Of a stretch of DNA of 64,000 nucleotides, positions 1 to 64,000 are shown in pieces. Under the pieces are notes generated by a model. The model was not told the origin of the DNA, ran no database searches, and saw only the letters and a program-made list of their open reading frames with translations. Where the stretch lies: the NCBI RefSeq assembly GCF_017744015.1, contig NZ_JAGHRA010000003.1, forward strand, positions 62,001-126,000, read 5' to 3'. The translations under genes and the position numbers were made by a program. Origin of the DNA: Paracoccus sp. R12_2 (lineage in GTDB: Bacteria > Pseudomonadota > Alphaproteobacteria > Rhodobacterales > Rhodobacteraceae). The first letter of the stretch is position 1. The number at the start of each line of letters is the position of its first letter.

Positions 1-118
1 CGCCTGCAGGCTGTGCGATCCGTCGTGCCAATGCACGACGCGCCCCGCATGCCTTGTCCCGTTTCAGGGATAGCCGATGCAACGGGACCCGCCAAGAGAG
101 AGGCGCGCGCGATTTGAT

Positions 119-1402
119 CTAGTCGGGTTTTTTCATGGGCTTGCCGGCCACATAGGTCTGCGCGACGGCGCGATCGTCGCCCATGATCTGAAGAATGAAC
201 AATTCCTCGGCAAGGGTTTCAGCACGTTCGGAACGCAGGGCCATCGCCGGTGTGGCGCGCGCGTCCAGAACCACCAGATCGGCGTCGCTGCCTGGCGCAA
301 GCGTGCCGATCCGATCCGCCATGCCCAGTGTCAGCGCATTTCCTCGCGTGGCCCAGTGCAACGCCGTCAGGGGATGCAGTTTCTGGTTGCGCAGCTGCAG
401 GATCTTGTAGCCTTCGTTCAGGGTCTGCAGCATCGAATAGCTGGACCCGCCACCGACATCGGTGGCGATGCCGCTGATGATGCCCGCCGCACGCAACCCG
501 GCCTCGTCGAACAGGCCCGATCCCAGAAACAGGTTCGAGGTCGGGCAGAACACGGCCCGGCTGCCGGATTCCGACATGCGGGCGATTTCGCGTTCGCGCA
601 GATGGATGCAGTGCCCCAACAGCAACCTGTCCGAAAGCAGACCGTATGATTCGTAGATATCCAGGTAGTCCCGTGCCTTGGGATAAAGGCTCAGGGTGAA
701 ATCGATCTCGTCCAGATTTTCCGACATATGGGTCTGGACATGGCAATCGGGATGCTCGCGAACCAGCGCGCCGGTCGCCTCCATCTGTTCGGGGGTCGAG
801 GTGATCGCGAAGCGCGGGGTGATTGCATAACGCTGGCGGCCGCGCCCATGCCATGTCTGCAAAAGGCGCTTGCTGTCGTCATAGCCCTGCTGCGGTGTAT
901 CCTGAACCTCGGGAATGGCGTTGCGATCCATCATCACCTTGCCCGCCACCATCGCCATGTCGCGTGCCTCGGCAGCCGCAAACAGGGCCTCGACCGAAGT
1001 CGCGTGGACCGAGCAGAAGGCGACGGCCGTGGTCGTGCCATGCGCCGTCAACTGGTCAAGAAACAGGCCCGCCATCCGGCTCGCATGTGCGGGATCGGCA
1101 AATCGTGCCTCTTCGGGAAAGGTATAGGTGTTCAGCCAGTCCAAAAGCTGCGCACCCCAGCTGGCGATGACCTGCACCTGCGGAAAATGGATATGCGGGT
1201 CGATGAACCCCGGCAGGATAAGGTTCGGCCGGTGGTCGATCTCGGCCAGATCAGGCCGCGCCAGCGTGGTGTAGTCATCCACCGCAAGGATCTTGCCATC
1301 CTCGATCAGGATTGCCCCGTCCTCAAGGAAGCGATGATTGTCCTGCGTTTCGGCAGGATCGGCGTGAAAGTCGAGGACGCGGCCCCGGATCAGTTGTTGC
1401 AT
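119..1402 (-). CDS. guaD: Guanine deaminase
   Basis: Predicted to hydrolyse guanine to xanthine and ammonia in the cytoplasm, feeding xanthine dehydrogenase. The 427-residue protein has the amidohydrolase metal motif HIH at residues 70-72 (context DPHIHFPQ), a later QTHMSE segment, an LLGHCIHL segment and a C-terminal ATDVGGGSS segment, all typical of GuaD rather than cytosine or adenine deaminase. Length is normal for the family. The ATG start lies inside the end of xdhC (13-base overlap), so it is the last gene of an xdhA-xdhB-xdhC-guaD operon. The stop codon TAG is about 120 bases from the window edge; I see no obvious terminator or gene between it and base 1. Confidence 0.95.
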   Translation of the reverse strand: MQQLIRGRVLDFHADPAETQDNHRFLEDGAILIEDGKILAVDDYTTLARPDLAEIDHRPNLILPGFIDPHIHFPQVQVIASWGAQLLDWLNTYTFPEEARFADPAHASRMAGLFLDQLTAHGTTTAVAFCSVHATSVEALFAAAEARDMAMVAGKVMMDRNAIPEVQDTPQQGYDDSKRLLQTWHGRGRQRYAITPRFAITSTPEQMEATGALVREHPDCHVQTHMSENLDEIDFTLSLYPKARDYLDIYESYGLLSDRLLLGHCIHLREREIARMSESGSRAVFCPTSNLFLGSGLFDEAGLRAAGIISGIATDVGGGSSYSMLQTLNEGYKILQLRNQKLHPLTALHWATRGNALTLGMADRIGTLAPGSDADLVVLDARATPAMALRSERAETLAEELFILQIMGDDRAVAQTYVAGKPMKKPD

Positions 1403-2130
1403 GTCTGCTTCTTTGACGAAATCGTTGCGGTCAGCCGGGCCATCAGCTCGGCGGCGGTATAGGCGGCGATCACCGCCGGGCGTTTGTCGGGTGAAAACCC
1501 CGCGCCGATCGGGGAGGTCAATGGCGCGGGGTCAAGGCCACGTTCACGCGCGAAACGGGCAAATTGCGCGCGCTTGGTGGCACTGCCGATCATGCCCACA
1601 TAGGCCAGATCGTTTCGGGCAAGGGCTTCGGCGGTCAGCAAGAAATCCAGCGCGTGATCATGGGTCACGATCACCACCGCGCTGCCGGGGGCGACCTCGC
1701 GGATCTGGGCCTCGGGCAAGGCGGTAAGCAGCGTGTCCAACCCCGGCGCCGCCTGGGCCAGTTCCTCGGGGCGGGTATCGATCAGCCGGGCATGCACGGG
1801 CAATGGTTGCAACGCCAGCGCCAGCGCGCGTCCGACATGACCTGCGCCGAAGACCAGCACCTTGGGGTGCGCTTCGGGTGTCGGCCCCTGGCGGTCCAGC
1901 AGCAACTGCACCCGGCCGCCGCAGCACTGGCCGATCTCGGGGCCAAGCGGGATGTCCATGCTTGCCTCGGCCTCGCCGCGCGCCAGCATCTGCCGGGCGC
2001 GGTCGATGGCCATGTATTCCAGCTGGCCGCCACCGATGGTGCCGGTCACCCGGTCTGCCGCAACGAACATTTCGGCGCCGGCGTCGCGCGGGGTCGACCC
2101 GCGCGCCGATATGACCCGGACCCGGATCAT
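1390..2130 (-). CDS. xdhC: Xanthine dehydrogenase accessory protein XdhC
   Basis: XdhC binds the molybdenum cofactor, promotes its sulfuration and delivers it to XdhB. The 246-residue protein shows the N-terminal XdhC/CoxI motif (RGSTPRDAGAEM, then GTIGGGQLE) and a C-terminal Rossmann-like half (VLVFGAGHVGRAL, then MIGSATKRAQF). It is shorter at the N-terminus than usual: the family normally carries some 15-20 residues before the RGS-PR motif. An in-frame TGA lies 12 codons upstream of the ATG with no start codon between, so the short start is forced. The ATG overlaps the xdhB stop (ATGA), so translation is probably coupled. Confidence 0.92.
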   Translation of the reverse strand: MIRVRVISARGSTPRDAGAEMFVAADRVTGTIGGGQLEYMAIDRARQMLARGEAEASMDIPLGPEIGQCCGGRVQLLLDRQGPTPEAHPKVLVFGAGHVGRALALALQPLPVHARLIDTRPEELAQAAPGLDTLLTALPEAQIREVAPGSAVVIVTHDHALDFLLTAEALARNDLAYVGMIGSATKRAQFARFARERGLDPAPLTSPIGAGFSPDKRPAVIAAYTAAELMARLTATISSKKQTCNN

Positions 2131-4435
2131 CCCTTCAGCCGGTTCACGGCCATCAGGACCCGCTCAGGCGTGGCGGGCGCATCCAGACGCGCGGGTTCGC
2201 GGTAATCCGCGACCGAAGCGACCGCCATGTTGATCGCCTCGAACACCGAGATCCCCAACATGAAGGGCGGCTCGCCCACCGCCTTGCTGCGCTTGATCGT
2301 GCGCTCGGCGTTTTCGGACCAGTCGGCAAGATTGACGTTGAAGATGCGCGGCTTGTCCGAGGCCAGCGGGATCTTGTAGGTCGAGGGCGCATGGGTGCGC
2401 AGCCGGCCCTTGTCGTCCCACCACAATTCCTCGCAGGTCAGCCAGCCGGTGCCCTGCACGAAGGCGCCCTCGACCTGTCCCCGGTCGATCGCCGGGTTCA
2501 GGCTGCGTCCGACATCATGCAGCACATCGGCCCGGTCGATGACATATTCGCCGGTCAGCGTGTCGACCGAAACCTCGGCGACCGCCGCGCCATAGGCATA
2601 GTAATAGAACGGCCGGCCCCGACCCGTCGCGCGGTCCCAATGGATCTTGGGCGTCTTGTAAAAGCCCGCCGCCGACAGATGGATCCGCGCCATATAGGCC
2701 GCCTTGATGACTTCGTCGAAGGGAATCTCGTGATCGCCAGCGCGGATATGGCCGGGCACGAATTTGACCTCGTCGCGCGGCGCCTGCCAGCGTTCGGCGA
2801 CGAAGTCGATCAGCCGCGCCTTGATCTGGTCGGCCGCGTCCAGCGCCGCCATGCCGTTTAGGTCGGTCCCCGACGATGCCGCCGTGGCCGAGGTGTTTGG
2901 CACCTTCTCGGTGGTGGTGCGGGTGATCTTGATGCGGCTGATGTCGCACTGGAACGCCTCGGCCACGACCTGCGCGACCTTGGTGTTCAGCCCCTGCCCC
3001 ATCTCGGTTCCGCCATGGTTCAGCGCGATCGAGCCGTCGGAATAGATATGGATCAGAGAGCCGGCCTGATTGTACCAGGTGGCGGTAAAGCTGATGCCGA
3101 ACTTCACCGGGGTCAGTGCGATGCCTTTGCGGATCGTGCCGCCCTTCGCGTTCCAGTCCAGCACCGCCTGACGGCGGGCGTGGTAGTCGCTGCTGGCTTC
3201 CAGATCCTCGAAGATGCGCGGCAGGATCTGATCCTCGACCTCCTGATGATAGGGGGTCAGCTGGCCGTTCTGGTAGAGGTTCAGCTTGCGGATCTCCAGC
3301 GGATCGCGGCCAAGCGCATAGCCGATCTCCTCGACGATCCGTTCGGCAACGATCACCCCCTGCGGACCGCCAAAGCCCCGGAACGCGGTGTTTGAGACGG
3401 TGTTGGTCCGCATCGGATGGCTGCGCAATTCGACATCGGGATAGAAATAGGCGTTGTCGGCATGGAACAGCGCGCGGTCGGTCACCGGTCCCGACAGGTC
3501 CGAGGAAAAGCCGCAACGCGCATACCAGTCGCCCGAGACCGCGAGGATCCGGCCGTCATCATCAAAGCCGACCTCGTAATCGACCACGAAATCATGGCGC
3601 TTGCCGGTCGCGGTCATGTCGTCGTCGCGGTCGGGGCGGATCTTGACGGCGCGGTTCCAGCGTTTCGCCGCGGCCGCCGCCACGCAGGCGAACAGGTTCA
3701 TCTGCGTTTCCTTGCCGCCAAACCCGCCGCCCATCCGCCGGACATTCACGACGACCGAATGGCTGGGCACGCCAAGGACGTGCGCGACCATGTGCTGCAC
3801 CTCGGTCGGGTGCTGGGTCGAGACGTTGATCAGGACATCCTCGTCCTCGCCCGGCACGGCCATGGCGATCTGGCCTTCCAGATAGAAGTGATCCTGCCCG
3901 CCGATCTCGAAGCGTCGCTTGATCCGATGGGGCGCCTTGTCCATGGCCGAGGCCGCATCGCCGCGCCGCAGGGTCAACGGTTCGGTGACATAGCCATGCC
4001 CGGCCTCGCGCGCGGCGATCGGGTCCAGCGCGTGGGGCAGCGCGTCATAGCTGATCTTGGCCTTGTGCGCGCCCCGGCGGGCCTGGTCGCGGGTCTCAGC
4101 GATCACGGCAAAGACCGGCTGGCCCCAGAAATGCACCTCGCCATCGGCAAAGACCGGCTCGTCATGCTTGCCGGTGGGCGAGACATCGTTGACGCCCGGC
4201 AGATCCTCGGCGGTCAGCACGCCCAGAACGCCGGGTTGTGCCAGCGTGTCAGTGAAATCCATACCGGTGATGCGGCCATGGGCACATTGCGACAGGCCCA
4301 GATAGGCGTGGATCAGCCCCGAAGGTTCGGCCAGATCGTCGGTATATTCGGCCCGACCGGTGACATGCTTGATGGCGCTGTCATGGATGGTGTCGCTGTG
4401 GGCGACGCCGCGAATGATGGTTTCGTCTTTCATGG

Positions 4436-4439
<4 letters not shown>
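2127..4439 (-). CDS. xdhB: Xanthine dehydrogenase large (molybdopterin) subunit XdhB
   Basis: Large subunit of bacterial xanthine dehydrogenase. It hydroxylates hypoxanthine and xanthine to urate and passes electrons to the iron-sulfur/FAD subunit. The 770-residue length is normal. Visible motifs are the molybdopterin-contacting GGGFGGKETQ and RGFGGPQG, the GTEMGQGLNTK segment, and near the C-terminus GEPPFMLG, which carries the catalytic glutamate. The start ATG overlaps the xdhA stop by the ATGA arrangement; a second in-frame ATG two codons later is also possible. It is the second gene of the xdhA-xdhB-xdhC-guaD operon. Confidence 0.97.
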
Positions 4440-5887
<1,448 letters not shown>

Positions 5888-5999
5888 GGCATTCCCTCTT
5901 GGCTGTGAACCCGTCTGGAAGAGTAGGTTGTAAAAAAGGATTGCGAAATCGGTCGCGACACGGAAGACTTTACACGAAACATTGAAAGCGGGGGAGAAA

Positions 6000-6893
6000 A
6001 TGTCTTATCTGGAAAGCCTGCGGGTCTTCGTCCGGGTGGTCGAACTGGGGTCGATCACCGCCGGAGGGCGGGATCTGCGGCTGTCCCCCGCCGTGGCGTC
6101 AAACCGCATCAAGGATCTTGAAAATCGCTTCGGGGTCCGGCTGCTGAACCGGACCACCCGCAAGCTGACACCGACCGAGATCGGGCGCGCCTTCTATGAC
6201 CATGCCCGGCGCGTCATCGACACGCTGGACGAGGCCGAGGCGATGGTCAGCAGCTTTTCGGGCAAGCCGCAGGGCGTGATCCGCCTGACAGCGCCGCTGG
6301 GGTTGGGCCGACGACTGATCGCACCGCTGATCCCGCCTTTTTGCGACGCGAATCCCGGCGTGGATTTCAGGCTGCGATTATCCGACCGCAACGTGAACAT
6401 CGTCGAAGATGCCATCGACCTCGCCTTTTTTCTGGGAGAGCCGGCCGATTCCGCGTTGAAATGGCGCAAGATCGCGGATGCGCCGCGCGTCCTGGTCGCC
6501 TCGCCGGAATATCTTGCCGAACACGGAACGCCGCGCAAACCCGAGGAACTGGCGGATCACAACTGCCTGCTGCTGCGCTATCCCCGCAGCCCCGAATATT
6601 TCTGGGTACTGCAGACCGATCAGGGACAGCAGAAGATGATGATCAACGGTCGCTATGACACCGATGACGGCGATGTGCTGCGGTCCTGGGCACTTGGCGG
6701 ACATGGCATCGCCAATCGCCCTTTGTATGAAGTGTCCGAGGATCTGGCCTCGGGCAGACTGATAAAGATCCTGCCCGAGGCGCCGCCCCTGCCCGCGCAG
6801 TTCGGTTGCCTGACGCCGCATCGCAGGCTGCAGGATCCGAAGGTGCGCATGTTCGCAGATTTCGCGGTCCGCGAGTTGAAGAAGATCTTCTAG
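6000..6893 (+). CDS. LysR-family transcriptional regulator divergent from xdhA
   Basis: 297-residue LysR regulator: winged helix-turn-helix at residues 1-60 (start MSYLESLRVF, LSPAVASNRIKDLE) and a periplasmic-binding-like effector domain after it. The ATG at 6000 is chosen because GGGGGAG sits just upstream; an in-frame TTG 18 bases earlier has no such site. The N-terminus resembles the CrgA/YafC-type LysR subgroup. Divergence from xdhA suggests control of xanthine dehydrogenase, with a purine or pathway intermediate as effector, but that is inference from position only. A long palindrome just after the stop codon separates it from the convergent PepSY gene. Confidence 0.9.
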   Translation: MSYLESLRVFVRVVELGSITAGGRDLRLSPAVASNRIKDLENRFGVRLLNRTTRKLTPTEIGRAFYDHARRVIDTLDEAEAMVSSFSGKPQGVIRLTAPLGLGRRLIAPLIPPFCDANPGVDFRLRLSDRNVNIVEDAIDLAFFLGEPADSALKWRKIADAPRVLVASPEYLAEHGTPRKPEELADHNCLLLRYPRSPEYFWVLQTDQGQQKMMINGRYDTDDGDVLRSWALGGHGIANRPLYEVSEDLASGRLIKILPEAPPLPAQFGCLTPHRRLQDPKVRMFADFAVRELKKIF

Positions 6894-6897
6894 TTCA

Positions 6898-6931
6898 GGT
6901 CATGCCGCGATCCCGGGATCACGGCATGACC
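6898..6931. terminator. 34-base palindrome between convergent genes, likely bidirectional terminator
   Basis: Arms GGTCATGCCG (6898-6907) and CGGCATGACC (6922-6931) are perfect complements, and the centre GATCCCGGGATC is itself palindromic, leaving one mismatch in the whole element. It fills the 40-base gap between the LysR stop and the PepSY stop. There is no strong T-run on either side, so it may end transcription only partly or with Rho. Confidence 0.6.
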
Positions 6932-6933
6932 GA

Positions 6934-8367
6934 TCAGGCAAATGCCCGTTTCAGCGCCGGCACCCGCGACAGGATCAACCAGTCAACCAGCAGAACGGCT
7001 GCAAGCGTGATCCCGGCCATCGGGAAGGCCAGCGACACCACCAGACCGACCGCCACGGCGCCCTGCCACAACGGCATGTCGGCAGGCATCGGGGGGGCGG
7101 CCAGACGCAGCTGTCCCGCCGGGCGGCGCTTCCACCACATGACCACGCCCGACATGCACAGGAAGATCACCGACAGGCAGAACGCGGTGTTCGCCAGCAC
7201 GCTCCACAGTCCCAGCGTGCCCATATGCAGGGCAATTCCGACCGCCATCGCCTTGCCCATCCAGGAATAGTCGGAAAAGCGGATATCGGCCAGCACCTTG
7301 CCGCTGAACTGATCGACATGCACCACGCGGTCGCTGGTCGGATCGACGCTGTCGGTGCTCATCGAATCGCGGCTGAGGGTCCAGACGCCGGTGTCGCCTT
7401 GCGGAAGGTTCAACTGGTATCGTCCGTCATATCCAATCCGGCGGGCCAGCGCATCGACGCCGTCGATATCGACCGTGCCAGTGACACCGGACTGTCCCGC
7501 TTCGGATCCCGACGCGGGCATCGGCGTCTGTTCCAGGGCCCAGGGCACTTCTTTCGGACCGTGGTTCATGGTCGCATGAACGTCGTCGGACAGCGGAATA
7601 TCGCCATACTTTCCCGGAGGAAAGCTGGACCATGCCTGCACCAGCTTTTCACCCCAGACGCCCGACCATGACAGACCCGAAATCAGGAAGAACAGCAAGA
7701 AGACCGAGATCCAGATGCCGACCGTCCCGTGCAAGGATTTCCAGAACGCGCGCCCCTTCGCCTGCAAGCGTGGCACGAAGGCGCGTGCAGCCCCGCCGTC
7801 GCGCGGCCACCACAGATACAATCCGGTCGCCAGCAGGACGATCCCAAGCGACGCGGCGGTCTCGACCACCCGATCGCCCATGACACCCAGCCGCAGGCCG
7901 CCATGCATCTGATCGGCCCAGTCATACCAGCCGCTGCGGCGGGGAAACTGTTCAAGCACGGCGGCGCGATACGGATCGACCACGACCATCTGCGCGGCAC
8001 CGTCGGCATCATCGACGCGGAAGATCGCGGCAAGGTCGGGGGATCGCGGCGCGACATACTGAACCAGTTGCCCGCCCGGAACCGCAGCAACCGCAGTATC
8101 GGCCTGAACCGACACCGCAACCGGTGCGCCCTGCGGGACCACGGCGGTCCTTTCGCCATCGCGACCATCGATCCATGCAATCCACAGCATCATCATGCCG
8201 GTCACCGCAAGGATAAGGAAAAACGGGATCACGAAGACCCCGGCATAGAAATGCCAGCGCCACGCGGCGCGATACAGCCTTGTCGCCCGGCCGGGATCGG
8301 CCGCGGACGCCGCGCCCCCGGTCGTGGCCGCCGCAGACTGCGGCGCAGAAGTTTCATATGTCATCAT
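6934..8367 (-). CDS. PepSY-associated membrane protein
   Basis: 477-residue inner-membrane protein of the PepSY_TM family. There is an N-terminal membrane anchor (FYAGVFVIPFFLILAV), a periplasmic PepSY-like loop, a second helix near VVETAASLGIVLLATGLYLWW, another after LHGTVGIWISVFLLFF, and C-terminal helices around LANTAFCLSVIFLCMSGV. The RAAWRWHFYAG and LHGTVGIW motifs are family hallmarks. Such proteins often accompany TonB receptors for iron or copper compounds and are proposed reductases or assembly factors; the substrate here is unknown. The next gene upstream is a DUF2946 protein, a common partner. Two adjacent ATG codons give the start, with CCGGAG a few bases upstream. Confidence 0.85.
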   Translation of the reverse strand: MMTYETSAPQSAAATTGGAASAADPGRATRLYRAAWRWHFYAGVFVIPFFLILAVTGMMMLWIAWIDGRDGERTAVVPQGAPVAVSVQADTAVAAVPGGQLVQYVAPRSPDLAAIFRVDDADGAAQMVVVDPYRAAVLEQFPRRSGWYDWADQMHGGLRLGVMGDRVVETAASLGIVLLATGLYLWWPRDGGAARAFVPRLQAKGRAFWKSLHGTVGIWISVFLLFFLISGLSWSGVWGEKLVQAWSSFPPGKYGDIPLSDDVHATMNHGPKEVPWALEQTPMPASGSEAGQSGVTGTVDIDGVDALARRIGYDGRYQLNLPQGDTGVWTLSRDSMSTDSVDPTSDRVVHVDQFSGKVLADIRFSDYSWMGKAMAVGIALHMGTLGLWSVLANTAFCLSVIFLCMSGVVMWWKRRPAGQLRLAAPPMPADMPLWQGAVAVGLVVSLAFPMAGITLAAVLLVDWLILSRVPALKRAFA

Positions 8368-8439
8368 TCATCTCCGGTCACACCCGAAGCCGCCTCATGC
8401 GGCAGGTGCAGGTTTCGCTGTTCTTGATCGTGAGAAGGA

Positions 8440-8799
8440 TCAGCCGCGCGGTGGTGCGCGGGCGAAACAGGTCGGCGCGTGATGATCGCCCGACCAGAGA
8501 TGGGTGGTTTCAACGTGGTGAAACTCGCGCGCTAGTGTGATCCACACCGGCAGCGCAGCCTGGGACACACTGTCCAGCGCGTGCACCAGAAGACAGGGCG
8601 CTTCCTCATGCGGCGCCGGCGCCTTCGCGGGTGTTCCTTCGGAGGACAGCGAAATCTCTTGCAGGCCGTGGCCGGTGCAGATCACCACTGTCTCGCCGCC
8701 GGACAATCCCAGATCGGCCAGTGCCGCCGATGTTTTCGGCAGCACCACGCCAAGGATCACCCCCAGCAACAGGACAAGGCGCAGGATTCGCATCGACAT
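8440..8799 (-). CDS. DUF2946-type small exported protein
   Basis: 119 residues with a clear N-terminal signal peptide (LRLVLLLGVILGVVL then PKTSAALA), followed by the DUF2946 signature VVICTGHGLQ and a His-rich C-terminal part (EFHHVETTHLWSGDHH) ending ARAPPRG. Family members usually sit beside PepSY membrane proteins and metal-related TonB receptors and may bind metal; function is not established. The start ATG at 8799 follows AGGATCGCG; a second ATG lies two codons on. It probably forms a two-gene unit with the PepSY gene 72 bases downstream, separate from puuD because a terminator ends the puuD transcript before it. Confidence 0.75.
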   Translation of the reverse strand: MSMRILRLVLLLGVILGVVLPKTSAALADLGLSGGETVVICTGHGLQEISLSSEGTPAKAPAPHEEAPCLLVHALDSVSQAALPVWITLAREFHHVETTHLWSGDHHAPTCFARAPPRG

Positions 8800-8838
8800 C
8801 GCGATCCTGTTACCGATTCGCGCGTGATCCGTTAAGCG

Positions 8839-8868
8839 AAAAAATTCCGACCGGCATCTACATGCCGG
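8839..8868 (-). terminator. Rho-independent terminator of hiuH-puuD
   Basis: On the reverse strand the stem CCGGCAT / ATGCCGG (8862-8868 with 8851-8857) has loop GTAG and contains the puuD stop codon. It is followed within a few bases by six T residues (8844-8839). This closes the hiuH-puuD transcript. Confidence 0.75.
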
Positions 8869-10111
8869 CCAGATCGGCCCCGCCGGCCTCGCGGAACCAG
8901 CGGATCACCTGCCGCCGTTCGTCGGCTTCCATGAAGCTGACATTCGCGGGCGGCATTGCATCGGTCAGTCCGGCCTGCACATAGATTTCGCGCGCGGCGC
9001 GCGCGATGTCGGCGGGGGTCTCGAGGAAGACCCCCTTCGGCGCATGATAGATGCCTTCGTACACCGGTTCGCGCGCATGGCACATCGAACAGCGCCCCAT
9101 GACGATGTCACTGACCTGATCAAACCCCTCTGCGTCGGCAAAGCGCTGCTCGATCGGCGACAGGACACGCGCCTCGGATTCCTCGTAGCTGTCCTGGTTG
9201 AGACCGATCGAGCTGAGCCACATCACCATGATGAACAGCACCGCCGTCACCGCCCATGTCCACCAAAGGTCGCCCTTGCGGGCATGCATGGTGTTGAAGA
9301 AGTGCCGGATCGTCACGCCCATCAGGAAGATCAGCGCCGCGATCAGCCAATTGTACTGGCTGGCGAAGGCAAGCGGATAGTGGTTCGACAGCATGAGGAA
9401 CACGACCGGCAGGGTCAGGTAGTTGTTATGCGTCGAGCGCAGCTTGGCGATCTTGCCGTATTTCGGATCGGGCGCCCGCCCGGCCTTCAGATCGGCAACG
9501 ACGATCCGCTGGTTCGGCATGATGACCAGAAACACGTTGGCGGTCATGATCGTCGCGGTGAACGCACCCAGATGCAGCAGCGCGGCGCGTCCGGTGAAGA
9601 CCTGGTCGTACCCCCAGCCCATCACGACCAGCGCGACGAACAAAAGCAGCATCAGCGTGGTCGGCGTCTCGCCCAGCTTGGACTTGCACAGCGTGTCATA
9701 GATCAGCCAGCCGATCGCCAGCGATCCGCCCGAGATCGCGATCGCCTGCCAGGTCGCCAGGTCCATCTTGGCCGGGTCGATCAGATACAGGTTCGCGCCG
9801 GCCCAGTAGGTGACCATCAGCAGCGCCGCGCCCGACAGCCAGGTGGCATAGCTTTCCCATTTGAACCAGGTCAGATGCTCGGGCATCCGTTCGGGCGCGA
9901 CCAGGTATTTCTGGATGTGATAGAAGCCGCCGCCATGGACCTGCCATTCCTCGCCATGCGCGCCCTTGGGCATGTTGGGGGCCTTGGTCAGACCAAGATC
10001 CAGCGCGACGAAGTAGAAGGAACTGCCGATCCACGCGATGGCGGTGATGACATGCAGCCAGCGGATCGCGAAGGCCAGCCATTCCCAGATGACGACATAA
10101 TCGGGAATCAT
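8858..10111 (-). CDS. puuD: Urate hydroxylase PuuD (membrane urate oxidase with cytochrome c domain)
   Basis: Oxidises urate to 5-hydroxyisourate and passes electrons through its own cytochrome c domain to the respiratory chain. The 417-residue protein starts with a membrane region of about eight helices (residues roughly 10-310), including the conserved RWLHVITAIAWIGSSFYF and HGGGFYHIQKY segments. It ends with a soluble cytochrome c domain with haem motif CSMCH at 341-345 and an AMPPANVSFM axial-Met region. It starts three bases after the hiuH stop, so the two are co-transcribed with hiuH first. This is the bacterial PuuD type, unrelated to cofactor-free uricase and to FAD-dependent HpxO. 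PuuD here should not be confused with the E. coli putrescine gene of the same symbol. Confidence 0.95.
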   Translation of the reverse strand: MIPDYVVIWEWLAFAIRWLHVITAIAWIGSSFYFVALDLGLTKAPNMPKGAHGEEWQVHGGGFYHIQKYLVAPERMPEHLTWFKWESYATWLSGAALLMVTYWAGANLYLIDPAKMDLATWQAIAISGGSLAIGWLIYDTLCKSKLGETPTTLMLLLFVALVVMGWGYDQVFTGRAALLHLGAFTATIMTANVFLVIMPNQRIVVADLKAGRAPDPKYGKIAKLRSTHNNYLTLPVVFLMLSNHYPLAFASQYNWLIAALIFLMGVTIRHFFNTMHARKGDLWWTWAVTAVLFIMVMWLSSIGLNQDSYEESEARVLSPIEQRFADAEGFDQVSDIVMGRCSMCHAREPVYEGIYHAPKGVFLETPADIARAAREIYVQAGLTDAMPPANVSFMEADERRQVIRWFREAGGADLAGM

Positions 10112-10114
10112 CGC

Positions 10115-10468
10115 TCAGCTCCCCCGATAGGTCGAAAACCCGAACGGCGAAATCAGCAGCGGGACGTGATAATGGTCCTGCTGCGACATGCCGAAGCGGA
10201 TCGGGATGATATCCAGGAAACGCGGAGTTTCGGCCGGCACGCCGGTCTTGTCCATCCACGCGCCGGCATGGAATTCCAACTCGTATGTGCCGGTCCGGAA
10301 CTGGTCTTCCGGCAGGATCTGCCGGTCGGTGCGGCCATCGGCATTGGTCGTAAGCCGCGCCAGTTCGGTGCGGTTGTCGCCGTCGCGGCGGTACAGGACC
10401 ACCTCCATGCCCTCGGCAGGTGTGCCGCGGGCGGTATCAAGAACATGGGTTGTCAGGTAACCCGGCAT
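10115..10468 (-). CDS. uraH: 5-hydroxyisourate hydrolase
   Basis: Transthyretin-related hydrolase that opens 5-hydroxyisourate to OHCU, the product taken by the UraD domain encoded at 20490-21896. The 117-residue protein has the N-terminal LTTHVLDTARG motif with its active-site His, the YHVPLLISPFGFSTY segment and the diagnostic C-terminal YRGS tetrapeptide. A GGGGAGG Shine-Dalgarno lies upstream of the ATG. It is the promoter-proximal gene of a uraH-puuD operon. Confidence 0.96.
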   Translation of the reverse strand: MPGYLTTHVLDTARGTPAEGMEVVLYRRDGDNRTELARLTTNADGRTDRQILPEDQFRTGTYELEFHAGAWMDKTGVPAETPRFLDIIPIRFGMSQQDHYHVPLLISPFGFSTYRGS

Positions 10469-10614
10469 CTGCGCCTCCCCTGATTATCGCTGCCAGATTG
10501 ATAACCGATCCGTGGCCACAGGCGAGATAGCCCGTAAGCAAGGCAGTCTTAAGATTTCGTGGAAAATCCCGTCTGGCAACGGATGGAATTGCCGCCTGTT
10601 GTCGCGAAACAGCA

Positions 10615-10639
10615 AGACCCCCGCCAATGGCGAGGGTCT
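10615..10639 (-). terminator. Hairpin downstream of 8-oxoguanine deaminase gene
   Basis: AGACCC with CGCC pairs with GGCG and GGGTCT around a short AAT loop. It lies about 70-95 bases past the stop of the 8-oxoguanine deaminase gene and before the uraH promoter region. T-rich sequence follows only weakly on the reverse strand, so it could also be a regulatory hairpin. Confidence 0.45.
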
Positions 10640-10710
10640 GTCGTGCCATGATCCGTGGGCAGCAAAGATCGTCGGTCGGTGCGGTCGCGATAGGGCGCCG
10701 CATCTGCATT

Positions 10711-12063
10711 TCAGCCTGCCAGCCGTGCGACCGCGCTTTTCGCGCGGCGTTGAAGATCGCGGGTATCGGCGGTCAGAAGACGATGATCATCGACCACCGC
10801 CCTGCCCCGCACATAGACCGCACGCGGGCGAACCGGGGCACAGAAGACCAGAGCGGCGACGGGGTCCCATTGGCCGGCGGCCGCAAGTTCGCCGACATCC
10901 CACAGCACCAGATCGGCCTGCATTCCGGGCATCAAGGCACCGATATCGCGGCGCCCCAGGACGCGTGCCCCGCCGCGCGTCGCGATCTCCAGCGCCTCGC
11001 GCGCACCAAGTGCGCCGGGCCCGTCGCGCAGACGCGCAACCAGCATCGCCTGCCGAGCCTCCAGCCCCAGATGGCTGCAATCATTGCTGGCCGATCCATC
11101 CACGCCCAACCCGACCGGCACACCCGCATCGCGCATCGCGCGGACCGGGGCGATGCCGCTGGCCAGACGCGAATTGGAACAGGGGCAATGCGCGACACCG
11201 GTGCCCGTCCGCGCGAACAGGCCGATCTCGTCGCCCGACAGCTTGACACAGTGGGCATGCCAGACATCCTCGCCGGTCCAGCCCAGGCTTTCGGCGTAAT
11301 CGCCCGGCAGCATGCCGAAATTCTCCAGCGAATAGCGGATATCCTCGTCATTCTCGGCCAGATGGGTGTGCAACCGCACGCCCTTCTCGCGCGCCAGAAC
11401 GGCGGCGTCACGCATCAGTTCGCGGCTGACCGAGAACGGCGAGCACGGGGCCAGCCCGACCTGAACCATCGCCCCCTCGGCTGCATCGTGATAGGCATCG
11501 ACGACACGTTCGCTGTCCTTCAGGATCGCGGTCTCGTCCTCGACCAGTTGATCGGGGGGCAAGCCGCCCTTGCTTTCGCCGATCGACATCGCGCCGCGCG
11601 TGGCGGTGAAGCGGATGCCGATATTCGCGGCCGCCTCGATGCTGTCATCCAGCCGCGACCCGTTGGGGTACATGTAGAGATGATCCGACGAGCAGGTGCA
11701 GCCTGACATCGCCAGTTCTGCCAGCCCGATTTCAGCGGACAGGCGGATGTCGTCGGGCGTCATCCGCGCCCAGATCGGGTACAGCGTCTTCAGCCAGCCG
11801 AACAATGCCGCATCCTGCGCCGCAGGGACCGCGCGGGTGAGGGTCTGGAACAGATGATGATGCGTGTTGACCAGTCCGGGCGTCACCACGCAGCCCTCGG
11901 CCTCGACCACCTGCGCATTGTCGCGCGGCAGGCCCTGGCCCGCCGCGACGATCTTTCCGTTCTGGATCAGGACATCGCCATTCGCGATCTCGCGGCGGTC
12001 GTCGTCCATGGTAACGACGACCTCGGCGCCCCTTATCAGCAGCCGATCAGATGTCGGCTGCAT
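10711..12063 (-). CDS. 8-oxoguanine deaminase (amidohydrolase)
   Basis: 450-residue amidohydrolase. The metal site includes NTHHHLFQ and HTHLAEN, then DVWHAHCVKL and GVDGSASNDCSHL. This GVDGSASND block with the APCSPFSVS segment matches 8-oxoguanine deaminases rather than guanine deaminase. The reaction gives urate directly from 8-oxoguanine, bypassing xanthine dehydrogenase. The start is taken at ATG 12063 with GAGGCGGG ahead of it; it overlaps the permease stop by 17 bases, so the two are coupled. Together with the permease it runs on from bhcD at the end of the bhc operon. An atrazine-type chlorohydrolase-like activity cannot be excluded from sequence alone. Confidence 0.85.
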   Translation of the reverse strand: MQPTSDRLLIRGAEVVVTMDDDRREIANGDVLIQNGKIVAAGQGLPRDNAQVVEAEGCVVTPGLVNTHHHLFQTLTRAVPAAQDAALFGWLKTLYPIWARMTPDDIRLSAEIGLAELAMSGCTCSSDHLYMYPNGSRLDDSIEAAANIGIRFTATRGAMSIGESKGGLPPDQLVEDETAILKDSERVVDAYHDAAEGAMVQVGLAPCSPFSVSRELMRDAAVLAREKGVRLHTHLAENDEDIRYSLENFGMLPGDYAESLGWTGEDVWHAHCVKLSGDEIGLFARTGTGVAHCPCSNSRLASGIAPVRAMRDAGVPVGLGVDGSASNDCSHLGLEARQAMLVARLRDGPGALGAREALEIATRGGARVLGRRDIGALMPGMQADLVLWDVGELAAAGQWDPVAALVFCAPVRPRAVYVRGRAVVDDHRLLTADTRDLQRRAKSAVARLAG

Positions 12064-13537
12064 GACCCGCCTCGCGCATTTCGGCCTCATCGACACTTGG
12101 TGCGCCATTGTAGAACCAGTTCAGCAGCACCGCAGTGATCGCGGCCAGCAGGATGCCCGAATGGATCAGCGGATGGATCGCGTGCGGCATCCACTGGTTG
12201 AAATGCGGCGCGATCATCGGGATCATGCCCATTCCGATCGAGATCGCCACGATGAACAGGTTGTGGCGGTTGCCCGCGAAATCCACGCGGCTGAGGATGC
12301 GCACCCCGGTCGCCGCAACCATGCCGAACATCACCAGCCCGGCGCCGCCCAGAACGGTGGTCGGCAGGCTTTCGACCAGCGCCCCCATCTTCGGGATCAG
12401 TCCCAGCACGATCATGATCGCGCCCCCCGCCACGCAGACATAGCGCGAGCGGATGCCGGTCACCCCGACCAGCCCGACATTCTGGCTGAAGGACGTATAG
12501 GGAAAGGTGTTGAACAACCCACCGATGGCCGTCCCCAAGCCGTCCGCCCGCAGACCGGCGGCCAGCGATTTCTGGGTGATGGGTTTCTTGCACATGTCGC
12601 CAAGCGCCAGGAACATCCCGGTGGATTCGATCATCGTGACCAGCATGACCAGAAGCATGGTCAGGATCATGATCGGATCAAAGGTCGGCATCCCGAAATG
12701 CAGCGGCTTGATCAGCGCGAACCATTGCGCCGAGGCCACCTTGTCGAAATGCATCATGCCCAGCATTGCCGCCGCCACGCCGCCGACCGCGATACCGACC
12801 AGAACGGCGATATTGGCAAGAAAGCCCTTGGCATAGCGCGACACGACCAGAATCGTGCCCAGCACCAGCAACGCGATCAGGATATTGCGGCCCGACGCGT
12901 AAAGCGGGTTCGGTACCGTCGCGGCCAAGGCCACGCTGGCGGGCACGTCGCCTGCAGCACGCGCGCTTTCCAGCCATGCGGCGGCTTCCGGATCGACGAC
13001 ATTTGGCGCGGTGGGACCGACCTGAAGCCCGAAGATCCAGTTGATGCCGATCGGCATCAGGCTGATCCCGATCGTCAGGATCAGCGTGCCTGTCACGACC
13101 GGCGGAAAGAACCGCAGCATCTTGCTGATGACCGGGGCGATCAGGATGCCGATGATCCCTGCCGCGATGATCGATCCGAACAGCGCCCGCGCGCCCTCGT
13201 GACCGGGCATCGAGGTGGCGATGGCCACCATAGGCCCGACCGACGCGAAGGTCACACCCATCATCACCGGAAGCTTGATGCCGAAATACTGCGTCGCGCC
13301 AAAGCTTTGGATGATCGACACGATTCCGCAGACGAACAGGTCTGCCGAGATCAGGAACGCGACCTCCTCGGGGGGCAGGTTCAGCGCCCGCCCGACGATC
13401 AGCGGAACCGCGATCGCGCCCGCATACATGACCAGCACGTGCTGGAAACCAAGGGTGATGAGCTTGGGTGCCGGCAGCACCTCATCGACGGCGTGAACCG
13501 TCGCCTCTCTACCGGCGTCATAGCTTGCATCAGACAT
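12047..13537 (-). CDS. NCS2-family purine (xanthine/urate-type) permease
   Basis: 496-residue polytopic membrane protein of the nucleobase:cation symporter-2 family, with 12-14 predicted helices. Family features include LGFQHVLVMYAGAIAVPLIV at the N-terminus, the FAGNRHN-type helix region and the FNTFPYTSFSQNVGLVGVTG segment characteristic of xanthine/uric acid transporters. Substrate is likely xanthine, urate or another oxopurine. A strong GGGAGGT Shine-Dalgarno precedes the ATG. Only 35 bases separate it from the bhcD stop and its own 3' end overlaps the 8-oxoguanine deaminase gene, so it appears to belong to the bhc transcript. Confidence 0.9.
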   Translation of the reverse strand: MSDASYDAGREATVHAVDEVLPAPKLITLGFQHVLVMYAGAIAVPLIVGRALNLPPEEVAFLISADLFVCGIVSIIQSFGATQYFGIKLPVMMGVTFASVGPMVAIATSMPGHEGARALFGSIIAAGIIGILIAPVISKMLRFFPPVVTGTLILTIGISLMPIGINWIFGLQVGPTAPNVVDPEAAAWLESARAAGDVPASVALAATVPNPLYASGRNILIALLVLGTILVVSRYAKGFLANIAVLVGIAVGGVAAAMLGMMHFDKVASAQWFALIKPLHFGMPTFDPIMILTMLLVMLVTMIESTGMFLALGDMCKKPITQKSLAAGLRADGLGTAIGGLFNTFPYTSFSQNVGLVGVTGIRSRYVCVAGGAIMIVLGLIPKMGALVESLPTTVLGGAGLVMFGMVAATGVRILSRVDFAGNRHNLFIVAISIGMGMIPMIAPHFNQWMPHAIHPLIHSGILLAAITAVLLNWFYNGAPSVDEAEMREAGHAADI

Positions 13538-13572
13538 AGCGGACCTCCCTTTCCACGAATGTCGGATTGAAA

Positions 13573-14535
13573 TCAGATCTCGACTTCGATGGCCTTTCCC
13601 TGTTGTTTCGCCAGTTCGACAACAGCGCCCGCGACCGCAAGATCCTGCAGACCGACGCCGGTGCCGTCAAAGATGGTGACTTCCGCATCGCCACGCCCCT
13701 CGTGATCGCCGGTGATAACCCGGCCTATCGCGGTGACGTCGCTGTCGGAAATCGTTTTCTGCGCCGCGGCGTGCTGGAATTCACCGATGCTGACCGATTG
13801 GGCAACCTCGTCAGTGAACAGCCGCGCCCGCCCGACCAGCGCCGGGTCAAGTTCCTGCTTGCCCTTGGTGTCGGTGCCCATGGCCGCGATATGGGTCGAA
13901 CCCTCTACATGCGCGTCCATCAGCAGCGGTTCGAACGCCGAGGTGATCGAGATGATCACGTCGGCCTCGGCCCCCAGGCGAGGCAGTTCGACCGCCTCGA
14001 AAGGCAGGCCCAGATCAGCCGCCGTATCGGCAAGGCGGGACAGCATCTCGGGATGCGGATTCCAGCCGATGACCTTCTCGAAGGTGCCGGTGCGGGCGGC
14101 TGCCCGCATCTGGAACGCGGACTGGTGTCCCGCGCCGATCATGCCCAGCACCTTGGCGCCCTTGGGTGCCAGATGCTTGATCGACACGGCACTGGCCGCC
14201 GCCGTGCGCAAGGCTGTCAGCAGGTTGCCCCCCACCGCTGCCGCGACACGACCGGTGTCGGGATCGAACAGGAACACGGTGGACTGATGGTTGATCAGCC
14301 CGTGTTTCTGGTTGTTCGGCCAATAGCCGCCCGCCTTCAGCCCCAGCGTCTTGCCCGCGCGGTCGAAACCGCCCTTGAAGCCATACAGCGCGTCTTCATA
14401 CCCGATGGCCTCGCGGACCACCGGGAAGTTGTAGGCGTCATCCGAGGCCATGGCGGCGAAGACCCGCTCGACCGCGTCGAATGCCGCTTCGGGCGTCATC
14501 AGCCCGGCGATTTCCTTCTCAGGGACGACCCACAT
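13573..14535 (-). CDS. bhcD: Iminosuccinate reductase BhcD (ornithine cyclodeaminase family)
   Basis: Fourth enzyme of the beta-hydroxyaspartate cycle: reduces iminosuccinate to L-aspartate with NAD(P)H, regenerating the amino donor for BhcA. The 320-residue protein belongs to the ornithine cyclodeaminase/mu-crystallin family, with the KAGGYWPNN substrate region and a Rossmann motif MIGAGHQSAFQM. By homology alone it could be called ornithine or alanine dehydrogenase; the assignment rests on its place after bhcC, bhcB and bhcA. The start is set at ATG 14535, which overlaps the bhcC stop (ATGA); an upstream in-frame start would need to lie inside bhcC. Confidence 0.9.
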   Translation of the reverse strand: MWVVPEKEIAGLMTPEAAFDAVERVFAAMASDDAYNFPVVREAIGYEDALYGFKGGFDRAGKTLGLKAGGYWPNNQKHGLINHQSTVFLFDPDTGRVAAAVGGNLLTALRTAAASAVSIKHLAPKGAKVLGMIGAGHQSAFQMRAAARTGTFEKVIGWNPHPEMLSRLADTAADLGLPFEAVELPRLGAEADVIISITSAFEPLLMDAHVEGSTHIAAMGTDTKGKQELDPALVGRARLFTDEVAQSVSIGEFQHAAAQKTISDSDVTAIGRVITGDHEGRGDAEVTIFDGTGVGLQDLAVAGAVVELAKQQGKAIEVEI

Positions 14536-15698
14536 CAGTAAGCCTTCCCGCGCGCGCTGACCGGCCACAGGGTCTCGACCTTGCCGTTGCGCACGCCGAC
14601 ATACCAGTCGTGCACATTGCAGGTCGGGTCACAATGGCCCGGCACCAGCCGCAGCTTGTCATTGACCTGCAACACGCCCTGCGGATCGTCCACGACGCCG
14701 TGTTCGTCGCTGCACTTGATGTATTTCACGTCGTCACGGCCATAGATGAAGGGCAGCCCGCTATCGACCGACTGGGCCTTCAGACCGGCGTCGACGATGG
14801 CCTTGTCGGCCTTCGCATGGCTCATCACCGAGGTCAGGATGAACAGCGCGTTTTCCCATTCGCCCTGGTCGATGCGGTTGCCGTCCTTGTCCAGGATGCG
14901 GCCATAGTCGGCATCCATGAAGGCATAGCTGCCGCACTGCAATTCGTTGTAAACGCCCGAATTGCTTTCAAAGTAATAGCTGCCGGTGCCACCGCCCGAG
15001 ACCAGTTCCGGCTCCAGCCCGGCAGCCTTCAGCGCGTCCACGGCTTCCTTGACTTGCGCGATGGCAGCGTCCAGCTTGGCCTTGCGGTCGTCAAAGCTGT
15101 CCATGTGCTGCATCGCGCCCTGATAGGCTTGGATGCCGGTGAATTTCAGCCCCGGCGCCGCATCGACGGCACGCGCGATCTCGACGACCGCATCGGCTGT
15201 CTTGACCCCGCATCGACCTGCGCCGCAGTCGATTTCCACGAACACCTCGATCTGGGTGCCGTGCTTTTCCGCCGCCGCCGACAGATCGGCGACATTGGCC
15301 ACATCGTCCACGCAGACGATGATGCGGCTGCCCAGCTTGGGCAGGCGGGCCAGACGGTCGATCTTCGCCGGGTCGCGGACCTGGTTGCTGACCAGCACAT
15401 CCTTGATGCCGCCGCGCACGAAAACCTCGGCCTCGCTGACCTTCTGGCAGCAGACGCCAATGGCGCCGCCCAGGGATTCCTGCAGCTTCTGGACATCGAC
15501 AGATTTGTGCATCTTGCCGTGGCTGCGGTGACGCATGCCGTGGGCCTTGGCATAATCGCCCATCTTCCTGACGTTCCGCTCCAGCGCGTCCAGGTCCAGG
15601 ATCAGGCAGGGCGTCTGGATGTCCTTTTCATCCATGCCCGGCAGCGCGGGCACGTCGAAGCCGACCTCGAGACCTTCGAAATTGGTGGGTGCGTTCAT
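14535..15698 (-). CDS. bhcC: Beta-hydroxyaspartate aldolase BhcC (D-threonine aldolase fold)
   Basis: Condenses glycine with glyoxylate to (2R,3S)-beta-hydroxyaspartate in the cycle. The 387-residue protein is a fold-type III PLP enzyme: TPCLILDLDALERN near residue 30, the HRSHGKMHKS segment with the PLP lysine, and near the C-terminus GHCDPTCNVHDWYVG, the divalent-metal site of the D-threonine/3-hydroxy-D-aspartate aldolase family. A GAGGAGGG Shine-Dalgarno precedes the ATG. It lies 12 bases after bhcB and overlaps bhcD. Confidence 0.93.
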   Translation of the reverse strand: MNAPTNFEGLEVGFDVPALPGMDEKDIQTPCLILDLDALERNVRKMGDYAKAHGMRHRSHGKMHKSVDVQKLQESLGGAIGVCCQKVSEAEVFVRGGIKDVLVSNQVRDPAKIDRLARLPKLGSRIIVCVDDVANVADLSAAAEKHGTQIEVFVEIDCGAGRCGVKTADAVVEIARAVDAAPGLKFTGIQAYQGAMQHMDSFDDRKAKLDAAIAQVKEAVDALKAAGLEPELVSGGGTGSYYFESNSGVYNELQCGSYAFMDADYGRILDKDGNRIDQGEWENALFILTSVMSHAKADKAIVDAGLKAQSVDSGLPFIYGRDDVKYIKCSDEHGVVDDPQGVLQVNDKLRLVPGHCDPTCNVHDWYVGVRNGKVETLWPVSARGKAY

Positions 15699-15710
15699 GG
15701 ATAGCCCTCC

Positions 15711-16673
15711 TCAGATCCAGGGCAGCTTGTCGAGATCGACATTGCCGCCGGTGATGATGATGCCGACACGTTTGCCGGCGAATGCGTCGCGGTTCTTCAG
15801 GATCGTGGCCAGCGGCACTGCGCTGCTGGGTTCCATCACCACGCGCAGATGTTTCCAGGTCAGTTTCATCGCCTCGATGATCTCGGCATCCGAGGCGGTG
15901 TAGATCTCGGACACGTGGTTGCTGACGAAATGCCAGGTCAGGTCCTTCAGCGGCACCAGCAGACCGTCGGCGATGGTCTTGGGCGCGTCATCGGCGATGA
16001 TGTGCCCGGCCTTGAAGCTGCGATAGGCGTCGTCCGCCTGTTCGGGTTCAGCCGCGATCACCTGCGTTTCGGGGGCCAGCGTCGCCAGCGTCAGGCAGGT
16101 GCCCGAGATCATCCCGCCACCGCCGATCGGGGCTACGACCATGTCCAGACCGTCGGTCTGTTCCATGAATTCCTTGGCGCAGGTGCCCTGCCCCGCAATC
16201 ACGCGCGGGTCGTTATAGGGATGCACGAAATCGCCGCCGGTCTCGGCCTGGACCTGCGCAAATGTCGCCTCGCGCGAACTGGTCGAGGGATCGCATTCGG
16301 TGATCTTGCCGCCATAGCGGCGAACCGTGTCCTTCTTGGCCTGTGGGGCAGTGCGCGGCATCACGACGTTGCAGGGAATGCCCCGCCGCATCGCCGCATA
16401 GGACAGGCAGGACGCGTGGTTGCCCGAGGAATGCGTCGCCACACCCTTGGCGGCCTGCGCCTCATCCAGCCCGAACACCGCATTGCTGGCGCCGCGGACC
16501 TTGAAGGCCCCAGGCTCCTGGAAGTTTTCGCATTTGAAGAACAGCTGCGCACCGGTCAGATCGTTGAGGTAGTCCGACACGCGCACCGGGGTCCGCCGGA
16601 TATGCGGCTTGATCCGTTCATGCGCGGCCAGCATGTCCTGGTAGGTGGGAATATACATCTCGGCGTCCTTCAT
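15711..16673 (-). CDS. bhcB: Beta-hydroxyaspartate dehydratase BhcB
   Basis: PLP-dependent dehydratase converting beta-hydroxyaspartate to iminosuccinate in the cycle. The 320-residue serine/threonine dehydratase-like protein has the PLP lysine in EPGAFKVRGASNA (about residue 58), the SSGNHAS loop and the Gly-rich PIGGGGMISG phosphate-binding loop, without a regulatory ACT domain. Annotation as generic threonine dehydratase or serine racemase is possible by homology; the cluster decides. ATG 16673 shares one base with the bhcA TGA stop; a GTG one codon upstream is an alternative start. Confidence 0.92.
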   Translation of the reverse strand: MKDAEMYIPTYQDMLAAHERIKPHIRRTPVRVSDYLNDLTGAQLFFKCENFQEPGAFKVRGASNAVFGLDEAQAAKGVATHSSGNHASCLSYAAMRRGIPCNVVMPRTAPQAKKDTVRRYGGKITECDPSTSSREATFAQVQAETGGDFVHPYNDPRVIAGQGTCAKEFMEQTDGLDMVVAPIGGGGMISGTCLTLATLAPETQVIAAEPEQADDAYRSFKAGHIIADDAPKTIADGLLVPLKDLTWHFVSNHVSEIYTASDAEIIEAMKLTWKHLRVVMEPSSAVPLATILKNRDAFAGKRVGIIITGGNVDLDKLPWI

Positions 16674-17863
16674 CACGCGGCGGCCCGTTCTGCGCCCGCA
16701 ACGCTTTGGCGGTAATGTTCCTGCGCGGCGGCAACGCCGCTGCCCAGGGTGATCGGCAGGCCCAGATCGGCCATGACCATTTCCGCCGTGGCGATCCCCG
16801 ACAGCGCCATGACATCGGTCAGGCTGCCCAGATGGCCGATGCGGAACACCTTGCCGGCGACATCGCCCAACCCGGTGCCGAATGCCACGCCATAGCTGTT
16901 CAGCGCGTGGCTGACGATCTTGTTGGCGTCAAAGCCCTCGGGGACGCGGATCGCGCTGACGCTGTCGGAATAGAGGTCGGGCCGGACGGCGCACAGCGAC
17001 AGCCCCCAGGCGCCGACCGCCTTGCGCACACCCTCGGCGATGCGGTGATGACGGGCAAAGACGTTTTCCAGCCCCTCGTCCAGCAGCATGTCGCAGGCGA
17101 CGTTCAGCCCGTTCAGCAGGCCGACCGGCGGCGTATAGGGAAAGCCGTTGGCGGCATAGCCCTTGGCCATGTCGCGAATGTCGAAGAAGGTGCGCGGCAG
17201 CTTGGCCGTCTCGACCGCGGCCATCGCCTTGGGCGAAAAGCCGACGATGGCCAGTCCCGGCGGCAGCATGAAGCCCTTCTGACTGCCGGTCACGGCGATA
17301 TCGACACCCCATTCATCCATGCGGAAATCATAGCAGGCGATCGAGCTGACGCCGTCCACGAACAGCAGCGCCGGATGACCGGCTGCGTCCAGCGCGCGGC
17401 GGACCGCGGCGATGTCGCTGCGAACGCCGGTCGCGGTCTCGTTATGCGTGGCCAGAACGACCTTGATCTCGTGGTTCTTGTCGGCGGTCAGGATTTCCTC
17501 GAAGCGGTCGGCGGGAACGCCGTCGCCCCATTCTGCCATGACGACCTGCACGTCCAACCCGTGGCGCTGGCACATGTCGATCCAGCGATGGCTGAACATG
17601 CCGTTGCGCGCGGCCAGAACCTTGTCGCCGGGCGACAACGTGTTGGTCAGCGCGGTTTCCCAGCCGCCGGTGCCGGTCGAGGGGAACACGAAGACCTGGC
17701 CGTCGGTGGTTTTCAGGACCTTCTTGACGCCTTCCAGCGCTGGATGAAGGATCTTGCCGAACACCGGGCTGCGATGGTCGATCGTGGGCATGTCCACGGC
17801 CTTGCGCAGCACTTCGGGAATGTTGGTCGGGCCGGGAATGAAAACGGGATTCTGGCTGGTCAT
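16673..17863 (-). CDS. bhcA: Aspartate-glyoxylate aminotransferase BhcA
   Basis: First enzyme of the beta-hydroxyaspartate cycle: transaminates glyoxylate to glycine with L-aspartate, giving oxaloacetate, the net product of the cycle. The 396-residue class V (fold type I) aminotransferase has PSTGTGGWETAL at residues 61-72, ATHNETATG near 138-146 and the PLP lysine K196 in TGSQKGFML. It resembles serine-glyoxylate and ureidoglycine-glyoxylate aminotransferases; position as first gene of bhcABCD supports the BhcA call. An AGGAGGAG Shine-Dalgarno precedes the ATG. The divergent bhcR lies 187 bases upstream. Confidence 0.94.
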   Translation of the reverse strand: MTSQNPVFIPGPTNIPEVLRKAVDMPTIDHRSPVFGKILHPALEGVKKVLKTTDGQVFVFPSTGTGGWETALTNTLSPGDKVLAARNGMFSHRWIDMCQRHGLDVQVVMAEWGDGVPADRFEEILTADKNHEIKVVLATHNETATGVRSDIAAVRRALDAAGHPALLFVDGVSSIACYDFRMDEWGVDIAVTGSQKGFMLPPGLAIVGFSPKAMAAVETAKLPRTFFDIRDMAKGYAANGFPYTPPVGLLNGLNVACDMLLDEGLENVFARHHRIAEGVRKAVGAWGLSLCAVRPDLYSDSVSAIRVPEGFDANKIVSHALNSYGVAFGTGLGDVAGKVFRIGHLGSLTDVMALSGIATAEMVMADLGLPITLGSGVAAAQEHYRQSVAGAERAAA

Positions 17864-17920
17864 GGCGACTCCTCCTGCGGGTTATTGACGAATTTACGCG
17901 CTGCGGCGCAATGTCACAAT

Positions 17921-17994
17921 TTTTCTGGAAACGTTTTTCGATAAGCGGAAAGATGCTGGAAAATCACGCCTAAACATGGGCTTGCGTTTTTCCA
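17921..17994. promoter_or_regulatory. Candidate BhcR operator region between bhcA and bhcR
   Basis: The bhcA-bhcR gap holds two inverted-repeat elements. The first is TTTCTGGAAA at 17922-17931. The second has arms TGGAAAA (17957-17963) and TTTTCCA (17988-17994), 24 bases apart, each followed on the inner side by a CGC/GCG match with a two-base offset. Repeated TGGAAA units in a divergent IclR-regulator promoter fit an operator for that regulator. No footprint or promoter boxes can be proven from sequence. Confidence 0.5.
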
Positions 17995-18050
17995 CTTGCG
18001 ATCCGGCATTTTCGCTGGAATCAGGATGCATTCTTAACCGGGGGGATAAA

Positions 18051-18857
18051 ATGGCTGAACCTCAACGCAAACGCGGCCGCCCGCGCAGTGCGCCCGAGGC
18101 AGCGGGCACCATCCAGGCATTGGATCGCGCGCTGGATATCCTCGACCTGCTGGCCGCGCATCCCGGCCTGACGCTGTCCGAGATCGCCGAAAAGATGCAG
18201 CAGTCGCCATCGACCGTGCATCGCGTCCTGCACACCTTGGCCGCGCGCGGCGTGGCCGAAACTGATCTGGCCACGCAGACCTGGCATATCGGCCCGGCGA
18301 CCTTCCGGCTGGGATCCGCCTTCATGCGCCGGTCTGGCATCGTGGAACGCGCCCGCCCGGTGCTGCGCGCCTTGATGGAACACACCGGCGAGACGGCCAA
18401 TCTGGGCATCCTGAATGGCGATGCCGTGCTGTTCGTCAGTCAGGCCGAAACGCACGAGACGATCCGAGCGTTCTTTCCGCCCGGCACCCGCTCGCCTCTG
18501 CATGCCTCGGGGATCGGCAAGGCGTTGCTGGCGTTCGGTCGTGCCGATACGCTGCGAATGTTGCTGGACCATGTGCCGCTGAAACGGTTCACCGACCGGA
18601 CCCTGACAACGGCCGAGGCGTTGCAGGAAGACCTGTCGCGGATCAGGCATCGCGGCTTTTCCTTCGACGACGAGGAAAAGACCCGCGGCATGCGCTGCAT
18701 CGCGGCCCCGGTCTTTGACCTGACCGGCGAGGCCGTCGCCGGGATCAGCGTCAGCGGCCCCAGCCACCGGATCGGGCATGAACATGTCAAGACGCTGGGG
18801 GCGGCGGTGGCCGCTGCGGCGGGCGAGCTGTCACAGGCGTTGGGCGGACAGGGCTGA
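18051..18857 (+). CDS. bhcR: IclR-family regulator BhcR
   Basis: 268-residue IclR regulator: a basic N-terminal arm (QRKRGRPRSAP), a winged helix-turn-helix around residues 20-85 (LSEIAEKMQQSPSTVHRVLHTL) and a C-terminal effector domain. In Paracoccus the regulator divergent to bhcABCD is BhcR, which controls the cluster and responds to glyoxylate; that role is transferred here by context. ATG 18051 is chosen because GGGGGGAT lies just upstream and the basic arm begins there; an in-frame start 75 bases earlier would add residues unlike the family. It ends toward azgA, with a hairpin between them. Confidence 0.92.
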   Translation: MAEPQRKRGRPRSAPEAAGTIQALDRALDILDLLAAHPGLTLSEIAEKMQQSPSTVHRVLHTLAARGVAETDLATQTWHIGPATFRLGSAFMRRSGIVERARPVLRALMEHTGETANLGILNGDAVLFVSQAETHETIRAFFPPGTRSPLHASGIGKALLAFGRADTLRMLLDHVPLKRFTDRTLTTAEALQEDLSRIRHRGFSFDDEEKTRGMRCIAAPVFDLTGEAVAGISVSGPSHRIGHEHVKTLGAAVAAAAGELSQALGGQG

Positions 18858-18913
18858 GGCTGGTCGTCAGGCCGGATCGCAAGGATCCTGCCACGCCCTT
18901 CCGAAAACGATAA

Positions 18914-18938
18914 GGGCCGCCGGAACAACCGGCGGCCC
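18914..18938. terminator. Hairpin terminator between convergent bhcR and azgA
   Basis: Perfect ten-base stem GGGCCGCCGG (18914-18923) with CCGGCGGCCC (18929-18938), loop AACAA. On the reverse strand it is followed by TTATCGTTTTC, so it most clearly terminates azgA; it may also stop bhcR. Confidence 0.75.
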
Positions 18939-18968
18939 GAACTATTGCCTGGATCGCAGTCCTGGGTG

Positions 18969-20270
18969 TCAGTGGCCGCCGAAGAAGGCGAACTTGACGA
19001 CGAACAGGGCAGCCACGATCCACGTCGCCGCGTGAACCTCGCGGGCGCGGCCGGTCAGCAGCTTGATCAGCGCATAGCTGATGAAACCGAACGCAAGTCC
19101 CGTGGCGATCGAGTAGGTGAACGGCATGGCCAGCGCGGTCAGCACGGCGGGTGCCGTCTCGGTCACATCGTCCCATTTGATCTCTGCCAGTTCGCGCACC
19201 ATCAGCGTGGCCACATACAGCAGTGCAGGCGCCGTCGCATATGCGGGCACCGCACCGGCAAGCGGCGCGAAGAATGTCGCCAGCAGGAACAGGCCTGCGA
19301 CGACCAGCGCGGTCAGACCGGTCCGACCGCCCGCCTGAACGCCCGAGGCGCTTTCGACATAGGCGGTGGTCGAGGAGGTGCCCAGAAGCGAACCGGCGGT
19401 GATCGCGGTGGAATCCGCCATCAGGGCGCGCGACAGCCCCTTGTTCTGATGGACCGGCCCCTCGGTCAGCAGCCCGGCCCGCTTGGCCACGCCGATCAGC
19501 GTGCCGGTGGCGTCGAACACCTCGACCAGCACCATCACCAGGATGACGTGGAAGATGCCGTAATGCAGCGCCCCCAGCAGATCCATCTGCAGGAAGGTCG
19601 GCGCGATCGAGGGCGGCATCGACATCACGCCCCTGAACTCGCTGACGCCAAGCAAAATCGAGGCGATGGTGATGACGAGAATACCGATCAGGATGGATCC
19701 CTTCACCTTCAGCGCGTCCAGCGCCACGATGATGAAGAAACCGGCGATGGTCAGCAGCGTGCCCGTATTGGTCAGATCACCCAGCCCGACCAGCGTCGCA
19801 GGGTTGTCCACCACCAGCCCCGAGCTTTGCATCGCGATGATGCCCAGGAACATCCCGATCCCGGCGGCAACCCCGCTGCGCATCGACATCGGAATGCCGG
19901 CGATCAGCCAGCGACGGATGCCGGTGGCGGACAGGAACAGGAAGATCAGGCCGCTGATGAAGACGGCACCCAGCGCCTGTTGCCAGGTAAAGCCCATCGC
20001 ACCGACCACGGTGAACGCGAAAAACGCGTTCAGGCCCATCCCCGGCGCCATGCCGATCGGCCAGTTCGCCCAGAGCCCCATGATGGCCGAGCCGATGGCG
20101 GCGGCCAGGCAAGTGGCAATGAAGACGGCATCCCGATCCATCCCGGTCGAGGACAGGATGTCGGGGTTTACGAAAATGATATAGGCCATGGTCAGGAAAG
20201 TCGTGATCCCGGCGATCACTTCCGTCCGGACATTGCTGCCATGCTCGGCAAGCTTGAAGTAGCGTTCCAT
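18969..20270 (-). CDS. AzgA-type guanine/hypoxanthine/adenine permease
   Basis: 433-residue polytopic membrane protein of the AzgA subfamily of purine permeases. It shows the N-terminal block MERYFKLAEHGSNVRTE, then EVIAGITTFLTMAYIIFVNP, the GLNAFFAFTVVG segment and the SSTTAYVESASGVQAGGRTG motif, all AzgA hallmarks. It imports 6-amino/6-oxo purines with a cation. The start is ATG 20270, with GGAGGA six bases ahead. It is divergent from the allantoinase gene and so probably shares a regulatory region with it; together they link uptake with ring breakdown. Confidence 0.92.
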   Translation of the reverse strand: MERYFKLAEHGSNVRTEVIAGITTFLTMAYIIFVNPDILSSTGMDRDAVFIATCLAAAIGSAIMGLWANWPIGMAPGMGLNAFFAFTVVGAMGFTWQQALGAVFISGLIFLFLSATGIRRWLIAGIPMSMRSGVAAGIGMFLGIIAMQSSGLVVDNPATLVGLGDLTNTGTLLTIAGFFIIVALDALKVKGSILIGILVITIASILLGVSEFRGVMSMPPSIAPTFLQMDLLGALHYGIFHVILVMVLVEVFDATGTLIGVAKRAGLLTEGPVHQNKGLSRALMADSTAITAGSLLGTSSTTAYVESASGVQAGGRTGLTALVVAGLFLLATFFAPLAGAVPAYATAPALLYVATLMVRELAEIKWDDVTETAPAVLTALAMPFTYSIATGLAFGFISYALIKLLTGRAREVHAATWIVAALFVVKFAFFGGH

Positions 20271-20361
20271 TGATAATCCTCCGCGCGGCTCTCCCTTGCC
20301 GCCATTGCCAAACCTTATGGGCGACGAGAGCCCGCTCACAATCAGCGCCAACCCGCAAGTC

Positions 20362-20380
20362 TTTCAATGGCAAATTGAAA
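20362..20380. promoter_or_regulatory. Palindrome in azgA-puuE divergent promoter region
   Basis: TTTCAATGGCAAATTGAAA is an inverted repeat with seven-base arms TTTCAAT and ATTGAAA around GGCAA. It sits near the middle of the 219-base gap between the azgA and puuE starts, about 90 bases from one and 110 from the other, a usual place for a shared operator. The binding protein is unknown; the LysR gene at 6000 and BhcR are the local candidates. Confidence 0.5.
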
Positions 20381-20489
20381 CAACGCCGGATCTTCGTCGA
20401 TTCGTTGATACAGAATTTTGCTTCTGCCCGCTTGCCCGGCAAGCCCTTGCGCGGTTTGCTGTCATCGAACAAAGCCGGAGGAGAGGCAG

Positions 20490-21896
20490 ATGCGCTACAG
20501 CCGCGACATGCGAGGATATGGCGAAACCACCCCGGACCCGAAATGGCCCGGCGGTGCGAAGATCGCCGTGCAGATCGTCATGAACTACGAGGAAGGCGGT
20601 GAGAACAGCATCGAGCACGGCGACAAGGCGTCCGAGGCTTTCCTGTCCGAAATCATCGGCGCCCAGCCCTGGCCCGGTCAGCGCCACTGGAACATGGAAT
20701 CGATCTACGATTACGGCGCACGGTCGGGGTTCTGGCGGCTGCACCGGATGCTGAAGGATATTCCGATCACGGTCTACGGCGTCGCGACCGCATTGGAGCG
20801 CGCGCCCGAGCAGGTCGCCGCGATGCAGGATGCAGGCTGGGAAATCGCGACTCATGGCCTGAAATGGATCGACTACAAGGACGTCCCGCGCGAGGTCGAG
20901 GCCGATCATATCGCGCAGGCGGTCGCGCTGCACACACAGATCACCGGCGAACGACCCTATGGATTCTATCAGGGCCGCACCTCGATGAACACGGTCGAAC
21001 TGGGCTGCGAGGAAGGCGGCTTTGCCTATCTGGCCGACACCATCGCCGACGACCTGCCCTATTGGCATGTTCATCAGGGCCGGCCGCAGTTGATGGTGCC
21101 CTATACGATGGACGCCAACGACATGCGGTTTTCCAGCGGCCAGGGCTTCGGGACCGGTGTCGAGTTCTTCGACTATCTGTGCGACAGCTTCGACATTCTT
21201 TATGCGGAAGGTCAGGCGGGCGCACCCAAGATGATGTCCATCGGGCTGCATTGCCGCCTGGCGGGGCGACCGGGCCGGGCGATGGCGATCCAGCGGTTCC
21301 TGGACCACTGCCGCGCGCATGAGGGGGTCTGGTTCGCCTCGCGCCTCGACATCGCGCGGCACTGGGCCGAAACGCATCCGCACCGCGAACGGCTGCAACC
21401 CTCGAAGATGGATCGCGATGATTTCGTGGCCAAGTTCGGCGGCGTCTATGAGCATTCGCCCTGGGTTGCCGAACGGGTCTGGGATGCCGAAATGGGCGCC
21501 GTTCACGACAGCGCCAAGGGGCTTGCCCGGCGGATGGCGCAGATCTTCCGCAGCGCCGACGATCAGGACCGTCTGGGCGTGCTGGTCGCTCACCCCGATC
21601 TGGCGGGCAAGCTGGCCGCGGCAAAGCAGCTGACGGCTGAAAGCACGTCCGAACAGGCCAGCGCCGGGCTGGATGCGTTGACCGATGAGGAACGCGCCGA
21701 ATTCACCCGCCTGAACGACGCCTACACGGCCAAGCACGGCTTCCCGTTCATCATCGCGGTGCGCGACTATGACAAGCGCGGCATCCAGGATGCCATGCAG
21801 GCGCGGATCGACAACGACACCACGACGGAACGCGGCAAGGCCGAACAGCAGGTCACGCGCATCGCGGAACTGCGGCTGAACGACATCCTGAAATGA
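20490..21896 (+). CDS. puuE: PuuE allantoinase fused to OHCU decarboxylase (UraD) domain
   Basis: 468-residue fusion. Residues about 1-300 are a PuuE-type allantoinase of the polysaccharide-deacetylase fold (RDMRGYGETTPDPKWPGG, then EIATHGLKWIDY and YGFYQGRTSMNT), a metal-independent enzyme converting allantoin to allantoate. Residues about 310-468 are an OHCU decarboxylase domain (DRDDFVAKFGGVYEHSPWVA, LVAHPDLAGK, STSEQASAGLD, FPFIIAVRDYDKRG), which makes (S)-allantoin. One polypeptide thus does two successive steps after UraH. ATG 20490 follows GGAGGAGAGG. allE lies 43 bases downstream in the same direction. Confidence 0.95.
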   Translation: MRYSRDMRGYGETTPDPKWPGGAKIAVQIVMNYEEGGENSIEHGDKASEAFLSEIIGAQPWPGQRHWNMESIYDYGARSGFWRLHRMLKDIPITVYGVATALERAPEQVAAMQDAGWEIATHGLKWIDYKDVPREVEADHIAQAVALHTQITGERPYGFYQGRTSMNTVELGCEEGGFAYLADTIADDLPYWHVHQGRPQLMVPYTMDANDMRFSSGQGFGTGVEFFDYLCDSFDILYAEGQAGAPKMMSIGLHCRLAGRPGRAMAIQRFLDHCRAHEGVWFASRLDIARHWAETHPHRERLQPSKMDRDDFVAKFGGVYEHSPWVAERVWDAEMGAVHDSAKGLARRMAQIFRSADDQDRLGVLVAHPDLAGKLAAAKQLTAESTSEQASAGLDALTDEERAEFTRLNDAYTAKHGFPFIIAVRDYDKRGIQDAMQARIDNDTTTERGKAEQQVTRIAELRLNDILK

Positions 21897-21939
21897 ACGG
21901 TCCATCCCGCAGGGATCGTTGCCAGAATCGAGGTTAACC

Positions 21940-22833
21940 ATGACCCATACTCCGCCGCATGGCGCCCCGACCGGCGATCCTGCATCCGTCACCACGGCCC
22001 CGCAGCAGGCAGGCTCTTACGCGGGTCCGGTTGCCGGACTGCCGCCGCAGACCGGGCTGACGACCGATACCGCCGTCTTCACCGAGGCCTATGCCGTCAT
22101 CCCGCGCACCGTCATGCGCGACATCGTGACCAGCTATCTGCCCGGCTGGACCGGCATGCGGATGTGGATGCTGGCCCGGCCGCTGTCGGGCTTTGCCGAG
22201 ACGTTCAGCCAATACATCGTGGAACTGGCCGAGGGCGGCGGCAGCGACGCGCCCGACGACGACCCGCAGATCCAGCACGCGATCTTCGTGACCGGCGGCG
22301 AACTGCGCGTTACCATCGCCGGCAAGCAGCATCTGCTGCGTCCGGGCGGCTTCGCCTATGTGCCGGCGGGCACCGAATGGTCGGTCCGCAACACCACTCC
22401 GGGCGAGACCGGCTTTCACTGGTGGCGCAAGCGCTGGCAGCCTTGCGCGGGCGTGGACAAGCCCGATCCGATCGTCGCGCAGGAACAGGACATCGCGCCG
22501 TCGCCGATGGTCGACACCGACGGGGCATGGGCCACGACGCGGTTCATGGATCCCGCCGATCTGCGCCACGACATGCATATCACCGTGGTCACGTTCAAGC
22601 CGGGCGGGTCGATCCCGTTTGCCGAAACGCATGTGATGGAACACGGGCTGTTCGTCATCGAGGGCAAGGCGGTCTATCGGCTGAACCGCGACTGGGTCGA
22701 GGTCGGTCCGGGCGATTTCATGTGGCTGCGCGCGTTCTGCCCGCAGGCCTGCTATGCGGGCGGGCCGGGGCCGTTCCGGTATCTGCTCTACAAGGACGTG
22801 AATCGGCACGCGCCGATGTGGCCCAACCGGTGA
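21940..22833 (+). CDS. allE: (S)-ureidoglycine aminohydrolase (bicupin)
   Basis: Releases ammonia from (S)-ureidoglycine to give (S)-ureidoglycolate, the compound that is then split to glyoxylate and urea. The 297-residue protein is a bicupin of the YlbA/AllE family: first cupin around residues 60-150 (HAIFVTGGELRVTI, FAYVPAGTEW), second around 190-285 with the probable Mn site in ETHVMEHGLFVIEGKAVY. The GAGG site ahead of ATG 21940 fixes the start. The neighbouring allantoate amidohydrolase and ureidoglycolate lyase are not in the window. Confidence 0.93.
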   Translation: MTHTPPHGAPTGDPASVTTAPQQAGSYAGPVAGLPPQTGLTTDTAVFTEAYAVIPRTVMRDIVTSYLPGWTGMRMWMLARPLSGFAETFSQYIVELAEGGGSDAPDDDPQIQHAIFVTGGELRVTIAGKQHLLRPGGFAYVPAGTEWSVRNTTPGETGFHWWRKRWQPCAGVDKPDPIVAQEQDIAPSPMVDTDGAWATTRFMDPADLRHDMHITVVTFKPGGSIPFAETHVMEHGLFVIEGKAVYRLNRDWVEVGPGDFMWLRAFCPQACYAGGPGPFRYLLYKDVNRHAPMWPNR

Positions 22834-22860
22834 TCCGTTAATCCCTGCCCCGCCGCCCCC

Positions 22861-22999
22861 GCGCAACGCCTGCGCAACGCCACCGTGCGTTGCGCGAGGA
22901 CGCTGCGCGGGGGCAAAGCCGTTTCGGCCAGCAAATGCTTCAAGTTCGGCTGCACAGCGCGTGCACCGAGGCGGCACCGGCCGTGCACAGCGCGTACAC
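22861..22999. repeat. Inverted and direct repeats downstream of allE
   Basis: GCGCAACGC occurs at 22861-22869 and 22872-22880, and its exact complement GCGTTGCGC at 22887-22895 makes a nine-base stem with loop CACCGT, a possible terminator for allE without a T-run. Further right TGCACAGCGCGTGCAC (22951-22966) recurs at 22984-22999 with one change. The 260-base gap otherwise shows no gene I can support. Confidence 0.55.
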
Positions 23000-23093
23000 A
23001 GCTTGCGAACCGTCGGGTAAGGGATGTTGCACGCAGGCTCAGGCAGAACCAATTTGAACCAAGTGGCTTTCTCGGATCCCGACGCTAACTCTC

Positions 23094-23522
23094 TCAGCTA
23101 ATCGGAAGAAGATTGCTATACTCGTGCCGGTCAATCGCCGTGCTCTCAAAAACATCCTCGCGCATCGCCCTTAAGACATCGGCTAACAACAAATTATACT
23201 GCCTCGGATCACGGGGATTTCCAGTTCCGCTATTGGTAGAGGCGCAGTATTGATTGTACGGTCCTAAAGCGCGCAGGACTGCATCAGACGCGATGACCCC
23301 TGCCTCGATCCGACTTCTCAAATGTGCTTCTCCATCGCTGCCTACAGGATCAACGATGCTCAGCAAAAACTGCTGGTACAGGCGCCGTCGCTCGTGACGC
23401 AACGCGTTTCGTTCATCGGCCTCTTTCTGCCTTCTGTAAGCTATCGAACCACCGATTACCGTGATTAGTGCCGCGACAATCGTTGCAAGGCCACCAACTA
23501 GTGGAGCGTATTGCGCCAACAT
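23094..23522 (-). CDS. Hypothetical single-pass membrane protein, lower G+C than neighbours
   Basis: 142 residues, not recognised. Residues about 7-29 form one membrane helix (PLVGGLATIVAALITVIGG), followed by a charged stretch (YRRQKEADERNALRHERRR) likely to be cytoplasmic and helical, then a soluble part without clear motifs. This topology recalls small single-helix proteins seen in mobile or accessory regions. Base composition is visibly poorer in G+C, with codons rare in the neighbours, suggesting acquisition. Start ATG 23522 has AGGGAG eight bases upstream and lies 16 bases after the YrhK stop, so it may be read from the pheS transcript. Confidence 0.6.
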   Translation of the reverse strand: MLAQYAPLVGGLATIVAALITVIGGSIAYRRQKEADERNALRHERRRLYQQFLLSIVDPVGSDGEAHLRSRIEAGVIASDAVLRALGPYNQYCASTNSGTGNPRDPRQYNLLLADVLRAMREDVFESTAIDRHEYSNLLPIS

Positions 23523-23538
23523 ATGTGCAACTCCCTAG

Positions 23539-23829
23539 TCAACCCAACCGATCCGCCAGCGTCTCGGTCTTGCCCATCCGGTACAGCCGGATCTCTCGCC
23601 ACAGTTTCAGGGTCGGCTTCATCGCGAAGAACACCGAACCGATGGTAAAGAACCATGTGGCGGGGGTCATCCAGGCGTCGGAAAAGAACATGATCGATCC
23701 GATGATGAAGCACAGCGCCGCCATGAAATCGACGACGGTGTGGGCAATCTCGAACCGGGCATAGAGACGGCGCGAGGCGGGGGTCGCCTCGCGGCGGTGG
23801 TGAGAGAATGCGCCGCGCCAGAAGCTCAA
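23539..23829 (-). CDS. YrhK-domain membrane protein
   Basis: About 96 residues with a YrhK domain: two hydrophobic helices ([20 protein letters not shown] and [18 protein letters not shown]) and the terminal [12 protein letters not shown]. The part resembling the family begins at [15 protein letters not shown], and the only suitable start there is TTG 23829, which overlaps the pheS stop as TTGA. Starting further upstream would read through pheS in another frame. The function of YrhK is unknown. The gene is translationally coupled to pheS. Confidence 0.7.
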
Positions 23830-24911
23830 CGGTTCAGGCCGCCCGCGACGCTTGGCACGTCGCCCGGCATGAAGCCGAAATGCCTGAGCCAGCGCAGGTC
23901 GGATTCGAAGAAGGCGCGCAGGTCGGGGATGCCGTATTTCAGCATCGCGATCCGGTCGATGCCCATGCCGAAGGCAAAGCCCTGCCATTCATCCGGGTCG
24001 ATCCCGCCCGAGCGCAACACATGCGGGTGGACCATGCCCGAGCCCAGCACCTCGAGCCAGCCGTCGCCCTCGCCCACCTTCAGCGTGCCGCCTTGCCAGG
24101 AACACTGGATATCGACCTCGGCCGAGGGTTCGGTGAAGGGGAAATGGCTGGCGCGGAACCGGGTCTTCACGCGGGTGCCGAAATAGGCCGAGAAGAATTC
24201 TTCCAGCGTCCATTTCAGCTGCGCCATGGAAATGTCGCGGTCGATGGCCAGCCCCTCGATCTGGTGGAACATCGGCGTGTGGGTCTGGTCCATGTCCATC
24301 CGGTAGACGCGGCCCGGCGCGATGACGCGGATCGGCGCGCCCTGATCCTGCATGGCGCGGATCTGCACGGGGCTGGTATGGGTGCGCAGCACATGCGGCG
24401 GGCGGTCGTCGCCCGGCGCGCGGTGCATGAAGAAGGTGTCGTGTTCCTGCCGCGCAGGATGTTCGGGGGCAATGTTCAGCGCGTCGAAATTATACCAGTC
24501 GGTTTCGACCTGCGGTCCTTCGGCGACGGCAAAGCCCATATCGGCGAAGATCGCGTTCACCTCGTCCATGACCTGGCTGACCGGGTGGATGGTCCCCTGC
24601 GGGCGCGGCCGGCCGGGCAGTGTCACGTCCAGCCATTCGCCCGCCAGCCGGGCTTCCAGCGCGGCATCGTCCAGCGACGCCTTGCGGGCGCGCAGGGCTG
24701 TGTCGATTTCGTCGCGCAGGGCATTCAGCGCCTTGCCGGTGGTCTGGCGTTCCTCGGGGCTCATCTTGCCCAGTTCGCGCATCTTCAGGCTGATCTCGCC
24801 CTTCTTGCCAAGCGCGGCAAGGCGCACCTCTTCGATGGCGGCCGGGTCGGCGGCGTCCTTGATGCGGTCAAGCCATTGCTGGCGCAGGGGGGTCAGATCG
24901 TCCATCGTCAT
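23826..24911 (-). CDS. pheS: Phenylalanyl-tRNA synthetase alpha subunit
   Basis: Catalytic alpha chain of the alpha2-beta2 class II synthetase (361 residues). N-terminal coiled-coil tRNA-binding arm (about residues 1-90), then class II motif 1 region ([20 protein letters not shown]), [12 protein letters not shown], motif 2 ([11 protein letters not shown] and GRVYRMD) and motif 3 ([20 protein letters not shown]). pheT is not adjacent; a YrhK gene and a small membrane-protein gene follow instead, so the beta-subunit gene must lie elsewhere. A second ATG two codons into the frame is an alternative start. Confidence 0.97.
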
Positions 24912-24972
24912 GCCTTCGGGTGCCGTGTCGGCGCCTGACTTAGCATTGTGGCGCGCGTTCGGAAAGGCCGTG

Positions 24973-24995
24973 AAAAAGGGGGCGATTGCCCCCTT
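24973..24995 (-). terminator. Rho-independent terminator after AGCS symporter gene
   Basis: Stem AAGGGGGC / GCCCCCTT with loop GATT (24976-24995). On the reverse strand it is followed by TTTTTC, just past the symporter stop at 25008. Confidence 0.8.
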
Positions 24996-25007
24996 CCCCG
25001 TTTGTCG

Positions 25008-26414
25008 TCAGTTCCAGATGTCGCGGTTCACGCCCGGCGCGATGTCGGGATGTTCCGAGATGTGGAAACGCGGTTCCTGCCCGGCCTTGCGCTGCCGGAT
25101 ATAGTCGCGCGTCACATAGGCGATGGTTCCCGACAGCAGCACGATGGCGATCAGGTTGATCGTGGCCATCAGCCCCATGCTGGCATCGGCGAAGTTGAAC
25201 ACCGTCGACACGGCCTGCATCGCGCCCCAGATCACCATCGCCAGCGCCGCGACCCGCAGCACCAGAATGCCGGTCGTGCCGCCGCCCAGAAACACCACCG
25301 CGTTCTCGGCATAGGAATAATTGCCGATGATCGAGGTGAAGGCGAAGAAGAAGATCGCGATGGCCACGAAGATGCCGCCGAACCCGCCGAAATGGTCGGT
25401 CAGCGCGGCCTGGGTCAGGTTCACCCCGGTCAGTTCCGCGGATGGAATGACATCGGCCAGCAGGATCATCACCGCCGTCGCCGTGCAGATCAGCAGCGTA
25501 TCGATGAAGACGCCAAGCGCCTGCACGAAGCCCTGCGAGCTGGGGTGATGCGGGTCGGGCGTGGCCACCGCCGCGATGTTGGGGGCCGACCCCATCCCGG
25601 CCTCGTTCGCGAACAGGCCGCGCTTGATGCCGTTCAGCATCGCCGCCATGACGCCGCCGGCGACGCCGCCCACTGCCTCTTGCAGGCCGAATGCGGATTT
25701 GACGATGCCGATCAGGATGCCCGGCACCTCGCCGATATTCATGATCAGCACGATGATCGCCGCCAGCAGATACAGCCCCGCCATCGCCGGGACGACCTTT
25801 TCGGCCACGCGCGCGATCTGCGGGATGCCGCCGAAGATGATGATCCCCGCCAGAACCGCCAGCACGACGCCGACGATCGCCTTGTTGATCCCGAACGAGC
25901 GTTCGACGGCCTCGGCGATCGAGTTGGCCTGGACTGCGTTGAAGATCAGCCCGAAGGACGCGATCAGCGCCACCGAGAACAGCGCCGCCAGCCATGGCTG
26001 TTTCAGCCCGTGGGCGATGTAATAGGCCGGGCCGCCACGATACATGCCGCCGGGGCCGTGGATCTTGTAAAGCTGGGCCAGCGTCGATTCGGCATAGGCC
26101 GTGGCCATGCCGACCAGCGCGACCATCCACATCCAGAAGATCGCCCCCGGCCCACCCAGGGTCAGCGCGACCGCGACGCCGGCGATGTTGCCGGTGCCCA
26201 CCCGGCTGGCAAGGCTGACGGTCAGCGCCTGAAACGGCGAGATCCCGTCGCGGTCGGTTTCACCCGACCCGATGACGCAGCGCCACATCTCGGCGAAATG
26301 GCGGAACTGGATGAAGCCCAGCTTGATGGTAAAATAGATGCCGACGGCCAGAAGGCCGTAGATCAGCACGTATCCCCAGAAGATGTTGTTGAGAAAATCA
26401 ATGATCGCGTTCAT
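25008..26414 (-). CDS. AGCS-family sodium:alanine/glycine symporter
   Basis: 468-residue inner-membrane protein of the alanine-or-glycine:cation symporter family. It has about ten helices and the signature region SRVGTGNIAGVAVALTLGGPG, with GGPAYYIAHG and GLFANEAGMGSAPNIAA further on. It imports small neutral amino acids with sodium. It is upstream of pheS but separated from it by a terminator, so it is a single transcription unit or ends one. Confidence 0.93.
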   Translation of the reverse strand: MNAIIDFLNNIFWGYVLIYGLLAVGIYFTIKLGFIQFRHFAEMWRCVIGSGETDRDGISPFQALTVSLASRVGTGNIAGVAVALTLGGPGAIFWMWMVALVGMATAYAESTLAQLYKIHGPGGMYRGGPAYYIAHGLKQPWLAALFSVALIASFGLIFNAVQANSIAEAVERSFGINKAIVGVVLAVLAGIIIFGGIPQIARVAEKVVPAMAGLYLLAAIIVLIMNIGEVPGILIGIVKSAFGLQEAVGGVAGGVMAAMLNGIKRGLFANEAGMGSAPNIAAVATPDPHHPSSQGFVQALGVFIDTLLICTATAVMILLADVIPSAELTGVNLTQAALTDHFGGFGGIFVAIAIFFFAFTSIIGNYSYAENAVVFLGGGTTGILVLRVAALAMVIWGAMQAVSTVFNFADASMGLMATINLIAIVLLSGTIAYVTRDYIRQRKAGQEPRFHISEHPDIAPGVNRDIWN

Positions 26415-26495
26415 GCGTCAGCCTCCTGAAAGCGCAGTGGCCTCAGACTGTAACGGAAGCGTGACCACCGCAAGCGCGAAGAACGCGGCCCCGCC

Positions 26496-27845
26496 TCAGC
26501 GGGCTGCGACATCCAGAACGACGCCGCCATGCGGGCGCAATGTCAGAATCATGCGCGGTTCCGGCGCGCGACCGGGCAGTGCGCGAAAACGGAACCGGAC
26601 CAGCAGGGTGGCGAGGATGACCACCGCCTCTTGCAGGGCGAAGCTGGCGCCGATGCAGATGCGGGGGCCGGCCCCGAAGGGCAGGAAGGCATAGCGGTCG
26701 GGCGCGGTCCCGAAGCGGTCGGGGTCGAAGGCGTCGGGGCGATCCCATAGCAGGTGGTGGCGGTGCAGCGCATAGATCGGCAGCATCACCGTGTCGCCGG
26801 GCCGCACCTCGCGCCCGCAAAGACGGTCATGCGCCTGCGCGGTGCGCGACAGGAAGGCGGCGGGCGGATAGAGGCGCAGCGTCTCGTTCACGATCCGGGT
26901 GACAAGCGGCAGCGCGCCCATATCGTCCGCGGTCGCCGCGCGGTCGCCCAGTGCGGCCTGCGCCTCGGCCGCGGCGCGTTCCTGGATATCGGGATCGAAG
27001 GCGCACAGGTAAAGCGCCCATGCCAGCGTCAGGGCGGTCGTCTCGTGCCCCGCGACGATGAAGGTCAGCAGGTTGTCGCGCAGTTCCTGACGGCTCATGC
27101 TGCGACCGGTTTCGGGATCTGCGGCGTCCAGCAGCAGGTCCAGCAGGTCGGGCGCGCCCGACCGCGCCGCGCCGGCACGCGCCGCGATGGCCTGATCGGC
27201 GACGCGCTTCATCCGCCCCAGATCGCGACCCGAAACGACCCTGCCCGGCCGCGGCAGCCATGCCGGCAGGCCCAGCACGTCCAGCAGCGAGACCCTGGCC
27301 GTCTGCGAGATATAGCCGTTGATGGCGTGGTGCACCGCCGCCCGGTCAAAGCTGTCATCGCCGGACAGGGTCACGTCCGAAATGACCTCGAAGGTCGCGG
27401 CCACGGTTTCCTCGAACATGTCGACCGGACCAGTGGCGGCGGCCAGACGGCGGCAGGACGCCTGGGCGGCGGCGGTCATCACCGGGCCCAGCGCGGTGAC
27501 ATGGCGGTGAGCGAAGGCGGGCGCCAGCGCGCGCCGCTGCCAGCGCCAGTTCGCGCCCTCGGCGATGAACAGGCTGTCGCCGATGGCGGGTTCAAGGATC
27601 AGCTTGGTGGTGACCGATTTCGGATAGTCCTCGACCCGGTCCTTCAGGATGCGGCGCAGGCTTTCGGGGTCCATGACCATGTGCCAGCGGATGCCGGTCT
27701 TGCCCGACACGATCGGCTGTCGCAGCGCCAGTTCGGGAATGATGCCCAGAACGTTGCGTCGCGCGATCATCACGGTCTGCAGGATGCCCGCCGGCTGGGT
27801 GGCCAGCGCGACCTTGGCGGGTTCGCGATGCGGCAGGTCGGGCAT
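26496..27845 (-). CDS. Cytochrome P450
   Basis: 449-residue soluble P450. Haem-ligand loop FGAGPRICIG with C397, I-helix oxygen motif AGHETTALTLAWAL, K-helix ETLRLYPPA and the downstream Phe-Asp-Pro-Asp-Arg-Phe block are all present, so the enzyme should be active. It resembles bacterial P450s related to fatty-acid or terpenoid hydroxylases, but substrate cannot be read from sequence. No ferredoxin or reductase gene is adjacent, so redox partners come from elsewhere. The start has AGGAG about five bases ahead. The DUF1523 gene lies 80 bases upstream on the same strand. Confidence 0.92.
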   Translation of the reverse strand: MPDLPHREPAKVALATQPAGILQTVMIARRNVLGIIPELALRQPIVSGKTGIRWHMVMDPESLRRILKDRVEDYPKSVTTKLILEPAIGDSLFIAEGANWRWQRRALAPAFAHRHVTALGPVMTAAAQASCRRLAAATGPVDMFEETVAATFEVISDVTLSGDDSFDRAAVHHAINGYISQTARVSLLDVLGLPAWLPRPGRVVSGRDLGRMKRVADQAIAARAGAARSGAPDLLDLLLDAADPETGRSMSRQELRDNLLTFIVAGHETTALTLAWALYLCAFDPDIQERAAAEAQAALGDRAATADDMGALPLVTRIVNETLRLYPPAAFLSRTAQAHDRLCGREVRPGDTVMLPIYALHRHHLLWDRPDAFDPDRFGTAPDRYAFLPFGAGPRICIGASFALQEAVVILATLLVRFRFRALPGRAPEPRMILTLRPHGGVVLDVAAR

Positions 27846-27925
27846 GCAATCTCCTGTTATATGGGCTCCTGTGACATGGGCACAGGCTGGTGATCGCGCG
27901 CGCCCGGTTCAAGCCTGCCCGACCG

Positions 27926-28597
27926 CTACTTGCGCGGCCTGCCCGCCAGTTTCTGCCACCAGCTGCCGATCCGGCCGCGCGCCTGGGCCGAGCTTGCGCC
28001 GACGCGGTCGGTGGTGCGGTCCCAGCCGTCATCGACCGACTTGATCGCCGGATCGATCGTGCGTTCGCGGAACTGCGCCCACATCCGCCAGATCAGCGCC
28101 AGAAGGATCAGCAGCACGCCGCAGATCACCATCGCCGCCCAGTTGCGCGGGCGTTCGTTCGGATTGGCCAGCGTGTCGATGGAGATGGCGTTGGGATAGG
28201 CGGTCAGCCACGGCAGACGCCAGCCATAGGCGGTCACGCTGACCCATGTCGGGGCGGCCGAGGTCGATTGCAGGTTCGTCGCCTCGGCATGCAGGTTGGC
28301 GCTGTCATATTTGAAATAGGGCGGCCAGATCCAGCCGGTATCCTCGTTGCGATAGACGAAGACCTTACCGTTGGGGCGCACCGTCTCGATGAAGCGCACG
28401 TCACGCTGACCGGCCGCGTTTTCCACCGTTCCGGCATCCTCGGACGCATAGAAGATCGAATTGGACGAGGTGACGGCCGTCAGCCGGTTATAGGTGTTGG
28501 TGATCCGGACGGTGTTCTTGGACGGCAGCGAATAGTCCAGAAACAGGAACACCACCAACCCCAGCAGCACCCCCAGAACGACCTTGACGTAATACAT
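27926..28597 (-). CDS. DUF1523 membrane protein
   Basis: 223 residues of the DUF1523 family, conserved in Rhodobacteraceae with unknown function. One helix at the N-terminus (VVLGVLLGLVVFLFL), a periplasmic part with the family signature VRITNTYNRL and RNEDTGWIWPPYFKYD, and a second helix near residue 160 (MVICGVLLILLALIW), then a basic cytoplasmic tail. A gene for a 93-residue membrane protein lies 13 bases upstream, so the two form an operon. Confidence 0.85.
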   Translation of the reverse strand: MYYVKVVLGVLLGLVVFLFLDYSLPSKNTVRITNTYNRLTAVTSSNSIFYASEDAGTVENAAGQRDVRFIETVRPNGKVFVYRNEDTGWIWPPYFKYDSANLHAEATNLQSTSAAPTWVSVTAYGWRLPWLTAYPNAISIDTLANPNERPRNWAAMVICGVLLILLALIWRMWAQFRERTIDPAIKSVDDGWDRTTDRVGASSAQARGRIGSWWQKLAGRPRK

Positions 28598-28610
28598 GTG
28601 CGGCGGCCCC

Positions 28611-28892
28611 TTACTGCCAGTTGACCCAATAGACGATCCCCATGATCGCCAATGTCGGGATGATGAAGACCAACCACAAGAGCCGTGACTTCAGCGACTT
28701 ATCGAACCCGACCATCGACTTGCGGACAAACTCGTCCCTGGCGCGGTTGTTCCCCGCCATGTCGGGATGGCGTTCGTCCCAGATCTCTTCCAGCCTCTCG
28801 CGCCTGAGCGAGCGGATATAGATCCGCAGCAGCAGGTAGAACATCACCTCGACCAGAAAGACCAGCACGATCAGGCGCAACAACGCAGCCAT
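28611..28892 (-). CDS. Small two-helix membrane protein
   Basis: 93 residues, no family recognised. Helices at about residues 4-24 (LLRLIVLVFLVEVMFYLLL) and 72-90 (LLWLVFIIPTLAIMGIVYW) flank a charged loop of mixed acidic and basic residues (RRERLEEIWDERHPDM), probably cytoplasmic. It is followed after 13 bases by the DUF1523 gene, so a shared envelope role is likely. Confidence 0.75.
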   Translation of the reverse strand: MAALLRLIVLVFLVEVMFYLLLRIYIRSLRRERLEEIWDERHPDMAGNNRARDEFVRKSMVGFDKSLKSRLLWLVFIIPTLAIMGIVYWVNWQ

Positions 28893-28990
28893 GTTTTCCC
28901 CTTTTCCCGCGTCACGATCCTTGGGGATTAAAGCCTAGCACGCAGCGGGGACGAAGGCACCCGGCGGCCGGACGGGCCGGGGACACCGCC

Positions 28991-30910
28991 TTAGTCGCCA
29001 CGTTCGAAGCGGCGTTTCGCCTCGGCCATGCGCTGCATGCCGCGCACCGTATCGGTGATGGCGGTTTCATCCGCGCTTTCGGAATAGCGCCATTCGCTGT
29101 CGGCGTATCGGTTGATCTCTTGCAGGACCATTTCGGGCGTGATGGGGCGGCGCAGTTCCTCGATCATGTCGATCTTGCGCTGATAGGGCTGGTGCAGGAA
29201 CGTGCCGGGCCGGTCGAACCAGTCATCCGGCATGTCGAAATCCATCGCGCGGGCCTTCACCGCATCGGTGATGTTCTTGATCGCGCGGCCCGTGAAACGC
29301 GGATCGGCCTGCGCGATGGCAAACAGATAGCTGCCCAGATCCGAGATATTCTGCAGCGGCCCGTGCCGATACGAGACGTCTGCGAAGATGGCGCTGATCG
29401 CCGGGGCCTCGGGGCGTGCATGGCCGGCATAGCTGTCGGACACCGCCTGCTGCAGGATGCGGCCGCGGGATGCATCGTGAGTGCCGAACGGGATGTCGTG
29501 CCGGCGTCCCATGAGCAGGCCCAGTATCTCGATATAGTCGGCCTGCGTGCGCGGCCCCTCGATCAGCAGCCGCGCGCCGGCGCGCTGGCGCAGCGCGTCG
29601 TCGATATTCTCGGCGTGGTTCGAGAACATGCCGAAGGTCGCATTGCCGCGCACCACGGTCGAGGCACCGGCGAAGGCCTCCATCAGCACGGCGGTGATTT
29701 CCTGCTGCCCGGACGAGGATTGCCGGTCGCCGCGCCGCCCGGCGATCTGGTCGATGTCGTCGATGGTGCCGAAGCCGATCACCCGAGGGTCGATGATCGC
29801 GTTGACGAAGGCCCGCGCGTTCTGGCCCGACTTGCCCTGATAGCTGTCCACATTGTCGACCGACAGGTTGCGATAGCGGAAGGGATAGCCCGCAACCCCG
29901 CAATAGTCGTGGATCAGCCCGGCCATCATCTGGATCAGCGTGGTCTTGCCGGTGCCGGGACGGCCATCGCCCAGGAAGGTGAAGGCAAAGCCGCCAAGTT
30001 CGACGAACGGGTTCATCATCCGGTCGAAATCATAGGCGACCAGCATCCGCGCCAGCCGCATCGCCTGATGCTTGGCGATGGTGTTGCCGATCACCTCCTC
30101 GGGGCGCTTGAATTCCATCGCGGCGGGACCGCCCTTGGCGCGGGTCGGCGGGGCGAAGCCCGCGATCGGCAGATCGTCGGCGGCCACGCGCCAGGCGGCA
30201 CCGGTAAAGGCGCGAGCCATCGGCGCCTGCTCGCCTTGCGCCGAGACCGCGGCCGACAGCGATTCGGCCCAGGCCATCGCGGTGGCGATCAGGCTGTCGT
30301 CATCCTTGGCGTGCTGCGCAAGATTCCGGTCCAGTTCCCACAGCGCGCCCTGCAGCGCGACGATCGGATTGTCGGTCAGGATCTCGTCCGCACTGGCGTC
30401 GGCCACCGATCGTGCCCCGGCATGTTCGGACAGCAGAAACGCCGTCGCATTGGCCAGCACCGACAGCGCGGCCAGCGATTCCACCGCGACAAGCTGGGCG
30501 AAATCGTCGTGACGGTCATGGGGCAGATGATGTTCGGTATTGCGGCGCTTCAGCGTGGCTGCGCCCGAACGCGCGGCGACCTCGTCGGCGACGGCCAGCG
30601 CGATGGCGGTGGCGCGGCGCAGCACCCGCGCCATGGTCGCCGCCGCCGGGGTCAGCAGATCATCGCCGCCCGCATTCTCGATCCGTTCAAGCAGCCGCAC
30701 CCGGTCGGTCCGCGTCGTCGCGCCATGGGCGAAACCGGTGGCGGACTGGCGGCCCGCAGGCCGCGCCGGCGCATCGTCGCCGCCGGTCCCGGACTCTGCC
30801 TCACGGACCAGCCGGGGCGCGTGGTCAAACCCGCTGAGCAGCGACAGCGCCTGCCGATAATGGCGCCGGATCGCATCTTCGGGCAGTTCCATCTCGTTGC
30901 GGGCGTCCAT
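28991..30910 (-). CDS. AAA-family ATPase
   Basis: 639 residues. The N-terminal 260 residues are largely helical with no recognised domain. A single AAA core follows with Walker A GDGRPGTGKTT at about 314-324, Walker B ending IDDIDQIAG near 390, and an arginine-finger region DDALRQRAGARLLI. The C-terminal part includes AIKNITDAVKARAMDFDMP, typical of AAA lid regions. Such proteins remodel or unfold partners; the target is unknown. Start follows the stop of the glycolipid-binding-domain gene without a gap (TGAATG), so the two are translationally coupled. Confidence 0.85.
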   Translation of the reverse strand: MDARNEMELPEDAIRRHYRQALSLLSGFDHAPRLVREAESGTGGDDAPARPAGRQSATGFAHGATTRTDRVRLLERIENAGGDDLLTPAAATMARVLRRATAIALAVADEVAARSGAATLKRRNTEHHLPHDRHDDFAQLVAVESLAALSVLANATAFLLSEHAGARSVADASADEILTDNPIVALQGALWELDRNLAQHAKDDDSLIATAMAWAESLSAAVSAQGEQAPMARAFTGAAWRVAADDLPIAGFAPPTRAKGGPAAMEFKRPEEVIGNTIAKHQAMRLARMLVAYDFDRMMNPFVELGGFAFTFLGDGRPGTGKTTLIQMMAGLIHDYCGVAGYPFRYRNLSVDNVDSYQGKSGQNARAFVNAIIDPRVIGFGTIDDIDQIAGRRGDRQSSSGQQEITAVLMEAFAGASTVVRGNATFGMFSNHAENIDDALRQRAGARLLIEGPRTQADYIEILGLLMGRRHDIPFGTHDASRGRILQQAVSDSYAGHARPEAPAISAIFADVSYRHGPLQNISDLGSYLFAIAQADPRFTGRAIKNITDAVKARAMDFDMPDDWFDRPGTFLHQPYQRKIDMIEELRRPITPEMVLQEINRYADSEWRYSESADETAITDTVRGMQRMAEAKRRFERGD

Positions 30911-31459
30911 TCAGTCCTCTTGCATCCAAAGGCCGGGATAGTCGGTCACGAAGCCGTGCCGGTTCACGGTCAGCGTTGTCTGAAAATCGGTCTCGGCGCT
31001 GCGATAGCACCATGAGCCGTCGGGGGCGAGGCGATAGCCCTGATGCAGCGGCTTCAGCGTCCAGTCCCCATCGTCAAGCCACAGCGCGGCGCTGTCGCCG
31101 CCACCGTGGGGCCCGAAGCGGTTCAGCGGGATGGTGTTGGTGGCGGGCGTGAAGCCCAGATCCAGATCCATAAGCCGGTGGCTGTCGGGAACCTCGTCCC
31201 CGTTCGCGCGCCATTCCCCGCCGGCACCGCGCCGGATCGACAGGCTGATGGCGCGGCCGCCGACATTGCCCTGCAGCCGCGCGGATCGCGCGACCCAGTC
31301 CTGATCGCAGATGATGTCATAGCCGATCCGCGCGGGGCCGCGCCGGTCGCCCCAGACCGCCGCGCCCTGAAGATGCCACTGGCCCGCGTCAAGATGCAGC
31401 GCGCAGGCATCGTGACCGGGCATGTCCAGCCGACGCCACAGGATCATCTGGCGCGACAT
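30911..31459 (-). CDS. Putative glycolipid-binding domain protein
   Basis: 182 residues matching the glycolipid-binding (DUF1089) family: ILWRRLDMPGHDACALH at the start, DYPGLW at the end, and a central DLDLGFTPATNTIPLNR motif. The fold is a beta-barrel thought to bind a lipid or glycolipid; in vivo role is unknown. No signal peptide is seen, so it acts in the cytoplasm or at the inner face of the membrane. It is directly followed by the AAA ATPase gene. Start ATG 31459 has a G-rich site before it. Confidence 0.82.
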   Translation of the reverse strand: MSRQMILWRRLDMPGHDACALHLDAGQWHLQGAAVWGDRRGPARIGYDIICDQDWVARSARLQGNVGGRAISLSIRRGAGGEWRANGDEVPDSHRLMDLDLGFTPATNTIPLNRFGPHGGGDSAALWLDDGDWTLKPLHQGYRLAPDGSWCYRSAETDFQTTLTVNRHGFVTDYPGLWMQED

Positions 31460-31542
31460 CGCATCCCCCCGCCGTCTTGCAAGGGCGCCGCCAGCATCCG
31501 CACTGACTGATCGTCCCTGCCCTGGTGATCGCGCGCCGCCAT
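31444..31542 (-). CDS. Possible 32-residue small ORF upstream of glycolipid-binding gene
   Basis: ATG 31542 is preceded by a good Shine-Dalgarno (GAGGGGACC) and opens a 32-codon frame that ends 15 bases inside the next gene. The peptide is polar with no helix or motif. It may be a leader peptide coupling translation, or chance. Nothing else supports it. Confidence 0.3.
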   Translation of the reverse strand: MAARDHQGRDDQSVRMLAAPLQDGGGMRCRAR

Positions 31543-31663
31543 TTCGGTCCCCTCTGTCTCGGTGCCGAATGTTAGGGCCCGTGCCGATCCGCGCAAGTGG
31601 TTGAACTGCCTATGCCGCGTGAACCCCGTTGCCAGCCTTCGCCGCACCGCCTAGCATCGGCAC

Positions 31664-32941
31664 ATGAACAGACTTCGCGACGCCATCGACGACCGCCGCG
31701 ATCAACTGGTCGCGCTGACCCAGGACCTGATACGCATTCCGACCCTGAACCCGCCGGGGCGGCATTATCTGGACATCTGCGAATATCTGCAGGCACGCCT
31801 GTCCCGACAGGGCTGGCGCTGCGAGATGGTTCGCGCCACCGGCAGCCCCGGCGACAGTGAAACCTATCCGCGCTGGAACATCGTTGCGCGCAGGCAGGGG
31901 GCGCGGCGTGGCGACTGCGTGCATTTCAACAGCCATCACGACGTGGTCGAGGTGGGGCACGGCTGGACCCGCGATCCGTTTGGCGCCCAGCTTGACGGCG
32001 ACCGCATCTATGGCCGCGGTTCCTGCGACATGAAAGGCGGGCTGGCGGCCAGCATCATCGCCGCCGAGGCCTTCGTCGCCACCTATCCCGACCATGCCGG
32101 CAGCATCGAGATCAGCGCAACGGCGGACGAGGAATCGGGCGGCTATGGCGGTGTGGCCTATCTGGCGCAGCAGGGCGCCTTCGCCCATGTCGATCACGTC
32201 ATCATCCCCGAACCGCTGCACAAGGACCGGATCTGCCTGGGCCATCGCGGCGTGTGGTGGGCCGAGATCGAGACGCAGGGCCGCATCGCCCATGGCTCGA
32301 TGCCGTTTCTGGGCGATTGCGCGGTCCGCCACATGGGCGCGGTTCTGGCCGAGATGGAGGCGACGCTGTGGCCGCTGCTGTCGGGCAAGCACACCGAGAT
32401 GCCGGTGATCCCGGAAGGGGCGCGGTCCTCGACCCTGAACATCAACAGCCTGCATGGCGGCGCGGCCGAGCAGGATACGGGCTATACCGGCCTGCCCACA
32501 CCCTGCGTGCCGGACCGATGCCGGATCGTGATCGACCGGCGTTTCCTGATCGAGGAAGACCTGACCGAGGTGAAGGCCGAGGTGACCGCGCTGCTGGAAC
32601 GGGTGAAGGCGCAGCGGCCCAGCTTTCGCTATGAGGTGCGCGACCTGTTCGAGGTCGTGCCTTCGATGACCGACAAGGACGCGCCGGTCGTCACGACCAC
32701 GGCCCGCGCGATTCAGAACGTTCTGGGCCGCGAGGCAGGCTATGTCGTCAGCCCCGGCACCTATGACCAGAAACACATCGACAGGATCGGCAAGCTGAAG
32801 AACTGCATCGCCTATGGCCCCGGCGTGCTGGACCTTGCGCATCAGCCGGATGAATGGATCGGCGTGCAGGACATGCTGGACAGTGCCAAGGTGATGGCGC
32901 TGGTTCTTGAGGAACTGCTGACCGGACAGCCGCCGGGCTGA
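31664..32941 (+). CDS. M20-family metallohydrolase (ArgE/DapE-like)
   Basis: 425-residue M20 aminoacylase/deacetylase. The metal site is intact: HFNSHHDVVEVGHGW, then YGRGSCDMKGG, the catalytic glutamate pair in TADEESGGYGG, and PEPLHK, with a C-terminal His in DLAHQPDEW. A dimerisation domain lies between about residues 190 and 310. It is annotated in relatives as acetylornithine deacetylase or succinyl-diaminopimelate desuccinylase, but substrate in this subgroup is uncertain. Given the purine block 9 kb away an amidohydrolase role was considered, but motifs do not favour allantoate amidohydrolase. ATG 31664 is an isolated start; the gene is divergent from the glycolipid-binding gene. Confidence 0.85.
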   Translation: MNRLRDAIDDRRDQLVALTQDLIRIPTLNPPGRHYLDICEYLQARLSRQGWRCEMVRATGSPGDSETYPRWNIVARRQGARRGDCVHFNSHHDVVEVGHGWTRDPFGAQLDGDRIYGRGSCDMKGGLAASIIAAEAFVATYPDHAGSIEISATADEESGGYGGVAYLAQQGAFAHVDHVIIPEPLHKDRICLGHRGVWWAEIETQGRIAHGSMPFLGDCAVRHMGAVLAEMEATLWPLLSGKHTEMPVIPEGARSSTLNINSLHGGAAEQDTGYTGLPTPCVPDRCRIVIDRRFLIEEDLTEVKAEVTALLERVKAQRPSFRYEVRDLFEVVPSMTDKDAPVVTTTARAIQNVLGREAGYVVSPGTYDQKHIDRIGKLKNCIAYGPGVLDLAHQPDEWIGVQDMLDSAKVMALVLEELLTGQPPG

Positions 32942-33029
32942 CGGCTGGCGACCGGTCAGGTCCGATGGCTCAGACAATCGCGCGGATCGTGCTATTGTCG
33001 GGATCAATCAACGAGTTCGGGACAGGTCG

Positions 33030-35228
33030 GTGCAGCGCAATCTGGTACTAGTCGTTCACGGGATCGGCGAACAGACCCCTGGTCAGACGATCGACGCGCT
33101 GACCGGCGGTGCGATCCGCGAGCTGGGCCTGCCGGGCCCGGTCGAAAGCCGGACCGAGATGATCGCCGAGGACCGCCCCGGCGACAGGCAGTTGCGACTG
33201 TTTCCCTGCCATATCCGGCGCACCACCCTGCCCGCAGGCCATGTGGGTCAGGCCGAGGAACAGGAGGTTCTGGCCGGCGAGGTCTATTGGTCCGACCTGT
33301 CGCCCGCCCCGCGCGGCGCGGTCGCGACCGGGCTGGACCTGCTGCGCACCGTGCTGACGCTTGGCTATCTGGCGCTGGACAATGTCTCGCAAAGCGTCGA
33401 ACCCGCGCATCGCTGGATCCGCGCCCTGGTACATCTGTTCGTCTGGATCTTCTATGCGCTGATCGCGCCGATGAACGCGCTGCTGCTGCTGGGGTCGATC
33501 CTGATGCTGACCGACAGCTTCATCATCCGGCTTGGCCCCGACACGCTGCAGGGGGCGACGCTGATGGCCATGCTTGGCGCGATCGCGGTGGCCCTGCATC
33601 TGGTGTGGCGATACCGGCTGCGGCGGCCCGAAAGCTCTTACCTCGAACGCTGCTTCATGGCGGGCATCGGCGGGCTGGGCGCGCTGACGCTGATCGCGGG
33701 GCTGATGGTGCGGCTGGCCTTGCCCGACCGGCCGGAACTGGCGGTGATCGACCTGAACAACCCGCAGGCCTACATGCCCGCGATCCCGCGCGAGCCGCCA
33801 TTCTGGCTGGACTGGCTGCGCAAGGCATCCTGCGGGTCGGTCGATCTGACGGCCTGCTGGAACCCGGCCTATCAGGACATCGCGGCCTTGCTGTGGGCGT
33901 TCACGATGCTGATGGCGCTGACCTGGCTTGCGGCGGTGGCGGTTCTGCTGGCGATGTTCGTGATCTCGGCCGTGACCGATATCGGCGGGCTGCGCACGGC
34001 GGCGCTGGCGGGGGTGCCGCTGTCGGTGATCCTTGCCATCCAGCTTTCGCCTGACCTGCCCCGGTTGCTGCTGTTGCTGGCGCTGCTGATCGTGGCGGGG
34101 GCGGTCTTCGCGGCCTGGGTCGCGCGTCAGGGCGGCGACGCGCTTGGCCGGATGACGCGGCTGTTCGGACGGCGCGCGCGGATCTATCTGCCGATCTGCA
34201 ACGCGATGCTGTTCCTGTGGATGCTGATTTCGGCGGCGATCTGGTCGATCTTCGCGGAACTGATCCACAAGCTTGACGGTCCGCAGGGCGGCCAGACCCT
34301 GCTGAGCCAGCTTTATGCCGATTATTCCGGACTCGCGACCAGCACCATGTCCTATATCGTCTTCGGGGTCGCGGGGCTGATCGTCGCGGGCGTGGTGCCG
34401 CTGCTGATCCGCCAGCGCCGGAAAGAGGCGCTGGCGCTGGACCCCGACAGTTGGCTGGACGTGTGGTGCGGACGGATCATCCTGAACCCGGTGCTGAACC
34501 TGCTGTTGATGTTCCTGATCCTGTGGATCGCCTTTGGCGGCGCGCTGCAAGCGGTGCGGACCGGGTTCGACGTGCTGGGCATCGCCTATCGGCCCTGGAA
34601 CAGCGACACGCTGATCGGCGGGCTGATCCGGTTCCACGAGACGATCAAGACCTATAACCCGATGGCCATCGCGCTGGTCGGCATGGCCGGGGTGGCGGCC
34701 TATCGCGCCGCCGATTTCGTGTCATCGGCGCTGGGGGTGGCGCGCGACATCTCGGTCTATTCGGCGCGCACGCTGGCCTACAGCCCGGACACCCCCGAGG
34801 GGCGCAGCGCCTATGCGTCGCGGCAGCGGATCAAGGCGCGGTTCCACACCGTGCTGGCGCATCTGTCGCGGCAATATCCGCATGACCGGCTGATCGTCAT
34901 CGCCCATTCGCAGGGCACCGTGATCGCCGCGCAGGCGCTGCAAGAGGTTGGGCCGACCGAAACGCCCACCTTTCTGGTCACCATGGGATCGCCCCTGACG
35001 CATATCTATGGCCAGTATTTCGCGAACGGCTTCGACATGGCCGACCTGCCCCGGCAGACCCGCCGCTGGATCAATATCTATCGCTGCGACGACTTCGTGG
35101 GCACCGAGGTTCGGCTGCCCGGCGACAGGGTCGAGAACCACCGCGTCGCGCCGGGTGGCCATACCGGCTACTGGACCGACGCCCATGTCTGGATGACGGT
35201 CCGCAAGATCCTTGGCATCACCGGCTAG
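33030..35228 (+). CDS. Polytopic membrane protein with split alpha/beta-hydrolase fold
   Basis: 732 residues, start GTG. The N-terminus carries VLVVHGIGEQ, the oxyanion-strand motif of alpha/beta hydrolases. After about residue 100 come roughly ten membrane helices up to about residue 575. The C-terminus resumes the hydrolase fold with VIAHSQGTVIAAQAL (Ser627), an acid at CDDFVG (687/688) and a His at GGHTGYW (711), giving a plausible catalytic triad. Such a membrane block inside a lipase-like fold is unusual and suggests action on a membrane-embedded lipid or acyl substrate. It stops three bases before the convergent SpoIIAA-like gene. No function can be given with confidence. Confidence 0.75.
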   Translation: MQRNLVLVVHGIGEQTPGQTIDALTGGAIRELGLPGPVESRTEMIAEDRPGDRQLRLFPCHIRRTTLPAGHVGQAEEQEVLAGEVYWSDLSPAPRGAVATGLDLLRTVLTLGYLALDNVSQSVEPAHRWIRALVHLFVWIFYALIAPMNALLLLGSILMLTDSFIIRLGPDTLQGATLMAMLGAIAVALHLVWRYRLRRPESSYLERCFMAGIGGLGALTLIAGLMVRLALPDRPELAVIDLNNPQAYMPAIPREPPFWLDWLRKASCGSVDLTACWNPAYQDIAALLWAFTMLMALTWLAAVAVLLAMFVISAVTDIGGLRTAALAGVPLSVILAIQLSPDLPRLLLLLALLIVAGAVFAAWVARQGGDALGRMTRLFGRRARIYLPICNAMLFLWMLISAAIWSIFAELIHKLDGPQGGQTLLSQLYADYSGLATSTMSYIVFGVAGLIVAGVVPLLIRQRRKEALALDPDSWLDVWCGRIILNPVLNLLLMFLILWIAFGGALQAVRTGFDVLGIAYRPWNSDTLIGGLIRFHETIKTYNPMAIALVGMAGVAAYRAADFVSSALGVARDISVYSARTLAYSPDTPEGRSAYASRQRIKARFHTVLAHLSRQYPHDRLIVIAHSQGTVIAAQALQEVGPTETPTFLVTMGSPLTHIYGQYFANGFDMADLPRQTRRWINIYRCDDFVGTEVRLPGDRVENHRVAPGGHTGYWTDAHVWMTVRKILGITG

Positions 35229-35231
35229 GCG

Positions 35232-36293
35232 TCAGTTGTCCGGCGTATCCGACGACCGCGGCGCGGCCTTCGCCGATGGTTTGCGCCGTGTTGCAGGTTT
35301 TGAGGTCGCGGCTTTCGGGGCGGCAGCGGACTTGGCCGTGGCGGCTTTCGCCGGGGCAGACCCCGACGCCGAGGCGCCACCCGCCTTGCGCGATGCAGAT
35401 CCTGTCGCAGCCCTGGATTTCGCGGAGGGCTTGGCCGCAGGCTTCGGCCGTTCCGGCGTGGGCTTCCGGTCGGGTGCGGCCGCAGCAGGCTGTGATCCGG
35501 CCTGCGGGGGCGCATCGGCCCGTGCCTCGGGCGGGGGCGCGGCATCCGCACCGCCTTCGCAGATCCATGCCCTGGCCGCATCCATCGCGTCCGTGGGGAA
35601 TACCGCGACCTCGCCCGGCATCAGCGGCGCGAACATCTTCATCCCCCGCGTGATCCAGCCGATATCGCTGACCACCGCCACGCGGTCGAAGCTGCGCCAA
35701 TGGGTCAGTCCCAGCCGCGCATCGTCCCACATCGCACCGGCGGTGTAATTCTCGAAATCGGGGCCAAGCTGCATCAGCAACCGCAGGCTGCCATGCGCGG
35801 CCTCTCTCTTGCGCACCAGCGGGATCAGCCGATCCTCGTAATCGCGCGAGGTCACCTCGCCCACCGCGCGGATCGCGATGACATTGTCGGGATAGCCGTC
35901 CAGAAGCACATATCCTTCGGGTTCCTTCTCGGGCGATCCGGCCCATGCAATCGCCTCGTCCTCTTGCCGGACGTCGAAATGGCGCACGCGGGCGCGCACG
36001 AAGATGTCGGCAAGATTCGGCAACATCGCCAGCCCCATCCGATCGGTCACGATCGCGACGCGCGGCAGGACCATCGCATGTTTCCGCACGACATCGAAAT
36101 GCGCCTTCATCGCGGAAAGACCCTGCCAGTGCGGCAGCCCCTTCAGATGCACGACCAGCCCCGGCATCCGGTCATGGTCGTTCGCATAGTCGTCGATGGT
36201 CTGTCCCATCGCCTCGAACTCCGAGGCCGGGATCGTTCCCTCGGGCCGGGCCGTGACGACGTTTCTGGTGGCGTCCACTTGGATATTCAGCAT
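35232..36293 (-). CDS. Tandem SpoIIAA-like (STAS) protein with basic tail
   Basis: 353 residues from ATG 36293 (GGAG seven bases upstream). Two SpoIIAA-like STAS domains follow each other: residues 1-120 (RNVVTARPEGTIPASEFEAM, then DRMGLAMLPNLADIF) and 121-240 (NVIAIRAVGEVTSRDYEDRL, then DIGWITRGMKMFAPLMPGEV). The last 110 residues are a low-complexity Ala/Pro/Lys-rich basic tail resembling histone H1-like tails. No serine phosphorylation motif of classical SpoIIAA is evident. It lies 31 bases after uvrD and is probably co-transcribed with it. Confidence 0.8.
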   Translation of the reverse strand: MLNIQVDATRNVVTARPEGTIPASEFEAMGQTIDDYANDHDRMPGLVVHLKGLPHWQGLSAMKAHFDVVRKHAMVLPRVAIVTDRMGLAMLPNLADIFVRARVRHFDVRQEDEAIAWAGSPEKEPEGYVLLDGYPDNVIAIRAVGEVTSRDYEDRLIPLVRKREAAHGSLRLLMQLGPDFENYTAGAMWDDARLGLTHWRSFDRVAVVSDIGWITRGMKMFAPLMPGEVAVFPTDAMDAARAWICEGGADAAPPPEARADAPPQAGSQPAAAAPDRKPTPERPKPAAKPSAKSRAATGSASRKAGGASASGSAPAKAATAKSAAAPKAATSKPATRRKPSAKAAPRSSDTPDN

Positions 36294-36324
36294 TGGCTTG
36301 CTCCGCTTGCGGCCGCCCCGAAGA

Positions 36325-38703
36325 TCAGAACGGCACGTCGTGGTCCTCTTCCGCCGGCCGAACATAACCGGCCTTGATGGTCTTGAAACCCGCCGCGAAC
36401 TGCACGGTCAGCGTATCTTCGGCGATGCCCATGATCTGACCTTCACCGAACTTGGCGTGCACGACCTTGTCGCCGACCTTGAACGTCGTCGAGGGGGTCG
36501 CGTCGATGGTGACGGGGGCGCGGTGGACGGGGGGCTTTCGTTCGGCGGCGCGCGCCTGCATCCGCTTCCATCCAGGCGAGTTGTAGACATCGGCCTTGGC
36601 CGCGCGATCATGCATGTCGGTGCCGGCATTGGCCCCCGCGAAAGCCATCGCGGCACCGTAGCCGCCGCCGTAAAGACCGGGCGGCGTCAGCACCTCGACA
36701 TGCTCCTCGGGCAGTTCATCGACGAAGCGCGACGGCATGCTGGATTGCCACTGGCCATAAAGCCGCCGGTTGCCCGCAAAGCTGATCGTCGCCAGCCGTT
36801 CGGCGCGGGTGATGCCGACATAGGCCAGCCGGCGTTCCTCCTCCAGCCCCCGGGTGCCCTGTTCGTCCATGGCCCGCTGGTTGGGAAACAGCCCGTCTTC
36901 CCATCCCGGCAGGAAGACGACCGGGAATTCCAGCCCTTTGGCGGCATGCAGGGTCATGATGCTGACCTGATCGACCGTCTCGCCCTCGTCGCGGTCCATG
37001 ACCAGCGCGACATGTTCCAGAAAGCCCTGCAGGTTGTCGAATTCCTCCAGCGCCTTGACCAGTTCCTTGAGGTTGTCCAGTCGCCCCGGCGCATCCGGGG
37101 ATTTTTCGTTCTGCCACATCGCCGTATAGCCGGATTCGTCCAGCAGGCGTTCGGCCAGTTCGACGTGACTGACGGTGCTGTCCAGCGCATCGGCATGCCA
37201 GCGCCCGACCCCGTTCACGAAGTCGCGCAGATTGGCCAGGCCCTTGCCGCCCAGTTGCTTGTCCTCGACCACGATCCGCGCGCCTTCCAGCAGGCTGACG
37301 CCATTCTGCCGCGCCACTGTCTGGATCGTCTTCAGGGCCTTGTCGCCCAGGCCACGCTTGGGCGTGTTCACGATCCGCTCGAACGCCAGATCGTCTTCGG
37401 GGCCGACGACCAGCCGGAAATAGGCCATCGCGTCGCGGATTTCCTGCCGTTCGTAGAAGCGTGGGCCGCCGATCACGCGGTATGGCAGGCCGATGGTCAT
37501 GAAGCGATCCTCGAAGGCGCGCATCTGGTGCGAGGCGCGGACAAGGATGGCGATGTCGTTCAACCCGACCTGCCCCAGCGCGGCGCGATGCCCGCCGTGG
37601 AACGCCTCGATCTCTTCGCCGATCCAGCGCGCCTCGGCCTCGCTGTCCCAGTGCCCGATCAGGCGCAGCTTCTCGCCCGCCTCGGCATCGGTCCACAAGG
37701 TCTTGCCCAGCCGCCCCTGATTGGTCGCGATCAGCCCCGATGCCGCCGACAGGATCTGCGGGGTGGACCGGTAATTCTGTTCCAGCCGGATCACCTGCGC
37801 ACCGGGGAAGTCGGTCTCGAAACGCAGGATGTTGCCCACCTCGGCACCGCGCCAGCCATAGATCGACTGGTCGTCATCGCCCACGCAGCAGATGTTCCTG
37901 TGCGCCTGCGCCAGCAGCCGCAGCCACATGTACTGCGCCACGTTGGTGTCCTGATACTCGTCCACCAGGATATAGCGGAACCGGTCCTGCCAGGTTTTCA
38001 GCACATCGGGATGGGCCTGGAACAAGGTGACGCAATGCATCAGCAGATCGCCGAAATCGACGGCATTCAGCGCCAGCAAGCGGTCCTGATAGGCCTGATA
38101 AAGACGCCCGCCCCAGCCGTCGAAGGCCGCGGCCTCGCCCTTGGGCAGCTTGCCGGGTGTCAGGCAGCGGTTCTTCCAGCCGTCGATCAGATGCGCCAGC
38201 TGCCGGGCGGGCCAACGCTTCTCGTCCAGGTTTTCGGCCTGGATCAGCTGTTTCATCAGCCGGATCTGGTCGTCCTTGTCCAGAATGGTGAAGCCGGGTT
38301 TCAGATGCAGTTCACCATTGCCGATCAATTCGGCATGGCGCCGCAGGATCTTGACGCTGATCGAATGGAACGTGCCCAGCCACGGCATCCCCTCGACCGT
38401 CTCGCCCAGAAGCCGCCCGATCCGGGTCTTCATCTCGCGCGCGGCCTTGTTCGTGAAGGTCACGGCCAGGATCTGCCCCGGCCGCGCCTTTCCCAGCATC
38501 AGCAGATGCACGATCCGCGTGGTCAGCGCGCGGGTCTTGCCGGTCCCGGCCCCCGCCAGCATCAGCACCGGCCCGTCCAGAACCTCGACCGCGGCGCGCT
38601 GCGCGGCGTTCAGCCCGTCCAGATACGGCGCGGGCCGTGCGGACATGGCCCGCTGCGACAGGGGCACGCCATCGAAATCGTCGGAATCGTCCAGAAGCTC
38701 CAT
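36325..38703 (-). CDS. uvrD: UvrD/PcrA-type ATP-dependent DNA helicase
   Basis: 792-residue superfamily 1A helicase. Motif I (Walker A) MLAGAGTGKTRAL near residues 48-60, motif II DEYQDTN, motif III GDDDQSIYGWRGAE, motif IV RLEQNYRS, motif V TLHAAKGLEF and motif VI RLAYVGITRAER are all seen in order. A C-terminal Tudor-like module (KVGDKVVHAKFGEGQI) is the PcrA/UvrD RNA-polymerase contact. It acts in excision and mismatch repair. The SpoIIAA-like gene follows. Confidence 0.96.
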   Translation of the reverse strand: MELLDDSDDFDGVPLSQRAMSARPAPYLDGLNAAQRAAVEVLDGPVLMLAGAGTGKTRALTTRIVHLLMLGKARPGQILAVTFTNKAAREMKTRIGRLLGETVEGMPWLGTFHSISVKILRRHAELIGNGELHLKPGFTILDKDDQIRLMKQLIQAENLDEKRWPARQLAHLIDGWKNRCLTPGKLPKGEAAAFDGWGGRLYQAYQDRLLALNAVDFGDLLMHCVTLFQAHPDVLKTWQDRFRYILVDEYQDTNVAQYMWLRLLAQAHRNICCVGDDDQSIYGWRGAEVGNILRFETDFPGAQVIRLEQNYRSTPQILSAASGLIATNQGRLGKTLWTDAEAGEKLRLIGHWDSEAEARWIGEEIEAFHGGHRAALGQVGLNDIAILVRASHQMRAFEDRFMTIGLPYRVIGGPRFYERQEIRDAMAYFRLVVGPEDDLAFERIVNTPKRGLGDKALKTIQTVARQNGVSLLEGARIVVEDKQLGGKGLANLRDFVNGVGRWHADALDSTVSHVELAERLLDESGYTAMWQNEKSPDAPGRLDNLKELVKALEEFDNLQGFLEHVALVMDRDEGETVDQVSIMTLHAAKGLEFPVVFLPGWEDGLFPNQRAMDEQGTRGLEEERRLAYVGITRAERLATISFAGNRRLYGQWQSSMPSRFVDELPEEHVEVLTPPGLYGGGYGAAMAFAGANAGTDMHDRAAKADVYNSPGWKRMQARAAERKPPVHRAPVTIDATPSTTFKVGDKVVHAKFGEGQIMGIAEDTLTVQFAAGFKTIKAGYVRPAEEDHDVPF

Positions 38704-38773
38704 CCCGTCAATCTAGGCGTGAAAGGCGAACAAGGGAAGTCTTCGTTCCCGCTTCGTTCCGATCCGGTCGATT

Positions 38774-38820
38774 TTCTTCTTGGCCCGAATACCCCGCGGG
38801 GGTCCGGGGGCAGCCAGCCC
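38774..38820 (-). repeat. Dispersed GC-rich hairpin repeat, copy 1
   Basis: Read on the reverse strand, CGGACCCCCGCGGGG is followed by TATTCGGGCCAAGAAGAA. A related copy is at 56492-56526 in the other orientation. I recall the same pattern between genes in Rhodobacterales. A second short stem GGGGGC/GCCCCC lies beside it (38806-38822). It is located between uvrD and folE2 and may end folE2 transcription. Confidence 0.5.
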
Positions 38821-38842
38821 CCGGCCGTCGCGGGACGCAATC

Positions 38843-39820
38843 TCAGGCGCGCAGCCCCGCGAAGGTCATCGGGTCCAGCGAGGCCTGCGCAAAGGTCGGA
38901 CCATCGACCAGCAGGCTGACCGCGTCGTGGGAATGCAGCGATTCCTGATGGCTGGCGATGACGCGGAAATCGCCGATCCGCGGATCGGCCTGCAATTCAT
39001 GCGCAAAGGCGCGGACAGCGTCCTCGACGAAAATCGGGTTCGAGGCATTCAGTTCGGCAAAGGCCTGTTCGTCCTCGCGCTTGACCATCACCTGCGTCTC
39101 GGTCGGAACGGCGCGGCGGCACAGTTCGACCAGATCCTCGAACCAGATCTTGTCGGGGCCCTTCATCACCGCCGAAATCCGCGCGACCGAACGCTGGCTG
39201 TGGGGCGTCGCCAGCCGCGACCGCGTTTCGCGGGCATGTTCGGAAAGTTCCAGCGAACAGGGGCAGGTCGAGGAATAGACATAGTCGAAATGCACGATCC
39301 GCAGCCGGGCCCCGCGATGTTCGACCACCTCTTGCGCGATGTCGTAATATTGCCAGCCCGACAGGCCCGAGCGCAGCGAATCGACCCGGATCGGATAGGA
39401 AAACCGCATCTGGATGCGTGCGTCGAAGGCATCCAGATCGGCCTTGTAGTCGTCCAGCGCCGCCTCGAGCACCTTCAGGCTGAACAGGTGATCGGAATGG
39501 GCATAAAAGGACCGCATGATCCGGGACATGTTGATGCCCTTGCGGTCGGCGTCCAGGCTGACCGTGCCGGTCACGCTGGTCTCCAGCGCGATCTCGCCCC
39601 CGCGATGAGAGGAATCGGGGCGGGTCTGGTACCGGATCGGCAGCCGGAAATTCGAGATCCCGACATGCTGGATCGGCGCCCGCGCGCCGACGATCAGGCT
39701 GGCCGGCCCGTTCTGAAGATCGGGCAGCCCGGCGCGATAGGATTCGTCTGCGCGGAACTGGGAATCATAGTCGCGGATCAGCGCCGGATAGGCCGGGACC
39801 ATCGGACGGGCTTCGGTCAT
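38843..39820 (-). CDS. folE2: GTP cyclohydrolase FolE2
   Basis: 325-residue type IB GTP cyclohydrolase that makes dihydroneopterin triphosphate for folate. The STCPCSLELSEHARE motif near residue 165 holds the metal-binding Cys, with ISNFRLPIRYQ and ALDYKADLDAFD-type segments typical of FolE2. It is the zinc-independent paralogue often used under metal limitation. ATG 39820 is fixed by GGAGG eight bases upstream; a start 15 bases earlier would overlap this site. Confidence 0.95.
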   Translation of the reverse strand: MTEARPMVPAYPALIRDYDSQFRADESYRAGLPDLQNGPASLIVGARAPIQHVGISNFRLPIRYQTRPDSSHRGGEIALETSVTGTVSLDADRKGINMSRIMRSFYAHSDHLFSLKVLEAALDDYKADLDAFDARIQMRFSYPIRVDSLRSGLSGWQYYDIAQEVVEHRGARLRIVHFDYVYSSTCPCSLELSEHARETRSRLATPHSQRSVARISAVMKGPDKIWFEDLVELCRRAVPTETQVMVKREDEQAFAELNASNPIFVEDAVRAFAHELQADPRIGDFRVIASHQESLHSHDAVSLLVDGPTFAQASLDPMTFAGLRA

Positions 39821-39903
39821 GCGGTCATCCTCCATGGGACAGCGGACGCCAATATGGGGGCGTTTCGGCTGTTTCTAAAGAACAGGACCGCACAAATCAT
39901 CCC

Positions 39904-39934
39904 AAAATACGGCGCAAGCCCACGCTTTTGCGCC
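39904..39934 (-). terminator. Rho-independent terminator of metZ
   Basis: Stem GGCGCAA (39911-39917) with TTGCGCC (39928-39934) lies directly after the metZ stop on the reverse strand and is followed by TATTTTGGG. Confidence 0.65.
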
Positions 39935-39937
39935 GCC

Positions 39938-41125
39938 CTAGCCCGCCAGCGCCCCGGTCAGATCGTCGATCAGATCCTGAGCATCCTCGAGCCCGATCGA
40001 GATCCGCAGCAACCCCGGCGTGATTCCCAGATGCGCCTTGGCCTCGTCCGACAGGCGCTGATGGGTGGTTGTCGCGGGGTGGGTGACGATCGACTTGGCG
40101 TCGCCCAGATTGTTCGAGATCCGGATGATCCGCAGCCGGTCCAGCGCGGCGAAGGCCGCATCCTTGCCGCCCGCGACCTCGACCGCGATCATCGTGCCGC
40201 CCGAACCCATCTGCGCCATCGCCAGATCGTGCTGGGGATGGTCCGGCAGTCCCGGATAGATCACCCGAGACAGCCCCGGATGGTCCTGCAGCGCGCGGGC
40301 GATCGTCAGCGCGCTGTCGGCCTGTGCCCGGACCCGCAGATCCATTGTCGCCAGCCCGTTCAGCATGATCCAGCTGTGGAACGGGCTGATCGCGCCGCCG
40401 GTATGCTTCAGATACGGCTCGACCGTGTTGCGGATATAGTCGCGGGTGCCGCAGATCACGCCAGCCAGCGCGCGACCGCCGCCATCGATATGCTTGGTGG
40501 CGGAATAGACGATCACATCCGCGCCCTGATCGACCGCGCGCGAAAAGACCGGCGTGGCGAAGACATTGTCCACCACGACCGTAGCGCCGACGGCATGGGC
40601 CATGTCGGCCACCGATTTCAGGTCGATCACCTCAAGCCCCGGATTGGACACCGATTCGAAGAACACGGCCCTGGTGCCGGGGCGCAGCGCGGCCCGCCAC
40701 TGGTCCAGGTCGGTGCCGTCCACATAGGACACCTCGACCCCGAATTTCGCCAACAGGTCCAGAACATAGAGGCAGGAGCCGAACAGGGCCCGTGCCGCCA
40801 CGACGTGATCGCCGGGCGCGCACATGGAGAACATGGCGCCGTTGACGGCCGCCATGCCGCTGGCCGTCGCGAACGCATCCTCGGTCCCCTCCAGCGCGGC
40901 GATCCGATCCTCGAACATGCGGCTGGTGGGGTTGCCGTAGCGGGCATAGATGAATTCGTCGTCGCCCGTTCCCTGGAACCGAGCCTCGGCCTGTTCGGCG
41001 CTGTCATAGACGAAACCCTGCGTGAGAAAGATCGCTTCGGCCATCTCGCCATACTGGCTGCGGCGGGTGCCGTGATGGACGGCCTGCGTGCGGGGGTGAA
41101 GACCCTTGGCGGATGTCACGCTCAT
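39938..41125 (-). CDS. metZ: O-succinylhomoserine sulfhydrylase MetZ
   Basis: 395-residue PLP enzyme of the Cys/Met-metabolism family that forms homocysteine from O-succinylhomoserine and sulfide. Visible: YARYGNPTSRMFEDRIA (60-76), the FATASGMAAV segment, DNVFATPVFSRAVDQGAD and the PLP lysine K211 in SATKHIDGGGRALAG. Cystathionine gamma-synthase is a close alternative, but the N-terminal PRTQAVHHGTRRSQYGE and the SATKHIDGGGR context favour MetZ. ATG 41125 is chosen because the family starts there; longer frames add unrelated sequence. Confidence 0.92.
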   Translation of the reverse strand: MSVTSAKGLHPRTQAVHHGTRRSQYGEMAEAIFLTQGFVYDSAEQAEARFQGTGDDEFIYARYGNPTSRMFEDRIAALEGTEDAFATASGMAAVNGAMFSMCAPGDHVVAARALFGSCLYVLDLLAKFGVEVSYVDGTDLDQWRAALRPGTRAVFFESVSNPGLEVIDLKSVADMAHAVGATVVVDNVFATPVFSRAVDQGADVIVYSATKHIDGGGRALAGVICGTRDYIRNTVEPYLKHTGGAISPFHSWIMLNGLATMDLRVRAQADSALTIARALQDHPGLSRVIYPGLPDHPQHDLAMAQMGSGGTMIAVEVAGGKDAAFAALDRLRIIRISNNLGDAKSIVTHPATTTHQRLSDEAKAHLGITPGLLRISIGLEDAQDLIDDLTGALAG

Positions 41126-41444
41126 TCCTGAAGTCCCTTTCTGCGGTGGCAGAGGGTTAAACCTGCGGCAAACGCCGCGCAAGCCTTTGGCGGCCGCAAA
41201 GGGCCTGGATGCACGTCGCCCGACCATGCGCGAAAGATTGCCAACGCTTGCGAGAACCCGACGCCAACGACCATCATGCTGCGTCAGAAAATCGCGTTAA
41301 TTCGCCCAAAAGTATTGCGGAAACGTCATAAAAACAATAATAATCAAAGCGATATCAATCGCCCAAAACTGACCAAAAGGACAAGTTGCCCGGAAAGGCT
41401 GTGGCGGTATTTTGCCGATCACCTGCATTTTGAGGAGATTGGTA
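41126..41444. promoter_or_regulatory. 319-base divergent region between metZ and an orphan acidic protein gene
   Basis: Nothing coding is supported here. The metZ side is GC-rich with a short CCTTTG/CAAAGG stem at 41184-41202, but the SAM-II metZ-leader consensus was not found. The right half (about 41280-41400) is notably AT-rich, with the run CATAAAAACAATAATAATC, a likely promoter zone for the rightward gene. Shine-Dalgarno GAGGAG ends the region ahead of ATG 41445. Confidence 0.4.
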
Positions 41445-42479
41445 ATGAGTTTCGGCCGCTATTTCGCGTCTTTCGGTAACAAGTTTTCTTCGCATCACAA
41501 CCGCCATGATTCCTGGTGGGGTCACGGTCGTGATCGCGATCACTGCGCGGACGATGACACCGCGCCGCAGCCATCGGTGGATGGCGGGCAGGTGAACTGG
41601 ACCCTCAGCGGCAAGGGCGTGACCGTCAATGTCAGCGCCACGCAGAACGCCGACGGCAAGATCGTCTTCACCTACGAACAGGTCAAGGGACATGCGGATC
41701 TGACCGGTTTCTTCGTGGATGCGGGCAATGACGGCGGCAAGATCGGATCGGCCGGCCTGTTCAACAGCATGCGGGGCCGCGACACCGACGGCGACAAGTT
41801 GGACGGTTTCGACTTCGCGCAGAAGATCGGGTCCGTGCATGGCTGGGATGCCGACAATCGGGACGGCGAAGTGACCGTTTCGCTGAAGGATCTGGGCGTC
41901 AGCAGCCTTGCAGAGCTGGCAGAGGCCGAAATCGGCATTCGTGCCGGTGGGATCGGCTGGTGCGGCCTGGAAAGCGCCAAGCTGGCCGGAACCGGCACCT
42001 ACACGCCGCCCGCATCGACCCTGCCCGACGAGCAGATCGACCTGAATTTCCCCGGCACCGGTGCCGGAGCGTCCTCGCTGACGCTGGTATTCGGGGCGAC
42101 CTACGACGCCGCGACCAACACCTGGAACCAGCCCGAGGGGGACGTGAACGCCGACTGGCTTTACAGCGTCAAGCTGGACACCGGCACGGCCAATCTGCCG
42201 ACGGATCTGGACAGCTATATCGACACGCTGCTGGCGGACCTGATCGAAGCCGATCCCAACGTGTCCGCCGGATCATCGCTGAAAGGTGTCTTCATCCAGG
42301 CCGAGGGCGAAGAGACCCAGTTCTATTATCACAGCGAATTCAATGCCAACGGCGAGATGCCGGACGAGATCCCCGGCGATTTCGAGGTCGATCCGATCAC
42401 CGGCGACCTGACGCCGCCGGAAGCCATCGACATGGCCTACAACACGACGATCAGCGGCGACGAATTCATGTTCGCCTGA
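41445..42479 (+). CDS. Acidic orphan protein with DxDxDG-type calcium-binding motifs
   Basis: 344 residues, no family recognised. After an N-terminal patch rich in His, Arg and Trp come beta-rich repeats with Gly and Asn and two calcium-loop-like motifs, DTDGDKLDGFD near 113-123 and DADNRDGEV near 135-143. The remainder is strongly acidic and ends in DEFMFA, a hydrophobic acidic tail like those of type I secreted proteins. There is no Sec signal peptide, so export through a type I system would fit but no such genes are adjacent. ATG 41445 follows GAGGAG. The region upstream is AT-rich. Confidence 0.7.
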   Translation: MSFGRYFASFGNKFSSHHNRHDSWWGHGRDRDHCADDDTAPQPSVDGGQVNWTLSGKGVTVNVSATQNADGKIVFTYEQVKGHADLTGFFVDAGNDGGKIGSAGLFNSMRGRDTDGDKLDGFDFAQKIGSVHGWDADNRDGEVTVSLKDLGVSSLAELAEAEIGIRAGGIGWCGLESAKLAGTGTYTPPASTLPDEQIDLNFPGTGAGASSLTLVFGATYDAATNTWNQPEGDVNADWLYSVKLDTGTANLPTDLDSYIDTLLADLIEADPNVSAGSSLKGVFIQAEGEETQFYYHSEFNANGEMPDEIPGDFEVDPITGDLTPPEAIDMAYNTTISGDEFMFA

Positions 42480-42506
42480 TTGATCAGACACGACAGGAAA
42501 AGAAAG

Positions 42507-42536
42507 GGCGGCCGCCATCCGATGATGGCGGCCGCC
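42507..42536. terminator. Strong bidirectional hairpin between the orphan gene and dctD
   Basis: Thirteen-base perfect stem GGCGGCCGCCATC / GATGGCGGCCGCC with loop CGAT. TTGTTC follows on the plus strand and CTTTCTTTTCC on the reverse strand, so it can end both the orphan gene and dctD. Confidence 0.85.
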
Positions 42537-42559
42537 TTGTTCATTCCCGGCGATGATCG

Positions 42560-43885
42560 TTACAGATAGTCGCTGCGCTGCAGACCGTATTTCGCCATCT
42601 TCTCGTTCAGGGTCCGGCGCGGCAGGCAAAGCTCTTCCATGACGGCGGCGATGCTGCCCTTGTGCCGGCGCATGGTGTTGTCGATCAACATCTTCTCGAA
42701 GCTTTCGACATATTCCTTCAGCGGCTTGCCCTCGGTGGTCGTGGCTTGCTGATTGTCCTCGCCATCCGCCATCAGAAGCGAGGCGATGGACCCCGATCCG
42801 CGGCGGTTCTGCAGCACCGCGCGTTCGGCCACGTTGATAAGCTGGCGGATATTGCCCGGCCAGGGCGCCTGCAGAAGCTGCGCGGCCTCTTGCGCGCTGA
42901 CCTGAGGCGGCTCGCAGCCATATTCCTCGGAGAATTGTTCGGACATCCGGGTGAACAGCGCCAGGATATCCTCGCCCCGCGCCCGCAGGGGTGGCAGCGT
43001 GATCTTCAGCGCGGACAGGCGATAGAACAGATCCGGCCGCAGCGAATCCTCGGCCTTGCGCCCCTCGCCCCGCGCATTCGAGATGGCGATGATCCGGGTT
43101 TCGGCGGGCGTGCCCTGATCGCTGATGAAGGCCAGAAGCCGGGCCTGCAGCGGCTCGGACATGGCCTCGACATCTTCCATGCACAAGGTGCCGCCGCGGG
43201 CTTCCTCGACCGCCGGCAGGCCTTCTTCGATGGGACCGAAGAGGCGCGCGGACAAGGCCTCGTCGTTATAGGCCGCGCAGGACACGGGCACGAATTTCTT
43301 GGTCGCGCGGGGGCCGACCGCGTGCAGGGCATGGGCGACCAGGGTCTTGCCGGTGCCGGTCTCGCCGTCGATCAGGACGTGACCATCGGCCTGCCCCAGA
43401 TCCAGGATATCCTCGCGCAGGCGATCCATCACCGGGCTTTGGCCGATCAGCTTGGACATCACCTGCTGCCCCTCGGACAGGTCGCGACGAAGCGTGCGGT
43501 TGTCCAGCGTCATCCGGCGCGCCTGTGTCGCCTTCTTGGCAAGCTGGGTCATCTTGTCGGGATTGAAGGGCTTTTCCATGAAATCCATGGCCCCAAGGCG
43601 CATCGCCTCGACCGCCATCGGCACATCGCCGTGGCCGGTGATCAGGATGACGGGCAAGGCGGAATCAAGTCCCATCAGGCGCTTGAGCAGCGCGATCCCG
43701 TCCATTCCCGGCATCCGGATATCCGACACGACAACACCCGGCCAGTCCGGTCCGATCACCTTCAGCGCGTCTTCTGCGCTGGCGAAGGTCTCGGTCTCGA
43801 ATCCGGACAGGACCAGCCACTGGCTGATCGATTCCCGCATATCCGGTTCGTCGTCGACAATCGCGATCTTCAGCTTGCGGGACAT
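42560..43885 (-). CDS. dctD: DctD-type response regulator lacking the GAFTGA loop
   Basis: 441-residue response regulator of the NtrC/DctD class, partner of DctB. The receiver domain has the phospho-acceptor Asp55 (VVVSDIRMPGMDG) and acidic residues DDE at 11-13. The central AAA domain has Walker A GETGTGKT at 174-181 and a Walker B-like CMEDVE (235-240). Where the sigma-54 contact GAFTGA should be (about 218-228) the sequence reads RLFGPIEEGLPAVEEARGG, so the loop is missing. The C-terminus is a Fis-type helix-turn-helix (GSIAAVMEELCLPRRTLNEK). It follows dctB after 21 bases. Dicarboxylate transporter genes are not in the window. Confidence 0.9.
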   Translation of the reverse strand: MSRKLKIAIVDDEPDMRESISQWLVLSGFETETFASAEDALKVIGPDWPGVVVSDIRMPGMDGIALLKRLMGLDSALPVILITGHGDVPMAVEAMRLGAMDFMEKPFNPDKMTQLAKKATQARRMTLDNRTLRRDLSEGQQVMSKLIGQSPVMDRLREDILDLGQADGHVLIDGETGTGKTLVAHALHAVGPRATKKFVPVSCAAYNDEALSARLFGPIEEGLPAVEEARGGTLCMEDVEAMSEPLQARLLAFISDQGTPAETRIIAISNARGEGRKAEDSLRPDLFYRLSALKITLPPLRARGEDILALFTRMSEQFSEEYGCEPPQVSAQEAAQLLQAPWPGNIRQLINVAERAVLQNRRGSGSIASLLMADGEDNQQATTTEGKPLKEYVESFEKMLIDNTMRRHKGSIAAVMEELCLPRRTLNEKMAKYGLQRSDYL

Positions 43886-43906
43886 TCTTCTAACCTCTCT
43901 CGATAA

Positions 43907-45700
43907 TCATTCCGCGGCCAGTGCCTCGCGGGTTTCGCCGGGCCGGTGTAGCGGCAGTTCGACATGGAAGACGGCCCCGCCTTCGGTTGCGTTATGGGCG
44001 GTCAGGCGACCTCCGAAATCCGCCACGATGCTGGACGAGATCGCCAGCCCAAGTCCGGTGCCCTCGCCGGGCTTCTTCGTGGTCCAGAAGGGTTCAAACA
44101 GTTTTTCCAGATCGGAAACACCCGGACCGTTGTCGCGGACGGACACATGGGCGTGAGCCCCGGCCTCGACGGTGATCTCGATGGCGGCATCGCGACGATC
44201 CTTGACCGCATCGACCGCGTTCCGCAACAGGTTGATGATCACCTGCTCAAGACGGATGCGATCGGCAAGGACCATGATCCGGCCGCGCGGCGCGTTGCGG
44301 CTGACGCGGATCGTGCGGCTGCGCAGCTGCGGCTCCATCATGGTCAGGGCGGAACTGACGGCCGCGCGCAGATCGACGGGTTCGACCGCATCCCCGCCCT
44401 TGCGGGCATAGGATTTCAGCTGTCGGGTAATCGCCCCCATCCGTTCGATCAGGTCGTCGATCCGCTGAAAGCTGGACAGTGCCTCTTCGGGCCGGTTGCG
44501 CTGCAGCAGCAGCCGCGCGCCGGCCAGATAGGTCTTCATCGCGGCCAGCGGCTGGTTCAACTCGTGGCTGACGCCCGCGGACATTTCGCCCAGAGCGGCC
44601 AGTTTCGAGGATTGCTGCACCGTCTGTTCGGCAACACGCAGTTCCTTCTGGACGCGTTCGCGTTCGGCGATCTCGCTGGTCAGACGCGCATTCAGCGCGC
44701 GCAGATCCGCAGACTCGCGCATGTAGGCCGCCGATTGCATCCGCGCACGCCGCGACAACAGCCAGAACGCGCCCGCCAGAAGGATCGCGAACCCCATGAT
44801 CTCCAGCGCCAGGACCGCGTTCACCCGTTCCCGGGTCGAGGCATAGGTGGTGAACCCGACCATCTTCCAGCCCCGGAAGGTGATGCGATATTCGCTGCGC
44901 ATCACCGCGCGCCCCTTCAGATAGGCGTCGGCGGGCGGCGCGGCCCAGTCGGTGGTGACCTGAAAGGCGCGCTGGATCGCGGAGGGGGCGGATCGCACCT
45001 CAAGCGCTTCGGGAATGGTCAGGCCGCGCCAGCGCGGTTCGGTCGACAGGATGATCCTGCCTTCGCTGTCGGTCACCACGACGGCATCGGCGATGCCCGA
45101 CCATCGCCGTTCCAACTGGCTGAGATCGGCCCCGACCACGATGATCCCAAGGGTCTTGCCGTCGGCGACGATGGCGCGGGAATGATTGAACTCATAGGCG
45201 CCCGCGTCGTTGGTCGAGACCGTGAACACCGTATCCCGAGAGCGAAGCGCCTCGACGAAATAGGGCGATGACACGACATTGGCGCCGATCTGGTAACGAT
45301 CGGTGGACCCCACGGTCCGCCCCGATGCGTCCAGAAGCCGGATCGAGGCCGCGCCGATCTCTTTCTGGGCGGCGATCAGACGTGCTGATGTGGTCGAGAA
45401 ATCGCCGCTGCTCAGCGCTCCGATCAGCGCCGGGTCGCGCGCCAGCAGAAGCGGCACGACCTCGTTTCGATCCAGCTCGGCGCGCAGGTTTCCGGTATAA
45501 AGCTCAAGCCGAAGCTCGGCATGGACGCGGGTATTTTCCGCGAACCGCTCGGTCAGCCAGGCGTTGGTGATCCAGATCGCCGCAAGGGCGCCCACGAAGA
45601 TCAGCCCGATGGCAGAGCGCAGCCACCAGGGACTGGCCGGTTGCGGCCCTGCCCGCCCGGTCCGTGCCGATCTGCCGTGTTGCCCCTGATCCTCGATCAC
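43907..45700 (-). CDS. dctB: C4-dicarboxylate sensor histidine kinase DctB
   Basis: 597-residue sensor kinase. Helices at about residues 29-48 (AIGLIFVGALAAIWITNAW) and 290-310 enclose a periplasmic double-Cache domain that in DctB binds succinate or malate. The cytoplasmic part has a coiled coil, the H-box GEMSAGVSHELNQPLAAMKTYL (His phosphorylated), an N box (IINLLRNAVDAV) and G boxes (DNGPGVSDLEKLFEPF and GEGTGLGLAIS). The start is GTG 45700. dctD follows 21 bases later; signal output is therefore this unusual DctD. Confidence 0.93.
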   Translation of the reverse strand: MIEDQGQHGRSARTGRAGPQPASPWWLRSAIGLIFVGALAAIWITNAWLTERFAENTRVHAELRLELYTGNLRAELDRNEVVPLLLARDPALIGALSSGDFSTTSARLIAAQKEIGAASIRLLDASGRTVGSTDRYQIGANVVSSPYFVEALRSRDTVFTVSTNDAGAYEFNHSRAIVADGKTLGIIVVGADLSQLERRWSGIADAVVVTDSEGRIILSTEPRWRGLTIPEALEVRSAPSAIQRAFQVTTDWAAPPADAYLKGRAVMRSEYRITFRGWKMVGFTTYASTRERVNAVLALEIMGFAILLAGAFWLLSRRARMQSAAYMRESADLRALNARLTSEIAERERVQKELRVAEQTVQQSSKLAALGEMSAGVSHELNQPLAAMKTYLAGARLLLQRNRPEEALSSFQRIDDLIERMGAITRQLKSYARKGGDAVEPVDLRAAVSSALTMMEPQLRSRTIRVSRNAPRGRIMVLADRIRLEQVIINLLRNAVDAVKDRRDAAIEITVEAGAHAHVSVRDNGPGVSDLEKLFEPFWTTKKPGEGTGLGLAISSSIVADFGGRLTAHNATEGGAVFHVELPLHRPGETREALAAE

Positions 45701-45763
45701 CCCGTCAACCCGAAATAATCCGTCAACTGACGCAATCTAGGCCCGGAATCATATTCGCTCAAG

Positions 45764-46432
45764 TCAGGCGTTCTGCAAGCTGCCGACCAGCGCAGAAAAC
45801 AGCGGCGCACCATCGCTGCCGCCAAGCGCCGGATCTGCGGCCCGTTCCGGATGCGGCATCATCCCCAGAACCCGACGGTTCTGGGACAGGACACCGGCAA
45901 TGTCGGCGACCGATCCGTTGATCGACGGGGCATAGGTGAATGCGATCCGGTCCTGATCGCGCAGCCGCGCCAGGTCGTTCTGCGTGACCTGATAGTTGCC
46001 GTCGTGATGGGCGACGGGAATGGTGATCTTCTGGCCCCGCCCATAGCCACGGGTAAAGTCGCTGGCGTCGGTCGCGACGCACATCGAGACCGGGCGGCAG
46101 ATGAAGGTCAGTCCCTGGTTGCGCATCAGCGCACCGGGCAACAGCTTCAGCTCGGTCAGCACTTGAAACCCGTTGCAGATCCCCAGGACATAGCCTCCCT
46201 TTTGCGCATGCGCGCGCAGCGGGCCGGCGATCGGCGAATGGGCCGCGATCGCGCCGCAGCGCAGGTAATCGCCATAGGAAAACCCGCCCGGAACAGCCAC
46301 CAGATCGATGCCCACGGGCAGCGCGTCATCCTTGTGCCAGACGCGTGTGACCTGTGCGCCAGCCTGTTCCAGCGCGACGGCCAGATCACGGTCGCAATTC
46401 GATCCGGGAAAGGTGATGACGGCGGCTTTCAT
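45764..46432 (-). CDS. purQ: Phosphoribosylformylglycinamidine synthase subunit PurQ
   Basis: Glutaminase subunit of FGAM synthase in de novo purine synthesis, releasing ammonia for PurL. The 222-residue class I amidotransferase has nucleophile C86 in GICNGFQVL and the later MMPHPERA motif with catalytic His and Glu, plus the N-terminal VITFPGSNCDRD. purS and purL are not adjacent in the window. A DUF2061 gene lies 46 bases upstream of nothing related, so the operon structure here is unclear. Confidence 0.95.
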   Translation of the reverse strand: MKAAVITFPGSNCDRDLAVALEQAGAQVTRVWHKDDALPVGIDLVAVPGGFSYGDYLRCGAIAAHSPIAGPLRAHAQKGGYVLGICNGFQVLTELKLLPGALMRNQGLTFICRPVSMCVATDASDFTRGYGRGQKITIPVAHHDGNYQVTQNDLARLRDQDRIAFTYAPSINGSVADIAGVLSQNRRVLGMMPHPERAADPALGGSDGAPLFSALVGSLQNA

Positions 46433-46510
46433 GGCGCGGGCTCCGGCGGCAGGGAATGCTTGTGCCGCCGATAGCCGATTCCACCGGGTTTGGAAAGCGC
46501 CCGCAGCCGC

Positions 46511-46717
46511 TCAACCCGCGATGCGGCCCCAGCGGATATGCTGCCACAGCCTTTCATAGCCCAGATACAGCACCAGCCCCAGCGCGGCGTTGATCAACGC
46601 CATGCCGCCGCCCACCCGAACCGATCCCGTCAGCGCGAAGCCGACCAGCGTCATCACGACAAGACCAAGTATCTGCCACAGAACAGCCTTGAGAACCGAT
46701 CGCTTGCGGGTGTCCAT
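46511..46717 (-). CDS. DUF2061 small membrane protein
   Basis: 68 residues with the DUF2061 signature: RSVLKAVLWQILGLVVMT forms one helix, and GGMALINAALGLVLYLGYER a second, ending at WQHIRWGR. Members are small inner-membrane proteins of unknown role. It lies 78 bases upstream of purQ on the same strand, so co-transcription is possible, and it is divergent from the Xre-type regulator gene. Confidence 0.8.
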   Translation of the reverse strand: MDTRKRSVLKAVLWQILGLVVMTLVGFALTGSVRVGGGMALINAALGLVLYLGYERLWQHIRWGRIAG

Positions 46718-46811
46718 CCTGCCCTTTCCTCTTGCTGACGGGAAACTGGGCCTTTGCTATCAGAACCAACTGCTGCGCAGAATTCTGAACATCGTTAGCA
46801 ATTTCGCGCAT

Positions 46812-46828
46812 GTGATGATAAATATCAC
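46812..46828. promoter_or_regulatory. Inverted repeat at the start of the Xre regulator gene
   Basis: GTGATGATAAATATCAC has arms GTGAT and ATCAC. It ends four bases before ATG 46832, and no Shine-Dalgarno lies between. The AT-rich centre also resembles a minus-10 box, so this may be an autoregulatory operator over the promoter of a leaderless message. Confidence 0.4.
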
Positions 46829-46831
46829 CGT

Positions 46832-47686
46832 ATGAGAGAAATTAACGACAAGCGCGATCTTGCGGCCGGGCTTCGCGACCGGCTTTCGCAGATCATGGCC
46901 GACAGCGGCGAAACCCAGTCCGGGCTTGCCCGCGCGATCGGCGTGGACCGCTCGACCGTATCGCAGCTTCTGACCGATGCCGGCGGACGGATGCCCGGTG
47001 CGCATCTGGTCGCCGCCGCCGCGCGACATTTCGATGTCAGCGCCGACTGGCTGCTGGGTCTCAGCGAACATCAACAGATGGCCAGCGATCTGGTCGACGC
47101 CTCGCTGCAGGTCACCGCGGCCACGCGCGCGCTGATCGACGACCAGTTGTTCCAGTGGCATCAGCAAGCGGCCGGCTACAAGATACGTCACGTTCCGACC
47201 GGCCTGCCCGACATGCTGAAGACCCACCAGGTGCTGCGCTGGGAATACGCCAACCACCGCAACCGCAGCACCGAACAGGCGATCGATGCATCGGAACGTC
47301 GGCTGGACTGGATGCGCCAGACAAGTTCGGATCTGGAGATCGCCCTGCCCCGGCAAGAGATCGAATTGCTGGCCAGCGGCGAAGGCTATTACCGTGACCT
47401 GCCCGCCGACCTGCGCCGCGCGCAGCTGGATCACTTTGCCCAGGTCACGGATCAGCTTTATCCGGCGCTGCGGGTCTGCCTGTACGATGCGCGGCAGCTG
47501 TTTTCGGCGCCGCTTACGGTGTTCGGGCCGCTGATGGCGGCGATCTATATCGGGCAGAACTACCTGGTCTTCCGCGACAGCGATCGGGTCCGGATTCTGA
47601 CTGCGCATTTCGACCAGCTTGTCCGGCAGGCCGAGACCGGCGCGCGGGAACTGCCCGCCCTGCTGAGCAAGCTTCAGAATGGATGA
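46832..47686 (+). CDS. Xre-family transcriptional regulator
   Basis: 284 residues. Helix-turn-helix (HTH_3) at about 12-70 (QSGLARAIGVDRSTVSQLL, then HLVAAAARHFDVSADWLLGL). The C-terminal 200 residues form a separate helical domain with no cofactor motif that I recognise; it recalls effector domains of larger Xre regulators. ATG 46832 lacks a visible Shine-Dalgarno, so the message may be leaderless. An inverted repeat covers the promoter. Target genes are unknown; it is divergent from the DUF2061 gene. Confidence 0.85.
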   Translation: MREINDKRDLAAGLRDRLSQIMADSGETQSGLARAIGVDRSTVSQLLTDAGGRMPGAHLVAAAARHFDVSADWLLGLSEHQQMASDLVDASLQVTAATRALIDDQLFQWHQQAAGYKIRHVPTGLPDMLKTHQVLRWEYANHRNRSTEQAIDASERRLDWMRQTSSDLEIALPRQEIELLASGEGYYRDLPADLRRAQLDHFAQVTDQLYPALRVCLYDARQLFSAPLTVFGPLMAAIYIGQNYLVFRDSDRVRILTAHFDQLVRQAETGARELPALLSKLQNG

Positions 47687-47712
47687 AGCCGCGCGGGGCG
47701 ACCGCGCGGCTT
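47686..47712. terminator. Hairpin after the Xre regulator gene
   Basis: Eleven-base perfect stem AAGCCGCGCGG (47686-47696) / CCGCGCGGCTT (47702-47712), loop GGCGA, starting at the last base of the stop codon and followed by CCTCTTAG. A second stem AGGCCGG/CCGGCCT (47731-47746) lies close to the icd stop and probably ends icd. Confidence 0.75.
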
Positions 47713-47754
47713 CCTCTTAGCCTAGAATACAGGCCGGGGCCGGCCTTCGACGAC

Positions 47755-48966
47755 TCAGGCCAGGGCCTTGTTCAGATATTCGTCGACCTTTTCCAGATAG
47801 CCCATCGTGGTTAGCCATTTCTGGTCCGGCCCGACCAGCAGCGCCAGATCCTTGGTCATGAAACCGTCCTCGACGGCCTGCACAGTGACTTTTTCCAGCG
47901 TGGTGGCAAAGGTCATCAGCGCATCGTTGCCGTCCAGTTTCGCGCGGTGCTTCAGACCGCCCGTCCAGGCAAAGATCGACGCGATCGAGTTGGTCGAGGT
48001 CGCGTTGCCCTTCTGGTGTTCGCGGTAGTGGCGCGTGACGGTGCCGTGGGCGGCCTCGGATTCGACGATCTTCCCGTCCGGGGTCATCAGGACCGAGGTC
48101 ATCAGCCCCAGGCTGCCGAAGCCCTGCGCGACGGTGTCCGACTGCACGTCGCCGTCATAGTTCTTGCAGGCCCAGACATAGCCGCCCGACCACTTCATTG
48201 CACTGGCCACCATGTCGTCGATCAGGCGGTGTTCATAGGTGATGCCTGCCTTCTTGAACTTGTCGGCAAACTCGGCGTCGAAGACCTCCTGGAACAGATC
48301 CTTGAAGCGGCCGTCATAGGCCTTGAGGATGGTGTTCTTGGTGGACAGATACACCGGCACGCCGCGCGACAGGCCATAGTTCATGCTGGCACGGGCAAAG
48401 TCGCGGATCGAGTCGTCCAGATTGTACATCGCCATGGCGACACCTGCGCCGGGCGACTGGAACACCTCATGCTCGATCGTCTCGCCGTCATCGCCGACGA
48501 ACTTGATGGTCAGCTTGCCCTTGCCGGGAAACTTGAAATCGGTGGCGCGATACTGGTCGCCGAAGGCGTGGCGGCCGACGATGATCGGCTGGGTCCAGCC
48601 CGGAACCAGGCGCGGCACGTTCTTGCAGATGATCGGCTCGCGGAAGATCACCCCGCCGAGGATGTTGCGGATGGTGCCGTTGGGCGACCGCCACATCTTC
48701 TTCAGGCCGAACTCTTCGACGCGGGCCTCGTCGGGGGTGATGGTCGCGCATTTGACGCCGACACCGTATTGCTTGATCGCCTCGGCGGCATCCACGGTGA
48801 TCTGGTCGTCGGTGCGGTCACGCTCTTCGATCCCGAGGTCGTAGTATTTCAGGTCGATGTCCAGATAGGGCAGGATCAGCTTCTGCTTGATGAAATCCCA
48901 GATGATCCGCGTCATCTCGTCGCCGTCAAGCTCGACGACGGGGTTCTCTACCTTGATCTTCGACAT
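47755..48966 (-). CDS. icd: NADP-dependent isocitrate dehydrogenase
   Basis: Converts isocitrate to 2-oxoglutarate in the citric acid cycle. The 403-residue protein is the eukaryotic-like (subfamily II) type: N-terminus [19 protein letters not shown], then the substrate loop SPNGTIRN, the metal Asp region and [12 protein letters not shown] with [12 protein letters not shown] near the NADP site. The start at ATG 48966 is confirmed by the family N-terminus. The gene is single, divergent from the Hint-domain gene. Confidence 0.97.
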
Positions 48967-49178
48967 GGTGGTTCCCTTGGCGTTGGTTGCGTGCTGACCG
49001 GGCTATATCCGCATTCGGCGCGGAATGAAAGACAGTATGCCATGGTATGCACTGCTGAATTGTCAGCGCGTCCGGATCGGCCGGATTCGATTAAAATTGA
49101 CCAAATGAACAACTTCTCCGATCACTGAAACTCGGCTATCGAACTTGCGTAGCCTTTTCAGTTTGCTGGATTTTTCAG

Positions 49179-50330
49179 ATGCCCATTTATCGCATGATCT
49201 ACCTCGGCAATTACGCCGATATCGACCCCAATGAATCGACGATCAATTCCGAGGCCTCGACCGGAATTTTCGCGAATCGCAGCATCGGCGGTACCGATCA
49301 GCCGCTGCATGCACAGGTGCTTGAGGTGTCGATGAACGACACCAATGGCGACGGCATGATCTATCACAACAACTACAGTGGTACGCAGGAACGCATCAGC
49401 TATGAGCTGGGCGATCCACCGGTCGGTCACAGCCACGAAATCGACGGTGCCTTCCTTGCAAGCGGCACCCAGGTCACGCGGCTGCTGCCGGATGGCAGCA
49501 CCGATACCGTGACCACGACCGTGCGCGTCTTCCAGGACACCTCGGGCAATACGTTCATGATCCCGCCACCCGTCAGCGGGGGCGTACCGGGCGAGGTCGA
49601 TGCCGTCACCAGCCATCCGATCATCGGGATTCGCTTGCCCCCGGCGCAGAATTTCACAACCGAACTGGGTGTCGCAAGTTCGAACCGCTTTGATCTTCAG
49701 GGCTTTGTTCCCTGTTTCGCCCTCGGGACGATGATCCTGACCGAATCCGGAGAGCGCGCGGTCGAGGAACTGTCGGTCGGCGACAGGGTCTGGACGCGCG
49801 ACAACGGCTTTCAACCGATCCGCTGGTGCGGAAGGCGCCGCCTGTCGGCGACCGATCTTGCCAGCAATCCCAAGCTTCGTCCCATTCGCATTCGTGCCGG
49901 CGCCCTTGGCAAGAACCATCCGCAGAGTGACCTGACCGTTTCGCCGCAGCATCGGATCCTGATCTGCTCGAAAATCGCTCAGCGGATGTTCGGAACACAG
50001 GAATTGCTGATCGCGGCACGCCACCTGACAGAGATCGAGGGTATCGACGAAGTCTTCGACGCCAGCGAAGTGACCTATCTTCACCTGATGTTCGACCGCC
50101 ACGAGGTCGTGATGTCCAACGGCGCCGAGACCGAGTCGCTTTATCCCGGCCCACAGGCGCTTGCGGCGCTGGGTGCGGCTGCGAGGGACGAGATTTTCAC
50201 GCTGTTCCCCGAACTGCGCGAGGGCGTCACAAGCTTTCCCGGTGCGCGACCGTTTGCGCCCGGCAAGCGTGCCCGCGCCATGGCGCATCGCCATTTCCTG
50301 AAGGGCCAGCCGCTGATGTTGTCTCACTGA
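49179..50330 (+). CDS. Hint-domain (Hedgehog/intein) protein
   Basis: 383 residues. The first 178 residues are a beta-rich region of unknown fold containing a DTNGDG calcium-loop-like element at 54-59. At C179 a Hint_2 domain begins (CFALGTMILTESGERAV, then ELSVGDRVWTRDNGFQPI), and TVSPQHRILI at about 250 has the conserved His. Such proteins are common in Rhodobacteraceae and are thought to be secreted and to self-process at the Cys, but there is no Sec signal. Whether residues needed for cleavage are complete cannot be judged by eye. A clear terminator follows. Confidence 0.85.
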   Translation: MPIYRMIYLGNYADIDPNESTINSEASTGIFANRSIGGTDQPLHAQVLEVSMNDTNGDGMIYHNNYSGTQERISYELGDPPVGHSHEIDGAFLASGTQVTRLLPDGSTDTVTTTVRVFQDTSGNTFMIPPPVSGGVPGEVDAVTSHPIIGIRLPPAQNFTTELGVASSNRFDLQGFVPCFALGTMILTESGERAVEELSVGDRVWTRDNGFQPIRWCGRRRLSATDLASNPKLRPIRIRAGALGKNHPQSDLTVSPQHRILICSKIAQRMFGTQELLIAARHLTEIEGIDEVFDASEVTYLHLMFDRHEVVMSNGAETESLYPGPQALAALGAAARDEIFTLFPELREGVTSFPGARPFAPGKRARAMAHRHFLKGQPLMLSH

Positions 50331-50335
50331 CAAGA

Positions 50336-50370
50336 AAACGCCGGACGACCCGTCCGGCGTTTCCTTTTTT
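50336..50370 (+). terminator. Rho-independent terminator of the Hint-domain gene
   Basis: Stem AAACGCCGGACG (50336-50347) / CGTCCGGCGTTT (50351-50362) with loop ACC, then CCTTTTTT. The strongest classical terminator in the window. Confidence 0.92.
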
Positions 50371-50420
50371 GCAGAGGTAGCGCTGCGACAACAACTATCG
50401 TGCCACATCTGGTGCGATGA

Positions 50421-50864
50421 TCACATTCCGGCTGCTTCGCAATCGGCCAAGGTGATCTGCTGCAGATTGACCGACGGAACATCCGTCTCGGCGTCGGGAT
50501 TGCCCGAGTTACCCTCAGGTTCAAGTTCGGTCTCGGATACCATGCCTTCGGCAGCCTGGTTCTCATCCGTCTCGCCGGCGTCGGGATTCCCCGCGTTGCC
50601 GGCAACAGCGTCTTCGTTGGACGCAGAACCGAAATCGGTCGCATCAGGCTTGGGTTCCATGCCGTCCGTATCGGGATTGCCCGAATTCCCCATCGTCGCC
50701 ATGTCGCTTTCCGTGCCGCCCGAAGCAAGCATTTCGCAATGTGCCTGAACAAACGCAACGTCGGACTTCGACACCTCTTGTTCACCGATCATCGTCTGGC
50801 CGAAGGCCGTTCCGCCGATTGTCATGGCCATTGCGGTCGTCATCGCCAAAGCTTTGAATTTCAT
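50421..50864 (-). CDS. Small secreted acidic protein with GN(S/A)GNPD repeats
   Basis: 147 residues from ATG 50864, which has GAGGAGG upstream. A signal peptide is clear (MKFKALAMTTAMAMTIGG, cleavage near TAFGQ). The mature protein is acidic and contains a GN-x-GNPD motif three times (MGNSGNPDTDG, AGNAGNPDAGE, EGNSGNPDAET), spaced by 30-40 residues, and two Cys (one near the start, one near the end) that may form a disulfide. No family recognised. The motif may bind metal or form a turn. The Hint-domain gene is convergent. Confidence 0.75.
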   Translation of the reverse strand: MKFKALAMTTAMAMTIGGTAFGQTMIGEQEVSKSDVAFVQAHCEMLASGGTESDMATMGNSGNPDTDGMEPKPDATDFGSASNEDAVAGNAGNPDAGETDENQAAEGMVSETELEPEGNSGNPDAETDVPSVNLQQITLADCEAAGM

Positions 50865-50958
50865 CACATTTCCTCCTCGGATATGTCTGTTTCCAGTATG
50901 GCATCCCAACACGCGAGCGAGACGATCGTTCCAGAAGCACGACGATTTTTTTCTGGCC

Positions 50959-52086
50959 TCAGCGGAAATGATCTCGCAGCCGCAGGTCCAGCCAGTCCCA
51001 CAGCGCCGGTGCGCCGGGGCGGACGCGTGCCCCGACCCGCGTCACCAGATCCGCGTAGTTGACGGAATATTCGCGCCAGCCGACGCCGCCCGAACGAAGA
51101 TTCTGCACGGCGGGCTGACAGCGATCCAGCGATTTGGCGAAGATCGCATCCGGTGTCTGCGCTGTCTCGAACTCTTGCCACAGCGACAGGTAATCCGCCC
51201 CTTGCGAGGTCGGAAGCAGGCCGAAGATGCGTCGCGCCGCCCGCGCCTCGGCAGCCTGGATGCTGGCCGAGCCATGCGCCTGCCCCTGCGCGGAATGCAG
51301 CGGCACGTCACCGACATCGATCTCGACCAGATCGTGCAGCAACAGCATCCGGATCACGCGGCCGATATCCACCCCGTCCTGCGCATGTTCGCGCAGGACC
51401 AGCGCGTACAACGCCAGATGCCAAATATGTTCGGCGCTGTTCTCGCGCCGGGACGCGTCGATCAGCACATTCGCGCGGATCACGGATTTCAGTGCGTCCG
51501 CCTCGGCCAGAAAGCCCAGTCGCGCGCCAAGATCACCGGTCGGCGCGGTTCCCTGATCCAGAAGCGACCGGGCCGCATGTATCGCCTCGGGCCATTCCGC
51601 GTGCAATCGGGCCGCGCGTCCCCGGTCCAGATTGTCGCGCACGATCTGAACATGCTGCGGCAGGGGGTCGCGCGTCAGCAAGACCTGAAACAGCGGCTGG
51701 CAGTGATCCATCCGCTTGGCGAAGCGGGCATCCGGTGTCAGACCGGCCTCGAATTCGCGCCAGAGGCCCAGCCAGGTGCCGCCCTCGGGCAGCAGGCCGA
51801 AGATGCGCGTGGCCGCCCGCAATTCGGCCTGCATCAGGGCGTCGGCATCGTGGGCCAGGTGAATGGGCTGATCGCCGACATCGATCTCGACCAGATCGTG
51901 CAGCAGCAGCATGGCGATGGTCCGGTCCGAAGCACCGAAAACCATCGCCCATAACGCCACGTGCCAACTGTGTTCGGCGCTGTTTTCGGCGCGCGACAGA
52001 TCCATCAGCACATTCGCGCGATCGACCGATTTCAGCCGGTCGGCCTCGCACAGAAAATCGATCTGTGCCGCAACCCGGTCCGTCAT
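50959..52086 (-). CDS. Tandem HD-domain hydrolase (YfbR-like)
   Basis: 375 residues made of two homologous HD domains. First: ENSAEHSWHVAL near 34-45, LLLHDLVEIDVGD near 62-74; second: ENSAEHIWHLAL near 216 and LLLHDLVEIDVGD near 246. Each has the HD metal-site order H...HD...D. Single-domain relatives are YfbR/HDDC2-type 5'-deoxynucleotidases. The copies are close to each other, pointing to an internal duplication. The start lies three bases after the alpha/beta hydrolase stop, so both are in one operon. Activity is inferred from the family only. Confidence 0.85.
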   Translation of the reverse strand: MTDRVAAQIDFLCEADRLKSVDRANVLMDLSRAENSAEHSWHVALWAMVFGASDRTIAMLLLHDLVEIDVGDQPIHLAHDADALMQAELRAATRIFGLLPEGGTWLGLWREFEAGLTPDARFAKRMDHCQPLFQVLLTRDPLPQHVQIVRDNLDRGRAARLHAEWPEAIHAARSLLDQGTAPTGDLGARLGFLAEADALKSVIRANVLIDASRRENSAEHIWHLALYALVLREHAQDGVDIGRVIRMLLLHDLVEIDVGDVPLHSAQGQAHGSASIQAAEARAARRIFGLLPTSQGADYLSLWQEFETAQTPDAIFAKSLDRCQPAVQNLRSGGVGWREYSVNYADLVTRVGARVRPGAPALWDWLDLRLRDHFR

Positions 52087-52089
52087 GGA

Positions 52090-52752
52090 TCAGCGCGTGC
52101 TTTCGGTCAGCCGCCGCCGGACATAGTTCTGAACCATGCCGATCATCGGCTTCATATGCGCCTCGTCGTCGCGGAAGAAATGGTCCGCGCCGTCGATTTC
52201 CTCGTGGGTGATGGTGATGCCCTTCTGTTCGCGCAGCTTGGAGACCAGCGAATGCGTATCCTTTGGCGGCGCGACGCGATCGGCAGTTCCGTTGATGATC
52301 AGCCCCGAGCTTGGGCAGGGCGCAAGGAAGCTGAAATCATACATGTTGGCGGGCGGCGACACGCTGATGAAGCCGGTGATCTCGGGGCGGCGCATCAGCA
52401 ACTGCATCCCGATCCACGCGCCGAAGCTGAAACCGGCGACCCAGCAATGCTTCGAATTGGGGTTCATCGCCTGCAGGTAATCCAGCGCCGAGGCGGCATC
52501 GGACAATTCGCCCACACCCTGATCGAACTCTCCCTGGCTGCGTCCCACACCGCGGAAATTGAACCGCATCACCGTGAAACCCATGTTGTGAAACGCGTAG
52601 TGCAGATTATACACCACGCGATTGTTCATCGTGCCACCGTACTGGGGATGGGGGTGCAGGACGATGGCGATGGGGGCGTCGGGCTTGCCCGGCTGGGGGT
52701 GATAGCGGCCTTCGAGGCGGCCTTCTGGACCGGGAAAAATAAGCTCTGGCAT
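52090..52752 (-). CDS. Alpha/beta hydrolase (dienelactone-hydrolase-like)
   Basis: 220 residues. Beginning PELIFPGPEGRLEGRYHP, then VMRFNFRGVGRSQGEF, nucleophile elbow AGFSFGAWIGM (Ser in GFSFG), an acid in LIINGTADRVAPP and the His in IDGADHFF. It is the single-domain hydrolase of the type found upstream of tandem HD genes in this family of genomes; substrate unknown. It is divergent from iscR and followed three bases later by the HD gene. Confidence 0.88.
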   Translation of the reverse strand: MPELIFPGPEGRLEGRYHPQPGKPDAPIAIVLHPHPQYGGTMNNRVVYNLHYAFHNMGFTVMRFNFRGVGRSQGEFDQGVGELSDAASALDYLQAMNPNSKHCWVAGFSFGAWIGMQLLMRRPEITGFISVSPPANMYDFSFLAPCPSSGLIINGTADRVAPPKDTHSLVSKLREQKGITITHEEIDGADHFFRDDEAHMKPMIGMVQNYVRRRLTESTR

Positions 52753-52920
52753 CGTCGTCCTTCACAGCTTGTTGGTTGCTTGACGAGGTCGCGTCAGGCT
52801 TCTAGACCATCTGATCTGGGAAGCTGGCGCCGATTACGCAAGAAACGGGCCTCGGCGGCATAGCGCAGCCACGCGCCGCCCGTCAATGCGACGCGAGATG
52901 CGCAGACAGGGGGATGTGCG

Positions 52921-53379
52921 ATGAAACTGTCGACCAAGGGCCGCTACGCGATCATCGCGCTGACCGATCTGGCCATCGCCAAGCAGGGTGAACTGACATC
53001 TCTGGCCGAAATCTCGAAGCGTCAGGATATCTCGCTGCCCTATCTGGAGCAGTTGTTCGTGCGCCTGCGCCGCGCCGAACTTGTGGCGTCTGTCCGGGGA
53101 CCGGGCGGCGGCTACAGGCTGGCCCGCGCACCCGAAACCATCCGCGTCTCGGAAATCCTTGAGGCGGTCGATGAAACCGTCAGCGCCATGCATGTTGGCG
53201 CAGGTGCGTCGGGCGGCATATCCGGATCGCGTGCGCAGACCCTGTCGAACCGGTTGTGGGAAAGCCTGTCGGCCCACGTCTATGTGTTCCTGCACAATCA
53301 TTCCCTGGCTGACGTGGCCCGCAACCAGTTGCTGCCCTGCCCGGCATTGCCGAAAATCCTGAATGTCGTAGACGACTGA
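52921..53379 (+). CDS. iscR: Rrf2/IscR-type regulator with a single cysteine
   Basis: 152-residue Rrf2-family regulator. Winged helix-turn-helix in MKLSTKGRYAIIALTDLA and LTSLAEISKRQDISLPYLEQLF, then RGPGGGYRLAR. The Fe-S ligand region carries only one Cys (LLPCPALPK), where E. coli IscR has three; single-Cys IscR is known in Rhodobacter and still controls iron-sulfur genes. Here no isc or suf genes follow; the next gene block is nrdHIEF with its riboswitch. It is divergent from the alpha/beta hydrolase, with a TGACG/CGTCA inverted repeat (52781-52796) between them as a candidate operator. Confidence 0.85.
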   Translation: MKLSTKGRYAIIALTDLAIAKQGELTSLAEISKRQDISLPYLEQLFVRLRRAELVASVRGPGGGYRLARAPETIRVSEILEAVDETVSAMHVGAGASGGISGSRAQTLSNRLWESLSAHVYVFLHNHSLADVARNQLLPCPALPKILNVVDD

Positions 53380-53450
53380 AGAAATCTTCACGGCAGTCGA
53401 CACCACATATTGACGCCGCTTGACCTAATATGCCTAAATGATGTGGCTAT

Positions 53451-53601
53451 GGTGCCGCTGACTCGGGTCAGGGTGAATAGGGAAGCCGGTGAAGATCCGG
53501 CGCTGCCCCCGCAACTGTAAGCGGTGTGCACGGCTGAACATGCCACTGGAGCGTTCCGGGAAGGCCAGCCGCGCAAGACACCGCAAGCCAGGAGACCTGC
53601 C
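53451..53601 (+). ncRNA. Cobalamin riboswitch upstream of nrdHIEF
   Basis: The core elements of an adenosylcobalamin-type aptamer appear in order: GAATAGGGAAGCCGGTG (53475-53491), GCTGCCCCCGCAACTGTAAG (53502-53521), TGCCACTGG, a GGGAAGGC segment and the closing GCAAGCCAGGAGACCTGCC (53583-53601). When cobalamin binds, expression of the downstream class Ib ribonucleotide reductase should fall, letting a B12-dependent reductase take over; that logic is known for other B12-independent isozymes and inferred here. The final AGGAG is itself eight bases before an ATG at 53602. Confidence 0.95.
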
Positions 53602-53680
53602 ATGGCGACGACGACGACACCGGGCGGTGGGTCCGGCGGCGTGGCGCCTTCGCAGGATCATGCGCAGGGCCATTCCGCGC

Positions 53681-53710
53681 CCTCTGCCGCCCAAACGACA
53701 GGAGCAGAGG
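53681..53710 (+). promoter_or_regulatory. Possible Shine-Dalgarno-masking hairpin before nrdH
   Basis: CCTCTGC (53681-53687) pairs exactly with GCAGAGG (53704-53710), which contains or adjoins the nrdH ribosome binding region (AGGAGCAGAGG, ATG 53713). This can be the expression platform of the riboswitch. An alternative pairing partner was not identified by eye. Confidence 0.5.
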
Positions 53711-53712
53711 CC

Positions 53713-53934
53713 ATGACAATCACCGTTTATTCCAAACCTGCCTGCGTGCAATGCACCGCCACCACCCGTGCGCTGGACGCGCGCGGCCTGGATTACAGCA
53801 TTATCGACCTGACCCAGGACGAGGATGCGATGCAGCGCGTAACCGCGCTTGGCTATCGGCAGGTGCCGGTGGTGGTCGCGGGCGAGGATCACTGGGCGGG
53901 CTTCCGGCCCGACATGATCGGTCGCTTGGCCTGA
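53713..53934 (+). CDS. nrdH: Glutaredoxin-like protein NrdH
   Basis: 73-residue electron donor for class Ib ribonucleotide reductase. The redox motif CVQC is at residues 11-14 ([14 protein letters not shown]), with the C-terminal [12 protein letters not shown] typical of NrdH. ATG 53713 has AGGAG eight bases upstream. An in-frame ATG at 53602, at the very end of the riboswitch, would add 37 Gly/Ser/Thr-rich residues not seen in the family, so the short start is preferred. First gene of nrdHIEF. Confidence 0.95.
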
Positions 53935-53941
53935 GCAGGTC

Positions 53942-54339
53942 ATGGCGGGTCTGGTCTATTTTTCATCGGCCTCGGGCAACACGGCGCGGTTCGTCGCGGC
54001 GCTGGGGCTGGCGGCGGATCGCATTCCGATCCGTCCGGACGAGCCGATGCCCCGCCCCGCCGCGGACCACGTGCTGATCTGCCCGACCTATGCCGACGGC
54101 ATGGGACGGGGCGCGGTCCCCAAGCAGGTGATCCGCTATCTGAACGATCCTGATCGTCGCGCCGGGTTGCGCGGCGTCATCGGCGCGGGAAATCGCAATT
54201 TCGGCGCGACCTTCGCGCTGGCGGCCCGCGTCATCTCTGAAAAATGCCATGTTCCGGTTCTGTATCGCTTTGAACTGGCGGGAACCGAAACCGATCTGGC
54301 CCGCGTGCGGTCGGGGCTTGCAAAATTGATGGGGCTGGA

Positions 54340-54355
<16 letters not shown>
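53942..54355 (+). CDS. nrdI: Flavodoxin-like NrdI
   Basis: 137-residue flavoprotein that supplies oxidant to assemble the Mn-tyrosyl cofactor of NrdF. It begins [16 protein letters not shown] (FMN loop SSASGNT), followed by [15 protein letters not shown] and [12 protein letters not shown], both family features. It lies seven bases after nrdH and overlaps nrdE by 16 bases. Presence of NrdI argues that NrdF uses manganese. Confidence 0.95.
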
Positions 54356-57508
<3,153 letters not shown>

Positions 57509-57523
57509 GCGGCAGACGCCCGG

Positions 57524-59224
57524 TCAGGCCGCAAGCGCCGCATAGATGCCGCCCTGCGACAGAAGCTGGGCGTGGCTTCCGATTTCCGCGATGCGACCGT
57601 CTTGCATGACCACGATCCGGTCGGCGTTGCGGATCGTGCCCAGTCGATGCGCGATGATCAGCGTCGTGCGCCCGACCGCCAGCGCATCCAGCGCCGACTG
57701 GATCTCGCGTTCGGTCTGGCTGTCCAGCGCGCTGGTCGCCTCGTCCAGGATCAGGATCGGCGGGTTCTTCAGGAAGGCACGCGCGATGGCGACGCGCTGT
57801 TTCTGACCGCCCGACAGCATCACGCCGCGTTCGCCGACCACCGTGTCCAGCCCTTCGGGCAAAGACGCGATCAGCGATGTCAGCTGCGCCTGTGCAGCGG
57901 CCTTGCGTATCTCGTCTTCGCTGGCGCCAAGGCGACCATAGGCGATGTTCTCGCGCAGCGTGCCGCCGAACAGGAAGACATCCTGGCTGACCAGCCCGAT
58001 CTGACGCCGCAGGCTGTTCAGCCGCATCCGGTCCAGCGGCATCCCGTCCACGATGATGCGCCCCTCGGTCGGCTCGTAGAAGCGCGGCAACAGCGCCAGA
58101 AGGGTCGTCTTGCCGGCACCGGAATGGCCGACAAAGGCGACCGTCTCGCCGGCCCGAACGGACAGGTCGATGCCCTGCAGGATCGGGCGGCCCTGATCAT
58201 AGGCGAAGCCCACCCGGTCAAAGTGGATATCGCCGCGCAGCACGGGTGCCTCGGTCGCTTCGGGCGCGTCGGCGATTTCGGGATCGGTGGCCAGCAGTTC
58301 CTGATAGCGGCGGAACCCGGCGATGCCGCGCGGATAGGTTTCGATCACGGCGGCGATCTTTTCCAGTGGGCGGTAGAATACGCCCACCAGCAACAGAAAG
58401 CCGACGAAGCCCCCGGTGGACAGGCTGCCTGACAGCACGAAACCGGCGCCCACGACCATCACGATCACCTGCACCAGCCGCAGGCCCATATATTGCAAGG
58501 CCGACGACGCCGCCATGACCCGATAGGCGTCAAGCTTGGCCTGCCGGTAACGCGCGTTATCACCGGCAAAGAGATGGCTTTCATGGCTTTCATTGCCGAA
58601 CGCCTGCACGACGCGGACGCCGCCAAGGGCCTCTTCCAGGCGAACATTGAAATCGCCGACACGCGAATAGATCGCGCGCCATGTCCGCGTCATCCGCCCG
58701 CCATAGACGATCACAAGCGCCAGCATCGCCGGCACGATCAGCGCGACGATCAGCGCCAGTTGCGGGTTGATCCAGAACATCAGCGTAAAGGCCCCGACAA
58801 AGGTCATGATCGCGACCACGGCATCCTCGGGACCGTGATGGGCGACCTCGCCGATCTCTTCCAGGTCGCGGGTCACGCGGGCGACCAGCTTGCCGGTGCG
58901 GGCGCGGTCATACCAGCGCCAGGAAAGCCGGGTCAGGTGGTCGAAGGCGCGGGCCCGCATCTCGGTCTCGATGTTGATGCCCAGCTTGTGCCCCCAGTAG
59001 ATCACCACCGTCAGCAGGCCCGCATTGATCGCATACAACAGCAGCAACCCGACGGCAGCGGCGATGGTCAGCGACCAGTCGCCCTGCGGCAGCAGATGGT
59101 CGATGAAGCCGGTGATCGCCAGCGGAAAGGCAAGTTCCAGCAGTCCCGACAGAACCGCGCACCCGAAATCCAGCCAGAACAGGCCCATGAACGGGCGGTA
59201 ATAGGAAAAGAATTCGCGCAGCAT
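57524..59224 (-). CDS. ABC exporter-type protein (fused permease and ATPase)
   Basis: 566-residue half-transporter: six helices (residues about 15-300) with the type IV exporter fold, then an ATPase with Walker A GHSGAGKTTLL, signature LSGGQKQRVAIARAF and Walker B ILILDEATSALD. It works as a homodimer. It starts 8 bases after the fhuC-like gene ends, so it belongs to the siderophore operon; export of a siderophore or release from the cytoplasm is the natural guess. MsbA-like lipid export is the alternative. Confidence 0.85.
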   Translation of the reverse strand: MLREFFSYYRPFMGLFWLDFGCAVLSGLLELAFPLAITGFIDHLLPQGDWSLTIAAAVGLLLLYAINAGLLTVVIYWGHKLGINIETEMRARAFDHLTRLSWRWYDRARTGKLVARVTRDLEEIGEVAHHGPEDAVVAIMTFVGAFTLMFWINPQLALIVALIVPAMLALVIVYGGRMTRTWRAIYSRVGDFNVRLEEALGGVRVVQAFGNESHESHLFAGDNARYRQAKLDAYRVMAASSALQYMGLRLVQVIVMVVGAGFVLSGSLSTGGFVGFLLLVGVFYRPLEKIAAVIETYPRGIAGFRRYQELLATDPEIADAPEATEAPVLRGDIHFDRVGFAYDQGRPILQGIDLSVRAGETVAFVGHSGAGKTTLLALLPRFYEPTEGRIIVDGMPLDRMRLNSLRRQIGLVSQDVFLFGGTLRENIAYGRLGASEDEIRKAAAQAQLTSLIASLPEGLDTVVGERGVMLSGGQKQRVAIARAFLKNPPILILDEATSALDSQTEREIQSALDALAVGRTTLIIAHRLGTIRNADRIVVMQDGRIAEIGSHAQLLSQGGIYAALAA

Positions 59225-59232
59225 CGGTATCC

Positions 59233-60000
59233 TCAGGCAGGAATGGCAATGGGGGTGCCGTCATCACGGGTCAGCACCTGCATCGGCAGGCCGTATATGT
59301 CTTGCAGCGTGGCAGGACGCATCAGGTCGGCGGGACTGCCCTGCATCGCCAGACGTCCGCCCTTCAGGGCAACGACATGGTCGCAGAACCGGGCCGCCAT
59401 GTTCACCTCGTGCAGCACGATCACCGCGCTGCGGTTTTCGGCATGGCACATGCGACGAACCAACGCCAGCACCTCGACCTGATGGGCGATGTCCAGCGCG
59501 CTGATCGGTTCATCCAGAAGCAGCGTCCCGGCCTCTTGCGCGACCATCATCGCAAGCCAGACCCGCTGCCGCTCGCCGCCGGACAGGGTATCCACCAGCC
59601 GGTCCGCAAGGGCCGCGACCCCGCATTCGGCCATGGCGCCAGCAACCGCCGCGTGATCCTGCGGCCCGAAGCGCCCCAGCGCACCGTGCCAGGGATAGCG
59701 GCCAAGCGCGACCAGTTCGCGCACCAGCATCCCCTCGGCCGGGGGGGTAGTCTGGGGAAGAAACGCCAGGCGGCGGGCATAGTCGCGAGCATGCCAGTCG
59801 CCAAGCGCGCGACCTTCGAATGCGACACGGCCAGAGGCAGTGATCTGCCGTGCCAGCACCTTCAGCAGGGTCGATTTTCCCGACCCGTTATGGCCGATCA
59901 GCGCGATCACCCTGCCCGCGGGCAGGTCCAGCGTGATCCCGTCCAGAAGTCGGCGGCCGGGAACATCCACGACCAGATCTTCGATAGCGAACAGGCTCAT
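59233..60000 (-). CDS. fhuC: Fe-siderophore ABC transporter ATPase (FhuC-like)
   Basis: 255-residue ATPase of the iron-siderophore import family: Walker A GHNGSGKSTLL, Q-loop LPQTTPPAEGMLVREL, signature LSGGERQRVWLAM, Walker B TLLLDEPISALD and the switch His in LHEVNMAARFCDHV. It powers import through the FhuB-like permease. ATG 60000 overlaps the fhuB stop (ATGA); an upstream in-frame ATG would overlap fhuB by more and lacks support. Confidence 0.92.
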   Translation of the reverse strand: MSLFAIEDLVVDVPGRRLLDGITLDLPAGRVIALIGHNGSGKSTLLKVLARQITASGRVAFEGRALGDWHARDYARRLAFLPQTTPPAEGMLVRELVALGRYPWHGALGRFGPQDHAAVAGAMAECGVAALADRLVDTLSGGERQRVWLAMMVAQEAGTLLLDEPISALDIAHQVEVLALVRRMCHAENRSAVIVLHEVNMAARFCDHVVALKGGRLAMQGSPADLMRPATLQDIYGLPMQVLTRDDGTPIAIPA

Positions 60001-61973
60001 CGCACGGACCTCATCATCAGCCAGATCAACCATGGCGCACCGATCAGTGACGCGAACAGGCCAAGCGGCAGTTCATAGGGAAACCCGGCCATCCGGGCGC
60101 CGAAATCCGCGGCCAGCATCAGCGCGGCCCCGATCAGCGCCGTCCCGGTCACATGATCCCGGGGACGGGCCAGGCCCACACGCCGGGCAAGATGCGGGGC
60201 CATCAGCCCGACGAAGGATAGCGGGCCGACCAGAACGGTCGCCGCGCCGGTCGCCACCCCCGCCAGCAGGATCAGTATCAGTCGCGCCCGCCGCAGCGGC
60301 AGGCCAAGCCCCCCCGCGACGTCCGCACCAAGCGGCAACACCCCAAGCCATCGCCGCGCCGCCAGCGTGAATCCCAGCAAGGCGGCGGCCAGCGCCGCCA
60401 GAGCCATCGCCGCCGGCATCGTCACCGCCGAGGACGACCCGCTGAGCCAGTTCAGGATCGCCCAGGATCGCGCATCGCCCACCGCCATCATCGCCGACAG
60501 CACCGCCGAAGCCAGCGCCGACACCGCGATCCCCGCCAGCAGGATCCGTTCGGCCGGCATGTCGCGGCGACTGACGAAGGACGCGACCAGCGCCAGCGCA
60601 ACGGCGCCGCCCGCCATCGTGCCAATCGCAAGCAGCGCGGCGCCCGGCGCGGTCGCAAGAAAGATCACCGCCGCATAGCCAAGCGACGCGCCACCCGACA
60701 CGCCCAGCACCTCGGGCGAGGCCAGCGGGTTCGCGGTCAGTCGCTGCAGGATCGCACCGGCCAGTGCCAGCGCCGCCCCGGCAGAGGCAGCGGCGATCAG
60801 CCGCGGCGCCCGCATCGGCAGGAAGGCGCGAAAACTATCCCAGTCCAGCACCGCCCATCCCCCCGGCACCCGGCCGATCCAGATCAGCACCAGCGCGGCC
60901 AGCACCAGCCCGATGCCAAGCGCCACCAGCAACCGGCCCGGCCGCACAAGGCGTGGCGCCGGTCCTTCGGCGGCCTCGGTTCCGGGCGGGGTCGAGCCGC
61001 GCAGACGTGGCAGAAGCCAGATCAGCAGCGGACCACCGATCAGGCCGGTCAGGGCGCCGGTGGGAAACATCTCGCCGCCCTGCCCCGCGATGGCCAGCAC
61101 CAGCCCGTCGCAGACCGACAGGATCAGCGCGCCGATCGGCGGCGACAGCGCCAGCAATTGCCCGATCCCGCGCGCGCCCGCCGTCCGCGCCAGGGCAGGT
61201 GCGGCAAGCCCGACAAAGGCGATCAGCCCCAGCTCGGCCGAGACGCTGGCGGCGATCCAGACGGCCAGCGCGACCGCGGTGACACGCACCACCGCCACGT
61301 TCAGCCCCAAACCACCCGCGCCTTCGACGCCAAGCGACAGCACCCGCAGAGGCCGGGCCAGCAGCGCAGCGCCGATCCCGCCCGCCGCCAGCACCAGCGC
61401 CAGGGCTTGTACCCCCGACCAGTCCTGCTGGACCAGAGATCCGCCATTCCAGATCACCAGCGACAGAAGATACTGCCCCTGGGACAGCGTGACAGCGGTC
61501 GCGATGGCGCTGGCGGTCATGCCGACCAGCATCCCGGCGATCACCATCGTGACCGGCGCGAATCCCCGCCTTGCACCGATGGCAAGAACCAGCGCGGCCG
61601 CCAGTCCGGCACCGGCCATCGCCACCGGCCATCGTCCCCACGTCAGCAGACCCGGTGCAAGGATCGTCGCCAGCACCAGCGTCAGCTGCGCCCCCGCCGA
61701 AATCCCCAGCGTCGTCGGATCGGCCACCGGATTGCGCAGCACGGCCTGAAGGATTGCCCCCGACAGACCCAGCGCAGCCCCTGCCAACAGCGCGATCACA
61801 CCGCGCGGCATCATGCCGAAAGCCATCAGGATCTGATCCAGGCTCATTGCCTGAGGATCAAAGGGCGGCGCGGGCCATTGTGCCACTGGCAGCATCCGCG
61901 CGGCCAGCGCCAGCCACAACGCGACGCTGAAGACCGCCGCAAGCGGCAACCACAGGCGCAGCACGGGCCTCAT
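59997..61973 (-). CDS. fhuB: Fe-siderophore permease, double-length (FhuB-like)
   Basis: 658-residue permease made of two fused FecCD-type halves, each with about ten helices; conserved loops such as ASPEVLGVSGGASLGYA and ADPTTLGISAGAQLTLV appear once in each half, as in FhuB of ferrichrome uptake. Single-half permeases need two genes, so the fused form indicates hydroxamate-type uptake. The ATG 61973 start overlaps the fhuD stop (ATGA). Confidence 0.93.
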   Translation of the reverse strand: MRPVLRLWLPLAAVFSVALWLALAARMLPVAQWPAPPFDPQAMSLDQILMAFGMMPRGVIALLAGAALGLSGAILQAVLRNPVADPTTLGISAGAQLTLVLATILAPGLLTWGRWPVAMAGAGLAAALVLAIGARRGFAPVTMVIAGMLVGMTASAIATAVTLSQGQYLLSLVIWNGGSLVQQDWSGVQALALVLAAGGIGAALLARPLRVLSLGVEGAGGLGLNVAVVRVTAVALAVWIAASVSAELGLIAFVGLAAPALARTAGARGIGQLLALSPPIGALILSVCDGLVLAIAGQGGEMFPTGALTGLIGGPLLIWLLPRLRGSTPPGTEAAEGPAPRLVRPGRLLVALGIGLVLAALVLIWIGRVPGGWAVLDWDSFRAFLPMRAPRLIAAASAGAALALAGAILQRLTANPLASPEVLGVSGGASLGYAAVIFLATAPGAALLAIGTMAGGAVALALVASFVSRRDMPAERILLAGIAVSALASAVLSAMMAVGDARSWAILNWLSGSSSAVTMPAAMALAALAAALLGFTLAARRWLGVLPLGADVAGGLGLPLRRARLILILLAGVATGAATVLVGPLSFVGLMAPHLARRVGLARPRDHVTGTALIGAALMLAADFGARMAGFPYELPLGLFASLIGAPWLIWLMMRSVR

Positions 61974-62875
61974 GACCAGCCGATCGGTCCGGACGCGAAT
62001 GCCCCGGCCAGCAACCGGGCGAAACGCAGGGCGGCCGGGATGCCGCCAAAGGCATTCACATCGGGCAATTGATACAGGCGGCCCTCGGCGACGGGGGCAA
62101 GCGCCTGCCACAGGATGCTGCGCCGCAGGGCGCGGTGCGCCGCGACGGGGATATCGCCGACAACCACCAGCCGCGCCTCGGGCATGGTGGCAAGCCGCTC
62201 GATCGGAACCGGCGCCAGAAAGCTGAACCGGGTGCCCTCGGTCCAGGCATTGCGCAGGCCAAGCCGGGCCAGAGTGCTGCCGAACAGGCTGTCAAAGCCA
62301 AAGGCCCGCAGATGCCGGGCATCGCCGATATTGACCAGCGCGACAGGCCGATCCGAGAAGCCACGAAGACGCGCGGCCAGATCGTCCAGCTCGGCCTCGG
62401 CCCGTGCCGTCGCCTGCCCGCCTGCATCCGGATCGCCGACCGCAGCCGACAGCGCATCAACCGCGGCGAATGCCTTGGGCAGCGGCGCTTCACCGGGAAT
62501 ATAGAATGGCAGGTTCAGCACCGGCGCCAGCGACTCCAGACGGTCCTGATAGCGCGTGTAGTAGGGCGAGGTCAGGATCAGGTCGGGGCGGGTCAGTTGC
62601 AGCAGTTCGAAATTCGGCGCACCGCGCAGCCCCAGGTCGACGACCTTCGCCGGGACCTTCGGCTGTATCGCATCCTCGCGATAGCGGATCAGTTCGCAGG
62701 CCGCGACGGGCATGTGGCCGATCAGGATCGCGGTCTCCAGCATCGCCCAGTCGATCGCCGCAAGCCGCGGCTGCGAGGGCAAGGCCCGCAACGGCGATGC
62801 CGCCGCCAGCCACAGGCCGGCGGCGGTCAGGATGGCACGGCGATCAGGCCCGGACTTTGCGGCCCGTCCGGTCAC
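61970..62875 (-). CDS. fhuD: Periplasmic Fe-siderophore binding protein (FhuD-like)
   Basis: 301-residue substrate-binding protein. The N-terminus has two arginines (GPDRRAILTAAGLWLAAASP) followed by a hydrophobic stretch, so export may use Tat. Family features are RPDLILTSPYYTRY and FGGIPAALRFARLL near the end. GTG 62875 is the preferred start because it overlaps the receptor stop (GTGA); GTG 62878 is the alternative. It delivers the complex to FhuB. The gene follows the TonB receptor gene directly. Confidence 0.9.
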   Translation of the reverse strand: MTGRAAKSGPDRRAILTAAGLWLAAASPLRALPSQPRLAAIDWAMLETAILIGHMPVAACELIRYREDAIQPKVPAKVVDLGLRGAPNFELLQLTRPDLILTSPYYTRYQDRLESLAPVLNLPFYIPGEAPLPKAFAAVDALSAAVGDPDAGGQATARAEAELDDLAARLRGFSDRPVALVNIGDARHLRAFGFDSLFGSTLARLGLRNAWTEGTRFSFLAPVPIERLATMPEARLVVVGDIPVAAHRALRRSILWQALAPVAEGRLYQLPDVNAFGGIPAALRFARLLAGAFASGPIGWS

Positions 62876-64000
62876 CACTTGTAAGTGACTTTTGCGCTGA
62901 CGGTGCGCCCCTCGCCGTAGGAGCAATATGAAAATCCGCAGGCACTGACATAGACTTCATCGGTGATGTTGGTCAGGTTCAACGACATCTCGACATTGTC
63001 GCGGCTGTAGGCGGCACCCAGATCCACCAGGGTCACGCTGTCCAGTTCGGCCGAGTTGGCCGCATCGATGAAGCGTTCCCCGATGTAGCGAACACCGCCT
63101 CCGACACGCAGGCCATTCGCAAATTCGCGATCAAGCCAGATACTGGCGATATGGTTCGGGGCGTCCGCCAGCTGGTTGCCATTCAGCGGATCGCCCTCAG
63201 GTGCGACCTGCTCGGTCTTGTTGTAGGCGTAGCCGGCGCGCAGCTTCCAGGCATCTGCGATTTCGGCGGTCGCCTCGATCTCAAGGCCGCGCGACTTGAC
63301 CTCACCGATCTGCCGGATGCCGGAGATCCCGCCTTCCAGCACAGACCTGTTCACATTCTTCTGGCGCAGATCATACAGCGACGCGGTGATCAGCCCGTCA
63401 AACGCCGTCGGCTGGTATTTTACCCCAAGCTCCCACTGCTCGCCCTCGGTCGGACGCAAGGCGTTTCCATCAATATCCTGCCCAGCCTGCGGATCGAAGG
63501 ATGTCGAATAGCTGGCATATGGCGTAAGGCCATTGGCCATGACATATCCAAGGCCGATGCGACCGGTTACCTTGTTGTCCTTGTACTCGGACACGGTTCC
63601 GTAACGTTCGCCGGTCTGTTCCACCCAGTCATAGCGCAGGCCAAGGGAACCGCGCCAGTTCCCGTACTCGACCTCGTCCTGGGCATAGATGCCGACCTGA
63701 CGCAGCTTCGAGTCACCCGCATTCGGATCGCCTGGGAACGTGCGCCCACCGGCATAATAGTCTGGATCGCGCCAATTCAGATCGCTGGCGGTGCCAAACT
63801 GGCTGCTTTCATAGGCGTCGTACTGTCGAACATCCACGCCGAACAACAGCTTGTGCAGGGCTTGACCAGTCATGGCCTCGCCCGACAAGCGGGTGTCGAG
63901 GCTGATCGTTTCGCTGTCTTCTTCTTGGCGACTGGAGCCCCGGCTGAACGTGTCCGCCCCGGTGACCGCAATGGCGTAGGTACTGCGATAGTCCCAGTCC
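62872..64000 (-). CDS. TonB-dependent siderophore receptor (partial, right edge)
   Basis: The C-terminal 375 or so residues of an outer-membrane receptor; the 5' part lies beyond base 64000. The reading frame is open to the edge. Repeated strand pattern of aromatic and polar residues, the segment GLGYVMANGLTPYASYSTSF (siderophore-receptor beta-barrel signature) and the final KVTYKW with terminal aromatic all fit FhuA/FoxA-type receptors. A Cys pair in VSACGFSYCSYGEG is near the C-terminus. It is first in the order receptor-fhuD-fhuB-fhuC-ABC. The ligand is probably a hydroxamate siderophore, inferred from FhuB. Confidence 0.92.
   Translation of the reverse strand, partial: DWDYRSTYAIAVTGADTFSRGSSRQEEDSETISLDTRLSGEAMTGQALHKLLFGVDVRQYDAYESSQFGTASDLNWRDPDYYAGGRTFPGDPNAGDSKLRQVGIYAQDEVEYGNWRGSLGLRYDWVEQTGERYGTVSEYKDNKVTGRIGLGYVMANGLTPYASYSTSFDPQAGQDIDGNALRPTEGEQWELGVKYQPTAFDGLITASLYDLRQKNVNRSVLEGGISGIRQIGEVKSRGLEIEATAEIADAWKLRAGYAYNKTEQVAPEGDPLNGNQLADAPNHIASIWLDREFANGLRVGGGVRYIGERFIDAANSAELDSVTLVDLGAAYSRDNVEMSLNLTNITDEVYVSACGFSYCSYGEGRTVSAKVTYKW

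Follow-up and report, generated by a model that had tools for sequence, protein, structure and literature searches.

The beta-hydroxyaspartate (bhc) cycle has been studied as a route for algal glycolate, and the locus described here from Paracoccus sp. R12_2 raises the question of why its genes run on into a permease and a deaminase of purine metabolism, a neighbourhood that indicates purines instead of, or in addition to, glycolate. We consider it likely, from the sequence, that bhcABCD, a UacT-type urate permease and an 8-oxoguanine deaminase form one BhcR-controlled operon for the use of purine carbon. No report of a bhc-purine operon was found in the literature searched, a scope that ends short of supplements and of the 2019 Nature paper, which may show the genes. 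Throughout, the window is the whole stretch of DNA analysed (64,000 nucleotides).

Gene content and layout of the cluster

The cluster consists of the following genes:

16673..17863, minus strand, bhcA, aspartate-glyoxylate aminotransferase (NF045640, 768.5 bits, cut-off 650)
15711..16676, minus strand, bhcB, beta-hydroxyaspartate dehydratase (NF045641, 584.5 bits, cut-off 550)
14535..15698, minus strand, bhcC, beta-hydroxyaspartate aldolase (NF045642, 783.4 bits, cut-off 690)
13573..14535, minus strand, bhcD, iminosuccinate reductase (NF045643, 576.8 bits, cut-off 500; longest ORF from 14568)
12047..13537, minus strand, UacT-like NCS2 permease, probably a urate:H+ symporter (TIGR03173, 518.2 bits, cut-off 414)
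10711..12063, minus strand, 8-oxoguanine deaminase (NF006055, 696.1 bits, cut-off 532; longest ORF from 12108)
18051..18857, plus strand, bhcR, divergent IclR-family regulator (NF045644, 413.2 bits, cut-off 350; longest ORF from 17976)

The six ORFs from bhcA to the deaminase are all intact and score above their NCBIfam cut-offs in a profile search. Adjacent bhcA, bhcB, bhcC and bhcD, each above its cut-off, with a divergent bhcR alongside, make this a BHAC cluster in the curated sense, and from these gene identities BhcABCD are predicted to be the enzymes that convert glyoxylate to oxaloacetate. The preliminary description of this DNA had reported bhcA to bhcD, an NCS2 permease and an 8-oxoguanine deaminase as co-directional and tightly spaced, and this is confirmed. 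The six genes lie on a single strand of the 64-kb window with intergenic gaps of at most 35 nt: bhcA and bhcB overlap by 1-4 nt, 12 nt separate bhcB from bhcC, bhcC and bhcD overlap by 1 nt, 35 nt separate bhcD from the permease, and the permease and deaminase overlap by 17 nt, given a deaminase start at 12063. The starts of bhcD and of the deaminase were chosen by comparison with relatives, in place of the longest ORF.

From purines to glyoxylate

Further purine genes lie on both sides of the cluster:

10115..10468, minus strand, uraH, hydroxyisourate hydrolase (TIGR02962, 126.1 bits, cut-off 87.45)
8858..10111, minus strand, puuD, membrane urate hydroxylase (PF06181 Urate_ox_N, 460.5 bits), 3 nt after uraH
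18969..20351, minus strand, AzgA-like purine permease, named by resemblance (PF00860, Pfam Xan_ur_permease, 183.2 bits)
20418..21896, plus strand, puuE-uraD fusion, allantoinase / OHCU decarboxylase (TIGR03212 and TIGR03164, above cut-off)
21919..22833, plus strand, allE-type ureidoglycine aminohydrolase, possibly bifunctional (NF008373, 473.7 bits; NF040771, 465.9 bits; both above cut-off)
4436..5887, minus strand, xdhA (TIGR02963, above cut-off)
2127..4439, minus strand, xdhB (TIGR02965, above cut-off)
1390..2130, minus strand, xdhC (TIGR02964, above cut-off)
119..1402, minus strand, guaD, guanine deaminase (TIGR02967, above cut-off)

A LysR regulator adjoins xdhA. The profile matches bear out as genuine the purine genes first named in the window (xdh, puuD, uraH, puuE-uraD and allE). 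The accompanying claim, that purine breakdown ends in glyoxylate, holds in the window for the pathway genes present there but not for the glyoxylate-releasing allA, which lies on contig C6 of the same genome (its match is above the Pfam cut-off and below the NCBIfam equivalog cut-offs). Across the whole genome the purine-to-glyoxylate set of xdh, puuD, uraH, uraD, puuE, allE and allA is present. Because no allantoicase match was obtained in this genome, in a search whose control also gave no signal, the allantoate step would depend on the possibly bifunctional AllE (NF040771). The genome also contains glcDEF and malate synthase G, so that a role in glycolate use and a second sink for glyoxylate remain.

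An alternative that we regard as unlikely, but deserving of serious attention, is that the operon serves nitrogen supply or detoxification, i.e., the clearance of oxidised guanine, and that the bhc cycle removes the leftover glyoxylate with minor carbon gain. Urate carries four nitrogen atoms, yet only two of its carbons are released as glyoxylate, a stoichiometry that favours this alternative; it would predict the same gene order, malate synthase G offers another sink for glyoxylate, and an 8-oxoguanine-type enzyme suits clearance equally with feeding. However, detoxification needs no urate importer on a shared transcript, and uptake is suggested by the nucleobase permease at bhcD in Paracoccus and by the NCS1 permease at the same place on a Defluviimonas plasmid.

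Predicted transcript boundaries and the putative BhcR operator

Two sites bear on the extent and control of the predicted operon:

17917..17938, minus strand, putative BhcR-box element of the GAAANNNTTTYCAGAAAAATTG type upstream of bhcA, conserved upstream of bhcA in relatives
10615..10639, minus strand, terminator-like hairpin 3' of the deaminase (11 pairs, 8 of them G-C, T-rich tail)

A promoter and a terminator splitting bhcD from the permease had been named beforehand as the finding that would speak against a joint transcript. At this joint of the window, neither a terminator-like site nor a promoter-like site matching the sigma-70 consensus was found; the short gaps and the lack of such sites are what one operon would present in the sequence. 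What stands of the proposed single transcript under BhcR is a likely one from the bhc promoter through the permease and deaminase, judged by the short junctions and by the fact that no terminator was seen. Over 8700-21000 the promoter scan, restricted to the sigma-70 consensus, returned two matches, both on the plus strand, and shuffled sequence gives 2.4; a weak 5-pair terminator-like site lies within the permease gene (13127-13115). A site comparable to the hairpin at the deaminase end is present in one of five relatives of the window's group (L031). The pair uraH-puuD does not belong to the same continuous run, being located 242 nt past the deaminase and behind this hairpin, and uraH is probably the next unit in the Paracoccus sp. 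R12_2 genome.

In P. denitrificans, BhcR activates the bhc promoter on glyoxylate supply, according to PMC11323563. A BhcR-box matrix was built from 61 of 69 intergenic stretches upstream of bhcA. At three or fewer mismatches the box has a single match in the whole Paracoccus sp. R12_2 genome, at the bhc promoter, and all matrix matches above 17.1 in 80 loci are likewise at the bhc promoter. Since the putative site occurs once in this genome, BhcR would reach the permease and deaminase by read-through. A search of the window for the simple palindrome TKGAAANNNTTTCMA gave three matches against 2.09 expected, which is not above chance. In the window, even the top matrix match ahead of each of uraH, puuE and xdhA scores below zero (p 0.18-0.65), and a BhcR regulon spanning the other purine genes of the window was dropped because no operator-like site precedes these three genes and no shared site occurs in the genome. 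Outside Paracoccus there is a weak hint of a BhcR-box at divergent puuE-uraH promoters, 4/11 of which have a weak best match at p 0.05 or less; the same level is reached by 1/6 lysR-puuD and 2/16 lysR-xdhA comparison promoters.

Conservation within Paracoccus

The comparison of gene order around bhcABCD that had been suggested for Paracoccus genomes was run, and the order proved to be a trait of one clade, extending beyond the source genome. In the window and 19 clade relatives (a set that excludes L031, L037, L081 and L092), the permease directly follows bhcD at 19 of the 20 loci, and the deaminase does so at the other one. As a chance control, the nearest called gene beyond bhcR in the same 20 loci falls into 8 families, the largest with 8 members; a simple ORF caller was used here, and two singletons, ORFs of 97 and 128 aa, are possibly spurious. 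Of the 20 clade loci, 4 lack the deaminase and 1 lacks the permease at this position. On a quick BhcABCD tree the bhc-permease order forms one clade, with 2 changes; the tree holds 58 of 62 long loci, namely those with complete copies of all four bhc genes. The cluster is also present in P. ferrooxidans, Paracoccus sp. SMMA_5_TC and P. denitrificans HAMBI_2443, where permease and deaminase adjoin bhcD. P. denitrificans is the species used to study the bhc cycle.

This conservation bears on the possibility, quite improbable in our judgement, that the permease and deaminase are read from a promoter of their own inside the end of bhcD and obey another, purine-responsive regulator, their proximity to bhc being a matter of position and not of control. 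The LysR regulator beside xdhA could be taken as such a regulator, the promoter scan was limited to the sigma-70 consensus, and in L068 as many as 302 nt separate bhcD from the permease; against this, the gap is 26-41 nt in 18 of the 19 relatives that have the permease there, a terminator-like site was found at 0/20 bhcD junctions among relatives, and the gene order is maintained across the clade.

At the level of the genus, 53 of 75 bhcC-bearing genomes have uraH downstream on the same strand, at a distance of up to 6 kb, and in 12 of the remaining ones the permease or further purine genes are found close to bhc; the notion that a distant uraH means an absent purine link was rejected after 20 stretches had been inspected. 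The query alignment excludes L026 (stop within the translation) and L028 (24% identity). No purine gene was seen near bhc in 9/75 genomes: five that were inspected (among them a 3-kb contig, a genome with one of two copies retrieved and one with glcD-glcF beside bhcR), three without a retrieved stretch, and G198, whose only covered stretch had no bhc match at the thresholds used. Purine genes were likewise not found near bhc in P. marcusii or P. cavernae (L092), nor alongside the second bhc copy of G229 (L131).

Likely substrates of the permease and deaminase

The preliminary description had called the permease a purine importer. Its NCS2 family membership agrees with this, but in a comparison with two NCS2 members it is 50% identical to UacT, the urate symporter of E. 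coli, versus 28% to XanQ, and it shares the VTF and SFSQNVGLV stretches with UacT, so that it appears UacT-like (urate) instead of a general purine importer. As a member of NCS2 nearer to UacT than to XanQ it is classed here as UacT-type, and the genes added to bhcABCD would thus centre on urate. The deaminase passes the cut-off of its curated 8-oxoguanine deaminase family and matches solved relatives (PDB 3hpa, E 6.6e-173; 7ww2, E 5e-170). It is very doubtful that the two proteins act on some other compound, e.g., isocytosine or another oxidised base. The specificity of NCS2 proteins is difficult to read from sequence, and a paper on isocytosine deaminase names 8-oxoguanine deaminase 14 times (PMC6186785); the likeness to UacT and the uraH found downstream in 53/75 genus genomes argue against it.

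Linkage across the family

The physical association of bhc with purine catabolism is supported, and it is wider than could have been known from the window. GlcD was rejected as a genus glycolate marker: it matches 121/121 genomes, but the scores do not exceed 457 bits and so stay below the 567.9 cut-off throughout. Because GlcD does not discriminate, glcF was taken instead and is the only comparison gene for linkage. Family-wide, 28 of 74 genomes have allA no further than 10 kb from bhcC, with about 0.4 expected by rough arithmetic from genome size; for glcF the count is 0/73. The family count keeps 78 BhcC matches, 60 of them above the curated cut-off, and drops those of 362 bits and less, including a partial one in G030. 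Among full-flank loci outside Paracoccus, in which some genera are counted more than once and from which short-flank loci (20/80) are left out, 20/39 hold at least two purine genes and 18/39 hold none. Ruegeria pomeroyi DSS-3 has no purine genes near bhc, and the NCS1 permease next to bhcD on the Defluviimonas plasmid is a separate case. Although a single origin could account for the tight Paracoccus order, it is highly improbable that purine genes and bhc were joined by chance or by a single transfer and are functionally unconnected: any urate-pathway gene within 10 kb of bhc requires 9 changes on the BhcABCD tree, in other arrangements, and the full-flank and allA counts also speak against it.

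Proposed mechanism and significance

In the operon reading that we prefer, transcription would start, with BhcR in control, at the bhcA promoter and would probably stop at the hairpin that follows the deaminase. Urate would be imported, or formed from 8-oxoguanine, and broken down by PuuD, UraH, UraD, PuuE, AllE and AllA to glyoxylate, which would act on BhcR and raise both the urate importer and the bhc cycle, in which two glyoxylate would yield one oxaloacetate. As glyoxylate would raise importer and cycle together, purine-ring breakdown would, through its end product, bring in more substrate along with the enzymes for using its carbon. Glycolate yields the same signal and should thus also induce urate import. 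Co-transcription, induction, the substrate of the permease and flux are what we infer in this scheme.

Phytoplankton release purines as well as glycolate. Judged by its genomic bonds, the alphaproteobacterial bhc cycle might tentatively be regarded as a purine-carbon pathway first and an algal glycolate pathway second, the latter via genes located elsewhere; BhcR would form a self-amplifying loop in Paracoccus, in which glyoxylate from either source leads to urate import, leaving cells that meet photorespired glycolate ready for nucleobases. If true, a single regulator joins carbon from two kinds of exudate. The gene order leads to the prediction that cells could induce purine import jointly with the use of purine carbon, and P. 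denitrificans, for which bhcABCD and bhcR deletions exist (PMC11323563), is suited to a test of the operon reading.

Comparison with known systems

The bhcR-bhcABCD (BHAC) cluster of P. denitrificans shares with the present one the four bhc genes and the divergent BhcR, and a palindromic site is predicted upstream of bhcA there too, as stated in PMC11323563. Unlike the six-gene run described here, four enzyme genes and glycolate are what the papers examined describe, and 'permease' and 'deaminase' have 0 occurrences in the main text of PMC11323563. The permease is like E. coli UacT in identity and shared stretches, and unlike it in that uacT is not beside glyoxylate genes. The deaminase matches the 8-oxoguanine deaminase 7ww2 and the amidohydrolase 3hpa over most of its length, in a comparison of protein sequence; the feature of the window's deaminase is its bhc neighbourhood.

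In E. coli, gcl-hyi-glxR-allW-allB-ybbY-glxK forms one AllR operon. This row, located beside allR, is like the present cluster in combining a glyoxylate-using pathway with importers (the allantoin transporter allW and the putative purine transporter ybbY) and the ureide enzyme allB, and unlike it in that the glycerate pathway stands where the present cluster has the bhc cycle, and allantoin where it has urate. Membership of the AllR/gcl regulon was ruled out: BhcR reaches 162.7 bits against the AllR profile, below the cut-off of 406, and no gcl above cut-off was found in the Paracoccus sp. R12_2 genome. AllR is a repressor whereas BhcR is an activator (PMC11323563), and glyoxylate is the effector of AllR, according to PMC10163214 and PMC11323563. 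In its logic, the bhc-permease-deaminase arrangement resembles the E. coli AllR/gcl operon.

Gene order and content of the bhc row

Contig C33 of the 4.07 Mb draft genome holds the window, and the nearest named relatives of its bhc genes belong to Paracoccus, both by sequence comparison and in a tree of BhcABCD. On the minus strand, bhcA, bhcB, bhcC and bhcD are followed in transcription order by the genes of an NCS2 permease and an 8-oxoguanine deaminase, with bhcR divergent, and all six genes of this row exceed their curated NCBIfam cut-offs. The preliminary description had taken the six genes for one transcript under BhcR, and the tight spacing on which it relied is borne out: every joint is an overlap or a gap of at most 35 nt. 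With the deaminase start placed at 12063, as in near relatives, the permease and deaminase genes overlap by 17 nt. A promoter and a terminator parting bhcD from the permease gene had been named as evidence against a common transcript; pattern scans detected neither, with no promoter-like site on the minus strand of window 8700-21000 and no terminator between the two genes. An 11-pair hairpin found by the same kind of scan comes after the deaminase gene; uraH starts 242 nt beyond that gene and is followed by puuD after 3 nt.

The permease is 50% identical to the urate transporter UacT of E. coli vs 28% to the xanthine transporter XanQ, and contains the VTF and SFSQNVGLV stretches of UacT, the T of VTF being what we take to be the mark of urate specificity. 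The deaminase aligns with the solved enzymes 3hpa and 7ww2 across most of its length. Because the permease is UacT-like and the deaminase matches solved enzymes, both would feed the urate pool, the former by import and the latter by deamination.

Junctions and end of the probable operon among Paracoccus loci

The joints were compared in 19 named Paracoccus loci of the window's clade (L031, L037, L081 and L092 were excluded, being a broken MAG copy or of another type). In 18 of them bhcD is followed by the permease gene, in one (P. yeei, L046, at 59 nt) by the deaminase gene. The bhcD-permease gap is 26-41 nt in 17 of the 18 (18 of 19 with L031 added) and 302 nt in L068, and none of 20 loci (the 19 plus L031) has a terminator-like site after bhcD. 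On a quick BhcABCD tree of 58 loci and the window, supported by SH-aLRT values alone, two changes account for the tight permease order; we read them as one gain and a loss in P. yeei. In the MAG contig L031 the bhcD frame is broken (11164-12451), possibly by an assembly error.

In one Paracoccus group uraH lies 8-33 nt behind the deaminase gene, and a GC-rich hairpin follows uraH in 7 of 10 loci (L046, with another permease after uraH, was left out). In the window's group uraH is 122-242 nt off the deaminase gene and paired with puuD at 3 nt, and the hairpin after the deaminase gene is present in the window and in one of five relatives. Since uraH spacing and hairpin position differ by group and the bhcD-permease joint is kept, the end of the probable operon (window 10115-10711) has shifted among Paracoccus groups and the middle is unchanged. 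On the far side of bhcR, a simple ORF caller gave eight gene families in the window and 19 relatives (largest n=8), two singletons being small, perhaps spurious ORFs.

Linkage to purine genes within and beyond Paracoccus

In a sample of 121 Paracoccus genomes, bhcC exceeded the cut-off in 75 and uraH was found in 119. Counted regardless of what stands between, 53 of the 75 genomes have uraH co-oriented with bhcC and no more than 6 kb downstream of it; the distance is 13.9 kb in one further genome, and in 21 uraH is not near. A closer look was taken at 20 stretches drawn from 19 genomes, 18 of which belong to the 21 (G189, G149 and G177 were left out): the permease still follows bhcD in four genomes, and xdh, guaD, allA or puuD is near bhc in eight more. 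Because these stretches add to the uraH-linked genomes, at least 66 of the 75 carry a purine gene near bhc, so that the comparison of gene order proposed earlier finds the linkage recurring in the genus. Five examined genomes have no purine gene near bhc (one 3-kb contig, L128, one genome with only one of two copies covered, and two more), and the G198 stretch gave no bhc match at the thresholds used. L128 (2005-10464) has glcD-glcF beside bhcR, the sole case among the 20 stretches.

In P. DENITRIFICANS strain HAMBI_2443, bhcABCD are followed by the permease gene at a distance of 41 nt and then by the deaminase gene, uraH and puuD (order from tblastn and ORF calls, the record being unannotated). 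The same order is annotated in P. ferrooxidans and Paracoccus sp. SMMA_5_TC, with the permease 39 and 44 nt after bhcD and the next joints an overlap of 1 nt, then 17 nt. P. marcusii has no purine genes near bhc.

The wider set of named loci comprises the best 80 of 567 and is hence biased toward the window's kin; among the 60 with full flanks, at least two purine genes lie within 10 kb of bhc in 20/21 Paracoccus loci and 20/39 others, and glcD or glcF in 0/21 and 2/39, respectively. In a family draw of 149 genomes from 148 genera, a cut of about 499 bits left 78 with bhcC, of which 60 also exceed the curated cut-off. Of these 78, 74 have allA, within 10 kb in 28 (27 downstream on the opposite strand), where genome size alone would by arithmetic give about 0.4 of 74. 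No glcF was within 10 kb of bhcC in 73 glcF-bearing genomes, and one stood at 19 kb. A hand count restricted to the 60 genomes gave allA near in 24/57 and glcF in 0/57. Presence of any urate-pathway gene within 10 kb makes nine changes on the BhcABCD tree.

Plasmid records with a bhcC match number 152, of which 34 are below 60% identity. Of the plasmids examined, those of Defluviimonas (L124) and Pseudosulfitobacter (L125) have purine genes at bhc and that of R. pomeroyi does not (Ruegeria pomeroyi DSS-3 has none near bhc). The first carries an NCS1 nucleobase permease (11246-12691) 50 nt after bhcD, the place held in Paracoccus by a different permease, and allE beyond bhcR; the second has xdhC, a permease, guaD and allE beside bhc. 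A Rhodophyticola MAG (L070) has five urate-pathway genes by bhc; according to PMC10499878, a different Rhodophyticola strain failed to take up glycolate. The P. xiamenensis bhc genes (L081), another lineage on the tree, are surrounded by allA, guaD, azgA and xdh, as are those of L138. The contig L033 is labelled Spirulina; its bhcC shares 91% identity with that of the window, and it may be contaminating DNA of an associated bacterium.

Purine and glyoxylate genes of the genome

The purine genes reported earlier for the window were all recovered (xdhABC, puuD, uraH, the fused puuE-uraD and a gene of allE type, whose product also clears the model for a bifunctional enzyme), and guaD lies in the window too. 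Glyoxylate-releasing allA lies outside it, on contig C6 (74833-75291), above Pfam's cut-off and below the equivalog cut-offs; allantoicase gave no match in the genome, in a search where no control matched either. The genome also has malate synthase G and glcDEF (glcF above its cut-off, glcD and glcE below theirs), and no gcl over the cut-off. Unrelated to the bhc row, window 26496-27845, near agcS (amino acid carrier), gives weak cytochrome P450 family matches, none over cut-off.

A putative BhcR site

The candidate operator is the following, proposed from conservation:

Window 17917-17938: 22-nt AT-rich element, about 75-100 nt before bhcA, candidate BhcR operator

The element occurs at that distance with at most four mismatches in 61 of 69 bhcR-bhcA intergenic stretches, from which a matrix was built; its conservation before bhcA extends over loci of the Rhodobacterales and the Rhizobiales. 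For P. denitrificans, PMC11323563 places a predicted palindromic BhcR site upstream of the -35 region of bhcA, and reports activation of the bhc promoter by BhcR in response to added glyoxylate, although glyoxylate weakens BhcR binding in vitro.

A genome search allowing up to three mismatches gave a single copy of the element, and across the window and the 80 loci every matrix match scoring above 17.1 is at the bhc promoter. As the element sits there alone, BhcR control of the permease and deaminase genes in this genome should come by read-through only. In some loci of roseobacter type (L066, L070, L090, L053) weaker matches appear at the promoter between the divergent puuE and uraH, and p ≤ 0.05 against shuffles was reached at 4/11 puuE-uraH, 1/6 lysR-puuD and 2/16 lysR-xdhA promoters. 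The purine promoters of the window have no match of note. Outside Paracoccus the BhcR regulon may be wider.

Proposed working and comparison with a known system

Purines could be used for nitrogen. As a route to the cycle, urate, imported or formed in the cell, would probably be degraded to glyoxylate, which via BhcR would raise both the cycle and the importer. Among known systems the gcl row of E. coli comes closest, in which an allantoin importer, a putative purine importer and allantoinase stand beside allR. However, BhcR is not AllR by score and the pathway of the genome differs, so the likeness is one of logic, not of membership.
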